A stretch of DNA of 52,411 bases from Candidatus Kapaibacterium sp. (lineage in GTDB: Bacteria > Bacteroidota > Ignavibacteria > Kapaibacteriales > WFXC01). The notes beneath the pieces are model-generated. The model did no database searches and was not told the origin of the DNA. It saw only the letters and a program-made list of their open reading frames with translations. Made by a program: the position numbers and the translations under genes. This document shows, one piece after another, positions 1 to 52,411 of the stretch. The stretch covers positions 1 to 52,411 of the forward strand of contig JALWJX010000065.1 in assembly GCA_026996895.1 (NCBI GenBank), in the 5' to 3' direction. The stretch's first letter is position 1, and every line of letters starts with the position of its first letter.

Positions 1-1218
1 ACCACCCATTGTTTCGATACCGAGGGTAATTGGCACGACATCCAGCAGGAGAATATCCTTCACTTCGCCTGCCAGCACTGCCCCTTGAATGGCGGCGCCA
101 ATAGCAACCACTTCATCCGGATTGACCGTCTTTGCTGGATCTTTGCCGAAGAATTCCTTCACCAATTGCTGGATCCGTGGTATCCGGGTCGATCCACCCA
201 CCAGGATCACCTCATCAATATCGCGCGGCGTTAACTTCGCCATCTCCAGCGCTTTTTCACACGGACCCAAGGTCTTGCGGAAAAGATCCTCACATAACTG
301 CTCGAACTTGGCACGGGTGATTTTCATCACCAGGTGTAAAGGACCCTGCTGGGTTGCCGTAATGAACGGTAAATTGACTTCGGTCTCCAGCTTTTGCGAC
401 AGCTCGATTTTCGCCTTCTCTGCCGCTTCCCGCAAACGCTGCAACGCCATCGGATCCTGACGGAGATCAACACCGTGCTCCTTCTGGAACTCATCGGCAA
501 TGTAATCGATCAACCGCTGATCGAAGTTATCACCGCCAAGATGGGTGTCGCCGTGTGTTGCCTTAACTTCTACAACTCCTTCGCCAATTTCCAGAATGGA
601 AATGTCGAATGTTCCGCCACCCAGGTCATAGACTGCCACTGTGAGCGTTTTCCCTTCTTTATCCAATCCGTATGCCAGAGCAGCGGCGGTCGGCTCGTTG
701 ATGATCCGCTGCACGTTGAGTCCAGCAATTTCTCCTGCCGCCTTGGTTGCCTGCCGCTGCGCATCGTGGAAGTAGGCAGGAACGGTAATCACCGCATCTT
801 CTATTTTTTGCCCCAGGTAATCTTCGGCTGCGCTCTTCAGCTTCTGCAATACCTTTGCAGAAATTTCTTCCGGTGCATAGAGTTTACCTTCAATTTCAAT
901 CCGCACCGACGCTCCATTGTTGTATGGCACCACCTTGTACGGCACCATCTTCGCCTCTTCTTCCACCTCATCCCATCGGCGACCAATGAAGCGCTTGACG
1001 GAATACACCGTATTCTTGGGATTGGTGATCGCCTGACGCTTTGCTGCTTCGCCCACTAACCACTCACCATTTTTCGTGAGCGCTACGACCGATGGTGTCA
1101 GGCGCGATCCCTCTTGATTCGGGATCACCACCGGCGATCCTCCTTCCATTACGGCTACAACCGAATTGGTTGTTCCCAGATCTATCCCGATAATCTTTTT
1201 ACCTTTTGTTTCTGCCAT
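1..1218 (-). CDS. dnaK: Hsp70 chaperone DnaK, N-terminal part (cut by window edge)
   Basis: ATP-dependent cytosolic chaperone that binds unfolded segments together with DnaJ and GrpE. The visible 406 residues cover essentially the whole nucleotide-binding domain: the phosphate-1 motif [10 protein letters not shown] near residue 10, [11 protein letters not shown], the phosphate-2 motif [20 protein letters not shown], and the adenosine motif [11 protein letters not shown]. The substrate-binding half lies beyond position 1. The start ATG at 1218 is preceded by AAGGAGAG seven bases upstream. It is the third gene of a same-strand heat-shock block behind two Hsp20 genes. A 111-base gap with a strong hairpin separates it from them. 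No CIRCE element was found upstream. Family identity is certain. Confidence 0.97.
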
Positions 1219-1266
1219 TGTGTCTCTCCTTTCTTTGTTCCACTTCACCTACTTCGATAAATGCAC

Positions 1267-1303
1267 AGCAAGGGAATCCCCTTTTGACGGGAACTCCCTT
1301 GCT
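1267..1303 (-). terminator. Hairpin between hsp20 and dnaK
   Basis: Nine-base arms AGCAAGGGA (1267-1275) and TCCCTTGCT (1295-1303) are perfectly complementary, and inside them TCCC and GGGA can extend the stem. On the transcribed (minus) strand the stem is followed by an only weakly U-rich stretch, so it is either a leaky terminator that separates hsp20 from dnaK or an mRNA-processing or stability element. The arms do not match the CIRCE consensus. I infer the function from position only. Confidence 0.5.
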
Positions 1304-1329
1304 GCGAAAAGTTTGTTGAAAAGAATCGA

Positions 1330-1776
1330 TTACTTGATTTCCACTTTGACTTCGTTCGGCTTCTCAACTTCGGCTTTTGGCAGTGTTAGCCGAAGCACGC
1401 CGTTTTCAAACTTCCCGGAGATTTCATCAGCCTTCACATTCTCTGGCAGCACAAAGGATCGGGTAAAGCTACCGAATACCCGCTCTACCCGGATGTAGTT
1501 TTCACCTTCTTCTTTGTGCTCCCGCTTCTTTTCACCACGGATCGTCAGCACCCCATCTTCGTTGATGGTTACCTCGATGTCCTCTTTGCTCATTCCTGGC
1601 AACTCCGCAGTGATGTAGATGTTTTTCTCATCTTCGGAGATATCAACCCGCGGTGTAAAGGTCTGCGTCGTCGCCAGTGGAGCAAAGAAGGACTCTTCAA
1701 ACGTGCGGAACAGATCGTTCATCCGCCGGGTCATCGCTTCCAGCTCCCGGAAGGGTTCATACTTGACTAAGGTCAT
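1330..1776 (-). CDS. Small heat-shock protein (Hsp20/alpha-crystallin)
   Basis: 148-residue ATP-independent holdase. A short N-terminal arm (MTLVKYEPFRELEAMTRRMNDLF) precedes an alpha-crystallin domain from about residue 45: RVDISEDEKNIYITAELPGMSKEDIEVTI, the basic EKKREHKEEGENYIRVER segment, and GSFTRSFVLPENV. The domain ends with the conserved core signature GVLRLTLPK and a PNEVKVEIK tail. The start ATG has AAAGGAG seven to eight bases upstream. It lies 31 bases downstream of a second Hsp20 gene on the same strand, about 45-50% similar by eye, so the two look like a tandem duplicate that has diverged and may form mixed oligomers. Confidence 0.95.
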   Translation of the reverse strand: MTLVKYEPFRELEAMTRRMNDLFRTFEESFFAPLATTQTFTPRVDISEDEKNIYITAELPGMSKEDIEVTINEDGVLTIRGEKKREHKEEGENYIRVERVFGSFTRSFVLPENVKADEISGKFENGVLRLTLPKAEVEKPNEVKVEIK

Positions 1777-1807
1777 CGCTCTGTCTCCTTTTTTGTTTAA
1801 CTTCCCT

Positions 1808-2242
1808 TTATTGAATTTCCACTTTGATTGCTTTGGGTTCTTCTTTTTTCACCTTTGGTAGGGTGATAGTCAATACCCCATCTTTGAGTTCCGCTGCAAT
1901 GCCCGAAGCATCGATCGGTTCGGGAAAAGCGAAACTCCGCTGAAAATCTCCAAACTTTCGCTCTGCTCGCAGGTATTGCCGCTCATCCTGCGGCACCGCT
2001 TTCTTGCCGCGAACGATCAAAACACCATCTTCCCGCAAAGAGATTTCCAGATCTTCTTTCTTCACACCGGGAAGCTCCATTTCCACATAGTAAGCATTTT
2101 CGTCTTCCCAGATGTTTGTCCGCGGCACGAAGCCTCCAATTTCCAGGGTAATACCTTTCCCTGCTTCTTCAAAGAAATCCCCAACTCGCTCAATGAAGCG
2201 TTCCAGTTCACGGATCGGTTCAAATCGCACGACTGCCATCAT
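1808..2242 (-). CDS. Small heat-shock protein (Hsp20/alpha-crystallin), second copy
   Basis: About 144 residues. The N-terminal arm AVVRFEPIRELERFIERVGDFFEE is followed by the alpha-crystallin domain (PRTNIWEDENAYYVEMELPGVKKEDLEISL, then GDFQRSFAFPEPID) and the signature GVLTITLPK. The C-terminal IKVEIQ resembles the I-x-I/V oligomerisation motif. Two adjacent ATG codons (2242 and 2239) follow an AAGGAAGG ribosome site; spacing favours 2239 slightly, and an upstream start at 2266 has no such site. It is the first gene of the heat-shock block and is transcribed divergently from copA across a 314-base gap. Confidence 0.94.
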   Translation of the reverse strand: MMAVVRFEPIRELERFIERVGDFFEEAGKGITLEIGGFVPRTNIWEDENAYYVEMELPGVKKEDLEISLREDGVLIVRGKKAVPQDERQYLRAERKFGDFQRSFAFPEPIDASGIAAELKDGVLTITLPKVKKEEPKAIKVEIQ

Positions 2243-2556
2243 TCTTCCTTCCTTTTGGTTTGTCACACTTATTCATTGCGCTTCTCTATTTGGAAACTCC
2301 GTGCCAATTCCTGAGCAGGTGACAAAATGTACCCATTGCTGCCCCATTTGCACTTTCTTTCTCCGGCATCGATTGACGGAGCGTGACAATATGACACTCC
2401 CTGTTCCCTTCTGCTCTACCACCCGGATCCTCTGTGCTCCCGACCGGCAAGGTGCGGCTCTGTGTCGGGGACCTGCGCGATCCTCTATCGTCCACACACA
2501 ATCTCCCTGTGGTGAGCGTCTCTGGTGAAGGAAGTGCAACGAACTGGAAACCATTG
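2243..2556. promoter_or_regulatory. Divergent hsp20 / copA control region
   Basis: 314 bases without a convincing gene. They must hold the promoters of both the heat-shock block (minus) and copA (plus). Two modest dyads lie on the copA side: CCCGAC (2439-2444) with GTCGGG (2464-2469), and CCACA (2492-2496) with TGTGG (2508-2512). Either could be an operator or leader hairpin. No CIRCE repeat and no clear TAnnTTTG box were found. The copA frame stays open back to a GTG at 2434, but the added 41 residues do not resemble the family. Confidence 0.4.
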
Positions 2557-4881
2557 ATGGAAACAACAGCAACCAAAGAATCGCTATCCATAGAAAAAAT
2601 CATCCTGCCTGTCACCGGGATGTCGTGCGCCGGCTGTGCTGTCAGCATCGAATCGATGTTGAAGGCGCAAGAAGGGGTCTTTGCAGTGCAGGTCAACCTG
2701 AGTGATAACACGGTGTTGATTGAATACGATCCTGCGCAGATCACGCTTCCAGAGCTTCGAGACGTTGTTCGCAGCATCGGCTATGATCTGGTCCTTCCCG
2801 ACCAGCAGGCGCAACTGGAAGCAATCAAATCCTCCCGCAAAAAAGAGCTGCGTACAAAGCTGCTGGTTGGCATCGGGTGCAGCATACCCTTAGTGATCCT
2901 CTCAATGTTCATTCCCCCATTTCCCGCTTCACCCTGGATCCAGCTTTTTCTTGCCATCCCTGTGGTATTCTACACCGGCCAGGAGTTTTTCCGCAATAGC
3001 TGGAAACAGTTACGACACAAAACTGCCAATATGGATGTGTTAGTTGCTCTGGGTACGGGAAGTGCTTTTCTGCTGAGCCTTGCGGTGACACTCTTCCCCT
3101 CTTTTTTCGCTCAACTGGGCACCGGCGTCCACGTGTACTATGAAGCAGCAGCAGTGGTGATCACCTTAGTCCTTCTGGGGCGGTATCTGGAAGAAAACGC
3201 AAAGGAGCGCACAACAGATGCTATTCGCCGGCTCATAGAACTCCAGCCGCAATTTGCTCTGGTCGAACGGGACGGTCAGTGGGTCACGGTGCCCCTGCAA
3301 GCCGTGCATCCAGATGATAGGGTTTTAGTGCGTCAGGGCGAAAAAATTCCGGTCGACGGCACTGTGCTGGAAGGACAGGCAGCCGTTGATGAGAGTATGC
3401 TCACCGGCGAACCGCTCCCGGTAAACAAAGCGCCTGGCGATCCTGTGTTCAGTGGAACCATTGTACAGGACGGCACTTTGATCATCCGTGCTGAACAGGT
3501 CGGGGAGAAAACACTGCTGTCCCAGATCATCCACTTCGTCAAACAGGCACAGGCGCAGAAGCCACCGATTCAGCGTCTGGTCGACCGCATTGCGGCTGTC
3601 TTCGTCCCGATCGTCGTCGGCATTGCTCTGCTGACTTTCATCATCTGGCTCATCTGGGGACCATCCCCCTCGTGGCTGTTTGCCTTTACGGCTGCGGTCT
3701 CTGTTCTTGTCATTGCCTGTCCGTGCGCCCTGGGACTGGCAACGCCAACAGCACTGACTGTGGGCATTGGCAAAGCAGCCGAATACGGTATTTTGATCAA
3801 AAACATCGAGGCAATTGAGCACATTCGGACGATCGATACCATCGTTTTTGACAAAACCGGCACGATCACGCAAGGTGATCCTCAGGTTGTCGATGTGCTA
3901 TGGCTGATCGATGATCCAGCCCAGCAGCAGTTGTTGATTCAGCAGATCATTGCAGCGGAACAGCGATCCACTCATCCGCTGGCGCAGGCAATTTTGCATT
4001 TCTTCCAGCCCACCCATTCTCCCGATGGCATTGCGCCAGCCCAACTGGAAACGATTGCTGGCAAAGGACTTCGCGCCACCTTTGACAATACCATTCTTCT
4101 GCTGGGCAATGAACAACTCTTACGCGATGCTGGCATTTCGCTGCCATCTGCAGTGCACCAGTTTGTCAACTCCCATCGCCGGCAAGCACACACCCTGGTT
4201 TTCATCGTTGCCGATACAGTGATCCAGTGTGTCCTCGCCATTGCCGATCCTCCCAAACCCGAAGCAGCAGCGGTGGTACAATTTCTCCGATCCCGCGGCT
4301 ATCAGGTCATTCTGCTTACTGGCGATCATCAAACAGCGGCGGAAGCGCTGGCTCGCCACATTGGTTTCGATCAGGTCATCGCTGAAGTCTCTCCTTTAGA
4401 CAAAGGCACGGTCATCGCCCGATTGGAAGACACAGGGAAACGCACGTTGATGGTTGGCGACGGCATTAACGACGCACCAGCTTTAACAAAAGCAACGATC
4501 GGCGCAGCGATGGGTACCGGTACTGACGTTGCGATCGATGCAGCGGACATTGTCATCATCCGCGGCAATCTGGAAGCGCTGCCACATTTTCTGGCAATTG
4601 CCGAACGCACCGCTCGAACAATCAAAGAAAATCTGTTCTGGGCATTTGCCTACAACGTACTGGCAATTCCCATTGCTGCTGGAGCATTGTACCCGCTCAC
4701 AGGATGGCTGCTGAATCCAATGATCGCTGGCGCTGCAATGGCGCTGAGTTCGGTGTCTGTCGTGACGAACAGTCTGCGGCTCCGACGCTTCACTCCCCCA
4801 ACTGTGCTAAAACCTCATCGGGAGAGCGCGGCGGCACCACCAGCACCTGCTTCTCGCGATCCACAACCACTGCACCAGTAG
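2557..4881 (+). CDS. copA: Copper-exporting P1B-type ATPase
   Basis: 774-residue inner-membrane pump that exports Cu(I) at the expense of ATP. It has one N-terminal heavy-metal domain with GMSCAGC (Cys24, Cys27) and eight predicted membrane segments. The intramembrane metal site CPC is at about residues 388-390, in [16 protein letters not shown]. Further motifs are TGEP in the actuator domain, the phosphorylation motif DKTGT at Asp432, the P1B marker HP in [10 protein letters not shown], and [10 protein letters not shown] near 634. The last helices carry YN and MxxSS, the residues that mark Cu(I) transporters (P1B-1). I prefer the ATG at 2557 because the heavy-metal domain follows directly. 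The last ~30 residues are Pro/Ala-rich and are read antisense through the end of the convergent NFACT gene, so the normal stop seems lost. Confidence 0.95.
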
Positions 4882-6430
4882 GCATCCGCTTATTTTTGCG
4901 CACATACTTTCGCAGGGTGCAAATCACCGGTACAAGGGATGCCCGCCGTTCTGCGGAATAATAGGCAGCTAAGGATGCCACTGCTTCCAGCACGTCCGGC
5001 GATGGTGGCTTTGCCGGACGGAATACGACGTGCGCCCCGGTGACATTTCGGGCGTGGAACCACCAATCATTCGGCTTTGCCCATCGCACCGTTACGTAGT
5101 CATTACTTCTGGCGTCTTTGCCAATAGCCACAATGCCCCAGTCGCCAAGCTGCAAGCGGCGAAATGGCTGTGTCGATGCCGATGCATCCTTCGTTGACGA
5201 AAGAAAGGTCCTCCATTGCGGGTACGTTTTCACAAACTGCCGGAGCTCTTTCCCACTGTGTATTTGCTGTAACTGCTCCCATTGTTGCCGGAGTTGTGCT
5301 AATTCCTGCTTCGTCCGCTGCTGTTTTGCCGTCAGCAATGCTACTTTTTCCCGCAATGCTTTCTGTTTGCCATAATATCGCTGTGCATTTTCCAGCAGGG
5401 ATCTGGATGGCTCCAGCGGGATGCACCACGCTTTCCCCTCCCAATCGCGAATCTGGATCTCACGCAGCCCCTTCCGATGGAGCGCTGGCTGTGTCAAAAG
5501 GAGATCGCCAAATCGCTGATACTGCTCCATCCGTTCGTGCAGTGCTTCAATGGAAAGGTTGTGCAACGTCTGTTCCGCCTTCCGAATTCGCTGCTGCAAC
5601 TGCCGTGCTACGACCTGTCGGAACTGCCGCAGCATCTCCCATTCTTCCGCCATCCGCTTCCACCGCCGAATGCCCCCGGCGATACTCTCCACTTTCTCCA
5701 GCAGCTCCACCGGCTGCTGTAATGGCACCAGTGAAAGCAGGGGCAGTGGCGCTTCTGCTCGGTAGAGATAAACGGTTTCTGAAGCCTGACACGCTTGCAC
5801 CAATGCAATTGCTGCTTGCTCAATCTGCTGGCGCTGCGATGCGGAAAGCTGCTGCAACGGCGTCGCAAGATCGATCCCCACTTGCCACAACACTTCCCGT
5901 GCATACAGATTTCCAAGACGCCATTGCGCACGTGCAACTGCCCGGAGCACAGGAATTTCGCCAGCAAACGCCTCCAATGGTTGTGGCTGCCATTCCGAAT
6001 CCAGCGCCTCGCTGGCTTCTGCAAGCCGATCCTGCTTCAAAGCGGCAACAATATCACCGGTTTCCTGCCGAATCACCACATTGTTGCGCCGCCCGCCGAC
6101 AAAGATCACCAGCAGCGATGTTCCATCATCCAGACGGAACTGCACGATTCGAGAATCGCGATATAGACTGATGTCCACAATCTGCTTTCCCTGCACGAAG
6201 GAGCGAAACAATGAAACCCGCTGTCGCGGTTTCTGCCAGGACAAAGGCAGGAGGAAACAGGCACTCAACCGTGGATGTATGCTACAAACCAGCCCGCGCT
6301 CCTCTGCTCCCTGCCGCAGCCACACAACACACTCCTCCTTGCGAAAAGTAAACACTTCCTCGATTTCCGCTCCACGGTACGGCTGCAAGGCGGCAACAAG
6401 ACGTTTCAATGTAAAATAGTGGGTCGGCAT
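4790..6430 (-). CDS. rqcH: NFACT family protein, RqcH-like (ribosome quality control)
   Basis: 546 residues. Bacterial RqcH binds the 50S subunit carrying a stalled peptidyl-tRNA and directs C-terminal alanine tailing. Seen here are an NFACT-N domain ([22 protein letters not shown] at the start), a helical or coiled-coil middle (about 280-420) and an NFACT-R RNA-binding domain in the last 105 residues with the hallmark [18 protein letters not shown]. The family's functional Asp-Arg pair before the I-I/V strand reads Ser93-Arg94 (YRDSRIVQF), with an Asp one residue earlier, so activity on tRNA is uncertain. The ATG at 6430 has no strong ribosome site, and a 9-bp inverted repeat lies in its leader. 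Its 3' end overlaps copA in antisense by 92 bases. Confidence 0.85.
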
Positions 6431-6782
6431 TTGATGGTCTGTTCCGGATCAATTTTTAATCTCGCCGGAAAGAACGCATTGGAGGCAAAGAAAATTTTCC
6501 GGCGGACAACTTTCTGACAAAGCAGTTTCTCACCTGCTGTTATTTTACCTCACCGGCATCCGCCTCGACAAGTTGCTTTCAATTTTCGATTTTCCTCCGG
6601 GTGATCCAGCTCTCTGCTCCGCAACTCCCCTCTTTTTACGGAACCGCCCTCCAAATACGCAGCAAAGAAAGGAAAGCCTGAAGCACCAAACACCCTGCAA
6701 ATCATTTCCCGTGCGTCCAGCTTTCTGCTTCCTCCAGAACTTTGCTGTCAACGGTCGCGCACTGATTGCGGGAAGCGATTTG
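6431..6782. other. 352-base gap between mutB end and rqcH start
   Basis: I see no convincing gene. A 68-codon minus-strand reading frame (6545-6751) is Arg/Lys/Gly-rich without family resemblance and is not called. The notable element is the inverted repeat at 6463-6504, listed separately. The rest is pyrimidine-rich, with no tRNA cloverleaf and no clear terminator for mutB. Confidence 0.4.
6463..6504 (-). promoter_or_regulatory. Inverted repeat in the rqcH leader
   Basis: Arms CGCCGGAAA (6463-6471) and TTTCCGGCG (6496-6504) are perfectly complementary over nine bases with a 24-base spacer. The nearer arm ends 32 bases upstream of the rqcH start. It could be a 5' leader hairpin or an operator. 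No U-tract follows on the minus strand, so a terminator is less likely. Confidence 0.4.
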
Positions 6783-8927
6783 TTATTCTTCCTGTGCTGC
6801 CAGTTGTTGATGGAGTTCGCGCAGATCTTTCAACAACCGCTCTGCAATATCCAGAATATTGGTGCCGGGTGGAAAAATTTCTTTGACCCCTGCCCGGTAG
6901 AGTGCCTCGTAGTCCTTTGGCGGAATGACACCGCCGACCACGACGAGAATATCATCCACACCCTGACGGCGCAACTCTTCGATCAGCAGTGGTACTAAGG
7001 TTTTATGAGCGCCTGCCAGGGTCGAAACCCCGATAATGTGCACATCATTTTCGATCGCTTGTTTTGCTACTTCCTCCGGTGTCTGGAACAGCGGACCAAT
7101 ATCCACATCGAATCCCAGATCTGCCAGAGCAGAAGCAATGACTTTTGCCCCCCGGTCGTGTCCATCCTGTCCCAACTTCGCAACCAAGATTCGGGGACGG
7201 CGACCAAACTCCTGCTGGAATACTTCCACCTGATCCAGAATCTGCTGGAATCGCTCATTGTTCTGGTACTCAGAACGATAAACTCCCAGAACGGTATGGG
7301 GTGGCGCCTCGTATCGACCAAAAACTTTTTCCATTGCTGCCGTGATTTCACCTACCGTTGCCCGAAGGCGAGCTGCAGGGATTGCTACCTCCAGCAGATT
7401 CCCGCCCTCAGCGGCAACCTTTGTAATGGCTTCCAGCGCCTGTCGCACTGCTTCATTGTCGCGTTCCGCCTTAATTTTCTCCAATCGGGCAATTTGCCGC
7501 TGCCGAACCGCCGTATTGTCAATCTCCAGCACCTCAACGTCCGGCTCATCCTCCGGCTGGTACTTGTTCACTCCCACGATGACTTCTTTCCCCTGTTCAA
7601 TCCGGGCTTGCCGCCGTGCTGCGGCTTCTTCAATCATCCGCTGAGGAATACCGGACAGGATCGCCTTTGTCATCCCCCCCATCTCTTCTACTTCCTGAAT
7701 GATCTGCTTTGCCGCCTGCATCAACTCGTGCGTAAGCGATTCCACAAAATACGATCCGCCCAGTGGATCGACCGTTCGGGTCACCTGGGATTCTTCGGCA
7801 ATGATCAGTTGCGTGTTCCGCGCAATTCGAGCAGAAAATTCCGTCGGCAACGCCAGTGCTTCATCGAACGAATTGGTATGCAACGACTGCGTCCCACCCA
7901 GCACGGCTGCCAGTGCTTCTAAGGTCGTGCGGATGATGTTGTTGTATGGATCCTGCGCCGTCAAACTCCATCCGGAGGTTTGACAATGCGTGCGAAGCCG
8001 CAAAGAATGGGGATTCTGCGGATGAAACTGCTGCATCAATTCCGCCCACAATGTCCGCGCTGCCCGCAGCTTGGCAATTTCCATAAAGAAGTTCATCCCA
8101 ATGGCGAAGAAAAAGGACAATCGGGGTGCAAACTGGTCAATATCCAGCCCACGACGCAGGGCATACCGGACGTACTCCAGCCCATCGGCTAAGGTAAATG
8201 CCAGCTCCTGAACAGCCGTTGCCCCTGCTTCGTGAATGTGATAACCGCTGATGCTAATCGGATTAAAGCGCGGAATGTGCCGACTGCAATACTCGATAAT
8301 GTCAGCCACTATGCGCATCGACGGTTCCGGAGGAAAAATGTAGGTGTTCCGAACCAGAAATTCCTTGAGAATATCATTCTGGATCGTTCCGCTCAACTGC
8401 TGCTGCGTTATGCCCTGCTCTTCAGCCGCTACGATGAACATTGCCATAATGGGAATCACGGCACCATTCATCGTCATCGAAACAGAAATTTTGTCCAGAG
8501 GGATGCCATCGAACAAAATTTTCATATCCTCCACTGTATCGATAGCAACGCCGGCTTTGCCAACATCTCCGACGACTCTGGGGTGATCCGAATCATAACC
8601 CCGATGGGTTGGAAGATCAAATGCAACCGAGAGCCCTTTTTGCCCTGCTGCTAATGCCTTCCGATAGAAAGCGTTCGTTTCCTCTGCGGTTGAAAATCCT
8701 GCATACTGGCGAATTGTCCACGGACGGTTCGTGTACATCGTGGCATACGGTCCCCGCGTGTACGGGGGCAAGCCGGGATAGGTTTCCCGGTATCCGATTG
8801 CTGCTAAATCCGCCGCCGTATACAACGGCTGGATCTCAATTCCTTCTGGCGATCGCCATACCAGACTTTCCGGCTCTTTACCTTTTAACTCCTTCCTGGC
8901 AACTGCTCGCCACTCTTCGTACCGCAT
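6783..8927 (-). CDS. mutB: Methylmalonyl-CoA mutase, large (catalytic) subunit
   Basis: 714 residues, the normal length of the alpha subunit. It interconverts (R)-methylmalonyl-CoA and succinyl-CoA with adenosylcobalamin, linking propionyl-CoA to the TCA cycle. The TIM-barrel substrate domain shows [21 protein letters not shown], with Tyr rather than Phe, which favours methylmalonyl- over isobutyryl-CoA mutase. It also shows [21 protein letters not shown] and [14 protein letters not shown]. The C-terminal B12 domain has the cobalt-ligand motif [15 protein letters not shown] and VVGGVIPP. The ATG at 8927 is chosen because TAAGGA precedes it; the frame is open to another start at 8999. The small subunit, epimerase and MeaB chaperone are not in the window. 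It is divergent from the threonine dehydrogenase gene. Confidence 0.96.
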
Positions 8928-9029
8928 TGCGTCCTTACCTTTTACGTCTGGAACAAAACGTCTTTGTGACGACGAACGATCTTTCTCATTCGTTCGCATC
9001 GGGGTACTCGGTAGCTTCGGCGCTTTTGG

Positions 9030-9037
9030 TATCTTTG
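9030..9037 (+). promoter_or_regulatory. Bacteroidota-type -7 box upstream of the threonine dehydrogenase gene
   Basis: TATCTTTG matches the Bacteroidota -7 consensus TAnnTTTG and ends 24 bases before the ATG at 9062. No good TTG/TTTG -33 box lies at the usual spacing, so support is partial. Confidence 0.4.
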
Positions 9038-9061
9038 CAAAAACAATGGCGGGAGAAAACG

Positions 9062-10090
9062 ATGAAACACGTGCTGATCACAGGGGCGAACGGCGAAATT
9101 GGTCACGGTCTCATTCAGCAACTTGCACAGCAGGCAGACGTTGCAATTTATGCTCTGGACTTACATCCCTTGGATCCAGCCCTTCAACAACACTGTGCGC
9201 TGGTTCAGCAAGGGGATATTACCGATCCCCGCAGCCTCGCTGCTTTTCAGGATGTACCGATCGACTGGATTTTCCATCTTGCGGCGATTTTATCAACCAG
9301 TGCAGAGAAACAGCCCGAAACAGCGCATCGTGTCAATATCGACGGAATGCTGAATATCCTGACATTTGCCCAGCGCAATGGGCAGCAGTTTAACCACAGG
9401 GTCACGGTCCTCTTCCCCAGTTCCATTGCGGTTTACGGCATTCCCTCTCTGGCTCAAAAACACTCAGCAGGTCCCATCACCGAAGATCAGTGGGTTACCC
9501 CCATCACAATGTACGGTGCAAACAAAGTGTACAGCGAACTGTTGGGCAGATACTACAGCGAATTCTACCGATTGCTGGATCCACACACCACGCGCTATGT
9601 CGATTTCCGCTCTGTCCGTTTTCCCGGCATCATCTCAGCATTTACGCTACCAACAGGTGGCACCAGTGACTACGCACCGGAAATGCTGCACGCTGCTGCG
9701 CAGGGAAAACCCTACGCCTGCTTTGTCCGCGAAGACACCATCATTCCCTTTATGGTAATGCCGGACGCGGTCAACGCCCTGCTCTGGCTGGCGCAGGCTC
9801 CCGGTGAGCAGTTAACGCGGAGGGTTTACAATGTCCAGAGTTTCAGTTTCACCGCTCAGGAATTTGCCGATAAAGTGCGCCAATTTTTTCCCGATTTCCA
9901 GATTACATTCGATCCGGACCCGCAGCGCCAGCGCATCGTGGATAGTTGGCCCGCTGCAGTGGATGATTCCGCTGCCCGCCGCGACTGGAACTGGGATCCC
10001 CACTATGACTTAGAACGTGCATTTACGGAGTATCTGATTCCCAACATTCGCCGACGATATGCAACGGCGACCGTAGCATCAGAGCAATGA
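9062..10090 (+). CDS. tdh: L-threonine 3-dehydrogenase, short-chain (UDP-sugar epimerase-like) type
   Basis: 342-residue cytosolic NAD+-dependent enzyme of the extended SDR family that oxidises L-threonine to 2-amino-3-ketobutyrate. It has a Rossmann motif GANGEIG (residues 8-14), FHLAAILS, the catalytic triad region SSIAVYG with YGANK, and the block [10 protein letters not shown]...[11 protein letters not shown]...[21 protein letters not shown]. That block separates this dehydrogenase subfamily from sugar epimerases. The start follows GGGAGA; the frame is open far upstream only because it lies opposite mutB. It is followed after 31 bases by the YyaL-like gene and then proline dehydrogenase, which suggests an amino-acid catabolic unit. 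No kbl gene is visible. Confidence 0.85.
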
Positions 10091-10121
10091 TTGAACGGAT
10101 AACCACAGAGGATCTTCTGCT

Positions 10122-12344
10122 ATGGAACGCAAAAGCGGATTTATTCAAATCCCATCGATGGTGCTGGTCGTGTGGAGCTTCCTCTTCCTGCTCCTCACCC
10201 TGCACTGCCAGAACCACTCTTTGCCACAGTCATCAGGATCATCAATGGAACACGCAACAGACAGCACCCGACCGCGCTACACCAATGCGCTGATCCACGA
10301 AAAATCCCCCTACCTGCTTCAGCACGCCCATAACCCGGTGAACTGGTATCCGTGGGGACAGGAAGCGCTCGAGAAAGCGAAAAAGGAAGATAAACCCATT
10401 TTCCTCAGCATCGGCTACGCGACGTGCCACTGGTGCCACGTGATGGAAAGAGAATCTTTCGAAGATGAAGAAGTGGCTACGCTGCTGAACGCTTACTTCG
10501 TTGCGATCAAAGTCGACCGGGAAGAACGTCCCGACATCGACGCTGTGTATATGGAAGTCTGTCAGGCAGTTACAGGCTCCGGCGGCTGGCCCCTATCGGT
10601 CTTTCTCACGCCCGATCTCAAACCGTTTTTTGTCGGCACGTATTTCCCAAAAGAATCCCGCTACGGTCGACCGGGCTTTGTAGAGATCTTGCGGCAAATC
10701 GCCTATCTCTGGCAAACTGACCGCAAAAAACTGCTGGAATCAGCGCAAACAATTGTCGATGCACTCGCAACGCGTCCCAACCTGACAGCTAACCTTTCGC
10801 CAACGATTATCGATTCTGCTATCACACTCTACAAACAGCGGTTCGACCCAGCGTATGGCGGCTTTGGGACGGCGCCGAAATTCCCTTCGTCCCATAACCT
10901 GCTTTTTCTGCTCCAGCAATTTGTCAAAACTCAGGATTCGACGTTGCTCCACATTGTCACTACCACCCTTCGGCACATGCGCTATGGCGGCATTTACGAT
11001 CATCTGGGTTTTGGCTTCCATCGCTACAGCACGGATCAACAATGGCTGGTCCCTCACTTTGAAAAGATGCTCTACGATCAGGCAATGCTACTCCTTGCCT
11101 ATACCCGCGCAGCGCAACTGACCGGAGAACCGCTGTTCCGCCAAACAGCGACTGAAATTGCAACGTACGTTTTGCGAGATATGACTCATCCGGATGGAGG
11201 TTTCTATTCCGCAGAAGATGCTGACAGCGAAGGCGAAGAAGGAAAATTCTATGTGTGGGCGTATGACGAACTGAAGCAAGTACTGTCACCGGATGAATTT
11301 CGCCTTCTCGAAACCGTTTTTGACATTCAACCGAACGGAAACTTCCGCGAAGAAGCTTCTGGACACCAAACGGGCAAAAACATTCTGTACCGAACCCGAA
11401 GTGATGCAGAAGCGGCGCAGCAATTGGGGCTGGACATCGATCAGTTCCGCCATTCTTTTGAGCAAGTCCGCCAGAAATTATTCGCCATCCGGGAGAAACG
11501 GGTTCATCCCCTCAAAGATGACAAAATCCTGACGGACTGGAACGGATTGATGATCGCAGCTTTCGCCGTTGCTGCTCAGGCTTTTGGTGATGCCCACTAT
11601 CGGGAAGCAGCAGAACGTGCGTGGCAATTTATCCACACACACCTTGTCGACGACCAGGGACGTTTGTTCCACCGATGGCGGGACAATGATCGCTCTGTTC
11701 CTGCACTGCTGGATGACTATGTATTTTTAGCCTATGGCGGATGGGAGCTATACCGGGCAACGCTCAACCCGCAGTACTTAGAACGCTCCATAGCGCTGTT
11801 GCGAACAGCTATCGATCGATTCTGGGACAGTACTGCTGGCGGATTTTTCCAGACCTCAGCAGAGCACCAACAGCCATTGTTCCGTCATAAAGACGCCTAT
11901 GATGGCGCCTACCCATCCGGCAATGGTATTGCCGCTACGCTGCTGGCATATATCGGGCATCTGACCAGCGATACCGTCCTGCTCCACTATGCCGAACGCA
12001 CCATCGAGGCTTTTGGCAAGTATCTCCAGCGTTATCCTGTGGGTTTTGCCCAATCTCTGACTGCATTCGATTTTCTCCAATCGCCCAGGCGGGAAATCAT
12101 CATTGCGGATACAGCTCCGGCTGAGCACAATGCAATGCTGCACTTTCTGCAACGACAATTTCTCCCTTACACCGTCTTTGCATACAATAATGGATCTGCG
12201 GTGATTCAGAAACTGATTCCCTACATCCAATCCCAGACTCCGGTTGATCAGCGCAGCACTGCTTACATTTGCCGAAACTATGCGTGTTTAGCTCCGATCA
12301 CAGATTACGCCGAATTTCAGAAGCAGTTTGAACAACGTCCATAG
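10122..12344 (+). CDS. YyaL/SPATA20-like protein: thioredoxin fold plus six-hairpin glycosidase-like domain
   Basis: 740 residues. The N-terminal DUF255/thioredoxin-like domain begins at [24 protein letters not shown] and holds the CxxC variant ATCHWCHVM. It is followed by [23 protein letters not shown] and a long (alpha/alpha) barrel of the AGE/cellobiose-epimerase kind ([41 protein letters not shown]). The exact reaction is unknown. Starting at 10122 (AGAGGA upstream) gives a hydrophobic segment ending LTLHC, a possible lipoprotein signal although His before the Cys is atypical. An in-frame ATG at 10245, with AGGA six bases upstream, would give a normal cytosolic form. It may be co-transcribed with the flanking amino-acid genes. 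Confidence 0.85.
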
Positions 12345-12348
12345 AACG

Positions 12349-13278
12349 ATGCTGAATGCCGTACTTAGCAAGCTGTTGCCGCTCATTCCCCGACCCATCG
12401 TCTGGCGCGTTGCTCAGCAGTACATTGCCGGCGAAACACTGGACGATGCGCTCCGGGTCATCCGACACCTGAATGCTCACAACATCAAGGCAACGGTGGA
12501 CGTACTGGGCGAATTTGTGCATTCGCGGCAACAGGCAACCGCCGCCCGCGATATGTATCTGACCGTACTGGATGCTCTCGAAGCTCAACAGCTCAAATCG
12601 GGCATTTCGGTGAAGTTAACCTCCCTGGGTATGGACATTGACGAGGATTTCTGTTATGACAATCTCAAAGCGGTGGTAGCCAAAGCCCGACAGCGCCACC
12701 GATTCGTCCGCATCGATATGGAGAACTCTCCATACACAACGCGTACGCTCCAGATGTACAAGCGGCTGCGTGCCGATGGGTATGACAATGTCGGCGTGGT
12801 CATTCAGGCTTACCTGAAGCGGAGTCCGCAAGATATTGAAGACTTAGCTCAATACCGAGCTTCGGTCCGGCTGTGCAAGGGCATTTACAACGAGCCACCA
12901 GAAATTGCCTATCAGGACCGGGAAGAAATCCGAGCTCAATTCAAAAAACTGCTGCTGATGTTGTTCGACTACCAGATGTTTGCTGCGATCGCTACACACG
13001 ATGAACAGCTTATCCGCTTTGCCATTGCGGAAATTCACAAGCGGCAACTCACCTTTCGATCATACGAATTTCAAATGCTGCTGGGCGTCCGCGAGCGACG
13101 CCGCAATCAACTGGTGCGACAGGGATATCCCCTGCGGGTCTATGTTCCGTTTGGTAAAGACTGGTATGGATACTCCATTCGTCGGCTCAAAGAAAATCCG
13201 TATATGCTCTGGAGCATCATCAAAAACACGTTCCGATCGCCGCAGAAGCTGTTGAAGACCAAGAGCGACAAAGGATAA
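12349..13278 (+). CDS. putB: Proline dehydrogenase (monofunctional)
   Basis: 309-residue FAD enzyme that oxidises L-proline to pyrroline-5-carboxylate and passes electrons to the quinone pool. The barrel motifs are SVKLTSLGMDID, FVRIDMENSPYTTRTLQMY, VGVVIQAYLKRS, VRLCKGIYNEP, FAAIATHDEQLI, YEFQMLLGVR and RVYVPFGKDWYGYSIRRLKENP. The length fits the stand-alone type; there is no attached P5C dehydrogenase domain. The ATG at 12349 lies four bases after the upstream stop; a TTG at 12328 would overlap that gene. Tight spacing implies one transcript with the YyaL-like gene. Confidence 0.95.
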   Translation: MLNAVLSKLLPLIPRPIVWRVAQQYIAGETLDDALRVIRHLNAHNIKATVDVLGEFVHSRQQATAARDMYLTVLDALEAQQLKSGISVKLTSLGMDIDEDFCYDNLKAVVAKARQRHRFVRIDMENSPYTTRTLQMYKRLRADGYDNVGVVIQAYLKRSPQDIEDLAQYRASVRLCKGIYNEPPEIAYQDREEIRAQFKKLLLMLFDYQMFAAIATHDEQLIRFAIAEIHKRQLTFRSYEFQMLLGVRERRRNQLVRQGYPLRVYVPFGKDWYGYSIRRLKENPYMLWSIIKNTFRSPQKLLKTKSDKG

Positions 13279-13330
13279 TGCGAGCTCGGAAGCTACAGAG
13301 TGAACTGGTTCACAAAGGCAGCGTTATGCG

Positions 13331-13765
13331 ATGGTGTGGTTCCAGACGCTTATAACAGTCCGTGCACCACGGCGGGGCTTTCATTTGATCACAGATACGA
13401 TCGTTCAACATCTGGAGTCAGACCTTCGCCGCATCGACATCGGGATACTCCATCTGTTCATCCAGCACACCAGTGCCAGCTTAACGATCAATGAGAATGC
13501 CGATCCAACCGTCCGGCAGGACTTTGAACGCTTCTTCTCGCATCTGGTCCCGGAAAATCTTCCGCTGTACACTCACACCTTAGAGGGTCCGGACGATATG
13601 CCGGCGCATTTGAAAGCATCGCTGCTTGGCAACTCGCTTCTGATTCCGATTACAGGTGGCGCATTGAATCTGGGAACCTGGCAGGGCATCTACCTCTGTG
13701 AATACCGGAACCATCCCCTACAGCGCCGCATCGTCGCAACTGGATGGGGAACCTCTGCTGCATAG
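13331..13765 (+). CDS. YjbQ/UPF0047 family protein
   Basis: 144-residue protein with the complete YjbQ signature: LHLFIQHTSASLTINENADPTVRQDFERFF, GPDDMPAHLKASLLG and the C-terminal LGTWQGIYLCEYRNHPLQRRI. The family forms trimers and has been associated with weak thiamine-phosphate synthase activity, but its physiological role is unclear. It lies 52 bases after proline dehydrogenase on the same strand and may be the last gene of that unit. Confidence 0.92.
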   Translation: MVWFQTLITVRAPRRGFHLITDTIVQHLESDLRRIDIGILHLFIQHTSASLTINENADPTVRQDFERFFSHLVPENLPLYTHTLEGPDDMPAHLKASLLGNSLLIPITGGALNLGTWQGIYLCEYRNHPLQRRIVATGWGTSAA

Positions 13766-13869
13766 AGGAGAGATTTTTTTGATCCCGGTTGCTCAGCATA
13801 TCCAGCTTAATCTATCGTCTTTTTGAGTTTTGTCGATGGAGAAAAACCTATCATTTCCACACCTCGGTG

Positions 13870-13899
13870 TTGCATTTTGGAGCGATTTACGTATATTTG
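13870..13899 (+). promoter_or_regulatory. Bacteroidota-type promoter of the chemoreceptor gene
   Basis: TTG at 13870-13872 is separated by 19 bases from TATATTTG at 13892-13899. This agrees with the Bacteroidota consensus, a TTG/TTTG -33 box and a TAnnTTTG -7 box at 17-23 bases. The ATG at 13943 lies 43 bases further on, in a 177-base gap with no other gene, and is preceded by AGGGGA. Confidence 0.5.
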
Positions 13900-13942
13900 A
13901 GACTTCTGCAAAGTTTGCAAAACAAAACAGGGGAACAAAGCG

Positions 13943-16111
13943 ATGAAGACATTGCGATCGCAATTAACGATCATTTTCTTAGCTGTCTTCCTCCCATTGT
14001 TAGCCATTGTCATTGTCATCAGCTACCTCAATGCCAAGTCGACCATACACGATACGCTCATTCACACCTTAACCCTGACAGCAGAAGAGGAGATGAAAAC
14101 GCTCAACGCCCACTATCACTTCATCAACCGTAACGCAGAAGCTTTAGCCGCATTTCCTCCGCTGACCCACTACCTTCAACTGGTCGCAGAAGGGAAAGGA
14201 GGAACACCCGAAGCCCAGAGAGCCTTGCAATTAGCAGAAGCCCTCCTTTCGAGCTATCAGGAGCAACACTGGGGAATTTACCATCATATCTCGGTCGCTG
14301 ATCCCCAGGGAATCGTTATCATTGGTGTCCCCCATAACGGGAAGCCTTCGCCGCACGTTGGACATTCCATTGCAAACCTTCCTCAATTCAACGAAGCACT
14401 GATGCATCCGGTCTTGACCCCATTTTTCGGCTGGACCGAAGGCGATCATTTTCACCAGTTGTACCTTTATCCAATCAAAGACTCAGCAGGACAATCCCTT
14501 GGAATGTTGATGTTTGAAATCGAAATCGGCTACCTCAATCATCTCATTAGCGGCACCCAACCTGATAAAAACTCCAGCACTGTTCACAGTTATCTTCTCA
14601 CAGAAGATGGAACAGTCATTGTCCGGAACAAAACGGACTCAACAGCGAGCCACGTACCGGTTCAGCAGGTTCTTCAGGCTGGCACATACATTACACAATT
14701 CACAAACCCTGAAGGGGAAGAAATTATTGGCGTCTACCTTCACAATACAGAACATTTTCCCATCATTATCGCCGTTGAAGTTCCCACTTCAACGTTCTTT
14801 GCACCCATCCAGCAAACGCTTCGCTGGAACATTCTCCTGTTAATTATCAGTGCAATCATTGTTGGTCTGGTTGGCTGGGTCGTAGCACGCCGATTCTCTG
14901 TACCCATCCAGAATTTAGCTCAGGCAGCAACGCGGTTGGCAAAGAAAGATTACGGCGTGGAATTAGAGCAGCAAAGCTCGATAGAGGAAATCCAACAACT
15001 CCAACAAGCGTTTTCAGATATGATCAAGCATCTGCGGGAAGCAGAGGAGCGAGCACGGCAACTGCGGGAGCAAAGCATCGTGACCCTTGTCCGAGCAATG
15101 GAAGAATTTGCCAATGGCAACCTGGATATTCAGCTTCCAGAACACGCCGAAGATCCGGAAATGGAACGGCTCTACCAGTCGCTGAATCGAATGATTGAAC
15201 AATTCCGCCGCCTGCTGACAGCAGTTTATCAACAGGTCAGTCACCTATACAAAGTTTCCGGCGAACTTCAGAGCGTGTTTGAATCCATTCGCCAGTTTGC
15301 CGAGCAGCAGTCAATGGATGCAACCGATGTTGCTGCCGCCGCCGAGGAAATTACCCGCACCATTGCCTCCAATGCGCAAAATGCTGAAGAAGCATCAAAG
15401 CTTTCCCAGCACAATGGGGAAATTGCGAAGGAAGGTGAGCAGGTCGTAAAGGAAATGGTCGAACGAATGCAGGAAGTGGTGGGCTTCATCCAGAGTATTG
15501 CGAAAAAAGTAGAGCAATTGGGCAATTCTGTCTCCCAGATCAGCGCTATTACCTCGCTGATCAATGAAATTGCTGAACAAACAAACCTGCTTGCCCTCAA
15601 TGCTGCTATCGAAGCCGCACGTGCCGGTGAAGCGGGTCGAGGTTTTGCAGTGGTCGCAGACGAAGTCCGGAAATTAGCAGAACGCACGACCGAATCAACC
15701 CAACAAATTGCAGAAATGGTCAACACAATCCAGAAAGAAACACAAAGCACCGTGCAGCTCATTCACGAAGGAACTCAACAGGTCAACACTGTGCTGGAAT
15801 CCGCAGCCAATGCGAAAAATGCGCTGCGATCCACCCTCGAAAGCGCTCAACGTGTCGTGGATATGATCGCCCTCATCACCAACGCGCTGAAAGAAGAGCT
15901 GAGCGCCAGCGAGCAAATCGCTGCAAATATGGACAATGTAAAAGAAGTTGCTATCCACGTACAGAAATCGGTAGAGGAATTAGAACAAACAACCGATGAC
16001 TTAGTCCAAGCTGCTCGACAGTTAGAGCAGCTCCTGCAGCAGTTCCATATGCAGCAGCCGGCAGCGTTGCAGACACCGCCGCCGCAATTGCCAGACGGAC
16101 AATCTTCGTAA
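13943..16111 (+). CDS. Methyl-accepting chemotaxis protein with large extracytoplasmic sensor
   Basis: 722-residue inner-membrane receptor. TM1 is at about 8-28, an extracytoplasmic sensor of about 265 residues (probably dCache-like) follows, and TM2 is near 296-318 ([23 protein letters not shown]). A HAMP domain comes next ([22 protein letters not shown]), then a second HAMP-like segment ([21 protein letters not shown]...[16 protein letters not shown]). The long signalling hairpin has its tip at about 545: [38 protein letters not shown]. There is no C-terminal CheR-tethering pentapeptide. No che or motility gene is nearby, so it is an orphan receptor with its own promoter and terminator. The ligand is unknown. 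Confidence 0.94.
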
Positions 16112-16133
16112 TCAACATTCGTGCATAAGCTGC

Positions 16134-16180
16134 GCCGGGGAATCTCATCACCGCTCGATGCGTTCCCCGGCTTTTCATTT
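16134..16180 (+). terminator. Rho-independent terminator after the chemoreceptor gene
   Basis: Perfect nine-base arms GCCGGGGAA (16134-16142) and TTCCCCGGC (16163-16171) enclose a 20-base loop and are followed at once by TTTTCATTT. It lies 22 bases after the chemoreceptor stop codon. Confidence 0.85.
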
Positions 16181-16283
16181 CCCAGGCTGTTCTGCTCAGC
16201 CAGTATGGGTGGTTTCGCCACCATATAGCTCGCGCAATCTGCAAGTTAGCACCATCTCCAGCGTTTCTGTCTGAAACTCTCCG

Positions 16284-16311
16284 TTGACACGCTCTACCTG
16301 CAAGCTATTCG
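16284..16311 (+). promoter_or_regulatory. Possible promoter for the beta-barrel / OmpA pair
   Basis: TTGACA (16284-16289) and TATTCG (16306-16311), 16 bases apart, lie about 40 bases upstream of the ATG at 16354. They resemble the general sigma-70 pattern rather than the TAnnTTTG type. Weak support. Confidence 0.3.
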
Positions 16312-16353
16312 TCTTTGTGCTTTCGTGTTGAACAATTGCGAAGGGGCATTGCA

Positions 16354-17229
16354 ATGCGACCGCTTGCCACCGTATCCGTGATCATCTTCCTGCTGCTTGC
16401 AACCACCAGTTTCGCTCAAGAAGATATCCTGCGCCCCCATCGAACAACTCCCTTACCTGTTGGACCGTCAGTTGCGCTGGGAGTCGAAGCGGGAATGAAT
16501 TTTTCCTTCTTTTCACAAAACCTCCAGTGGTTCTATGACATTACCGACTGGCCCCAGAACGACCCCCGCCTGAACGCTGTTGAATCGGCAACGGGTATTA
16601 CGCCGTTTTTCTCCCTCCTGGTTGATATTGGCTTCAGTCGATCCTTCGGACTGCAATTCAAAGCGGGCTATGACATTAAAAATGTTTCGAACACAGAAAC
16701 AGGTCCAATTCCCTGTACATTGTTCGATGAGTATGGGAATCCTCTCGGGGATACAACGGCAACCGTCCAATCATCGGCAAAATCTTCCCTTTCGTACCTG
16801 CACCTGACCCCGATGGTGCGCTTTAATCCCGTTCCCAACTTCAGTATTGCCCTCGGTCCAACCCTCCACATCCCGGTAGGATCTCCAACCTTTGAGCGAA
16901 CCGATACCATTGTTTCCAATGAAGGCTGTCTCTTTGGTGATCCGGTAACAGGAACACGAAAAATCACTTTCCGATCCGAATTAGATACCCTGGTGGTTTC
17001 GCCACGATTCGGGATCGAACTGGATCTGGGCTATCGCATCGCCATTGCTTCGCAGCTCTGGCTGGTGCCCTCGCTCCAGTTTCAATTCTTCCTCAGCCAC
17101 GTGACAAAAGAAGAACGCGATCAGGTCATTACCGACATCTATGGTAATATGCACCTCGTTCCCGAAACGGACTATCGCAACAAATTGCACAGCCTCCGAT
17201 TTGCAGTACAGTTGCTTGTCGGTCTCTAA
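16354..17229 (+). CDS. Outer-membrane beta-barrel protein (PorT/OmpW-like)
   Basis: 291 residues with a clear signal peptide MRPLATVSVIIFLLLATTSFAQ cleaved after Ala-Phe-Ala. The mature part shows alternating amphipathic strands ending in aromatic residues: VALGVEAGMNFSFFS, FGLQFKAGYDI, LSYLHLTPMVRFNPV, FSIALGPTLHIPV, PRFGIELDLGYRIAI, LWLVPSLQFQFFLSH. The final strand LHSLRFAVQLLVGL is typical of 8-10-strand barrels of Bacteroidota. The ATG at 16354 is chosen because AAGGGG stands seven bases upstream and the signal peptide starts there. It sits 46 bases upstream of a PorE-like OmpA protein and is probably co-transcribed. No specific ligand or role can be read. Confidence 0.8.
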   Translation: MRPLATVSVIIFLLLATTSFAQEDILRPHRTTPLPVGPSVALGVEAGMNFSFFSQNLQWFYDITDWPQNDPRLNAVESATGITPFFSLLVDIGFSRSFGLQFKAGYDIKNVSNTETGPIPCTLFDEYGNPLGDTTATVQSSAKSSLSYLHLTPMVRFNPVPNFSIALGPTLHIPVGSPTFERTDTIVSNEGCLFGDPVTGTRKITFRSELDTLVVSPRFGIELDLGYRIAIASQLWLVPSLQFQFFLSHVTKEERDQVITDIYGNMHLVPETDYRNKLHSLRFAVQLLVGL

Positions 17230-17275
17230 ATCTGAGTTTGAAAACAGAAAAGGGCACAACAAAAGGAGCATAAAA

Positions 17276-18778
17276 ATGAAAGCTGCACAGCTACTTCTAA
17301 TTCCGCTATTGGTCTTACTGCTGGGTCTTGCTCAAACCAGCAGAGCACAGCGGTTGCAGGCACACCCGAAGGTTAAGATTTCGCCGTTGACAATTAATTC
17401 CGAAGCGGACGACTTTGCTCCCTGTTTTCTCCCGGTTACAAATACCCTCTTTTTTACCTCCGAACGCGATGCCGGCTGGCATTCTGGTCAGCAGATTTAC
17501 GCATCCGAAAGCTGGAGTGCCCCAGAACGAGTTGCCGGGGAAGTGAACGATGCAACCCATAGCGGTGCGGCAACACTCACGCTCGACGGACAACGGATGA
17601 TCTTTGCCGCGTTTGAGCATTCGGCTGGCTCGCGTGGACGAACCGACCTCTACAGTGCTCGAAACCACGGTGGACGGTGGGAAGAAGTGCACAATCTTGG
17701 ACCGGCGATCAACTCCCCGGCGTGGGATTCGCAGCCGTGGCTTTCACCAGATGGACAATGGCTATTTTTTGTGAGCGACCGTCCCGGTGGCTATGGTGGC
17801 ACCGACATTTACGTTGCCCGCCGCAATGTCGATGGTTCCTGGGGCATTGCTCAAAACGCCGGACCCCAGATCAATTCAGCAGCCGACGAAATGAGTCCTT
17901 CCTTAGCACCTGACGGGAAAACCTTTTACTTTGCCAGCAATCGCCCCGGCGGTGCCGGCGGGTTCGATATTTACACTGCCACCTTCAGCAATGGGAAGTT
18001 TCAGGACGTGCGGCGAGTAACGGCTGGGATCAACTCGCCAGCGGACGAACTTTTCTTTGTCGCCCTTCCCAACTCAAATACCGCTTATTTTGCCAGCAAT
18101 CGCCCCGGCGGTATGGGTGGCTATGATCTGTATTCTGCGATTCCCAACCCTGTTCCACCAGCACCCGTGCGGATTGTGCGCGGCATTGTCCGGGATAAAA
18201 AAAGCAAGCAGCCACTGGGAGCGAAAATCATCATTACGGACCTCAAGACCGGGCAAAAATTGAGCGAGTTTGCCAGCGATCCTGTGACGGGGATGTACTA
18301 CGTCGTCCTTCCCGCTGGACGCGACTATGCGATTACCGCCGAACATCCCGGATACCTGTTTTTCAGCGAGCGGTTTACGGTGCCCAAAGGGGCGGAAGGT
18401 AAAGAAGTGCGATACGACATCGAACTTTCGCCGCTGCAGGGAGGCTTCACCCGGCTGCTGATCTTCTTTGACTTCGATAAAGCGGAACTCAAACCTGAAT
18501 CGCGAGCAGAGCTCCAGCGGGTTGTCGCATTCCTCAAAGCGCACCCACAGATCCGTATCCGCATTGAAGGTCACACCGACGATGTTGGAGACGAGCAGTA
18601 CAATCTCGAGCTCTCGAAACGACGTGCTGAAGCCGTTCGCCGCTACCTGATCGACCACGGCATCGACCCTTCGCGAATTGAAGCAGTAGGCTATGGAGAA
18701 ACCCGTCCGTTAGTTCCGAACACCTCGGAAGCGGCACGGGCGAAAAACCGGCGCGTGGAGATGCATATTATTCCGTAG
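17276..18778 (+). CDS. PD40 beta-propeller / CarboxypepD-reg / OmpA envelope protein (PorE-like)
   Basis: 500 residues. The signal peptide is MKAAQLLLIPLLVLLLGLAQTSRAQ. A WD40-like propeller of PD40 repeats follows, three with near-identical hallmarks: FFVSDRPGGYGGTDIYVARR, FYFASNRPGGAGGFDIYTA, YFASNRPGGMGGYDLYSA. A carboxypeptidase-regulatory-like domain (VRGIVRDKKSKQPLGAKI) comes next, then an OmpA peptidoglycan-binding domain (LIFFDFDKAELKPESRAEL, IEGHTDDVGDEQYNLELSKRRAEAVRRYL, NRRVEMHIIP). This order matches the type IX secretion protein PorE, but the N-terminal TPR and lipobox of that protein are absent. AAAAGGAGCA precedes the start. The stop overlaps the convergent RNase Z gene by 11 bases. 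Confidence 0.88.
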   Translation: MKAAQLLLIPLLVLLLGLAQTSRAQRLQAHPKVKISPLTINSEADDFAPCFLPVTNTLFFTSERDAGWHSGQQIYASESWSAPERVAGEVNDATHSGAATLTLDGQRMIFAAFEHSAGSRGRTDLYSARNHGGRWEEVHNLGPAINSPAWDSQPWLSPDGQWLFFVSDRPGGYGGTDIYVARRNVDGSWGIAQNAGPQINSAADEMSPSLAPDGKTFYFASNRPGGAGGFDIYTATFSNGKFQDVRRVTAGINSPADELFFVALPNSNTAYFASNRPGGMGGYDLYSAIPNPVPPAPVRIVRGIVRDKKSKQPLGAKIIITDLKTGQKLSEFASDPVTGMYYVVLPAGRDYAITAEHPGYLFFSERFTVPKGAEGKEVRYDIELSPLQGGFTRLLIFFDFDKAELKPESRAELQRVVAFLKAHPQIRIRIEGHTDDVGDEQYNLELSKRRAEAVRRYLIDHGIDPSRIEAVGYGETRPLVPNTSEAARAKNRRVEMHIIP

Positions 18779-19748
18779 CCTGTCCATCTTTTCGGAGAGA
18801 CGCTGCTGAATCGCCCGCAACGCGGCGTGGGCGCAGGATAAGCTCGCGCTGAAGTTCTTTCGCCACAAAGGTGCGAGGAAAAATCGCACGTGCTTCTTTC
18901 AGAAGCGTGCGCAATCGCTTATACCGGGCACTGATGTGGATCAGAAACAACTTGTTAACTCCTGCCGCCTTTGCAACGCCAGCAGCTTCTGCGGCGGTGG
19001 AATGAAAATACTCCGCTGCCTTCTGCTGATGCTCATTAGCAAAGGTTGCCTCGTGGAGCAGTACCGTTGCATTCATCGCCAGTTGAACGGCGTTGTCGCA
19101 CGGCCGGGTATCCCCACAATAAACAAAAACCCGAGGTGGCTTTGGCGGATGGCTAATATCTTCCAGAGTGATCTGCCGTCCCTGGTATTCAATGCTGCCG
19201 CGCCGCTTGATTTCTCCAATGATTTTGCCCTCTGTAATACCCAATGCCCTAACTTTTCGCATATCCACATTTCGGCGCGGCTTTTCTTCCCACCGGTATC
19301 CAAAGCACGGGACCCGATGTTCTAAGGGGAGTGCTGTGATCTGGTAATGCTCGGTCTCATCGACCACCCCCTGAAAGTCCGGCGGTAATTCCACAATCGT
19401 CAAGGGATAGCGCAGCCGCACATCCATCGTGTCCAGAGAGACGTGCAACCATTCAGCTAATCCCTTCGGACCGTACACTTTCAGTTCCTTACTCCGCCGT
19501 TCTGTGGAATACGTTGGCAACAAGCCGGCTAAACCCAGCACGTGATCAACGTGCAAATGGGTAATAAAAATTTTCTGGATAGCACCCCGCGAGATTTTTG
19601 CCCGCATCAACTGTAACTGCGTTCCTTCAGCACAGTCGAACAGCAAAACCTCTCCCCAAAACGGGACCAGCAGTGCGGTAGCAGAAGGATGCCGCGTGAG
19701 CAATGGAACGCCTCCTGCTTTATTGCCCAGAACACAAAATTGCAACAT
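18768..19748 (-). CDS. rnz: Ribonuclease Z
   Basis: 326-residue metallo-beta-lactamase-fold endonuclease that cuts tRNA precursors 3' of the discriminator base. The zinc motif HLHVDH is at residues 64-69. The tRNase Z motifs LGLAGLLPTYS, VYCGDTRPC, LLHEATFANEHQQKAAEYFHSTAAEAA and LIHISARY follow. The ATG at 19748 shares one base with the pyrD stop (TGATG), so translation is probably coupled; a GTG directly before it is the alternative. It is the last gene of the accD-arginase-pyrD-rnz operon. About 20 extra residues follow the fold at the C terminus. Confidence 0.95.
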   Translation of the reverse strand: MLQFCVLGNKAGGVPLLTRHPSATALLVPFWGEVLLFDCAEGTQLQLMRAKISRGAIQKIFITHLHVDHVLGLAGLLPTYSTERRSKELKVYGPKGLAEWLHVSLDTMDVRLRYPLTIVELPPDFQGVVDETEHYQITALPLEHRVPCFGYRWEEKPRRNVDMRKVRALGITEGKIIGEIKRRGSIEYQGRQITLEDISHPPKPPRVFVYCGDTRPCDNAVQLAMNATVLLHEATFANEHQQKAAEYFHSTAAEAAGVAKAAGVNKLFLIHISARYKRLRTLLKEARAIFPRTFVAKELQRELILRPRRVAGDSAASLRKDGQATE

Positions 19749-20860
19749 CACGACGACAGCAAATGTTCAACAATCCGCTGGTAAAGCCGATGCCCCCATT
19801 GCGCAAACTGCTCGAAGTACCCGGTATACCACTGACAGAGATGGATTCCTCTCTGCAGAGACTCTGCCACATCTTCAGCATCCAGTATGCCGCCGGTGCG
19901 AATCACCACAAATTCGTGTGCTGGCGGGTGCTCCCGCAGATATTCCACCGCTGCAAGGCATCGCAACAGGGACTCCTCTTTCAGCGGTCGCCCACTCACA
20001 CCGCCACCGAAGTTCTGCACAAAAAAATCATAATACCGCTGTTCACGCAGATGGATGCGTTTCCGATGGAGCAAGTAATTGGTCGACGTGTTACCAAAGT
20101 TTACCCCATCAAATCCCAGATCACAGAGCTTTGCTACAATATCCGCTACCATTGACAGCGGTACATCATTGGAGAACTTAACAACCACGGGGACAAAGCG
20201 TTTCCGTTTCCGCAGGAATTTCTCCCGGACAATTTCCAGCCGTTTCCAGACCAGATCCCAGGCTTCCCGGTCTGTTTGTGTATTTGGACAGCTTTCGTTG
20301 ATTTCCACAAAATCGATCCCGATGTTTTTAAAGAGGAACAACCCATCAACCAGCGCATCAGCAGCTTCATCAAACGCCAGCTCATCGGGCGGGGCAATGC
20401 TGATACCGCGGGGACATCCGGGCTGCGATAGAAACTGTTGCAATTGCCGAACAACATACTGATAGCCAGGATTGGGCAATCCGAGCCAATTCGACGCAGC
20501 CTGCGAACGTGGGTAGCTCAGAAAAGGCTGTACAATTCGCCCTTTGCGATTTCCCCGTCGGGGATAGAGCGTCACCGTTCCTGCCAGAAATGCGCCCGCT
20601 CCCTGCCGATAAGCGACAGAATAGCCGCGTCCGGCTTTAAACATTCCCGCTGCATTAAAAATGGGTGTCTGAAAGCGGAGTCCCCAATATTCCACTCCTG
20701 CTGCTGGAGGAGGAACGTACCGTTCTGGCTGTGCCCTTGCCAGGCGTTCCAGAAACCAGCGTCGTGTCTGTGAGTAGAACCACACGGCAAGTGCCGGCGG
20801 GATCGTTGATACCACCAGCCGCCGCACCCAGCGATCCAGTCGTGCAAGCAGGGGAAGCAT
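19748..20860 (-). CDS. pyrD: Dihydroorotate dehydrogenase-like flavoprotein with N-terminal membrane segment
   Basis: 370 residues. The family oxidises dihydroorotate to orotate in pyrimidine synthesis. The hydrophobic N-terminal helix (LVVSTIPPALAVWFY, 15-29) is of the kind that anchors the class 2, quinone-linked enzyme. The FMN barrel follows: FNAAGMFKAG with Lys75, GTVTLYPRRGN, SNWLGLPNPG, INESCPNT, VVKFSNDV, GGGVSGRPLKEES and VIRTGGI. Class 2 enzymes use Ser as catalytic base in N-x-S-S-P-N-T; here the residue is Cys191, as in class 1, and the LGLPNPG segment is also class-1-like. It is therefore an atypical or intermediate member, and its substrate should not be taken as proven. The ATG follows the arginase stop directly. 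Confidence 0.78.
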   Translation of the reverse strand: MLPLLARLDRWVRRLVVSTIPPALAVWFYSQTRRWFLERLARAQPERYVPPPAAGVEYWGLRFQTPIFNAAGMFKAGRGYSVAYRQGAGAFLAGTVTLYPRRGNRKGRIVQPFLSYPRSQAASNWLGLPNPGYQYVVRQLQQFLSQPGCPRGISIAPPDELAFDEAADALVDGLFLFKNIGIDFVEINESCPNTQTDREAWDLVWKRLEIVREKFLRKRKRFVPVVVKFSNDVPLSMVADIVAKLCDLGFDGVNFGNTSTNYLLHRKRIHLREQRYYDFFVQNFGGGVSGRPLKEESLLRCLAAVEYLREHPPAHEFVVIRTGGILDAEDVAESLQRGIHLCQWYTGYFEQFAQWGHRLYQRIVEHLLSS

Positions 20861-21766
20861 TTACAGAATCCTTGCTCCCAGGCACGATGCGACGGCTCCA
20901 ACCGCAAATTCGGCACTCTGATTATGCACGTCCAGGATAGGATTGACCTCCACCACTTCCAGCGAATGGACTTTGCGCGTCTCCGCCAGCCGTTCCATCA
21001 GAAAGTGCGCTTCTCGATAACTCAATCCCCCCGGTACTGGCGTTCCCACCCCCGGAGCAACCGAGGGATCGACGCTATCCAGATCAAAGCTGATGTGCAA
21101 AAAATCCACCCGGTTGATAAGGTAGTCAATAGCGTCCGTTGCGACTTTGAAAATGCCATCGCGATCAATTTCGTACATCGTGTAGGTACGGATTCGCAGG
21201 GTACGGATCAGCTCCTTTTCACCGGGATCAATGGAACGAATGCCAACCAGCACTACGTTTGCAGGGTCGACTTTCGGGGAAAAGTCCAGCAACTGCGTCA
21301 ATTGTGCCGCCCCATATCCGAGGGAAACCGCCAGGGGCATCCCGTGAATATTACCCGACGGAGTTGTTTCCGGCGTATTCATATCCGGATGGGCATCGAT
21401 CCAGATAACGCCGAAGGTTTTCTGATGCTCCTGACAGTATCGGGCAATGCCGGCAATAGAGCCAATACTCATCGAATGATCGCCGCCCAACACCAGCGGC
21501 ATTTTGCCGCTTTCTAACACAGTATGGACACGGTAAGCCAGCTCCTCCGTTGCTCGCGCAATTTCCGGCAAGTACCGGGCGCGAGGATCTTCAATAGCCT
21601 GCACTTCCGCCACCTGAATTGGCAAATCCCCCCAATCCTGCACCTCATACCCTAAGGCTTCCAGTCGTTCCCGGAGACCAGCAATCCGCATCGCCGATGG
21701 GCCCATATCCACCCCCCGGCGTCCAGCACCCAAATCCATCGGGAATCCCAGAACGACAATGCTCAT
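20861..21766 (-). CDS. rocF: Arginase
   Basis: 301-residue binuclear manganese hydrolase converting arginine to ornithine and urea. Metal ligands are visible in GGDHS (His97), in DAHPDMN (Asp124, His126, Asp128) and in SFDLDSVDPS. The substrate loop TPETTPSGNIHGMPLA is the arginase version rather than that of agmatinase. VEVNPILD near the C terminus is also arginase-like. It starts seven bases after accD and ends directly at the pyrD start, so it is part of one tight operon with lipid and pyrimidine genes. That context is unusual for arginine catabolism and may reflect ornithine or polyamine supply. Confidence 0.93.
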   Translation of the reverse strand: MSIVVLGFPMDLGAGRRGVDMGPSAMRIAGLRERLEALGYEVQDWGDLPIQVAEVQAIEDPRARYLPEIARATEELAYRVHTVLESGKMPLVLGGDHSMSIGSIAGIARYCQEHQKTFGVIWIDAHPDMNTPETTPSGNIHGMPLAVSLGYGAAQLTQLLDFSPKVDPANVVLVGIRSIDPGEKELIRTLRIRTYTMYEIDRDGIFKVATDAIDYLINRVDFLHISFDLDSVDPSVAPGVGTPVPGGLSYREAHFLMERLAETRKVHSLEVVEVNPILDVHNQSAEFAVGAVASCLGARIL

Positions 21767-21773
21767 CGATGCA

Positions 21774-22625
21774 TTACTGCTGTTCGTCCGATTGCTGTAG
21801 CAAGCTCAATAAGCGACTCAGGGTAGCACGCAGCTCCCTGCGGGATACAATCATATCCACAAATCCGTGTTCCAGCAGGGATTCCGCTCGCTGGAATCCT
21901 GGTGGCAACTTCCGACGAATGGTTTGTTCAATGACCCGGGGACCGGCAAAGCCAATCAGAGCACCGGGTTCCGCGATGATAACATCGCCCAACATTCCAT
22001 AGGAAGCGGTAACGCCTCCGGTGGTTGGGTGCGTCAGAACCGTGATATACGGAATCCGATGTTCTGCTAATTCTGTCAATTTTGCTGCCGTTTTCGCCAT
22101 CTGCATCAACGAAAGCGCACTTTCCTGCATTCGAGCACCGCCGGAGGCGCACACCACGATGTAGGGCACATTGCGACGAAGGGCCTCATCAGCAGCTCGA
22201 ATGAACTTCTCTCCCACCACCGAGCCCATACTGCCCCCAATGAAGCGGAAATTCATCAATCCTGCAACCACCGTTTGCCCTTCAATCTGCCCAACACCGG
22301 TCATCAATGCTTCGGAGTGTCCAATTTCCCGGTAGGCTTTGGCTAAACGATCGGTATATCGCTTGGTATCCACAAATTCCAGTGGATCCACGGAGCGAAT
22401 ATTCGCATTGGTTTCCTGAAACGTTCCCTCATCGAAGAGGATTTTCACAAATTCCTGCGGACCAATGCGGAAATGTGCGCCACACTTGGGACACGTATAC
22501 TGATGCTCCTCCAGTTGCCGCTTATAGATAATTTCGCCGCACGCTTCGCATTTTGTCCACAGTCCCTCTGGCATTTCCCGTTTTGCGGCACCCTCCTCCG
22601 AGCGCCTGCCTCGAAGAAACCACAT
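21774..22625 (-). CDS. accD: Acetyl-CoA carboxylase carboxyltransferase subunit beta
   Basis: 283 residues. AccD pairs with AccA to move the carboxyl group from carboxybiotin to acetyl-CoA, the committed step of fatty-acid synthesis. It has an N-terminal zinc ribbon (CEACG ... CPKCG), then the crotonase-fold carboxyltransferase domain with GLMNFRFIGGSMGSVVGEK, CASGGARMQE, HPTTGGVTASYG and GFAGPRVIEQT. The ATG at 22625 is preferred; further upstream the frame reads Cys/Leu-rich non-family sequence to 22679. A TATCTTTG box lies about 44 bases upstream. First gene of the accD-rocF-pyrD-rnz operon. Confidence 0.96.
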   Translation of the reverse strand: MWFLRGRRSEEGAAKREMPEGLWTKCEACGEIIYKRQLEEHQYTCPKCGAHFRIGPQEFVKILFDEGTFQETNANIRSVDPLEFVDTKRYTDRLAKAYREIGHSEALMTGVGQIEGQTVVAGLMNFRFIGGSMGSVVGEKFIRAADEALRRNVPYIVVCASGGARMQESALSLMQMAKTAAKLTELAEHRIPYITVLTHPTTGGVTASYGMLGDVIIAEPGALIGFAGPRVIEQTIRRKLPPGFQRAESLLEHGFVDMIVSRRELRATLSRLLSLLQQSDEQQ

Positions 22626-22668
22626 TCCAGCCGCCTTCCTGTTCACACACAATGTCAACGTGAAAACG

Positions 22669-22676
22669 CAAAGATA
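22669..22676 (-). promoter_or_regulatory. Bacteroidota-type -7 box of the accD operon
   Basis: On the minus strand this reads TATCTTTG, identical to the box before the threonine dehydrogenase gene, and lies about 44 bases upstream of the accD ATG. No clear -33 TTG at the expected distance. Confidence 0.4.
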
Positions 22677-22760
22677 CAAAGAACCTTGTACAGAAATGGC
22701 ACGAGAAGAGCCGGAGATCTCCCCTCAGAGATCAGCACTGCAACTACCGCTTTCGGCTGA

Positions 22761-25700
22761 TCAGGTGTTCTGCATTGCCTTTTCACGAAATGCTGCTGCC
22801 GCCTGGTGATCACCCTGCGCTTCAGCAACTTCTGCTAACCAGTGCCACGCTCGCTGATTCTGCGGATGCAATTGCACACTGAGAGACAACAACTGTCGCG
22901 CTTCATCGGGGCTTCCTGATTGAAAAAGCGCTGTGGCTGTATCCACCAACAGCGTGTCCAATCCGTAGCCCAACACTGAGCGAAACTTCCACACTTTCCA
23001 GTTATCCATCAATCGTTGCAATCGCCCCAAAGCCTCCTCCCAGTGTTGCCGACGCAACGCCTGTACAGCCCGGATGTATTCCGCATCTGGATGGTCTGGC
23101 GTTATATCCTCTACCTTTGCCAGAAACTCTTCGCACAATCGCTCTTCACCTTCCTCCAGGGACAGCCACGCCAGCCGAAGCAGCACCAGTTCCGCATACC
23201 GCACCGGCAATCCCCGCATTGTCAGTGCTGCTTCATACAACTGAATTGCCTCATCAATGGTACCCTGCTCCAATGCTTCTTCCGCCATTCCAACGGCAAT
23301 GATCGCATCTTCCCGGCTGCGCAGATACCGTCTGGCAATTCGGTGCAGATCAGTTCCAACCAATGCATCAATACGGGTCAACAGCTTCAACGTCGCTCGA
23401 TGCCACGTCCAGAACCGCCGCGCTCGCTGCGCTCCCATCACTCCCCGCAAAAATGCCTCGTGCGGTCGATCATAGAGCGTGTGCAAAATCTTCACCAGTG
23501 CTTCCTGATCCGGTTCCAGCACCCACGCAGTGCCAGTCAGCGGATGTCCATCGATGCGATCCCCAATTTCCCGGCGAACTGCGGGAATCTTCCATCCAAC
23601 GTGTTCATCTACAAAATCGTCGGTTGCTCCCCCTTCCGTAACAACGACTGCCAGCCCACACGCCATTGCTTCAAGGGTCGGCAACGAAAAGCCTTCGCCC
23701 CGATAAGGCATCACCAATGCCGTACAGGCACGATACAACTGCGCCATCTCTTCCGGTGACAGCGTCTGGTCAATGTAAAGCACTTCCGGCGCATTGGGCG
23801 TTTGCTGAAACTGCTGGATCAGTTGCTGTGCTGTCTGCCCTCGATAGAAGGAATCGCCTCCCATATCCTTGATCACCAGGACCACATCATCTGAAGCGGT
23901 AAAGGCTTTTGCATACGCAGCCAACAACACATCGATGCCTTTGCGGAAAATCGTTCCTCCAACATACAGCAATCGCAACCGCTTCTGCGTCGGCAACGGA
24001 TATGCATCTCCATACGGCGTGAATAATTGCGGATCGATCCCGTTAGGAATGACCTGTACCTGATCAAACGGCAATCCCGACCGTACCATCGCCTCCCGAG
24101 AAAATGTAGATGGAGTCCAGATTTCTACTGCTTTGGAAAAAAATTCGACAAAATCCCTGCGAAGATGAGAAAACTCCCACGGTTGCATAATCACCCATTT
24201 GCCAATCGGTGGTGCTTCTGCTTTGGGGGGCCACTGATGTCGCACCCAGACCGTTGGAACACCCTTCAACCGCTCCCAATCCACCGCTTTATTCCGCACA
24301 TCGCATCGCGCCAATTGCTCCAATGCCGGATCTCCTTCAGGTGCAAATTGATCTTGCTCGTACGGCACGACCGTCAACTCGACGCCGGGCACTTTGAGCA
24401 GATTCAAACAGTGCTGCCGGTTGATGAGTGCTAAGGAATGAGTAACAAATTGCGATCCTTCCCAGATTACGTGGAGCGCTGGCAAAGTCTCCTTTTCGTT
24501 CAGTGTCGGATCTGCCTGTTTTTCTCGCTCCTCCATCCCGTTCCCTGCGGTTGCCGTGCGAGTAGATACACGACTGGAAATCCCCTCATCGACACCTTCC
24601 GCTTCTGGATGCTGTTCGCTGCTTTCCTCGTTCTGAGAATGAGCAGCGTCGACCGGCTGCGGTACGACTTCCAGAGTAATGCGGCCGTCCGGGGTTTTCT
24701 GCCACTGAACGATGGTATAGCCACTCTCTGCTACTGCTTTGCGCAGCGCTGCTTCCGCTGATTCCGGATCCTCCGCGGATGAATGCTGTTCCAGCACTGG
24801 CTGCTGCTGCGGGTGAGCACCGACAACATCAACCCCATTCCACCACCGGGCATACGGCGGAAGCACTCCCTCCGGATCTTCCAACTCAAGGCGATGAGCA
24901 GGCTTCTGCAAAAACAAATGTTCGGCAATCACCCGCTCCGGATCCTGTCCGGCAGTCAGCCGAATCCGCTTCCCCGGCAATGGTGGCAGCGGCTGCACTC
25001 CATCGTGCACCATCTGCACAAAAGCCTTTGCGACCGTTTCAGGCGGTAACTGCACCATACACTCATTGCCACATTGCCGCTGCCAGTAGCATTCCAGACA
25101 GTCGAGCGATTCGTTGCGTACAAAAGCAAAGCCTGCATCCGGATTACCACTCAGCCACGGATTGGTCAGTCCACATATCAATAGCGTGGGTTTCTTCCAC
25201 AGATTATGCCCCACGTGGAAGAAAGCGCTGTCGATGGTCAAAAAGTGGGTACAGAAACGGCTCAGCGCCATCTGCTGCCGCAGCGAAAAACCAGCAGCGG
25301 CAGCATCCAGAATCCACGGCAATGCTTCGGACGACGGCAACGGCGCCGTACCAAAATGCAGAAACCGCGCTGCTGGAAACTGTTGATGCAACTGCTCCAG
25401 TACCTCCATCCCGTAGGGATAATTTCGCTTGTTAGGAACATTTTCTTTGTCGGAAATCAGATGGACACCCACCAGCATTGCAGGCTTTTGTCCCCACGCA
25501 TCCGTAATCTGTTGCGCCGCCCACGCTTCTTCTTCCGGCATCACCGTATACACAATCGCCTCGTACCGGAATGGAATTCCCGCCAGATTGCCAAAAATAT
25601 CCCGATAGCCAATGCCATTGTAATACTCCGGCAAACGGGCAATGATGTCGGTGTAGTCAATCACCTCATCGGCAACCACTTCCAGCGACACTGCGTCGGG

Positions 25701-28193
25701 ACTTTCAATATCCACAACCGCTACAATATCCGGATTGTGCAGAAAAATATCGCGGGTTCGCTCTTTACCGGCAACAAAAATCTGCAAATGCGGATACTGC
25801 TGTTTCAGCGTTCGCACAACACTGGTAATCGTTAATGTATCACCGAATGCATCGGTCGACTTGACCAGCACCGTCTTCGCTGCTGCATAATTTCGTTTCC
25901 AGAATCGCCGATTGAAACTGGTGATGAACGGCGACTCCGTTTTGCGTTGTGCCGTCTGTGGTGACCGAGTTTCTGCTGGCATCTGTTTCGGCACCAACTG
26001 ATTGCCCCGAATTTCAAAGCCATCTTCTGCAAAGAACTGCTCCATATCCCGCCGCACCACATCTCCCCATTTTTCAAAAAATCGTTCTCGATTGCGCCGC
26101 TCCTGCGGCGAAGCATCTGCAAAGCTGGCAACGCCCTGCTGCTCCCGCAACTTTTTGGTTACCGACTCATAGTGATACAGCACCGCTTTGGGTTGATAGA
26201 CCACCTGATACCCCTGTTGCTGCACCTTCATACAGAGATCGGCATCCTCCCAGCCAAAGACATACCCTTCGTCGAACCCACCAACCTGCTGGAACAGGTC
26301 GCGCCGAATCGCCAGACAGGCGCCGGTGACAAACTGCACAATACGCCGACGATTCACAAAAGGCGCATCGGGATCTGCCAGCAGGTAAACGTGGAACGGC
26401 TCTTCGGGACGTCCCGGCCGCGCGCCGAACACCATTCCTGCGTGCTGAATGCGGCCATTCCCATAGAGCAGTTTCGCTCCCACAATACCTACTTCTGGAT
26501 GATTCCGGAATTCTTCGAGGATCGCTTCCAGCCAGCCATCCAGCGGTTTTGTATCATTGTTCAGGAACACCAGCACTGCTCCCTTCGCCACCGCTGCTCC
26601 CTGATTATTCGCGCGGGCAAAACTTTCGTTCCGTTCATTGCGAATCAACACGATACGACCAGCCGCCGCCTCTTTCTGCAAGTATTCGGCCGTTTCCTGA
26701 TCGGAAGCATTATCCACGACAATCACTTCATACGCAACATTCCCCACCGTTTCGGGAATCGCTTCCAGACACTGCCGGGTGTAGGACAGGTTGTTGTGGA
26801 CGGGAATGATGATGGAAACGGTCGGCTGCATATCTGCTGGAGGCTGGTGTTGCCCTATTGCTCGATACCGCTCTGGAAGGAGGGTATCAATCCATTCGCA
26901 GATCGCCAAACTTTTTTCTTCCGCCGTTCGAACTTCCAAACGGTACTGTTCCCGAATTTGTACCGCCGCTTTGCGATACCGCTCCTGCTCTTGAGGATTC
27001 TGGATCAGTTGCTGGATCTGTCCCTTAAGCTCTTCTGATGACAGCGGCAACCGAATACATCCCTGTCGATAAAGTGGATTGCTGTCAATAATTTTGTCAG
27101 GATGGAACTTTTGCTCCAACAACCCTCGTTGCGGAAACAGAATGCCAGGAGTATCGACCACAAATGCTTCCCAGAGCACTGAGCCCAGATGTGGCGTTAC
27201 CAAGACATCTGCGGCTGCAATAATGTGATCCAACTGATTGGTAAACACTTTGAGCTCCTGAAGCCCTACCTTCGCAGCCGTTTTGAGGAAAAACTGTGTT
27301 ACTCGCTGTACAGTTGGTGTTTGCGTCAAGACAGGGTGAAGTTTCACGATAAACTGGGGAACAGGGTGCAATTTTTGTTGAAGTTCTGCGAACGTCTGCA
27401 AAATCTGCTGATATATTGCAATTTCTTCGAGCTTTCCTTGCACAATCGAGAATGGCAAATCAACTTCTACCCACGAACCTGCCAATGCAATCACAGGACG
27501 ATTCGGATCCAAGCCCAGTAACGTCCGCGCTTGTTCAGTGTGCAATTGCACTGGTGATGAAACATCATTCGGCGTTCCCAAACTCAGAAACTCAATGGGT
27601 TCTTTCGGACCCGACCGAAGATAATGAGCCTGCAAAATCTCTACTTCCAGAGCATTGTCGAAATTCACGAAATCGGAAAGAAAGCGAAAAGGAAGATGGG
27701 CTCCTTCGCGTAGTGCTGAGGGTCCCGGCATAATAGCGCCAAAACCGTGCTCAACATTTAGCGTAGGAATGCCCATTTGCTTCGCCACAATCGCTAAGGT
27801 TCGCTTAACCGTCCCAGAGTCTGAGGCTAACAACACTAAATCGATCGGTTGCCGCTCTACCACCTGCCGAAAGATCGATTCAATCTGCAAAGTCATTCGT
27901 GCGTGTACCTGAGCAAAATGCCGAAACCGCTCCGGTAACGAAACCGAAGGTTTTTTCAACACCTGTCCAAGGTGATCAGCAGTAAACTCCACGCACTCCT
28001 GAGTCAATCGCTCAATGTCCTCTGGAGCAATTGCAGGAATGCCCACAATATCCTCGGCAAATTCCACCAACAATTGCTGCTCCGTGAATACTTTCTCATT
28101 GCGAAAGGTAATGATGCGAAAGTATTCGGATAATATTCGAGCAAAAATTTTGTTGCGGTCTACAAATAACCCTGAAACAAAAATGGTTTTCAT
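22761..28193 (-). CDS. Giant multidomain glycosyltransferase (GT-B + GT2 + GT9 + GT4 + TPR)
   Basis: 1810 residues, no signal peptide or membrane span seen. Residues 1-455 are a GT-B-like domain resembling capsule or CDP-glycerol-type transferases (GIPTLNVEHGFGAIMPGPSA, FIVKLHPVL, ADVLVTPHLGSVLWEA). About 457-706 is a GT2 domain (VSIIIPVHNN, VVDNASD, FLNNDTKPLDGW, GWEDADLCMKV). About 769-1058 is a GT9 heptosyltransferase-like domain (KTVLVKSTDAFGDTLT, ICGLTNPWLSGN, a CxxC-x5-CxxxC cluster). An acidic, low-complexity linker spans about 1060-1235. About 1236-1597 is a GT4 domain (VIPNGIDPQLFTP, LLYVGGTIFRKGIDVLL, YRGEGFSLPTLEAMACGLAVVVTEGG). TPR-like repeats close it (1617-1810). It probably acts in the cytosol on a surface glycan or glycoprotein. 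The start overlaps the preceding gene by ATGA. Confidence 0.9.
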   Translation of the reverse strand: MKTIFVSGLFVDRNKIFARILSEYFRIITFRNEKVFTEQQLLVEFAEDIVGIPAIAPEDIERLTQECVEFTADHLGQVLKKPSVSLPERFRHFAQVHARMTLQIESIFRQVVERQPIDLVLLASDSGTVKRTLAIVAKQMGIPTLNVEHGFGAIMPGPSALREGAHLPFRFLSDFVNFDNALEVEILQAHYLRSGPKEPIEFLSLGTPNDVSSPVQLHTEQARTLLGLDPNRPVIALAGSWVEVDLPFSIVQGKLEEIAIYQQILQTFAELQQKLHPVPQFIVKLHPVLTQTPTVQRVTQFFLKTAAKVGLQELKVFTNQLDHIIAAADVLVTPHLGSVLWEAFVVDTPGILFPQRGLLEQKFHPDKIIDSNPLYRQGCIRLPLSSEELKGQIQQLIQNPQEQERYRKAAVQIREQYRLEVRTAEEKSLAICEWIDTLLPERYRAIGQHQPPADMQPTVSIIIPVHNNLSYTRQCLEAIPETVGNVAYEVIVVDNASDQETAEYLQKEAAAGRIVLIRNERNESFARANNQGAAVAKGAVLVFLNNDTKPLDGWLEAILEEFRNHPEVGIVGAKLLYGNGRIQHAGMVFGARPGRPEEPFHVYLLADPDAPFVNRRRIVQFVTGACLAIRRDLFQQVGGFDEGYVFGWEDADLCMKVQQQGYQVVYQPKAVLYHYESVTKKLREQQGVASFADASPQERRNRERFFEKWGDVVRRDMEQFFAEDGFEIRGNQLVPKQMPAETRSPQTAQRKTESPFITSFNRRFWKRNYAAAKTVLVKSTDAFGDTLTITSVVRTLKQQYPHLQIFVAGKERTRDIFLHNPDIVAVVDIESPDAVSLEVVADEVIDYTDIIARLPEYYNGIGYRDIFGNLAGIPFRYEAIVYTVMPEEEAWAAQQITDAWGQKPAMLVGVHLISDKENVPNKRNYPYGMEVLEQLHQQFPAARFLHFGTAPLPSSEALPWILDAAAAGFSLRQQMALSRFCTHFLTIDSAFFHVGHNLWKKPTLLICGLTNPWLSGNPDAGFAFVRNESLDCLECYWQRQCGNECMVQLPPETVAKAFVQMVHDGVQPLPPLPGKRIRLTAGQDPERVIAEHLFLQKPAHRLELEDPEGVLPPYARWWNGVDVVGAHPQQQPVLEQHSSAEDPESAEAALRKAVAESGYTIVQWQKTPDGRITLEVVPQPVDAAHSQNEESSEQHPEAEGVDEGISSRVSTRTATAGNGMEEREKQADPTLNEKETLPALHVIWEGSQFVTHSLALINRQHCLNLLKVPGVELTVVPYEQDQFAPEGDPALEQLARCDVRNKAVDWERLKGVPTVWVRHQWPPKAEAPPIGKWVIMQPWEFSHLRRDFVEFFSKAVEIWTPSTFSREAMVRSGLPFDQVQVIPNGIDPQLFTPYGDAYPLPTQKRLRLLYVGGTIFRKGIDVLLAAYAKAFTASDDVVLVIKDMGGDSFYRGQTAQQLIQQFQQTPNAPEVLYIDQTLSPEEMAQLYRACTALVMPYRGEGFSLPTLEAMACGLAVVVTEGGATDDFVDEHVGWKIPAVRREIGDRIDGHPLTGTAWVLEPDQEALVKILHTLYDRPHEAFLRGVMGAQRARRFWTWHRATLKLLTRIDALVGTDLHRIARRYLRSREDAIIAVGMAEEALEQGTIDEAIQLYEAALTMRGLPVRYAELVLLRLAWLSLEEGEERLCEEFLAKVEDITPDHPDAEYIRAVQALRRQHWEEALGRLQRLMDNWKVWKFRSVLGYGLDTLLVDTATALFQSGSPDEARQLLSLSVQLHPQNQRAWHWLAEVAEAQGDHQAAAAFREKAMQNT

Positions 28194-28927
28194 ACTGCTT
28201 CATCCTGAAGTTGTTGATGAAATTCCTCCAGAAGGAACTCGCTGTATTTGAACAAGTAGTCGATGTACGTGTATCGACACAATTGCGGGAACTCAATTCC
28301 CTGAATAGCATCCCGGTTGATGTCCGTATAGAGTTGCAACACTACTTGATCCAAACGTTCAATTTCCTCCAATGCTTCCTGATCGTAGGGATCAATGGCC
28401 TGTTGAATCAACTCCGAATCAAACTGCTGCCGTGCAAAACATACCGGACAGTAGTGTTCAGAGTATACCAACCAGGTTCGGTTCAGCACAAAGGAATACG
28501 AGGCGTGACAAGCAGAACATTCCAGGGCAAAATCGTACAGTCCTCCCCACTCTGCAAGTGCCTCGAAACCCTGTACGGTGACAGGATATAGAGGATCAAT
28601 CCGTTGATTCCGATAGTGCCGTACCCATTCTGCCGTAGAAGCAATGCGTTCAATGTCAATTGCTAAACTCCCACCGGCAAGATACAACCGAATGAGGCTT
28701 TCAGGCTCAAAATATTCGAGTACATCCACCTCCTGAGACTGAACCAACTGATAAAACCGCTCAGCTTCCTTCGGCTGGTCATTGAGCAACAACACCTTCG
28801 CTGCTTCTGCAAGTACCGTTGGATGATTTCCCAAATGTTTCGTTAGTTGCTGCACAAGTTGCCACGCCTCCGTGAGCTTCCGCTGCTTCCGCAAGGCAAC
28901 AAGGGTCGATATCGATACGGTTTCCAT
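28190..28927 (-). CDS. Helical-repeat protein with zinc-ribbon-like Cys pairs, coupled to the giant glycosyltransferase
   Basis: 245 residues, not assignable to a named family. Residues about 1-90 are TPR-like helices (TLVALRKQRKLTEAWQLVQQL, VLAEAAKVLLLNDQPKEAERFYQLV). The middle holds two Cys pairs, CSAC and CPVC, about 23 residues apart around a hydrophobic stretch, which suggests a zinc ribbon. The C terminus is acidic and helical (YDQEALEEIERLDQVVLQLY, YLFKYSEFLLEEFHQQL). The ATG at 28927 is chosen over an upstream open frame of unlikely composition. The stop and the glycosyltransferase start share ATGA, so the two are likely translated together and the product may be an adaptor or regulator of that enzyme. 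Confidence 0.7.
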   Translation of the reverse strand: METVSISTLVALRKQRKLTEAWQLVQQLTKHLGNHPTVLAEAAKVLLLNDQPKEAERFYQLVQSQEVDVLEYFEPESLIRLYLAGGSLAIDIERIASTAEWVRHYRNQRIDPLYPVTVQGFEALAEWGGLYDFALECSACHASYSFVLNRTWLVYSEHYCPVCFARQQFDSELIQQAIDPYDQEALEEIERLDQVVLQLYTDINRDAIQGIEFPQLCRYTYIDYLFKYSEFLLEEFHQQLQDEAV

Positions 28928-29072
28928 TGGAAATTCTCTACTTTTGTGCCTTTCCCTATTATCGATCAATTCCGCAGAAACTTGTTCCTCTTGCCCCCGG
29001 ATTATGGCGAAATTGTCCGCTCTCCAGCGTGCGCGAGCGGAAAATAGCTGCAAGTTGGTAGCAGCCTCGTTT

Positions 29073-29783
29073 TCAAAGATCACCCTGACCGGGTCGGAGG
29101 ATGAGCATTTCCGGGTGGGAATCAGCCGGTAACTGAAGCAGGGCAACAACCGCGCTGGCAACCGATGTCGGCGACATCATCTGCGCCTGATAGCGCTCCA
29201 GCACCTCCGACGACCAGATATCGGTCGCTGTTGCCCCCGGTAGTACATTGATCACCCGAATGCCTGCGGAGCGGACTTCCGCGCGTAATGCATCAGCAAA
29301 CATTTGCAACCCCGCCTTCGTAGCACCATACACGGTGGCGTGGCGGAAAGGAGTGACAGCAGCAACAGACAGAATGTTCACGATTGTTCCCTGCTTGCGT
29401 TCCAGCATCGAAGGCAACACCGCCGCGGTGCAATACATTGCCCCCAGCAAATTTACCGCTACCATCGCCTGCACCGCTTCCAGAGACAGCTCCGTAAACG
29501 GCTGGAAATTGCCAATGCCTGCGTTATTCACCAATCCCGTCGGGTGCCATCCTGCTGTCTCCATCTGTCGATACGCCTGCTGCACCTGCTGCGGATCGCT
29601 CACATCACACGGCACTACCATCGCCGCTGCTCCCAGCGTATCGGCAAGATGCTCCAATGTTTCAGTGGAGCGGGCGGAGAGCACGACCCGCGCCCCACAC
29701 CGAACCAGTTCCTCCGCAATCGCTCTCCCAATACCTCTGGAAGCACCCGTAATCCAGAACGTTTCTCCTGTAAGGCTCATCAT
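29073..29783 (-). CDS. Short-chain dehydrogenase/reductase
   Basis: 236-residue classical SDR. It has the cofactor motif TGASRGIG near the N terminus, the NNAG strand motif (LVNNAGIGNF) and Ser in NILSVAAVTP. YGATK (Tyr-x3-Lys) completes the catalytic set, and GIRVINVLPGATATDIW follows. An Arg two residues after the first glycine motif (SARS) suggests NADP(H) preference, which is an inference. The sequence is closest in feel to 3-ketoacyl-ACP or sepiapterin-type reductases, but the substrate cannot be read. It is transcribed away from the NTase-like gene. Confidence 0.88.
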   Translation of the reverse strand: MMSLTGETFWITGASRGIGRAIAEELVRCGARVVLSARSTETLEHLADTLGAAAMVVPCDVSDPQQVQQAYRQMETAGWHPTGLVNNAGIGNFQPFTELSLEAVQAMVAVNLLGAMYCTAAVLPSMLERKQGTIVNILSVAAVTPFRHATVYGATKAGLQMFADALRAEVRSAGIRVINVLPGATATDIWSSEVLERYQAQMMSPTSVASAVVALLQLPADSHPEMLILRPGQGDL

Positions 29784-29880
29784 CTCTGCCTATGCTCTTT
29801 TGCACATCCAGCTCAAATGTCTCCGTTCCACGATCGTCCCTTGCGGTCGCAAATTGTATGACAGCAACAATCATCGAACG

Positions 29881-30711
29881 ATGCCGATCACGCAGGAATT
29901 AGCAGACCTGACCTCCCATTTCCTCCATCTCCATCGCCGATTCACTCCTTCCGGCTCAAAACTGGCATTTGCTCGCTCACTGATGACATTTTTGCAGCAG
30001 CATCAGATAGACTTTGCCCTTTTCGGTTCCTATGCAACAGAAACCGCTATTCGGGATCGAAGTTCTGTCGACCTGCTGATCGCTACCCCTGACTCTCCAA
30101 CAACTGACCATTTCCTCACAACCCTCACCCAATTTGCGAATCAATCCTCTTTCCCTGTCCAGTGGGACCAAACGCACAATCGGATCACCATCACCGGTGG
30201 ACCGGCTGCGGAGCAATACCTGCACTGCTATCTTGTCCCCGGTTTTAATACGGCTGTAACACTACCGCTTCCAGACGGGCACACCGTCACCAGTTCCCCC
30301 CTCGCCCTGACGCAGCAGATCCAGGACCATCCCTTTCCCCACAGCCGAACCATTCTCCATCTGTTCAAACTCTGGCGACACCTCAAAAACATCCCCCTCC
30401 CTTCGGTCTATATGGACGCTCTGGGACTTGCAGCGATGGAATCTCTCCCACCCGATCTTCCACTGCCAGCGGCGATGCAGCAGGTCCTCCGATTCTGCGT
30501 CGAGCACAACCTCCAGCCAATCTCCCTGCCATCGCTCACCGCCGATCCTCTCACCCCCACACTTCCGGAATTCGCGCAGCAGACAGCCCGCAGGAAACTC
30601 CGCACCCTCGCCCGCCGCCTCGACCTGATCGACGAAGCAGCACAGAACGAGGACTTCGACCGCACATTCCAGTTGTGGAATCTCATCTTCACCGGCGCCC
30701 TGAGCCGGTAG
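29881..30711 (+). CDS. CD-NTase/OAS-fold nucleotidyltransferase-like protein, catalytic acids degenerate
   Basis: 276 residues with the outline of the cGAS/DncV/OAS superfamily. The helix-loop motif is FALFGSYATETAIRDRSSVDLLIAT (Gly49-Ser50), a strand near YLVPGF follows (115-122), and a C-terminal helical lobe holds RTILHLFKLWRHLKNIPLPSVYMDALGLAAM, like the K-x-W...K-S-Y-x-L-E block of these enzymes. The usual D-x-D is S62-V63-D64, so one acid is lost, and the third acid, three residues before Pro120, is Tyr117. Catalysis is therefore doubtful; it may be a sensor or scaffold. The ATG at 29881 follows a 97-base divergent gap, with no strong ribosome site. It ends nine bases before the end of the convergent giant ATPase gene. 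The assignment rests on motif shape only. Confidence 0.6.
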   Translation: MPITQELADLTSHFLHLHRRFTPSGSKLAFARSLMTFLQQHQIDFALFGSYATETAIRDRSSVDLLIATPDSPTTDHFLTTLTQFANQSSFPVQWDQTHNRITITGGPAAEQYLHCYLVPGFNTAVTLPLPDGHTVTSSPLALTQQIQDHPFPHSRTILHLFKLWRHLKNIPLPSVYMDALGLAAMESLPPDLPLPAAMQQVLRFCVEHNLQPISLPSLTADPLTPTLPEFAQQTARRKLRTLARRLDLIDEAAQNEDFDRTFQLWNLIFTGALSR

Positions 30712-30720
30712 AGAGACCCT

Positions 30721-33700
30721 TTAGCTATACTTTGAATCTCCGATTAGAACCTCCCGCAAATGGGGACGTACCAACTCTAAAAACCCTACTATTTCTTCTC
30801 GTGAAACATTCTGCAACATATCTCGTGTCGCATCGCTCCGCTGCAGAAATTCCAAAATGTGGGAATACGCCTTGCCCACCTGCATCCGCAACTGCTCTTC
30901 GCACCGATCCTTCTCTTTTTGCAGCGTCGGGTAATCTTTTGGCACTTCCTTCCCTTCATTGAAAAGGCGATAATACCCTGCTACTTTCTCTCTGAGCCGC
31001 CTAAAATGCTCTTCTCGTTTCTCCAGCCATCTCAATATAGATTCTGCCCCATCTTTTGGTAGGGAACTCAAAGGTACTTCCCACCCTTCCAACTGAGCCA
31101 TACGCTGTATAATTTGTTCCGCCTTTTCTTTTGAAATTGCTGTCACCCTGAATTGATACTTTCGCCATATACGTTCCACCTCGCTTGCAAATGAAAAATC
31201 AACGGCTTCCTGCTTCATCCACTCGCGTAGCATTTTTCCCACCGTTGGGAATTTCTGATCAAACTCCCTTTCGAGTTTCTGCAACTCCTGTTCCGCTTCT
31301 TTGTACGTTAGCTCTCCTGAGGATTCGGGTCTCTCAAGTACCTCCAGATATTGCTGAATTTCTTGCAACATCACTTTTTTCTTCGCTTGCAATTCTCGAT
31401 GCAGCTTTTCCAGCAACTCCTTGATCTCTTCAACTGCATTTTCTTTACCCCAAACTCCCTCTGGAAATTTTTCCTGAAATCGATTCACCACTTCCTCTTG
31501 CGTTTCTTCTGCCTCCAGTTCTCCCAATAATTCTGCAGCTTTCTTCAGCGCGTCGCTGGATTCTACAGTCGCAACTACCTGAGCACCGAACCACTGGTTG
31601 ATCGTTTGAAGACATTCTGCGACCCCCACGATCCACTGCTGATTTCCAATGTCCCAATCTTTGAGCAAGTGCTCCACCTGATCGGATGACAATCCCTCTA
31701 TCGCTGGAACTACTTCCTCTCTAATCCGCTGCACCTGCTGATAAACGAACGCTGCCGATCCCTGCTCGAACGCCTTTTTCAATACCAATGTATTAAGAGC
31801 TGCCCAATGCTCGGTCGACTGGTGAATGTTCTCTGCTGTTTTAAGAATCCGGTCTATATTCTGAAGATTGGCGTCTTGCTTAAACTCACGCTTCAGAAAC
31901 GCTATAAACGACTCTCCCAATCCTAAGTGCTCCCCTCGCTGTCGGAACTCTTCATACTTGGGGTTATCAATAGCTCGACGCAGGCGATCTTTGTAGCGTC
32001 GCAAATTACCATACGTCAACGCTTGATCGAATTTCGGAAGCGACATATCCGCTCCCCGCAGCAACTCTTCCTGTAATTGTTCGTACAGCGCCTCCAGCTC
32101 TTGTGCTCGCTGTTCCAGTGCTTCAAGCAACGACATAGTAGTGTCCACCATCCCCTTTCTCTGCTTCTGGTAGCGCCCAGTGTCTCCTTTCTCCACTTCT
32201 GTTGGACTTTCTGTCAATAATCCATTCTCTCGAAGCAAGGATTGGATCTTTTCTCCCTGCTGCACGATCCGATTCACTATCCTTTCCAAACTCACAATAT
32301 CTTTCTCCTTTTGACTTAACCACTCCTCTAACTGAAGAGTAAAATTACGCTCCCCATCTCCTGAAGCAAAGTCTCCATCCGCAACAATTTCCTTCGGTTG
32401 TACTATTAGCAATTCTCGTAATGTCTTGCTTTTACTTTTGTTCTCCTTTAGAAACTCCTGTAACAACGGATTCTCGCGAAACTTTTTGCCAATGTCCTCA
32501 GCCTTTTGCCTTGTTTCCTGCAATCGACTTTCAAACTCCAAAATCTTTTGCTGCAAATGATGCAATGCTTGGGAAAATCCCTGTTCCAATTCACTTCGCA
32601 CAAACAGAACCTCCATAAGATGGTGCAGTGCTTTTTCCTCGAACTCCAGCTCTGATAGCTGTTGCATCCATTGTATCCATTTGGGCTCGTCATCCGCCTG
32701 TCCTGAGGACAACGGAAAGATCTCTCCCTCTGAAATCCCTAATTGACCAGCAAGATGCTTTCGCTGTTTTTGCAACTCCTGCATCCGATAATAGATGGAA
32801 CGAAATTGTTGCAGAAGTTTCTCAAATTCCTGCCCGCTGCTAAAATACTGGCGCTCCAACCGCCAGGCTGCTTCCAGTAACCGCTTATCATTTTCAGAAG
32901 TTGCTAAACGACAAAAATCGTCTAAACCAACGTTTCGGATCAACTGCCGCAAAGCTGTGTACTTAGGCTCTGAAAAGAATAAGTTAACTTCCTGCAAATA
33001 CTTTGGTATTCTTTCCGAGGGAATGTAATCTATCAATGTTGAAATCCCTGGTCTTTGGAATAGTGGTTTAAAAACATCTTCCTTTTTCATTTCCTGAACA
33101 ATTCCTCGAAGTCTTATTAACCGCTCCCTGTCCTGAGAGGAAAGCTTCCCATCTTTGGTCAGCAACCCTAAAAGAAGTATCATAACAGCAATTTCTCGAT
33201 CTCTTAGGTAACCATCTCCCCAACATCGATCTTCACCTTCAAGCTTTTCCCTTCCCACAATGAAGTACCTCGGAGTAATTGAACTTTCAACCTCTTGAAG
33301 AATACCCTCAAGAGCAGCTCCATACAGCTCAAACTTTCGTCGCGCATAGTAATCCTCTGATGCTTGAAACCGATCTTTTAGATCTGCCCACCGCACGGGA
33401 ACTTCTCTTTGCGGCTCCCACACACTGAGCAAAAAACTTTCCAGTAAACCCTCTACTGGCTGGATTTGAAGCCGTCCATACTTTTTCAGCCAACCCAGCA
33501 ATAGCGGTCTGTTACCGTCATCTTTCCATCGTTGATACTCCGCTTTCGGCAACAGCAGGATCATCTTCTTTCCATCCGGCAACGTAGCATCCAAAAACTG
33601 GTGGGATTCGGTACTATACTGGACCATATCCTGATAGCGGACAAAGAACAGAAAATCTGTTCCACCGATCTTTCCGGCTATCAAAGGGCTCCCCGGCTTG

Positions 33701-35085
33701 CCATCTGCTTCCCATCGCTCTAACACCTGGCTCGGCGCAGTAAACAGCACAGGGTTTGCTATAGGGAACGGAAATATTTGTCCCACCTGTCCGATTTCAA
33801 TCGGTAGCTTTTTGGATAAATCACCCTCAAGAATTCCGCTTTTGCCGTCTAACTGTTTAGCAACCCGACTTTCGTTTTGTTTATCGATCGCCTCTGCTAA
33901 TAGGGGGATCTGGTCGAAATGGTCACGAATAGCCGGATCTTCATTGGCTTCAAAGATCATCAGATCCATTGCCAATTTGAAGAAATCCTTCAGTTCCGAG
34001 TCAGGAATGTAGGCAATCCGTTCCTCATCTGAAATCAGCAGTGCCAGCTTTCGAAGATAGTATGCAAATGCCGTTGCAATCTGCTCTTCTTGAATGCCAA
34101 ACAATTGTTGTAAGGGCTGAATAAGTTCGGCTTCTTGCAGCTCTTCGACGCGAATTTCTATCCCCCATGGCTGTCTCTCAAAATTTTGCGGTCGAAGATC
34201 TACAACGATGGGTCGATGTTCTCCTTTCACCCTTTCCAGTGTTACTGCGGGAACTTTATCAGCCGCTTTTCCGATAGGATCCAGATTTTGAAGAATCCGC
34301 TCCAACTCATACGGGGAGCGCAGCTGCTGATCCGTTACTTTCCGCAAGGTTTCAACGTTTTTAATGATGTTCCTCGGCACCCCTCGGGATAACCACCAGG
34401 CGGCATTTGCTTTGCCCGCAGGCAATCCATAATGGTCCCGAATGTACAATGGATCAACCGTGGGAATCAGAAAAATGCCCAATCGCTGGCGATCGGCGGT
34501 CCCCAGATCGTGAACACCCGCGGGGGTCAATGCTACAACTTTCAGATACTTTGAATCCTGCAACCATCCCCGCAACGGATCACCTCCAACATGCTCGACC
34601 AACTTCTGGTATACATCTTCCAACTCATCCACAAGCAGCACTAACCGGTCCGGATCCATCGTAGCATTCTCATAGAACTGTTGCATATCGGTTAAAACAT
34701 CCTGCGAAAATCCCTTCCAGAGCTCCACTTCCTCCCATCGTCTGTCCACAATTGCCTGTACGGCGCGCTGCACCTTTGTATCAACCCACTCCTTTAAATC
34801 TGCGTAATTCGTCGGCACCTTCTCTGCCGATGCGTCATCAGCTAAAAACAGCTTCGCCGCCATACTCAGTACCGGAAACAGCCCCATTTCTTTTGCCCGG
34901 CGAAAAAGGAAAAATAACAACGCACTTTTGCCCTGCCCATAAACTCCCTTGATCAGGTAAGCGTGGCGTTCCAGTCCTCCATCGCGATACTGTTGCAGAA
35001 TCTGCTCGAACTCCTCCTTCAACTCTGCATGCTTGGAGGACAAAACGTGCCACTCGCTACTTAGACGTGCTGTAAGAGCTTCCAT
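30721..35085 (-). CDS. Giant P-loop ATPase with long coiled-coil body (unclassified)
   Basis: 1454 residues, predicted cytosolic. The N-terminal ATPase domain has Walker A GVYGQGKS (47-54), Walker B RLVLLVDELED (Asp153-Glu154), a sensor-like KVVALTPAG near 190 and RGVPRNIIKN near 240. The style recalls ATPases such as BREX BrxD (DUF2791), but I cannot assign it. A mixed middle part follows to about 780. Then come several hundred residues of Glu/Lys/Gln-rich coiled coil, interrupted near 1000-1150, reminiscent of SMC- or dynamin-like stalks. Base composition differs from the neighbours: two 60-base stretches I counted (32281-32340, 32881-32940) are each 38% G+C, which suggests acquisition. It faces the NTase-like gene tail to tail. 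Confidence 0.75.
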   Translation of the reverse strand: MEALTARLSSEWHVLSSKHAELKEEFEQILQQYRDGGLERHAYLIKGVYGQGKSALLFFLFRRAKEMGLFPVLSMAAKLFLADDASAEKVPTNYADLKEWVDTKVQRAVQAIVDRRWEEVELWKGFSQDVLTDMQQFYENATMDPDRLVLLVDELEDVYQKLVEHVGGDPLRGWLQDSKYLKVVALTPAGVHDLGTADRQRLGIFLIPTVDPLYIRDHYGLPAGKANAAWWLSRGVPRNIIKNVETLRKVTDQQLRSPYELERILQNLDPIGKAADKVPAVTLERVKGEHRPIVVDLRPQNFERQPWGIEIRVEELQEAELIQPLQQLFGIQEEQIATAFAYYLRKLALLISDEERIAYIPDSELKDFFKLAMDLMIFEANEDPAIRDHFDQIPLLAEAIDKQNESRVAKQLDGKSGILEGDLSKKLPIEIGQVGQIFPFPIANPVLFTAPSQVLERWEADGKPGSPLIAGKIGGTDFLFFVRYQDMVQYSTESHQFLDATLPDGKKMILLLPKAEYQRWKDDGNRPLLLGWLKKYGRLQIQPVEGLLESFLLSVWEPQREVPVRWADLKDRFQASEDYYARRKFELYGAALEGILQEVESSITPRYFIVGREKLEGEDRCWGDGYLRDREIAVMILLLGLLTKDGKLSSQDRERLIRLRGIVQEMKKEDVFKPLFQRPGISTLIDYIPSERIPKYLQEVNLFFSEPKYTALRQLIRNVGLDDFCRLATSENDKRLLEAAWRLERQYFSSGQEFEKLLQQFRSIYYRMQELQKQRKHLAGQLGISEGEIFPLSSGQADDEPKWIQWMQQLSELEFEEKALHHLMEVLFVRSELEQGFSQALHHLQQKILEFESRLQETRQKAEDIGKKFRENPLLQEFLKENKSKSKTLRELLIVQPKEIVADGDFASGDGERNFTLQLEEWLSQKEKDIVSLERIVNRIVQQGEKIQSLLRENGLLTESPTEVEKGDTGRYQKQRKGMVDTTMSLLEALEQRAQELEALYEQLQEELLRGADMSLPKFDQALTYGNLRRYKDRLRRAIDNPKYEEFRQRGEHLGLGESFIAFLKREFKQDANLQNIDRILKTAENIHQSTEHWAALNTLVLKKAFEQGSAAFVYQQVQRIREEVVPAIEGLSSDQVEHLLKDWDIGNQQWIVGVAECLQTINQWFGAQVVATVESSDALKKAAELLGELEAEETQEEVVNRFQEKFPEGVWGKENAVEEIKELLEKLHRELQAKKKVMLQEIQQYLEVLERPESSGELTYKEAEQELQKLEREFDQKFPTVGKMLREWMKQEAVDFSFASEVERIWRKYQFRVTAISKEKAEQIIQRMAQLEGWEVPLSSLPKDGAESILRWLEKREEHFRRLREKVAGYYRLFNEGKEVPKDYPTLQKEKDRCEEQLRMQVGKAYSHILEFLQRSDATRDMLQNVSREEIVGFLELVRPHLREVLIGDSKYS

Positions 35086-35174
35086 CGTTGTCGTTCGACT
35101 TTAATTGAACTTACCAGTCACTACTTTTAAGCAATTCTACGACTTGTCCTCATCATAGCACATTCAGCGAACTC

Positions 35175-35194
35175 TTTTGAGAAGGTTCTCAAAA
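35175..35194. promoter_or_regulatory. Palindromic operator-like site upstream of the giant ATPase
   Basis: TTTTGAGAAGGTTCTCAAAA has nine-base perfect arms around GG. It lies in the 258-base divergent gap between the ATPase gene (start 35085) and sucD (start 35344). A two-base centre is too tight for a stable hairpin, so a dimeric repressor site is the likelier reading. A second small palindrome, GTCGTTCGAC at 35090-35099, sits just upstream of the ATPase start codon. Confidence 0.45.
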
Positions 35195-35296
35195 TCCGTA
35201 GCGAGAATAAATTTTCTTTGGCAATCCTTCGGTAGCACAATAGATTCGCACTCCTTGCCGAATTGGAAACCCGCTTCCCATCTGTGGAACTTTTCG

Positions 35297-35304
35297 TACT
35301 TTTG
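35297..35304 (+). promoter_or_regulatory. Bacteroidota-type -7 box of sucD
   Basis: TACTTTTG fits TAnnTTTG and lies 39 bases before the sucD ATG. No -33 TTG at the standard distance was found. Confidence 0.35.
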
Positions 35305-35343
35305 TAGTTTCGCGTTTTGAGTACAACAAAGCTCTGGAGATGG

Positions 35344-36312
35344 ATGAGCATCTTAGTCAATGCGGGTACGCGGGTGCTGGTGCAGGGGATTACCGGGAAG
35401 GAAGGAACTTTTCACTCTGCCCAGATGCTGGAGTATGGCACCAACATCGTCGCCGGGGTTACGCCGGGCAAAGGGGGCACTGAATATCAGGGAGATGAAG
35501 CGAATCCATTTCCGAAACCAGTGCCAATTTTCAATACGGTTCAAGAAGCAGTCGATGCCACCCATCCGGATGCTTCCATCATTTTCGTTCCCCCTGCTTT
35601 TGCCGCTGATGCGCTGCACGAAGCAATTGAAGCAGAAATTCCCCTGATCATCTGCATCACCGAAGGCATCCCTGTCCGAGATATGACGAAAGTCTACGAC
35701 GCTCTGAAGCATTCCAGATCGCGACTTATCGGACCGAACTGCCCAGGAGTGATCACACCAGGCGAAACGAAATTAGGCATTATGCCGGGCTTCATCCACC
35801 AGCCCGGTCCCGTTGGCGTCGTCTCCCGCAGCGGAACGCTGACTTACGAAGCGGTGTTCCAGTTGAGTTCGCTGGGTATCGGACAATCCACGTGCGTTGG
35901 CATCGGCGGTGACCCAATTGTCGGCTCGCAGTTTGTGGACATCATCAAATTGTTCAACAAAGATCCTCAAACAGAAGTCATTTTGATGATCGGTGAAATT
36001 GGCGGCACTGCTGAAGAAGAAGCGGCTGCCTACATCAAACGGTATGTCAAAAAGCCGGTGGTAGGGTTCATCGCCGGTCGCACTGCTCCACCGGGGCGGC
36101 GGATGGGACACGCAGGCGCTATTATCGCTGGCGGCGAAGGGACCGCTGAATCAAAAATCACCGCAATGGAAGCCGCCGGCATTACTGTTGTTCCCTCCCC
36201 CGCCGATATTGGTGAAACGGTCAAAGCGGTGTTGAACCAGCAGAAAGCATCAGCGAAGAAATCGGCAAAATCGAAAAAGAAATCGGCAAAAACCAGTAGC
36301 AAAAAGAAGTAG
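35344..36312 (+). CDS. sucD: Succinate-CoA ligase (ADP/GDP-forming) subunit alpha
   Basis: 322 residues. The alpha subunit binds CoA and carries the phosphohistidine in the TCA-cycle reaction succinyl-CoA + NDP + Pi to succinate + CoA + NTP. It has the CoA-binding Rossmann motif [45 protein letters not shown] and the active-site block [10 protein letters not shown] with His256. The ATG at 35344 has GGAGA just upstream and gives the family start [15 protein letters not shown]. After the normal end near residue 297 there is a tail of about 25 residues made almost only of Lys, Ser and Ala, histone-H1-like and not part of the usual enzyme. sucC is not in the window. ndk follows after 22 bases. 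Confidence 0.95.
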
Positions 36313-36334
36313 GACAACACAGAGCAAAGTGACG

Positions 36335-36763
36335 ATGCAACGAACCCTTGCTATTATCAAACCCGATGCTCTCAAGAAAGGATATGCAGGCAAAATTATC
36401 GATCACATTCTGAATGCGGGTTTTACGATCAAGGCTCTCAAATTGACCCGGATTTCTCCAGCGCAGGCTGGCGCATTCTATGCAGTCCACCGGGGACGTC
36501 CCTTCTATGATGATCTGGTCCAGTTTATGAGCAGTGGACCCATTATGCCGATGGTGCTGGAAAAAGAAAATGCGGTTGCGGACTTCCGCTCCCTGATCGG
36601 GGCAACTGATCCGGCGGAAGCGGCGGAAGGAACGATTCGGAAACTGTACGGTACGGACAAGGGACAGAATGCGGTGCACGGATCGGATTCCCCGGAGAAT
36701 GCGGAAATCGAAATTCATTTCTTCTTCAGCGAAGCGGAAATTCTTCAAAACAGTGAGGCATAG
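36335..36763 (+). CDS. ndk: Nucleoside-diphosphate kinase
   Basis: 142 residues, standard length. It transfers the gamma-phosphate between NTPs and NDPs via a phosphohistidine. The signature [16 protein letters not shown] contains the active His115; [13 protein letters not shown] and the GPIMPMVLE block are also present. The ATG at 36335 is preceded by an in-frame GTG at 36329. It lies 22 bases after sucD, whose NDP product it could recharge, so co-transcription makes sense. The frame continues open after the TAG stop straight into the downstream Nudix gene. Confidence 0.96.
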
Positions 36764-36856
36764 GATACAACCATCGGTGACAACAACCGCCATCGGGCGC
36801 AGTTAAATCAGCAGGACTCCGTCCTGCCGCCGTTTCAGTGTGTCTTTAGCACGCAG

Positions 36857-37369
36857 GTGTGGCGGAATCCCTATTGGGAGTATCGATTCGACTACTATCG
36901 CCTGCCGTCCGGTGCCCTCCGGCAATACCATTATGTCCGGACGCCGGGGTCAGTGATGATCATTCCCCTGCTGGATGCTGAAACGTTTCTGATGGTTCGA
37001 CAATATCGGTACCTGCATCGGCAATTCAGTATTGAATTTCCCGGCGGTGGACGTCCCGAACATTTATCCTCTGTGGAAGCTGCTGCTCTGGAGTTGCGCG
37101 GTGAGACCGGGTATACCGCTCACACGCTCGAACTTCTGGGAAGCTTCAACCCGTGCAATGGAGTCATCGAAGAACTTTGCTCCGTCTTTGTTGCCAGAGA
37201 GTTACAGCCAGACGATTCTATCCAGCCAGATGATACGGAAACCTTTGAAGTGCTCACAGTAAGGCTGAACCAATTTCGTCATTTGGTTGCAACGGGCGAG
37301 ATCTGGGACGGGATGACATTAGCAGCATATACACTCTGGACGATAACGGATCAAACCGGACAACAGTAA
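36857..37369 (+). CDS. Nudix-fold protein with degenerate Nudix box; start uncertain
   Basis: About 170 residues from a GTG at 36857 without a ribosome site. The fold resembles ADP-ribose pyrophosphatases: VMIIPLLDAETFLMVRQYRYLHRQFSIEFPGGG, LLGSFNPCNGVIEELCSVFVA, and late acidic residues DDTETFEV. In the Nudix box G-x5-E-x7-R-E-U-x-E-E-x-G the first Glu is Leu70, the Arg is Leu78 and one Glu is Gly82; only Glu79, Glu83 and Gly85 remain, so hydrolase activity is doubtful. The frame is open back to the ndk TAG (36761-36763) with no ATG, GTG or TTG before 36857, yet the reading VLPPFQCVFSTQVWRNPYWEY looks like genuine family N-terminus. A CTG at 36824 behind AGGA is possible. Confidence 0.75.
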   Translation: MWRNPYWEYRFDYYRLPSGALRQYHYVRTPGSVMIIPLLDAETFLMVRQYRYLHRQFSIEFPGGGRPEHLSSVEAAALELRGETGYTAHTLELLGSFNPCNGVIEELCSVFVARELQPDDSIQPDDTETFEVLTVRLNQFRHLVATGEIWDGMTLAAYTLWTITDQTGQQ

Positions 37370-37384
37370 CGAGCAAAGGTGAAA

Positions 37385-38392
37385 ATGAGGCGCTCCATTG
37401 CATTGGTCATCGTGGGACTCTACAGCTTGCTGCATCTGCTGCCCTCAGCAATGGCACAGGGGCAACAAACGCCGCGACCACCAGCAGCTAAAGGTGAACG
37501 CAGCGAGCAGTTGCTGCGACTTCGGGCTCGATTCCCCATAAACGTTCGGAAACACTACAAATTCACGCATACCACGACTGTGAACCGGGTTTATAACGAC
37601 AGCTCCACCGTAGAGTTCAAAACCAAAACAGAATTTTTCTTCAGCCTGCGTGCTATTGAAGACCGTGGCGATGGATTTGTCACGGTTGCTGTCAATATCG
37701 ACTCATTACGCTACACATACCACGACCCGGAAATCTCCATCCAGTACAACTCGGAAGTTGATTTCCCTCCGCCCATTAGTGACTGGCAATTTCTGTGGAC
37801 GACGATCCCATACGGACGAGAATGGTTCTTCACCTACTCTCCCTACAACGACATTGCTTTGATCGAGTCTCCGTCTCGCGAACTGCTTTACCAGCAGATC
37901 TTCGATTCAACCTCCACCTTAGACACGGTCAAAAAATTTCTCTGGAGCTCTGCTATTTGTGATGATCGCCTGCTATTCCTCACCGACATTACTCGCCAGA
38001 TGCTGCCGCACAATCCCCTGGTTGCGTGGAATGCTGAATGGTTCCGTCCCGTGCTGTTTGAAGCTGACAAAATCTTTTTCCAGAGTCTCGCTGCTATCCA
38101 GGTCACACGATCGGACACAACTGGCGAATACTGGGTCACCGCAACTGCTGACTCCCTGGCACCCCGCTTTAGCATTGTGCTCACCCCCGGCTACGAAGAT
38201 GTGTTTACGGAAATTCAGAAAGTGTCCGGCTATCAAACCCATTCGGTGTACATTAACCAGTATGGTACGATTCGACAGGCATTGGGGGAACTGAAAGCAC
38301 GGGTTCGGCTCCGTACTCCGCGTGGCAAGACCTTTACACACGTTATTCATTCAACGTATCAATTGCAACTACAAGGACAGTTCAAATGGTAG
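37385..38392 (+). CDS. Exported protein of unknown function
   Basis: 335 residues with signal peptide MRRSIALVIVGLYSLLHLLPSAMAQ. The mature part is rich in beta-strand segments (YKFTHTTTVNRVYNDSSTVEFKTKTEFFFSL, GFVTVAVNIDSLRYTYHDPEI) and ends GKTFTHVIHSTYQLQLQG. The pattern suggests a periplasmic or surface beta-sandwich, loosely like DUF6263 proteins. The ATG at 37385 is chosen for its signal peptide and the AAGGT site just upstream; a GTG at 37379 is in frame. Its stop overlaps the next start by seven bases (ATGGTAG), so the two exported proteins are translationally coupled and may form a pair. Confidence 0.7.
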   Translation: MRRSIALVIVGLYSLLHLLPSAMAQGQQTPRPPAAKGERSEQLLRLRARFPINVRKHYKFTHTTTVNRVYNDSSTVEFKTKTEFFFSLRAIEDRGDGFVTVAVNIDSLRYTYHDPEISIQYNSEVDFPPPISDWQFLWTTIPYGREWFFTYSPYNDIALIESPSRELLYQQIFDSTSTLDTVKKFLWSSAICDDRLLFLTDITRQMLPHNPLVAWNAEWFRPVLFEADKIFFQSLAAIQVTRSDTTGEYWVTATADSLAPRFSIVLTPGYEDVFTEIQKVSGYQTHSVYINQYGTIRQALGELKARVRLRTPRGKTFTHVIHSTYQLQLQGQFKW

Positions 38393-39477
38393 CATTTCGT
38401 TTGAGTATTCTCTGGTCTGTGTTCCTGCTTCTGGCGTGCTCTTCGAATACTCCTTCGCAGGAGCGCCATTCCCCGATGACAACGCAAACTGCCCAGGAAG
38501 ACACCAGCACCTCTCGGGATATCAGCTCCATTTCTGCTGATACAACTGCGACGACCGGCTGGCAACTCGGTTATCAACTGGATACCACTGTTCACCAATC
38601 CTACCGAATTGCAACCAGAAGCGAACTAAAATCCGGGGGCAATCACATCAATGAGCACAAAACAATGTTTTTTACCCTGCGGGGACTTCCACCTGACGAC
38701 ACCCTCTGGCGCTTACAGGTTGTTCTGGACTCCTTCCACGTTAAAGTTCAGATCCAGCCGGCGGACTCAACACTGCCACCCCAGCTCATTGATTTCCGCT
38801 CCTCCGACCCACAGACAGCTCCACCTTCGCCAAAAGTTCAGGCTTTTTTCACTGCGCTCCACCTTCCCGTTACGATCGCTGTGACGCCCCGTGGACAGAT
38901 TGTGGATATCCAGAACATTCATCCGATCATCGATTCCCTGCTTCAGTTACAACAATCCCAATTTGATGCGCTGCTGCAATCGGGACAGGCAAATGCTGCG
39001 CAGATAGACTCTATGAAATCATTCCTTCGACGGGAATTGACCCAGCAAATTAGCTCTGAGGTGTATATCCTGCTGCTGCAAAACCTGTTTACCTATTACC
39101 CGGATCGGCAATTTTCAGCGAAACAGTGGCAACGGACGTATACCACCGTGCTTTTTGATCCCGTTACTGCTAAAAATACGGCGACGTTCCAAATTGCTTC
39201 AGTCGATACAGCGGCGCACGTAGCACGAATAAAAATGGCGGCACGAGCAGTTGTATCGCCACTGGAAGTCAAAGACTCCACCGGAACCATCCGCATCGAT
39301 CCCAATTATCGATATGAAGGGAGTGGATCAGCGGTGATCGATCTCCAGACGGGTTTACCCAAATACAAATCCTATGATATGGACATTATGCTGCCCATTA
39401 CAATTACTGCTCAGGATTCTTCGCAAAAAATCCTTCAGTCTTATACAGTAGCGGTACAGGTGTCAGCTTTGAAGTAA
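38386..39477 (+). CDS. Lipoprotein of unknown function (DUF6263-like)
   Basis: 363 residues. The lipoprotein signal MVAFRLSILWSVFLLLAC ends in a good lipobox (LLAC) followed by Ser-Ser, suggesting outer-membrane attachment. Then comes a Thr/Ser-rich linker and a beta-rich domain: YQLDTTVHQSYRIATRSEL, LHLPVTIAVTPRGQIVDIQNI, a glutamine-rich helix region, and the late block YRYEGSGSAVIDLQTGLPKYKSYDMDIMLPITIT. That last block is typical of the DUF6263 type, in which a secreted domain ends in G-x-G...D...G...strands. The function is unknown. The stop and the next start share one base (TAATG). Confidence 0.72.
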   Translation: MVAFRLSILWSVFLLLACSSNTPSQERHSPMTTQTAQEDTSTSRDISSISADTTATTGWQLGYQLDTTVHQSYRIATRSELKSGGNHINEHKTMFFTLRGLPPDDTLWRLQVVLDSFHVKVQIQPADSTLPPQLIDFRSSDPQTAPPSPKVQAFFTALHLPVTIAVTPRGQIVDIQNIHPIIDSLLQLQQSQFDALLQSGQANAAQIDSMKSFLRRELTQQISSEVYILLLQNLFTYYPDRQFSAKQWQRTYTTVLFDPVTAKNTATFQIASVDTAAHVARIKMAARAVVSPLEVKDSTGTIRIDPNYRYEGSGSAVIDLQTGLPKYKSYDMDIMLPITITAQDSSQKILQSYTVAVQVSALK

Positions 39478-41552
39478 TGCTCGATGGTCGGAGCAACATA
39501 CTGCGTTTTCTACATCCGTTCACGGATCTTCCCCTGGTCATCACGGCACTGGGAGGGATAGTAATCTTCGTATCCTTCGATCACTTTGCTCTCAAGCTCA
39601 TCGGCATTTGCGTCACGATCCTGAGCGTTATTGCTCTGTTCCTTCTCATCGCCCAGCGCATTAAAGATGACGTGCCTCTGCAGAGCGAAACTCTGACTGG
39701 TGGGGTGAATGATATTCCGGTCAAAGTCACCACCACTGCTGATGGTGTTACTCGATTCACGTTTGATACCGATCCGGGCAATGCGCTGGAAACAGATACC
39801 GACGCTCCTCCAACCGCCAGCGCCGATGAACCATCTGGGCAATCTACCCAATCGTTGTCCCCCTCAGTCGACACTGAGCGTCAGGTCCCGGATGAAAACG
39901 ATATAGCTTTTGAGGATGGCGATGAGGGATTCCGAATTGTTGGCACCATTCCGTCATCAGCCTCTGGCACTTCTTCTGCGCCCGCCACTGCTTCACCAGA
40001 GCCGCAAACAGCAACGGCAATGGACAAACCTGATCCTGCCGTCGCACCGGCGCCACCAGAAAACTCTGTTGGCCACATTCGCCAGCCCGTAGACATCAGA
40101 CTTGAGGACATTCTTCCCAACTTCGATGACATCCACGCAGAGCCGCGCAAAGAGTTTACACTGCTTTTGAAGCAAATTCTAAAAGCCATCCACAACCTCA
40201 TCGATGCCCGTATGGTCTTTTACTGCTGGGTCAGCGATGAGCGGCAACAACTCCGTATTGAAGCCTTCCACAGTGAAACGGCGCTTCCCATCCGCGAGGG
40301 AAAAATTCCTATTGGGGATGACCTGCTTTCTCAAATCATCCAGGATAGCAAACCGCAAATCATTACGGACATCAATGAAAGCGTGGAAGCAGACCTTATT
40401 TCATACTACACCACTCCCACCGGCACACGATCGCTGATTGCATTTCCCATCGAGTACCGTCACTCTCTGATCGGACTTTTAGTTGCTGACTCCACCAGGC
40501 AAAAAGCATTCGATGTACATACTGTGCAACTCCTGACGCAATTTGCCTGCCTGATCACCACTCTGGTACACGGCTACATCTCCAAATATGACTACTACCA
40601 AGCTGCGCAATTTCTGTTGCACTTCCAGAGTTTCATCACACAGGAACCGGGGCTTCCAGATCCTGACGCCATCACACAAACCTTAGAAATGCTTCGCAAC
40701 ACCACCCATCCCTATCTCCAGTACGGCATTGCCACCTGGACTGCCCAGGGATGGTCACCTGTTCCCTCCGCTACAACGCTGAGCCCGGATCAACTGGAAC
40801 ATCTACTTGAATCCATCGATCCGCTTTTCTCGCTCGAAACACCAGCACCGCCACCATTTGTACTGTCTGAATCAAGCGATGGTGAGGAACCGTGGCACTT
40901 CATCGCTGGTCTCTTCTTCCCCGGTTCCGATCACCGATACCACGTGGTATTGCTCGCTTCCGAGGTTCCGCTGGTGCAGCAAGAACAAAACTTTCTCCAG
41001 TTGTTCCTTCACAGCTTCTGGCATCGGGTTCGCGGTGCGGTGACCCCTGCTACATTGCCGCCAATGATCCCCGATACAGTTGCTGACCGGCTATGGGCGG
41101 AACCGATGTTCCGAAAACTGCTCCAGCAAGAGCTGCTCCGAACAAAAACGTTGAAGCATCGCTCATCCTTAGTCTTATTGCGCATTGACCACTGGGACAC
41201 GCTTCGACAACGCCTGGGGTCTTCTGCCGTCCTGCAAATTTTAGAAACTGTTTTCCAGATTGTTTTCCATCACGTTCCTCCTTATGCCCCAATGGGGTGG
41301 CTGCCGCAGGCAACCATTGCGATCTTCCTACCGCAGATGCCGGCGGGCAAAGCACGTTCCTTAGCAGAATTGATTCGCGAACAAATTGCAAAAACGCCGC
41401 TGCAGTATCACAATACCCAGTTCACCGTAACCGTTAGTGCAGGGATCATTGAAACCCGGTCGCACCGCTCTGTTGACACTGTGCTCAACAAAGCCAATGC
41501 TATCTTAGAACGTGCGGCGCAAAAATCAAACACGGTCAAAATTTATGCCTGA
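39477..41552 (+). CDS. Membrane GAF / degenerate GGDEF signalling protein
   Basis: 691 residues. Two N-terminal membrane helices (about 18-60) are followed by a Pro/Ala/acid-rich linker to about 220. A GAF domain (about 225-375) has LIDARMVFYCWVSDERQQLRIEAF and GTRSLIAFPIEYRHSLIGLLVADS. A less clear region follows, then a C-terminal GGDEF-like fold (about 545-690) with LLRIDHWDTLRQRLG, SLAELIREQIAKTP and VTVSAGIIE. At the active loop GGDEF is replaced: counting back from the conserved FLP strand, the site reads PQATI. Cyclic di-GMP synthesis is therefore not expected; a sensor or binding role is more likely. It is translationally coupled to the lipoprotein before it and overlaps the RNase R start by eight bases. 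Confidence 0.72.
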   Translation: MLDGRSNILRFLHPFTDLPLVITALGGIVIFVSFDHFALKLIGICVTILSVIALFLLIAQRIKDDVPLQSETLTGGVNDIPVKVTTTADGVTRFTFDTDPGNALETDTDAPPTASADEPSGQSTQSLSPSVDTERQVPDENDIAFEDGDEGFRIVGTIPSSASGTSSAPATASPEPQTATAMDKPDPAVAPAPPENSVGHIRQPVDIRLEDILPNFDDIHAEPRKEFTLLLKQILKAIHNLIDARMVFYCWVSDERQQLRIEAFHSETALPIREGKIPIGDDLLSQIIQDSKPQIITDINESVEADLISYYTTPTGTRSLIAFPIEYRHSLIGLLVADSTRQKAFDVHTVQLLTQFACLITTLVHGYISKYDYYQAAQFLLHFQSFITQEPGLPDPDAITQTLEMLRNTTHPYLQYGIATWTAQGWSPVPSATTLSPDQLEHLLESIDPLFSLETPAPPPFVLSESSDGEEPWHFIAGLFFPGSDHRYHVVLLASEVPLVQQEQNFLQLFLHSFWHRVRGAVTPATLPPMIPDTVADRLWAEPMFRKLLQQELLRTKTLKHRSSLVLLRIDHWDTLRQRLGSSAVLQILETVFQIVFHHVPPYAPMGWLPQATIAIFLPQMPAGKARSLAELIREQIAKTPLQYHNTQFTVTVSAGIIETRSHRSVDTVLNKANAILERAAQKSNTVKIYA

Positions 41553-43824
41553 AACACAGAACGCACTGGGTTATCTTAAACACAGCATTATTCAGCTTCT
41601 GGAAAATGCCGCTCCCCAAACGCTGCGACTTCAGGAAATTGCCATGCTCTTAGGCATCGCACCAGACACCGATGCCTTTACAGCGCTCCAGCAGGCATTG
41701 CGGGAATTGGTTGCAGAAGGGATCGTGCGCAAATCTCGCCGGCGGCGGTATTATCTCTCTGACGATGCGATCCGGGTGCTGGAAGGAACGCTCTATGTTT
41801 TCGCTTTCGACGGCGTCGTTCGAACCGATCACCCAGAATTTGAAAAAATCTTTGTCGAACGTCACCTGATGAATACGGCACTGCACGGAGATCGGGTCAA
41901 AGTACGCGTTACAACGGTCACGCCAGACCAGAAAATCTATGGAGAAATCCTCCGCGTGCTGCACCGAGCACAAACCCGGTTTGTGTGCACCATTGAAAAG
42001 CAAGACCAATTCTACTTCGCCATTCCGGATGATGAGCATATCCACGTTGATTTTCTCATTCATCGCTCCCACTTAAACGGCGCACGTCCGCGCGATAAGG
42101 TTCTCATCGAACTGCTCCGATGGGATGATCCTTATAAAAACCCCACTGCCCGCGTGATTGAAGTTCTGGGACGGGCTGGAAAATCCACTGTGGAATTTGA
42201 CAGCATCGTTCGGGAATTCAATCTCCCACCGGCTTTTCCCCCAGAAGTGTTGAAAGAAGCCGAGCGGCTTGCTCGTGAACCCACAGCAGCAGACATTGCT
42301 CATCGCCGGGACTTTCGAGCAATTCCCACGATTACCATTGATCCCACGGACGCCAAAGATTATGACGACGCTCTCTCGCTGGAACGACTGCCGAATGGCA
42401 ATTACCGCCTGGGCGTGCACATTGCAGACGTCAGCCATTATGTTCCGGAAGGATCTGCCATTGACCGGGAAGCCTTCGCACGTGGAACCAGCGTTTACTT
42501 AGTCGACCGGGTTATTCCGATGCTCCCCGAAGTGTTGTCAACGAACATTTGTTCGCTGGTTCCTCACAAAGATCGCCTGACGTATTCGGTGTTGATGGAA
42601 ATTTCGCCGCGGGGATCGGTCAAAAGTTATGAAATCGTCGAATCGGTGATCAATAGCAACGAGCGTTTTACCTACGAAGAAGTTCAGGCAATTATCGACG
42701 GTGACCGCAGCCATCCGCTCAGCGATATGATTCTTCAGCTTCACCGCATTGCCCAGCAACAGCGGAAGCGGCGGTACCAAAAAGGAGGCATTGATTTTGA
42801 CAATCCCGAGCTCCGCTTTGTGCTGGATGATCAGTTGCAACCGGTGGACGTTCAGTTGAAACGCCGCACTGATGCCACCTCCTTAGTGGAAGAATGTATG
42901 CTACTGGCAAACCGTACTGTTGCTGAACATATTCGCAAACTTTCGCCTCGCAGAGGGAAACGCATCCAGTTGTTGCCATTTCTCTATCGAATTCACGATG
43001 AACCGGATCCAGAAAAACTCAAAACGGCGCTGGAGTTGATCCGATCTTTCGGGATCAAAACACCGACGGGATCGCTGAGTTCTCGTGAGATCAATCAGTT
43101 GCTACTGGAAATCGACCATTTGCCTGAAAAATTTGTCATTCACCAATTGCTGCTGCGGGCTATGTCCAAAGCCGTGTACTCGGAATACAACATCGGACAC
43201 TATGGACTGGGGTTCAGCGACTACACGCATTTCACTTCTCCCATTCGCCGGTATCCCGATCTGGTGGTGCATCGACTGTTGAAACGATATGCCAGAGAGA
43301 TACCGCCACCTTCGGAATGGAAGCAACTGGAAGAACAGTTAGGCGCTATTGCAGACCACTGTTCCGCGCAGGAACGTCTGGCAATGGAAGCGGAGCGGGC
43401 ATCCATTAAACTGGCACAGACGATGCTGGCACAGAAATTCATTGGCGAAAGTTTCAACGCAACGGTGACCGGTCTGCTTCGCTTCGGTGCTTTTGTAATG
43501 GTCGACCGCTACTACTTCGAAGGTTTGCTGCGGATCGGAGAATTCTTCGACGATTTCTACCTGTTCAATGAACGCCTTCAGTCTTTTATCGGACAACGAA
43601 CAGGAAAGCGGATTCACATTGGAAGCCGGTTGCACGTGCAATTAGTGAAGGTGAATCTGGAACGCCGGGAACTGGACTTTACCTACTTAGGCGACGCACT
43701 GGACGGCGACACTGTGGGGTCTCCCTATGCCCCTTCTGCCGCTAAAGCATTACTGCAGGAAGCAAAGCAAAAAGGAAAGCGGAAACGGCGGAGCGGAAAG
43801 CGGAAGAAGAAAAAGGTGTCGTAA
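41545..43824 (+). CDS. rnr: Ribonuclease R
   Basis: 759-residue 3'-to-5' exoribonuclease of the RNB family that degrades structured RNA. It has an N-terminal winged-helix domain (LRLQEIAMLLGI, ALRELVAEGIVRKSRRRRYYLSDD), two cold-shock domains, and the RNB catalytic block ITIDPTDAKDYDDALSLER with the metal-binding Asp cluster. HFTSPIRRYPDLVVHRLL, an S1 domain (NATVTGLLRFGAFVMVDRYYFEGLL) and a strongly basic Lys/Arg tail of about 18 residues follow. The ATG at 41545 lies within ATGCCTGA, overlapping the stop of the GAF protein. It ends the sucD-to-rnr run of plus-strand genes and is convergent with the GWxTD gene. Confidence 0.96.
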   Translation: MPETQNALGYLKHSIIQLLENAAPQTLRLQEIAMLLGIAPDTDAFTALQQALRELVAEGIVRKSRRRRYYLSDDAIRVLEGTLYVFAFDGVVRTDHPEFEKIFVERHLMNTALHGDRVKVRVTTVTPDQKIYGEILRVLHRAQTRFVCTIEKQDQFYFAIPDDEHIHVDFLIHRSHLNGARPRDKVLIELLRWDDPYKNPTARVIEVLGRAGKSTVEFDSIVREFNLPPAFPPEVLKEAERLAREPTAADIAHRRDFRAIPTITIDPTDAKDYDDALSLERLPNGNYRLGVHIADVSHYVPEGSAIDREAFARGTSVYLVDRVIPMLPEVLSTNICSLVPHKDRLTYSVLMEISPRGSVKSYEIVESVINSNERFTYEEVQAIIDGDRSHPLSDMILQLHRIAQQQRKRRYQKGGIDFDNPELRFVLDDQLQPVDVQLKRRTDATSLVEECMLLANRTVAEHIRKLSPRRGKRIQLLPFLYRIHDEPDPEKLKTALELIRSFGIKTPTGSLSSREINQLLLEIDHLPEKFVIHQLLLRAMSKAVYSEYNIGHYGLGFSDYTHFTSPIRRYPDLVVHRLLKRYAREIPPPSEWKQLEEQLGAIADHCSAQERLAMEAERASIKLAQTMLAQKFIGESFNATVTGLLRFGAFVMVDRYYFEGLLRIGEFFDDFYLFNERLQSFIGQRTGKRIHIGSRLHVQLVKVNLERRELDFTYLGDALDGDTVGSPYAPSAAKALLQEAKQKGKRKRRSGKRKKKKVS

Positions 43825-43903
43825 ACCTACCCTCTGGCACTGTGTCAATTCTGGCTCACAGCTTCGATGATACAAAATCATCCTCCCGATGGCGATGTCC
43901 CGT

Positions 43904-45211
43904 CTATGAGGAATACCGATATTTTGCGGTTGGAGGTAACGGGGTAACCAGCCGATAATCGCCAAATCCCGTATAGTCAACAAATTCAAAAACCCGGTTA
44001 CCGGGATAGTACCACCGTTCAATGTAAAGTCCGGTTTGCGGATCAACCAATTGTCGCCGACTCTCCGGCGGACCGTAAATAATGTATACCCTGCCACGAT
44101 CGGTCAACCAGCCGGGACGATACGTGCTGAACAACCGGTTGGCTTCCTGGACTCGCCGGTAGTATTCTTCAAAAGCCTCATTACGTCGGGTTCCCGGTGT
44201 CGGATCTAATTGCTTCCAGAATGCCAGGAACCGCCGGCGGCGTTCCTGCACCGTTTTTCCTGCCAGAATGAATGCAATTTCCTCCGCCGTTGCCACATAT
44301 CGCATCTGCCGAATGGCGGTCTCCAGCTCTTCATCGCTGATGTACGAATAATGGAGAATATTGGCTCGAATCACAAAGGGACGCACCGAAACCCCCAGAA
44401 TATCCTCCTTGCGAACTTCTCCACTCACCGGCTTGTGCAGCGCAACCGACAGACGATAGGTGCCACTCCGCAACCCTTCTGGTAGCACGAGCCGCCGAAT
44501 AATAGGCACGACCGTATCTTTTAAGGCAAGGGGTTCCGACGGAAACTTTGCAACGACTTCCTTGCGTGCGTTGAGCACCTCGATAAAATACGCAGCATCA
44601 TACGGCGGCGATTGCGCATAGGCTTCGACATAAATAAAAAGATCTTCCGGGAGCAAGGGAGTAACATCCGAGGAAAGATGCGGAGTGATGACAAACATCG
44701 AATCCTGCCGCTCGACATCCGAAAGGAACAAAATGCTGCTCAGGCTAAACGGAAAACGGTGATAGTCTGTCACAGTAAACTCCTGCTGCCAGTGCCACGT
44801 TTCTTTGGCTTTGGCATCAAAAATCTGCACCCGACACTGATACTTCCCTGGCGGAAGGAAAGTCACGACCTGGACGGAATCAAAGTCGCCCCGGACACCA
44901 CTGGCGATCTCTTCATCAACCGTGGATATTTGCCCCAGGATCGTTGTATCACGGACTTTCTCCTCGCCCTGCCAGAAACTGATTTCCAGCTCATAGCGTG
45001 CTACAAATGCACCCCCATTCCGTACAAAGAGCAGTGAAGCGTACGGCAACATTATATAGACATCCACGCGTTCCTGCTGTGCAGCGGGTCCCCGGAAGCT
45101 GGCGACATCGACAAAAAACTGCTTTTTATCCTGTTCCTGAGCTGGTATCACTGCTACTGAGAGCAGCAGGCACATCCACCAGGCGAGCAAAAAGGTCGTA
45201 TTCCGCCGCAT
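43904..45211 (-). CDS. GWxTD domain-containing exported protein
   Basis: 435 residues with signal peptide MRRNTTFLLAWWMCLLLSVAVIPAQ. A beta-rich N-terminal half (FFVDVASF, VDVYIMLPYASLLFVRNGGAFVARYELEISF, PPGKYQCRVQIFD, LPEGLRSGTYRLSVALHKP) is followed by a helical region (RRRRFLAFWKQLDPTPGTRRNEAFEEYYRRVQEANRLF). The GWxTD module comes last: GWLTDRGRVYIIYGPPE, IERWYYPGNRVFEFVD. The family is found in Bacteroidota, Chlorobiota, Acidobacteriota and relatives, and its function is unknown. The ATG at 45211 has GGAG ten bases upstream; starts at 45226 or 45232 are possible. Its first ~29 codons lie inside the end of rimO in another frame. Confidence 0.88.
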   Translation of the reverse strand: MRRNTTFLLAWWMCLLLSVAVIPAQEQDKKQFFVDVASFRGPAAQQERVDVYIMLPYASLLFVRNGGAFVARYELEISFWQGEEKVRDTTILGQISTVDEEIASGVRGDFDSVQVVTFLPPGKYQCRVQIFDAKAKETWHWQQEFTVTDYHRFPFSLSSILFLSDVERQDSMFVITPHLSSDVTPLLPEDLFIYVEAYAQSPPYDAAYFIEVLNARKEVVAKFPSEPLALKDTVVPIIRRLVLPEGLRSGTYRLSVALHKPVSGEVRKEDILGVSVRPFVIRANILHYSYISDEELETAIRQMRYVATAEEIAFILAGKTVQERRRRFLAFWKQLDPTPGTRRNEAFEEYYRRVQEANRLFSTYRPGWLTDRGRVYIIYGPPESRRQLVDPQTGLYIERWYYPGNRVFEFVDYTGFGDYRLVTPLPPTAKYRYSS

Positions 45212-46484
45212 CTTCAATTTCTCCATAAACAAACTGTCCAGGTTGTAGTTTACGATCCGACCGGATATACACTACCTGATCCACTTCGGGTGAATCTCCT
45301 TCGGTTCGCCCCACATACTCACCAGCGATTTCTTCATCCACAAGGATCTTCACGGTGCTGCCTATGAGTTGCTGATTCTTCCGCAGCGCAATAGCCCGCT
45401 GGATCTCCATCAGATGCTGGGCACGCCGCTCCTTCTCTTCCTGCGGAATTGGATCTCCTAACACAGCCGCCACCGTTCCTTCCTCCAATGAGTACGGAAA
45501 TACCCCGACCCGATCGAATTCCATTGCCGCCACAAAATCGCACAACTCCTGAAAATCTTCTTCCCGTTCGTTCGGATATCCCACCAGAAAGGTTGTTCGG
45601 AGCGTAATATCGGGAATTGTGGCACGAATGGTTTCCAGTAACTGCACGGTTCGCCGCTTCGTAATCCCCCGCCGCATTGATTTCAAGACCCGATCCGAAA
45701 TATGCTGCAACGGCATATCCAGATATTTGCAAATGTTGTCCCGCTCCGCCATCACTTCCAGCACTTCGACCGGGAAGTGCGCAGGATAGGCATAATGAAG
45801 TCGCAGCCATTCAACTCCCGGAATGTCGCTGAGCCGCCGCAGCAGCGACGCTAACATCCGTTGTCCGTACAGATCCTTGCCGTAGTAGGTTGTATCCTGC
45901 GCAATCAGGATGATTTCTTTAACGCCCTGCTGCACCAACTGCCGCACTTCCTGCTCAATCTCCTCCATCGGGCGACTGCGGTGCCGTCCTCGAATCAAGG
46001 GAATAGCACAAAAGGAGCAGGGATGATCGCAGCCTTCCGAAATCTTCACATACGCATAATGTCCCGGTGTCAACAGCGCCCGTTCCCCAACCAGCGTATA
46101 GCGATAGTCCGGCGAAATTTCCTGCAAAATTGCCTCGTACGCTTCGGTGCCAACAAAGCGATCCACTTCTGGAATTTCCTTCGCTAAGGTGTGACCGTAA
46201 CGCTGTGACAGACAACCAGCAACGATAATTTTTTGCACCTTGCCCGCTTTCTTTAGCTCCACCGCCTCCAGAATAGCATCGACATTCTCCTCCTTTGCCC
46301 GGTCGATAAAGCCGCAGGTATTCAGAATCAGAATATCAGCATCTTCCACATCTTCCGACACGGCAACGCCATAGTGGAGCAACTGTCGATAGAGCACTTC
46401 AGAATCCACGATATTCTTGCTACAGCCGAACGTAAGCAAAGCAACTCTGGGGGCCGTTCCGGATTGCCGTCCTCGTACGTTCAT
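45126..46484 (-). CDS. rimO: Ribosomal protein uS12 methylthiotransferase
   Basis: 452-residue radical-SAM enzyme with two Fe-S clusters that methylthiolates the conserved Asp of ribosomal protein S12. The N-terminal UPF0004 domain has TFGCSKNIVDSE, ILNTCGFIDRAKEE and VAGCLSQRY, giving the three cluster Cys. The radical-SAM motif CDHPCSFCAIP follows, then RGRHRSRP, the RLHYAYPAHFP block and YLDMPLQHISDRVLKSMRR. A C-terminal TRAM domain closes it (GSTVKILVDEEIAGEYVGRTEGDSPEVD). The GCSKN form and the TRAM ending separate it from MiaB and MtaB. The ATG at 46484 is preferred, with GTG at 46508 as alternative. The 86-base overlap with the GWxTD gene encodes a short Ser/Thr/Asp tail. Confidence 0.94.
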   Translation of the reverse strand: MNVRGRQSGTAPRVALLTFGCSKNIVDSEVLYRQLLHYGVAVSEDVEDADILILNTCGFIDRAKEENVDAILEAVELKKAGKVQKIIVAGCLSQRYGHTLAKEIPEVDRFVGTEAYEAILQEISPDYRYTLVGERALLTPGHYAYVKISEGCDHPCSFCAIPLIRGRHRSRPMEEIEQEVRQLVQQGVKEIILIAQDTTYYGKDLYGQRMLASLLRRLSDIPGVEWLRLHYAYPAHFPVEVLEVMAERDNICKYLDMPLQHISDRVLKSMRRGITKRRTVQLLETIRATIPDITLRTTFLVGYPNEREEDFQELCDFVAAMEFDRVGVFPYSLEEGTVAAVLGDPIPQEEKERRAQHLMEIQRAIALRKNQQLIGSTVKILVDEEIAGEYVGRTEGDSPEVDQVVYIRSDRKLQPGQFVYGEIEDAAEYDLFARLVDVPAALSSSDTSSGTG

Positions 46485-46543
46485 CACCCTATCGTTTCTG
46501 TACAACACCCATTGGACGGCTGATATTCGGGATTGTTTCAGCT

Positions 46544-46642
46544 CCAGTGTTGTGACTATACGGGCGATCGCAGGGGGCTACTAAGAAGCAGCAGCAGGGA
46601 AATTTGAAACTTCCAGCATTGCAACTACACCGGCGATCGCAG
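46544..46642. repeat. Duplicated gene tail: 30-base direct repeat, 69 bases apart
   Basis: Copies at 46544-46573 and 46613-46642 match at 24 of 30 bases. The second copy holds the last codons and stop of the metallophosphoesterase gene. On the minus strand both copies read Leu-Arg-Ser-Pro-Val-stop in the same frame, and the differences inside those codons are synonymous (CCG/CCC, GTG/GTA). Similarity continues past the stop. The downstream copy lies in the 140-base gap before rimO and looks like a leftover tail of a duplicated gene. Both contain GCGATCGC. Confidence 0.6.
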
Positions 46643-47830
46643 TTCCAGCAGGGTTATTTCTGGCGGTACGCCCGTGCGCAGCGGAAAGAACGTTGTACCC
46701 AATCCAGCGTTGACGTAAAGCATTTGTCCTCCCGAATCTGCGTACAACCCCTGCACATATCGGAATACCAGGTGCGCAGGATTGAGTGTCACCACGCCCA
46801 GTGGAAGCGCCAATTGTCCTCCGTGAGTATGACCAGCAAGCATCAGTGCAATAGGTGCTTTTCCACGCACCGCTTTATCCCAGTACGATGGCGTATGTGC
46901 CAGCAAAAGAGCAAAGGTGTTTTCTGGCACTTCTTTCATTGCTTTTGGGAGATCTCCAAAGTACTGTCCTGTTCCGGTGTTGTCAGTTCCAACGATGGCA
47001 AGGCGCTCTCCGGATCGTTCCAGCACATCCGCTTCGTTCACCAGCAAATGGACGCCGGCTTCTCGGATGATCTCCTTGAGCTGCTGATGATCCTCACTGC
47101 TCATATAGTGATCGTGGTTGCCCAGACACCCGTAGACTCCCAGAGGAACCCGAAGCTGACGGAAGAGCGGGAGCAGCGGCTCCAGTTCCCGGGGATCAAA
47201 ATTCACCCAATCACCGGTAACAACCACCAGATCTGGTTGCAGGGCGGCAATACGCTCAAAAACTGGCTGGAAAAAATCGAGCGGATCAGGGAAAGAGCCG
47301 ACGTGCAAATCGGAAATCTGAACAATCCGCAGAGGAGCAAAAGCCGCTGGTAGATCTGCAAAATGGAGCGTGCGACGTTGCACCTGCACATTGTACGTCG
47401 TCCGGGCTGCCCCAACGGCTGCAACGATGTAGGGATAACCAGCAGCAATTGCCAGCGTTCCCTGCAGTACCGATCGCCGCTGTGCAGAAAATGACAATGC
47501 CGAAGGCTTCCACCACCGCCGCACTATGGAAACCAGCCACCATCCCAGGGCAACTGGCAACTTCGGCAAATACCAGAAAGCAAGCAACAGGGTAACGCCA
47601 AACATTACGGGCGAACTGGAGGACACCCATCGCCGAATGATTAGAGCAGCGAGAAACAGGACGGGCATTCCATAGATGCACCAGCGAAAAAGCCGCCCTA
47701 TCCACGAATGCTGGAACTGCCGGAAACGCTCACACAACTGTCGGTACAGAAACCGATCCAGAAACACCAGCACTCCTATCACCACAAGCACAAACACAAC
47801 AAACAGAATGCGCACCATCGATTGTTGCAA
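46625..47830 (-). CDS. Membrane-anchored metallophosphoesterase (YkuE/YaeI-like)
   Basis: 401 residues. Three or so N-terminal membrane helices (about 6-24, 50-66, 74-98) and a hydrophobic stretch near 120-145 precede a calcineurin-like phosphoesterase domain that should face the periplasm. The metal motifs are QISDLHVGS, VVTGDWVN, GNHDH, LLLAHTPSYWDKA and AGHTHGGQ. Relatives include lipid A or UDP-diacylglucosamine pyrophosphatase-type enzymes and YkuE; the substrate is not readable. A TTG start at 47830 is supported by a perfect GGAGG at 47843-47839, eight bases upstream, whereas the ATG at 47818 is badly spaced. A ghost copy of its own tail lies downstream. Confidence 0.87.
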   Translation of the reverse strand: MQQSMVRILFVVFVLVVIGVLVFLDRFLYRQLCERFRQFQHSWIGRLFRWCIYGMPVLFLAALIIRRWVSSSSPVMFGVTLLLAFWYLPKLPVALGWWLVSIVRRWWKPSALSFSAQRRSVLQGTLAIAAGYPYIVAAVGAARTTYNVQVQRRTLHFADLPAAFAPLRIVQISDLHVGSFPDPLDFFQPVFERIAALQPDLVVVTGDWVNFDPRELEPLLPLFRQLRVPLGVYGCLGNHDHYMSSEDHQQLKEIIREAGVHLLVNEADVLERSGERLAIVGTDNTGTGQYFGDLPKAMKEVPENTFALLLAHTPSYWDKAVRGKAPIALMLAGHTHGGQLALPLGVVTLNPAHLVFRYVQGLYADSGGQMLYVNAGLGTTFFPLRTGVPPEITLLELRSPV

Positions 47831-47996
47831 TACGTTTGCCTCCTGTTATGCTTTACAATGCCAACAAACGAACAAGTCTTTCCTTCCCTGTATCCTCTGG
47901 CTCAGCCTCCGAAAAATATTCCAGCAACAGCACAGCGTTGTTCCTGCCCACTCCTTTTCAGCATCTTCGCTAAACCGCAAACCTATAGAACCCTTG

Positions 47997-50519
47997 CTAT
48001 GCTATACCGTACGCATCAACATCGATGGTGTGGCGCACGGCGGGAGTTCCGTATTTCTGATGGTACTGATGGAGCGCCGCGCTGAGAATATGCTGGAGCT
48101 GCGTACCGGTAGGATCAACGTCTTTAAAATTTTTGATAGCGAGGAATCGCCGGTAGTAGCCGCGCAACCGGGCAATAGGTGGGACTGCCGGACCCAGCAC
48201 TTCCAGCGCTCGATGTTTCCGCGGTAACAACAATGCCATTCGATGTGCCGCCTGATGCACTTTTTCCTCATCCTTTCCGCTGAATTCAATCAACACAAAG
48301 CGTGTAAAGGGAGGATAATGCGCTTCCCGGCGCAGTTGGAGCTCATCATTGTAAAACAACTCATAACTCTGTGCCTGCACAGCCCGGATCACCGGATGAT
48401 GAGGATGCATTGTCTGGATTACAACTTCACCCGGTGCATCACCTGTGCGCCCCGCTCTTCCTGCTACCTGCATCAGCAACTGGAACGTACGCTCAGCGGC
48501 GCGGAAATCGGGAAGATAGAGCTGGACATCGGCATTGATCACACCGACCAGCGTGACGTGCGGAAAATCCAGTCCCTTTGCAATCATTTGCGTCCCCACC
48601 AGAATGTCCACTTCGCGCCGGGCAAACGCCTGGAGCACCTGCTGCAACTTCGTCCGGGTTGCCACTGCGTCCAGATCGACCCGCTGAATATTTGCCTGCC
48701 TTCCGTATTGCTGTAGCAACTGTCCCAGTTCTTCCTCCACCCGCTGTGTACCCCTGCCGACCAGCCGCATTTCCGTCCCACATTTCGGACACTGCCACTC
48801 CACGGGCTGCGTATAGCCACAGTAGTGACATCGCATCTGCTGGCGGAATTTGTGATACGTGAGCGCCACGGTACAGTGGGGACATTGAGGAATGTACCCG
48901 CATTCCGGACACTCCAGCCACGAAGCAAATCCGCGGCGATTCTGGAGCAGAATCACGCCCTGCCGCTGCTCTATGCGTTCCAGAATTTTTTCCAGCAAAA
49001 CGGTTGAAAAGGACCCCAGCACTTTTTTCATCCTCCACGCCTGCCGCATATCCACCACAGCGATTGCCGGCAATTGCGCCTGCTCCACTCGCTGGCGAAT
49101 TTCCAGCAAATGGTATTTCCCCGTCTGAGCGTTGTACATACTCTCCAGCGACGGCGTAGCAGATCCCAGCACCACCACCGCTTTTTCCAGACTTCCCCGT
49201 ACTACTGCACAATCGCGGGCGTGATACCGTGGTGACGGTGCCACCTGCTTGTACGACGGATCGTGCTCCTCATCGACGATAATGATGCCCAGGTTTGGCA
49301 ACGGTAAGAAAATGGCGGACCTGGTACCGACCACAACTTTTGCCTCTCCTCGCCGCACGACCTGCCACACATCATAACGCTCTCCCGCTGACATCCGGCT
49401 ATGGAACACCGCTACAGTTTCCGGGAAAGCACGACGGAAGCGCTCAACCAATTGCGGTGTAAGCGAAATCTCCGGCACTAAACACAGAGCCGTCTTGCCC
49501 CGATCCAGCGCTGTTCGAATGGCGTGAAAATACACCAGCGTTTTGCCACTCCCTGTCACTCCATACAGCAAAAAAGTTTTAAATTCTTTCCGTTGCAGTG
49601 CTTCACAGATGCGCTCCTTCGCGTGCTCCTGTTCCACGGTCAGTGGCAACTGTGCTTCATCTTTTGGTGCTAACTCCGGCGCCGTTGGCTGATCAGTTGT
49701 GCGAAGTATTCCCGCTTCGTACTCCACGACATACCCTTTGTCCTCTAAGGCTTTGATCGCTGCATAGGAACCGCCCACTTCCCGGATCAAATCTCCAATA
49801 AACACCGGTTCATCAGGCTGGTGAAGTTGCTTGAGATAAAGCGCGCTGAGCAAGAGCGCCTGCTTCGGCGCTTTCCGCTCGACTTCTTCCAGCACTCTGC
49901 GAAATTGATCCGGATCTTCCAGCAAACCGGGAGCTAAGCTCACCGCTTTCTGACGCTTCGGCTGTGCCTGCGACTGCAATTGCTGCTCTCGGCGAATCCA
50001 GCCCATTTCCTCCAGTACTTCCAGCACTGTATGGAGTCCTCCTTTCCCAACAGTGCGTTCGAGAAATCGAACGGACACTCCCTGTGGATGGTGAAGCAGT
50101 GCCTCCAGTACGGCTGCCCGCCGCGGCGCTCGCTGCCGCAACTGCTGAAGTTCTTCCTCACCGATCGGACGCGTCGGTGTCACCCGCAACACGGTTTCCG
50201 GCGTCATTCCCTGCGGCAAAGCTGCTTTTAATACTTCACCCCACGAAGCAAAGTAATAGTCTGCCATCCAGCGGGTAAACCGGAGCAGCGAGGGCGAAAA
50301 GATTGGTGCTTCGTCCAGCACTTCCAGCACAGGCTTGATCACCGCTTCTTCAACCGCAGGCTGCTGCACAATTTCCACAATGACCCCTGTCAATTGACGC
50401 TTTCCAAAGGGCACCAAAACCCGACGACCCACAAGCGGTGACTCTCCAGCCGACTGGTCCTCCAACCGATACGTAAACAATCGCGGTGCCGGAATAGGCA
50501 GTGCCACATTCACGTACAT
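47997..50519 (-). CDS. priA: Primosomal protein N' (replication restart helicase PriA)
   Basis: 840-residue superfamily-2 3'-to-5' DNA helicase that reloads the replisome at collapsed forks. It has an N-terminal DNA-binding domain (VNVALPIPAPRLFTYRL, GRRVLVPFGKRQLTGVIV), Walker A GVTGSGKT, the DEEH box (IIIVDEEHDPSYKQ) and VVLGSATPSLES. The zinc-binding insertion has eight Cys: CPECGYIPQCPHC, CHYCG and CPKCG. LVGTQMIAKGLDFPHVTLVGV and QVAGRAGR follow. The ATG at 50519 is preferred; a TTG directly before it is the alternative. It is divergent from the EPSP-synthase-like gene across 80 bases. Confidence 0.96.
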   Translation of the reverse strand: MYVNVALPIPAPRLFTYRLEDQSAGESPLVGRRVLVPFGKRQLTGVIVEIVQQPAVEEAVIKPVLEVLDEAPIFSPSLLRFTRWMADYYFASWGEVLKAALPQGMTPETVLRVTPTRPIGEEELQQLRQRAPRRAAVLEALLHHPQGVSVRFLERTVGKGGLHTVLEVLEEMGWIRREQQLQSQAQPKRQKAVSLAPGLLEDPDQFRRVLEEVERKAPKQALLLSALYLKQLHQPDEPVFIGDLIREVGGSYAAIKALEDKGYVVEYEAGILRTTDQPTAPELAPKDEAQLPLTVEQEHAKERICEALQRKEFKTFLLYGVTGSGKTLVYFHAIRTALDRGKTALCLVPEISLTPQLVERFRRAFPETVAVFHSRMSAGERYDVWQVVRRGEAKVVVGTRSAIFLPLPNLGIIIVDEEHDPSYKQVAPSPRYHARDCAVVRGSLEKAVVVLGSATPSLESMYNAQTGKYHLLEIRQRVEQAQLPAIAVVDMRQAWRMKKVLGSFSTVLLEKILERIEQRQGVILLQNRRGFASWLECPECGYIPQCPHCTVALTYHKFRQQMRCHYCGYTQPVEWQCPKCGTEMRLVGRGTQRVEEELGQLLQQYGRQANIQRVDLDAVATRTKLQQVLQAFARREVDILVGTQMIAKGLDFPHVTLVGVINADVQLYLPDFRAAERTFQLLMQVAGRAGRTGDAPGEVVIQTMHPHHPVIRAVQAQSYELFYNDELQLRREAHYPPFTRFVLIEFSGKDEEKVHQAAHRMALLLPRKHRALEVLGPAVPPIARLRGYYRRFLAIKNFKDVDPTGTQLQHILSAALHQYHQKYGTPAVRHTIDVDAYGIA

Positions 50520-50599
50520 CAAGCTGGCTGCTCTTCCTTCAACAAACCCTGCTGCTTAGCGTCAGTAACGTTTTCAAAATAAAATTCGTCTCCAGAGCA

Positions 50600-51937
50600 A
50601 TGGACATCCAGATACGCACCGCTGTTCCCTTCTCACCAACGCCGCTGCCACCAGATGAAGATTTTGCTCTTGCCACTGCCGTTGCTGCGCTGTATTATCG
50701 GGGAACAACGCAACTATCGCCCGTGCCGCAAACACCTGCTTTTCACCGACTCATTACAATCTTTGAGCAATGTGGCGTGGACATTGACAAGGGATCCGAT
50801 TATCTGGAGATTACCAGCAGCGGTCGTCCACGCTTCGCTCCGAAGTCGCTCCGGATCGATGGTGGTGACCACTCACTGCTACTCCGCATCCTGCTGGGCA
50901 TTTTCGCATCACATCCATTCCCCGTGCGGATTGAAGCCAGCGGCACTGCCCGCCGACGTTCGCTGCACCTTTTGATCACCGCTTTGCAGCAAATGGGCGT
51001 CAGCGTCACTGCTAATCGATACTTCGCTCCGCCACTGACAATTTATGCTCCCGACACTTTATCTCCGATCGAACTTCATCATCCTTTGCCAACCTTTCGC
51101 CACCGCTTTCCAGTAGCATTAGCCGCTCTCTGCGCTTCAGATCGCTCACACATCACTGAGCCACAATGGCGACAGTTGTGGGACGTACTGCTTCTGCCCG
51201 GCGTTGTCGTTCAGCAGGAAGCAAAGAATGCTGTTGTTTTTACCATCAATCCTTCAGTCGATGCACCAGCATCCTCCTTGCAACTACCAGCCGATTTGCG
51301 ATTGTCAAACTTCGCCCTCACGCTCGGATTGCTCCGCCGCCACCAGTTTTCCCTGCCCCGGCAACTCTGCTGCACAGCTTCGGATTCACTGCTGGAATTT
51401 CTCTGCACCACCGAGCAGCTTCAAATGGACTGTCCACACTGCGATCCAGCAACTCTCCAGATGCCCGCATTACCCATTTACCAGGTGACCATCGACCCGG
51501 CACAGCTTCACCTCCATCCACAGGAAGTGTCGCCATCGCCGTACTTCCATCGCTACACTCTTCCCTTTTTCACCATCCTCTGCGCATTCTTTCGCCACCC
51601 CTTTCATCTACGAAATGCCGTCGATCTCCGGCAAATGCAGAGTGACTGGATTGCTGCAATCGTCGATGGGCTGGCAGGATTTGGTGCGGACATCGAAGAA
51701 GAAGCGGATGGGTTTATCCTTCGTCCATCCAATTTACATGGTGGTGCTGTCGACTGCTCTGGTGATGAAACCATTGCGCTGGCGTTTTTATCCCTTGCGA
51801 TGGCAATTGGCGATAATTCGTGGCTGTACAACGTTCCGGATACTGCTCGTATCCGCTGGATTCTCAAACATTTTCCAGATGCGCAGAGCACGAGTCCCGA
51901 TGCTCCTTCGTCTCCAGCCGTCCACGTGTTTGACTAA
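50600..51937 (+). CDS. EPSP synthase-fold protein (AroA-like) lacking catalytic residues
   Basis: 445 residues that follow 3-phosphoshikimate 1-carboxyvinyltransferase throughout: SLRIDGGDHSLLLRILLGIFA corresponds to the gNSGTTmR segment. The late FGADIEEEADGFILRP corresponds to LGAEVEETEDGLII, preceded by RQMQSDWIAAIVDGL for lRvKESDRlaA. But the diagnostic residues have changed: PGDKS-x-S-x-R reads PPDEDFALA, NSGTT reads GDHSL, the GDxSLRxRPM motif reads GTARRRSLH, and KESDR reads MQSDW. Binding of shikimate-3-phosphate and PEP should thus be lost. It may be a divergent aroA of unusual chemistry or a repurposed paralogue. It begins 80 bases from priA and ends 14 bases before the protease gene, probably one transcript. 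Confidence 0.7.
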   Translation: MDIQIRTAVPFSPTPLPPDEDFALATAVAALYYRGTTQLSPVPQTPAFHRLITIFEQCGVDIDKGSDYLEITSSGRPRFAPKSLRIDGGDHSLLLRILLGIFASHPFPVRIEASGTARRRSLHLLITALQQMGVSVTANRYFAPPLTIYAPDTLSPIELHHPLPTFRHRFPVALAALCASDRSHITEPQWRQLWDVLLLPGVVVQQEAKNAVVFTINPSVDAPASSLQLPADLRLSNFALTLGLLRRHQFSLPRQLCCTASDSLLEFLCTTEQLQMDCPHCDPATLQMPALPIYQVTIDPAQLHLHPQEVSPSPYFHRYTLPFFTILCAFFRHPFHLRNAVDLRQMQSDWIAAIVDGLAGFGADIEEEADGFILRPSNLHGGAVDCSGDETIALAFLSLAMAIGDNSWLYNVPDTARIRWILKHFPDAQSTSPDAPSSPAVHVFD

Positions 51938-51951
51938 ACAGGGTGCTCAAA

Positions 51952-52411
51952 ATGGCGCACTTTCTGCTGCTGAGCGCAATGTTCATCCTTGTCTCCTGTT
52001 CTGCTCAAAACCACGCCGATCGATCTGCGCATGCCAGCTTTGTGGATTCGGGAACCAATACGGACCACAGCGTAGCTGCTGCACTCCCGGCTCAAATCAC
52101 TGCTTCTCGAGAAACGGCAATTACCCAGGCAGTCCAGCGATGTCAGGCTGCTATTGTTGGCGTCAATGTCCTGGCAGTTCGATCGGTCATCCGTTCCCTG
52201 GTTCCCCGTGAATTTCAAGACCTTTTTCCCGCTCCCTGGTTCGGCTTCCGTGACTGGATGGAGGTTGAATCGGTCGGCTCTGGCTTTCTCATTTCCGAAG
52301 ATGGCTACATTCTCACCAATGCGCACGTGGTGGAAAATGCTACGAAAGTTGTAATCACGATGACTGATGGGACAAAACACCAGGCAGAAATCGTTGGTGT
52401 GGATCCAGTAA
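51952..52411 (+). CDS. HtrA/Deg-type serine protease, lipoprotein (cut by window edge)
   Basis: The first 153 residues are visible. The lipoprotein signal MAHFLLLSAMFILVSC has lipobox LVSC. A short linker leads to the start of a trypsin-like domain: ITQAVQRCQAAIVGVNVLAV, a loop resembling the LA loop (FQDLFPAPWFGFRDW), VGSGFLISEDGYILTNAHVVENATKVVITMTDG with the catalytic His in TNAHVV, and AEIVGVDP. The catalytic Asp, Ser and any PDZ domains lie beyond the right edge. A periplasmic quality-control protease anchored to a membrane is expected. The start lies 14 bases after the EPSP-like gene. Confidence 0.9.
   Translation, partial: MAHFLLLSAMFILVSCSAQNHADRSAHASFVDSGTNTDHSVAAALPAQITASRETAITQAVQRCQAAIVGVNVLAVRSVIRSLVPREFQDLFPAPWFGFRDWMEVESVGSGFLISEDGYILTNAHVVENATKVVITMTDGTKHQAEIVGVDPV

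Follow-up and report, generated by a model that had tools for sequence, protein, structure and literature searches.

The window, by which we mean the whole analysed stretch of 52,411 nucleotides from a Candidatus Kapaibacterium genome, contains a single uninterrupted reading frame of 1810 residues at positions 22761–28193. It begins with an ATG, has no internal stop codon and lies on the minus strand; the initial annotation, which gave no strand, had read one fused protein of this length here, and this was confirmed. It starts with module A, which is GT-B-like on weak evidence; GT2 and GT4 modules flanking a divergent GT9 come next, and a TPR tail made of helices ends the chain. The features of the region are the following:

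22761–28193, minus strand: fused glycosyltransferase protein, 1810 aa, from the ATG at 28193 to the stop codon at 22761–22763; same frame in the related genome G001
22764–23306, minus strand: C-terminal TPR-like helical solenoid, residues ~1630–1810; TPR_19, TPR_16 and TPR_14 over their cut-offs
23307–24518, minus strand: GT4 core, residues ~1226–1629, conserved family-wide; PF00534, 22-sequence alignment, AlphaFold model
24774–25958, minus strand: divergent GT9 module, residues 746–1140; FGDTLT, DSAFFH and a Cys cluster; homologues with PF01075
25959–26840, minus strand: GT2 module, residues 452–745; PF00535 at 3e-23; FLNNDT and GWEDADLC
26859–28193, minus strand: module A, residues 1–445, GT-B-like, part of the exchangeable cassette; PF00534 below cut-off, MurG
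26820–28955, minus strand: exchangeable cassette, comprising the small upstream gene and module A to residue ~458; blastn, junction read-out
28190–28927, minus strand: small upstream gene, 245 aa if translation begins at the Met at 28927 (323 aa in the frame list, which uses a TTG), overlapping the start of the large gene

An assembly error joining genes that are separate in relatives, a possibility raised along with the initial annotation, can be ruled out, because the same-genus genome G001 carries the same frame with identical architecture (1810 aa, 95% protein identity, 93.8% DNA identity over the region). A further genome of the genus, G002, maintains an open frame of 2461 aa across a different N-terminus. 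Promoter and terminator scans returned fewer sites than in shuffled sequences, and no tandem repeats were present at 28000–36000 of the window.

All module assignments except the N-terminal one are far beyond chance, and for GT2, GT4 and the TPR tail, as initially annotated, the Pfam matches all exceed the curated cut-offs. The GT2 module matches PF00535 with 83.0 bits (cut-off 23.3) at residues 460–636 and carries the motifs FLNNDT (543–548) and GWEDADLC (647–654); its matches in the PDB are chondroitin synthase and GalNAc-transferases. PF00534 scores 82.9 bits (cut-off 26.4), with the best stretch at 1404–1536, the GT4 halves spanning 1309–1601 and the motif EGFSLPTLE at 1500–1508. TPR_19 reaches 38.5 bits over two stretches, the better one at 1756–1802.

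Judged by its sequence relatives, the stretch 746–1140 is a divergent GT9 module. The mid-chain GT9-like part that had been read from the motifs is thus borne out, yet it is divergent, as the 1810-aa protein has no curated Pfam match to GT9 (PF01075). Taken in isolation, the module matches the heptosyltransferase III family TIGR02201 (1.9e-7) and RfaQ (4.7e-6), both far below the curated cut-offs. A profile of eight homologues of the module found the GT9 structure 3tov (1.3e-5) and heptosyltransferase II, 1psw (3e-5), the former covering the N-terminal and the latter the C-terminal half, so that the homology extends over both halves of the fold. PF01075 is matched by the homologue in G022 (7.8e-4) and by the GT9 stretch within the core-bearing protein of G025 (1.1e-14). 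The FGDTLT motif is found at residues 783–788, and the four cysteines of the cluster (CLECYW, CGNECM) are invariant in 8/8 aligned modules. ADP-heptose is a possible donor for this module; an HldE-like kinase match in the window's genome, at most suggestive in this respect, scores 334.2 bits, below the cut-off of 345. The viral contigs searched contained no relatives of the GT9 module.

Module A is weakly supported as GT-B-like. Its PF00534 match of 23.2 bits at 261–410 stays below the cut-off of 26.4 and covers the C-terminal half of a GT-B fold; in addition there is a weak match to MurG (0.0099). The GT-B-like module initially annotated here is hence weakly backed, by a sub-threshold match to the C-domain, with no match for the N-terminal half. 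No sequence match to module A was found in the PDB, and no relatives in the viral contigs or plasmids searched.

The GT4 module and the TPR tail together form the last 585 residues, which we term the core. An alignment of 22 core sequences, 36–96% identical to the window, has nearly invariant GT4 motifs. Structure prediction, proposed as a check with the initial annotation, gave for the core (13 sequences, mean pLDDT 90.2, pTM 0.89) a GT-B enzyme with a series of antiparallel helices behind it (core residues ~405–583), while the single-sequence AlphaFold model of module A (pLDDT 38) was unusable. The GT4 part of the core model superimposes on HepE (4xsp; Z 32.4, rmsd 3.0, 327 aligned residues), GlgM (6tvp; Z 32.0) and Campylobacter PglA (8dvz; Z 31.3), entries within one Z unit being regarded as tied. 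The matches listed in this search span mostly model residues 13–389 and barely cover the TPR tail.

To define the family, the 22-sequence profile was run on 123 genomes of the order with a threshold of E ≤ 1e-70. The core was found in 69 genomes at E ≤ 1.1e-73, far apart from the best non-core match (2.7e-13); any GT4 match at E ≤ 0.001 is present in 120 of the 123. The core-bearing frames comprise 12 of less than 750 aa, 21 of 750–999, 21 of 1000–1999 and 15 of at least 2000 aa with a maximum of 3664 aa, lengths that may be cut by contig ends; the two shortest, of 438 and 439 aa, appear to be truncated. In family f4, seven genomes have the core nearly alone, in frames of 593–672 aa, and GT4+TPR is therefore the invariant unit; in four of these seven, a separate long frame of the genome has a GT9-like module at its end. 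Ahead of the core, several GT2 modules are found in G002, G011 and G022, and extra GT4 and methyltransferase modules in G011, G017, G009, G024 and G025; GT9 accompanies the core in G022, G025 and G035. Hence, the GT4+TPR core is an order-wide family with varying GT2, GT4, GT9 and methyltransferase fusions.

The search for the same architecture in other genomes that had been suggested initially was thus positive: the whole protein recurs in G001, and the GT2-GT9-GT4-TPR block in G002 (97% identity over 458–1810) and, with the same module order, in G022 of another family (46–50% identity). The view that GT9, GT2 and GT4 in one frame are unusual holds in part: it has to be tempered by these two blocks and by the GT9 and GT4 core combinations of G025 and G035. 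The modules share folds and motifs with the families PF00534, PF00535 and PF01075, the GT9 module scoring below the family cut-offs; to our knowledge, known GT4, GT2 and GT9 members are mostly one- or two-domain enzymes. Plasmid records related to the core (88, all with less than 60% identity and none covering 80%) were rejected as generic GT4. Two further frames deserve mention. The core of G004 is split over two overlapping frames of 2294 and 428 aa (L060, 1856–9999), by a frameshift or a sequencing error, and in G020 a frame of 3744 aa (L061, 1497–12728) codes for several GT2 domains but lacks the core, and is thus another giant glycosyltransferase protein of the order.

The N-terminal part of the gene differs between the close relatives as a block. 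Where the window has 2136 bases (26820–28955), G002 has a non-matching block of 3363 bases (L039, 5730–9092), with flanks that are 96.4% (5733 bases) and 96.9% (7404 bases) identical to the window. The block of G002 codes for a different GT-B-like part of ~520 residues and for two GT2 domains. One junction coincides with the beginning of the GT2-coding part (residue ~459, VSIIIPVHNN); the other closely precedes the start codon of the small upstream gene, so that the leader is conserved. Neither cassette was found in the genome of the other type among the matches listed. G001 is of the window type though it is more distant (93.8%), and the simplest account is therefore that the block was replaced in the lineage of G002; two exchanges are also possible. 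A chimeric G002 contig is less likely, as the frame is kept, both flanks match the window and neither cassette turned up in the other type among the matches listed. The GC content is 47.6% in the window block, 54.1% in the shared rest of the gene and 49.5% in the upstream flank, and thus gives no clear sign of a foreign origin of the block. The upstream 245-aa protein has two CxxC pairs and a weak TPR-like match. Among the genomes searched, the pair of upstream gene and module A occurs in three only (G000, the window's own genome, G001 and, as remote homologues, G007). The small gene of G007 adjoins a module A homologue of 28% identity, and this pair is not fused to the core; module A is accompanied by the small protein in all three.

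The occurrence of the core was then compared with that of flagellin (PF00669). Of the 123 genomes, 69 have the core and 78 flagellin; 68 have both, one (G076) the core only, ten flagellin only and 44 neither. The unstratified Fisher test gives 1.8e-22, a value inflated by relatedness and strongly weighted by family f2 (23 genomes with neither). The 103 genomes that are at least 90% complete divide similarly into 61 with both, one with the core only, six with flagellin only and 35 with neither. When the core labels were shuffled within the ten families, the observed 68 compared with a mean of 60.6 (p 5e-5, the lowest value that 20,000 shuffles can give); within genera, the mean was 66.2 (p 0.045), and at this level the association with flagellin is marginal. 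Core and flagellin are lost concordantly inside genera g22 and g46. A first sample of 41 genomes, a subset of the 123, had flagellin in 24/24 core genomes and the core in 0/14 flagellin-free ones. Flagellin without the core was found in G005, G015, G029, G041, G079, G081, G087, G104, G107 and G114, six of them at least 90% complete. The nearly complete genomes G005, G015, G029 and G041 may leave their flagellin unmodified or handle it otherwise.

The window's contig carries no flagellin; the matches of its own genome lie on contigs C40, C60 and C106. Linkage within Kapabacteria is weak: of the 23 Kapabacterial core loci retrieved, a single one (G007) has a flagellin gene nearby, at a distance of 5.4 kb from the core, with adenylosuccinate lyase and aldehyde dehydrogenase genes in between. 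A scan of named genomes added 80 loci among the matches listed. No flagellar gene lies within 10 kb in any of the four records assigned to Kapabacteria or 'Ignavibacteria' with a full core (L100–L103), while flagellar filament or hook genes do so in 5/16 of the non-Kapabacterial loci (L104–L119, 32–47% identity), compared with 0/60 weaker GT4 loci (one-sided Fisher 2.4e-4, among the matches listed; flank lengths differ between the loci compared, and several of the 16 are short contigs). The flanks were searched with 13 seeds at E 1e-4, 12 of which came from the five linked loci and one from G007; with these, 11/16 non-Kapabacterial loci showed no flagellar gene. By Pfam, the five neighbourhoods contain FlgK and a Flagellin_N protein (L104, Verrucomicrobia MAG), flagellin, FliD and FliS (L105, Desulfacinum infernum, and L113, Sulfobacillus MAG), flagellins directly upstream (L106, Verrucomicrobia MAG), and FlgI, FlgK and FliW directly upstream (L107, Verrucomicrobia MAG). 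Upstream of flagellin, FliD and FliS in L105 (3723–13310), a methyltransferase+GT4+sulfotransferase protein and a sulfotransferase-like+GT2+GT4 protein are encoded, which suggests a sulfated, methylated flagellar glycan at that locus. In D. infernum DSM 9756, a cultured strain, GT2-GT4 and GT4-GT4 proteins are encoded next to flagellin. L104 has a 1544-residue open frame filled with TPRs (2–4633) directly before a GT4-GT4 protein, near FlgK.

The co-occurrence and the neighbourhood in other phyla therefore make flagellin the likely acceptor protein, and we consider it probable that the 1810-aa protein is a cytoplasmic multi-module O-glycosyltransferase with exchangeable modules, which acts on flagellin ahead of its export. 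The TPR solenoid at the C-terminus would grip flagellin, and the adjacent GT4 module, judging from its conservation, would most likely be the priming enzyme that attaches the initial sugar to the protein. Extension of the chain would then fall to GT9, GT2 and module A, the order of addition and the sugars being likewise putative. If the N-terminal end serves as an exchangeable cassette, close relatives would therefore share the inner glycan and differ in its outer part. The location of the invariant part beside the TPR tail and of the variable part distal to it is consistent with such an inner-constant, outer-variable glycan. The single-protein assembly line of the initial annotation stands insofar as four glycosyltransferases and a TPR tail are joined in one protein, while the defined oligosaccharide that it would build on a TPR-bound protein is conjectural, flagellin now being the probable substrate.

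A similar combination is found in FlmG of Caulobacter crescentus. According to the available part of the report, its TPR part binds the flagellins and is needed for glycosylation, and the soluble enzyme modifies them before assembly (PMC7591256). FlmG thus likewise joins TPR and GT-B parts, both of them needed, in one soluble flagellin O-glycosyltransferase; it differs in its size of 596 aa, its one GT domain, its N-terminal TPR and the transfer of pseudaminic acid, as far as described there (PMC7591256). The 1810-aa protein, compared with FlmG by description, has TPR and glycosyltransferase parts in the same chain and a core that accompanies flagellin in 68/69 core genomes, whereas it has neither the N-terminal TPR nor the single GT, the TPR being C-terminal after several GT modules. 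For type B flagellin of Clostridioides difficile, the accessible portion of the study describes a stepwise glycan made by the separate proteins GT1, GT2 and GT3 beside fliC, with the GT2 protein containing PF00535 and the methyltransferase PF08241 and adding two rhamnoses (PMC5207246). Methyltransferase modules occur in the Kapabacterial fusions too; a GT9 or a GT4+TPR core is not reported in that portion (PMC5207246). By analogy, the steps of flagellin glycosylation would here be fused in one protein. In searches of the open-licence literature, we found no account of a comparable multi-GT fusion linked to flagellin, nor of the Kapabacterial family.

Some of the modules could be catalytically dead, leaving a protein that adds one or two sugars only or acts mainly as a regulator like the moonlighting flagellin glycosyltransferase GmaR of Listeria monocytogenes. 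The accessible part of the GmaR paper describes 637 aa with an N-terminal GT adding GlcNAc, a linker and an antirepressor domain, and thus a flagellin-modifying protein that joins GT, TPR and antirepressor domains and, different from the protein here, has a single GT domain (PMC9638930). Module A and GT9 are divergent, which would fit such a loss of activity. However, the motifs that we take to be expected for GT2, GT9 and GT4 are intact, those of GT4 nearly invariant in the 22 sequences, and we regard this explanation as unlikely. Somewhat less probably, the protein could work on a lipid carrier, as other multi-domain glycosyltransferases do, and make exopolysaccharide, capsule or the O-antigen of LPS, with the TPR tail as a scaffold for other enzymes. 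GT2, GT4 and GT9 modules are all related to LPS and EPS synthesis, many of the matched GT4 structures are lipid or polysaccharide enzymes, and no flagellar operon lies beside the gene in the window. Flagellin-free genomes are expected to need envelope polysaccharides too, but 44/45 of them lack the core while having generic GT4 and GT2 matches; together with the flagellar neighbourhood in three other phyla, this makes a role in envelope synthesis quite improbable. Glycosylation of another surface or motility protein co-inherited with flagella (pilin, S-layer, adhesin or chemoreceptor) appears very unlikely: the co-occurrence speaks for a link with the motile lifestyle rather than with flagellin as such, the window contains an MCP gene (13943–16111) and a TPR tail suits a protein acceptor in general, yet at three loci (L105, L106 and L113) the neighbouring genes are those of flagellin, joined at L105 and L113 by FliD and FliS.

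For the preferred role in stepwise flagellin glycosylation, diversification of the glycans becomes testable, as the inner glycan is predicted to be common to both cassette types and the outer one to differ between them. More tentatively, and with considerable doubt on our side, the domain order might be a readable code, in which the TPR tail holds flagellin, GT4 adds the linkage sugar and each module towards the N-terminus the next sugar outward, and cassette swaps at GT2 starts change the outer glycan in one recombination step with the inner part kept. If this were true, changes in a single gene could create new surface types of the flagellum, for instance as a defence against phages or grazers, and the flagellar glycan sequence of an uncultured group could be predicted from the module order of one gene. 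Near-identical genomes differing by one cassette would be directly comparable, and the protein would offer a natural scaffold with swappable parts on which soluble proteins could be glycosylated in several steps.

Two further frames of the window were noted. A 487-aa frame at 29248–30711 on the plus strand has no NCBIfam match and overlaps an opposite short-chain dehydrogenase gene (29073–29783); it may not be a gene. On the minus strand, 30721–35085 codes for a protein of 1454 aa whose single match, to AAA_16, stays below the cut-off; its homologue in G001 has 1587 aa, so that the length varies within the genus.
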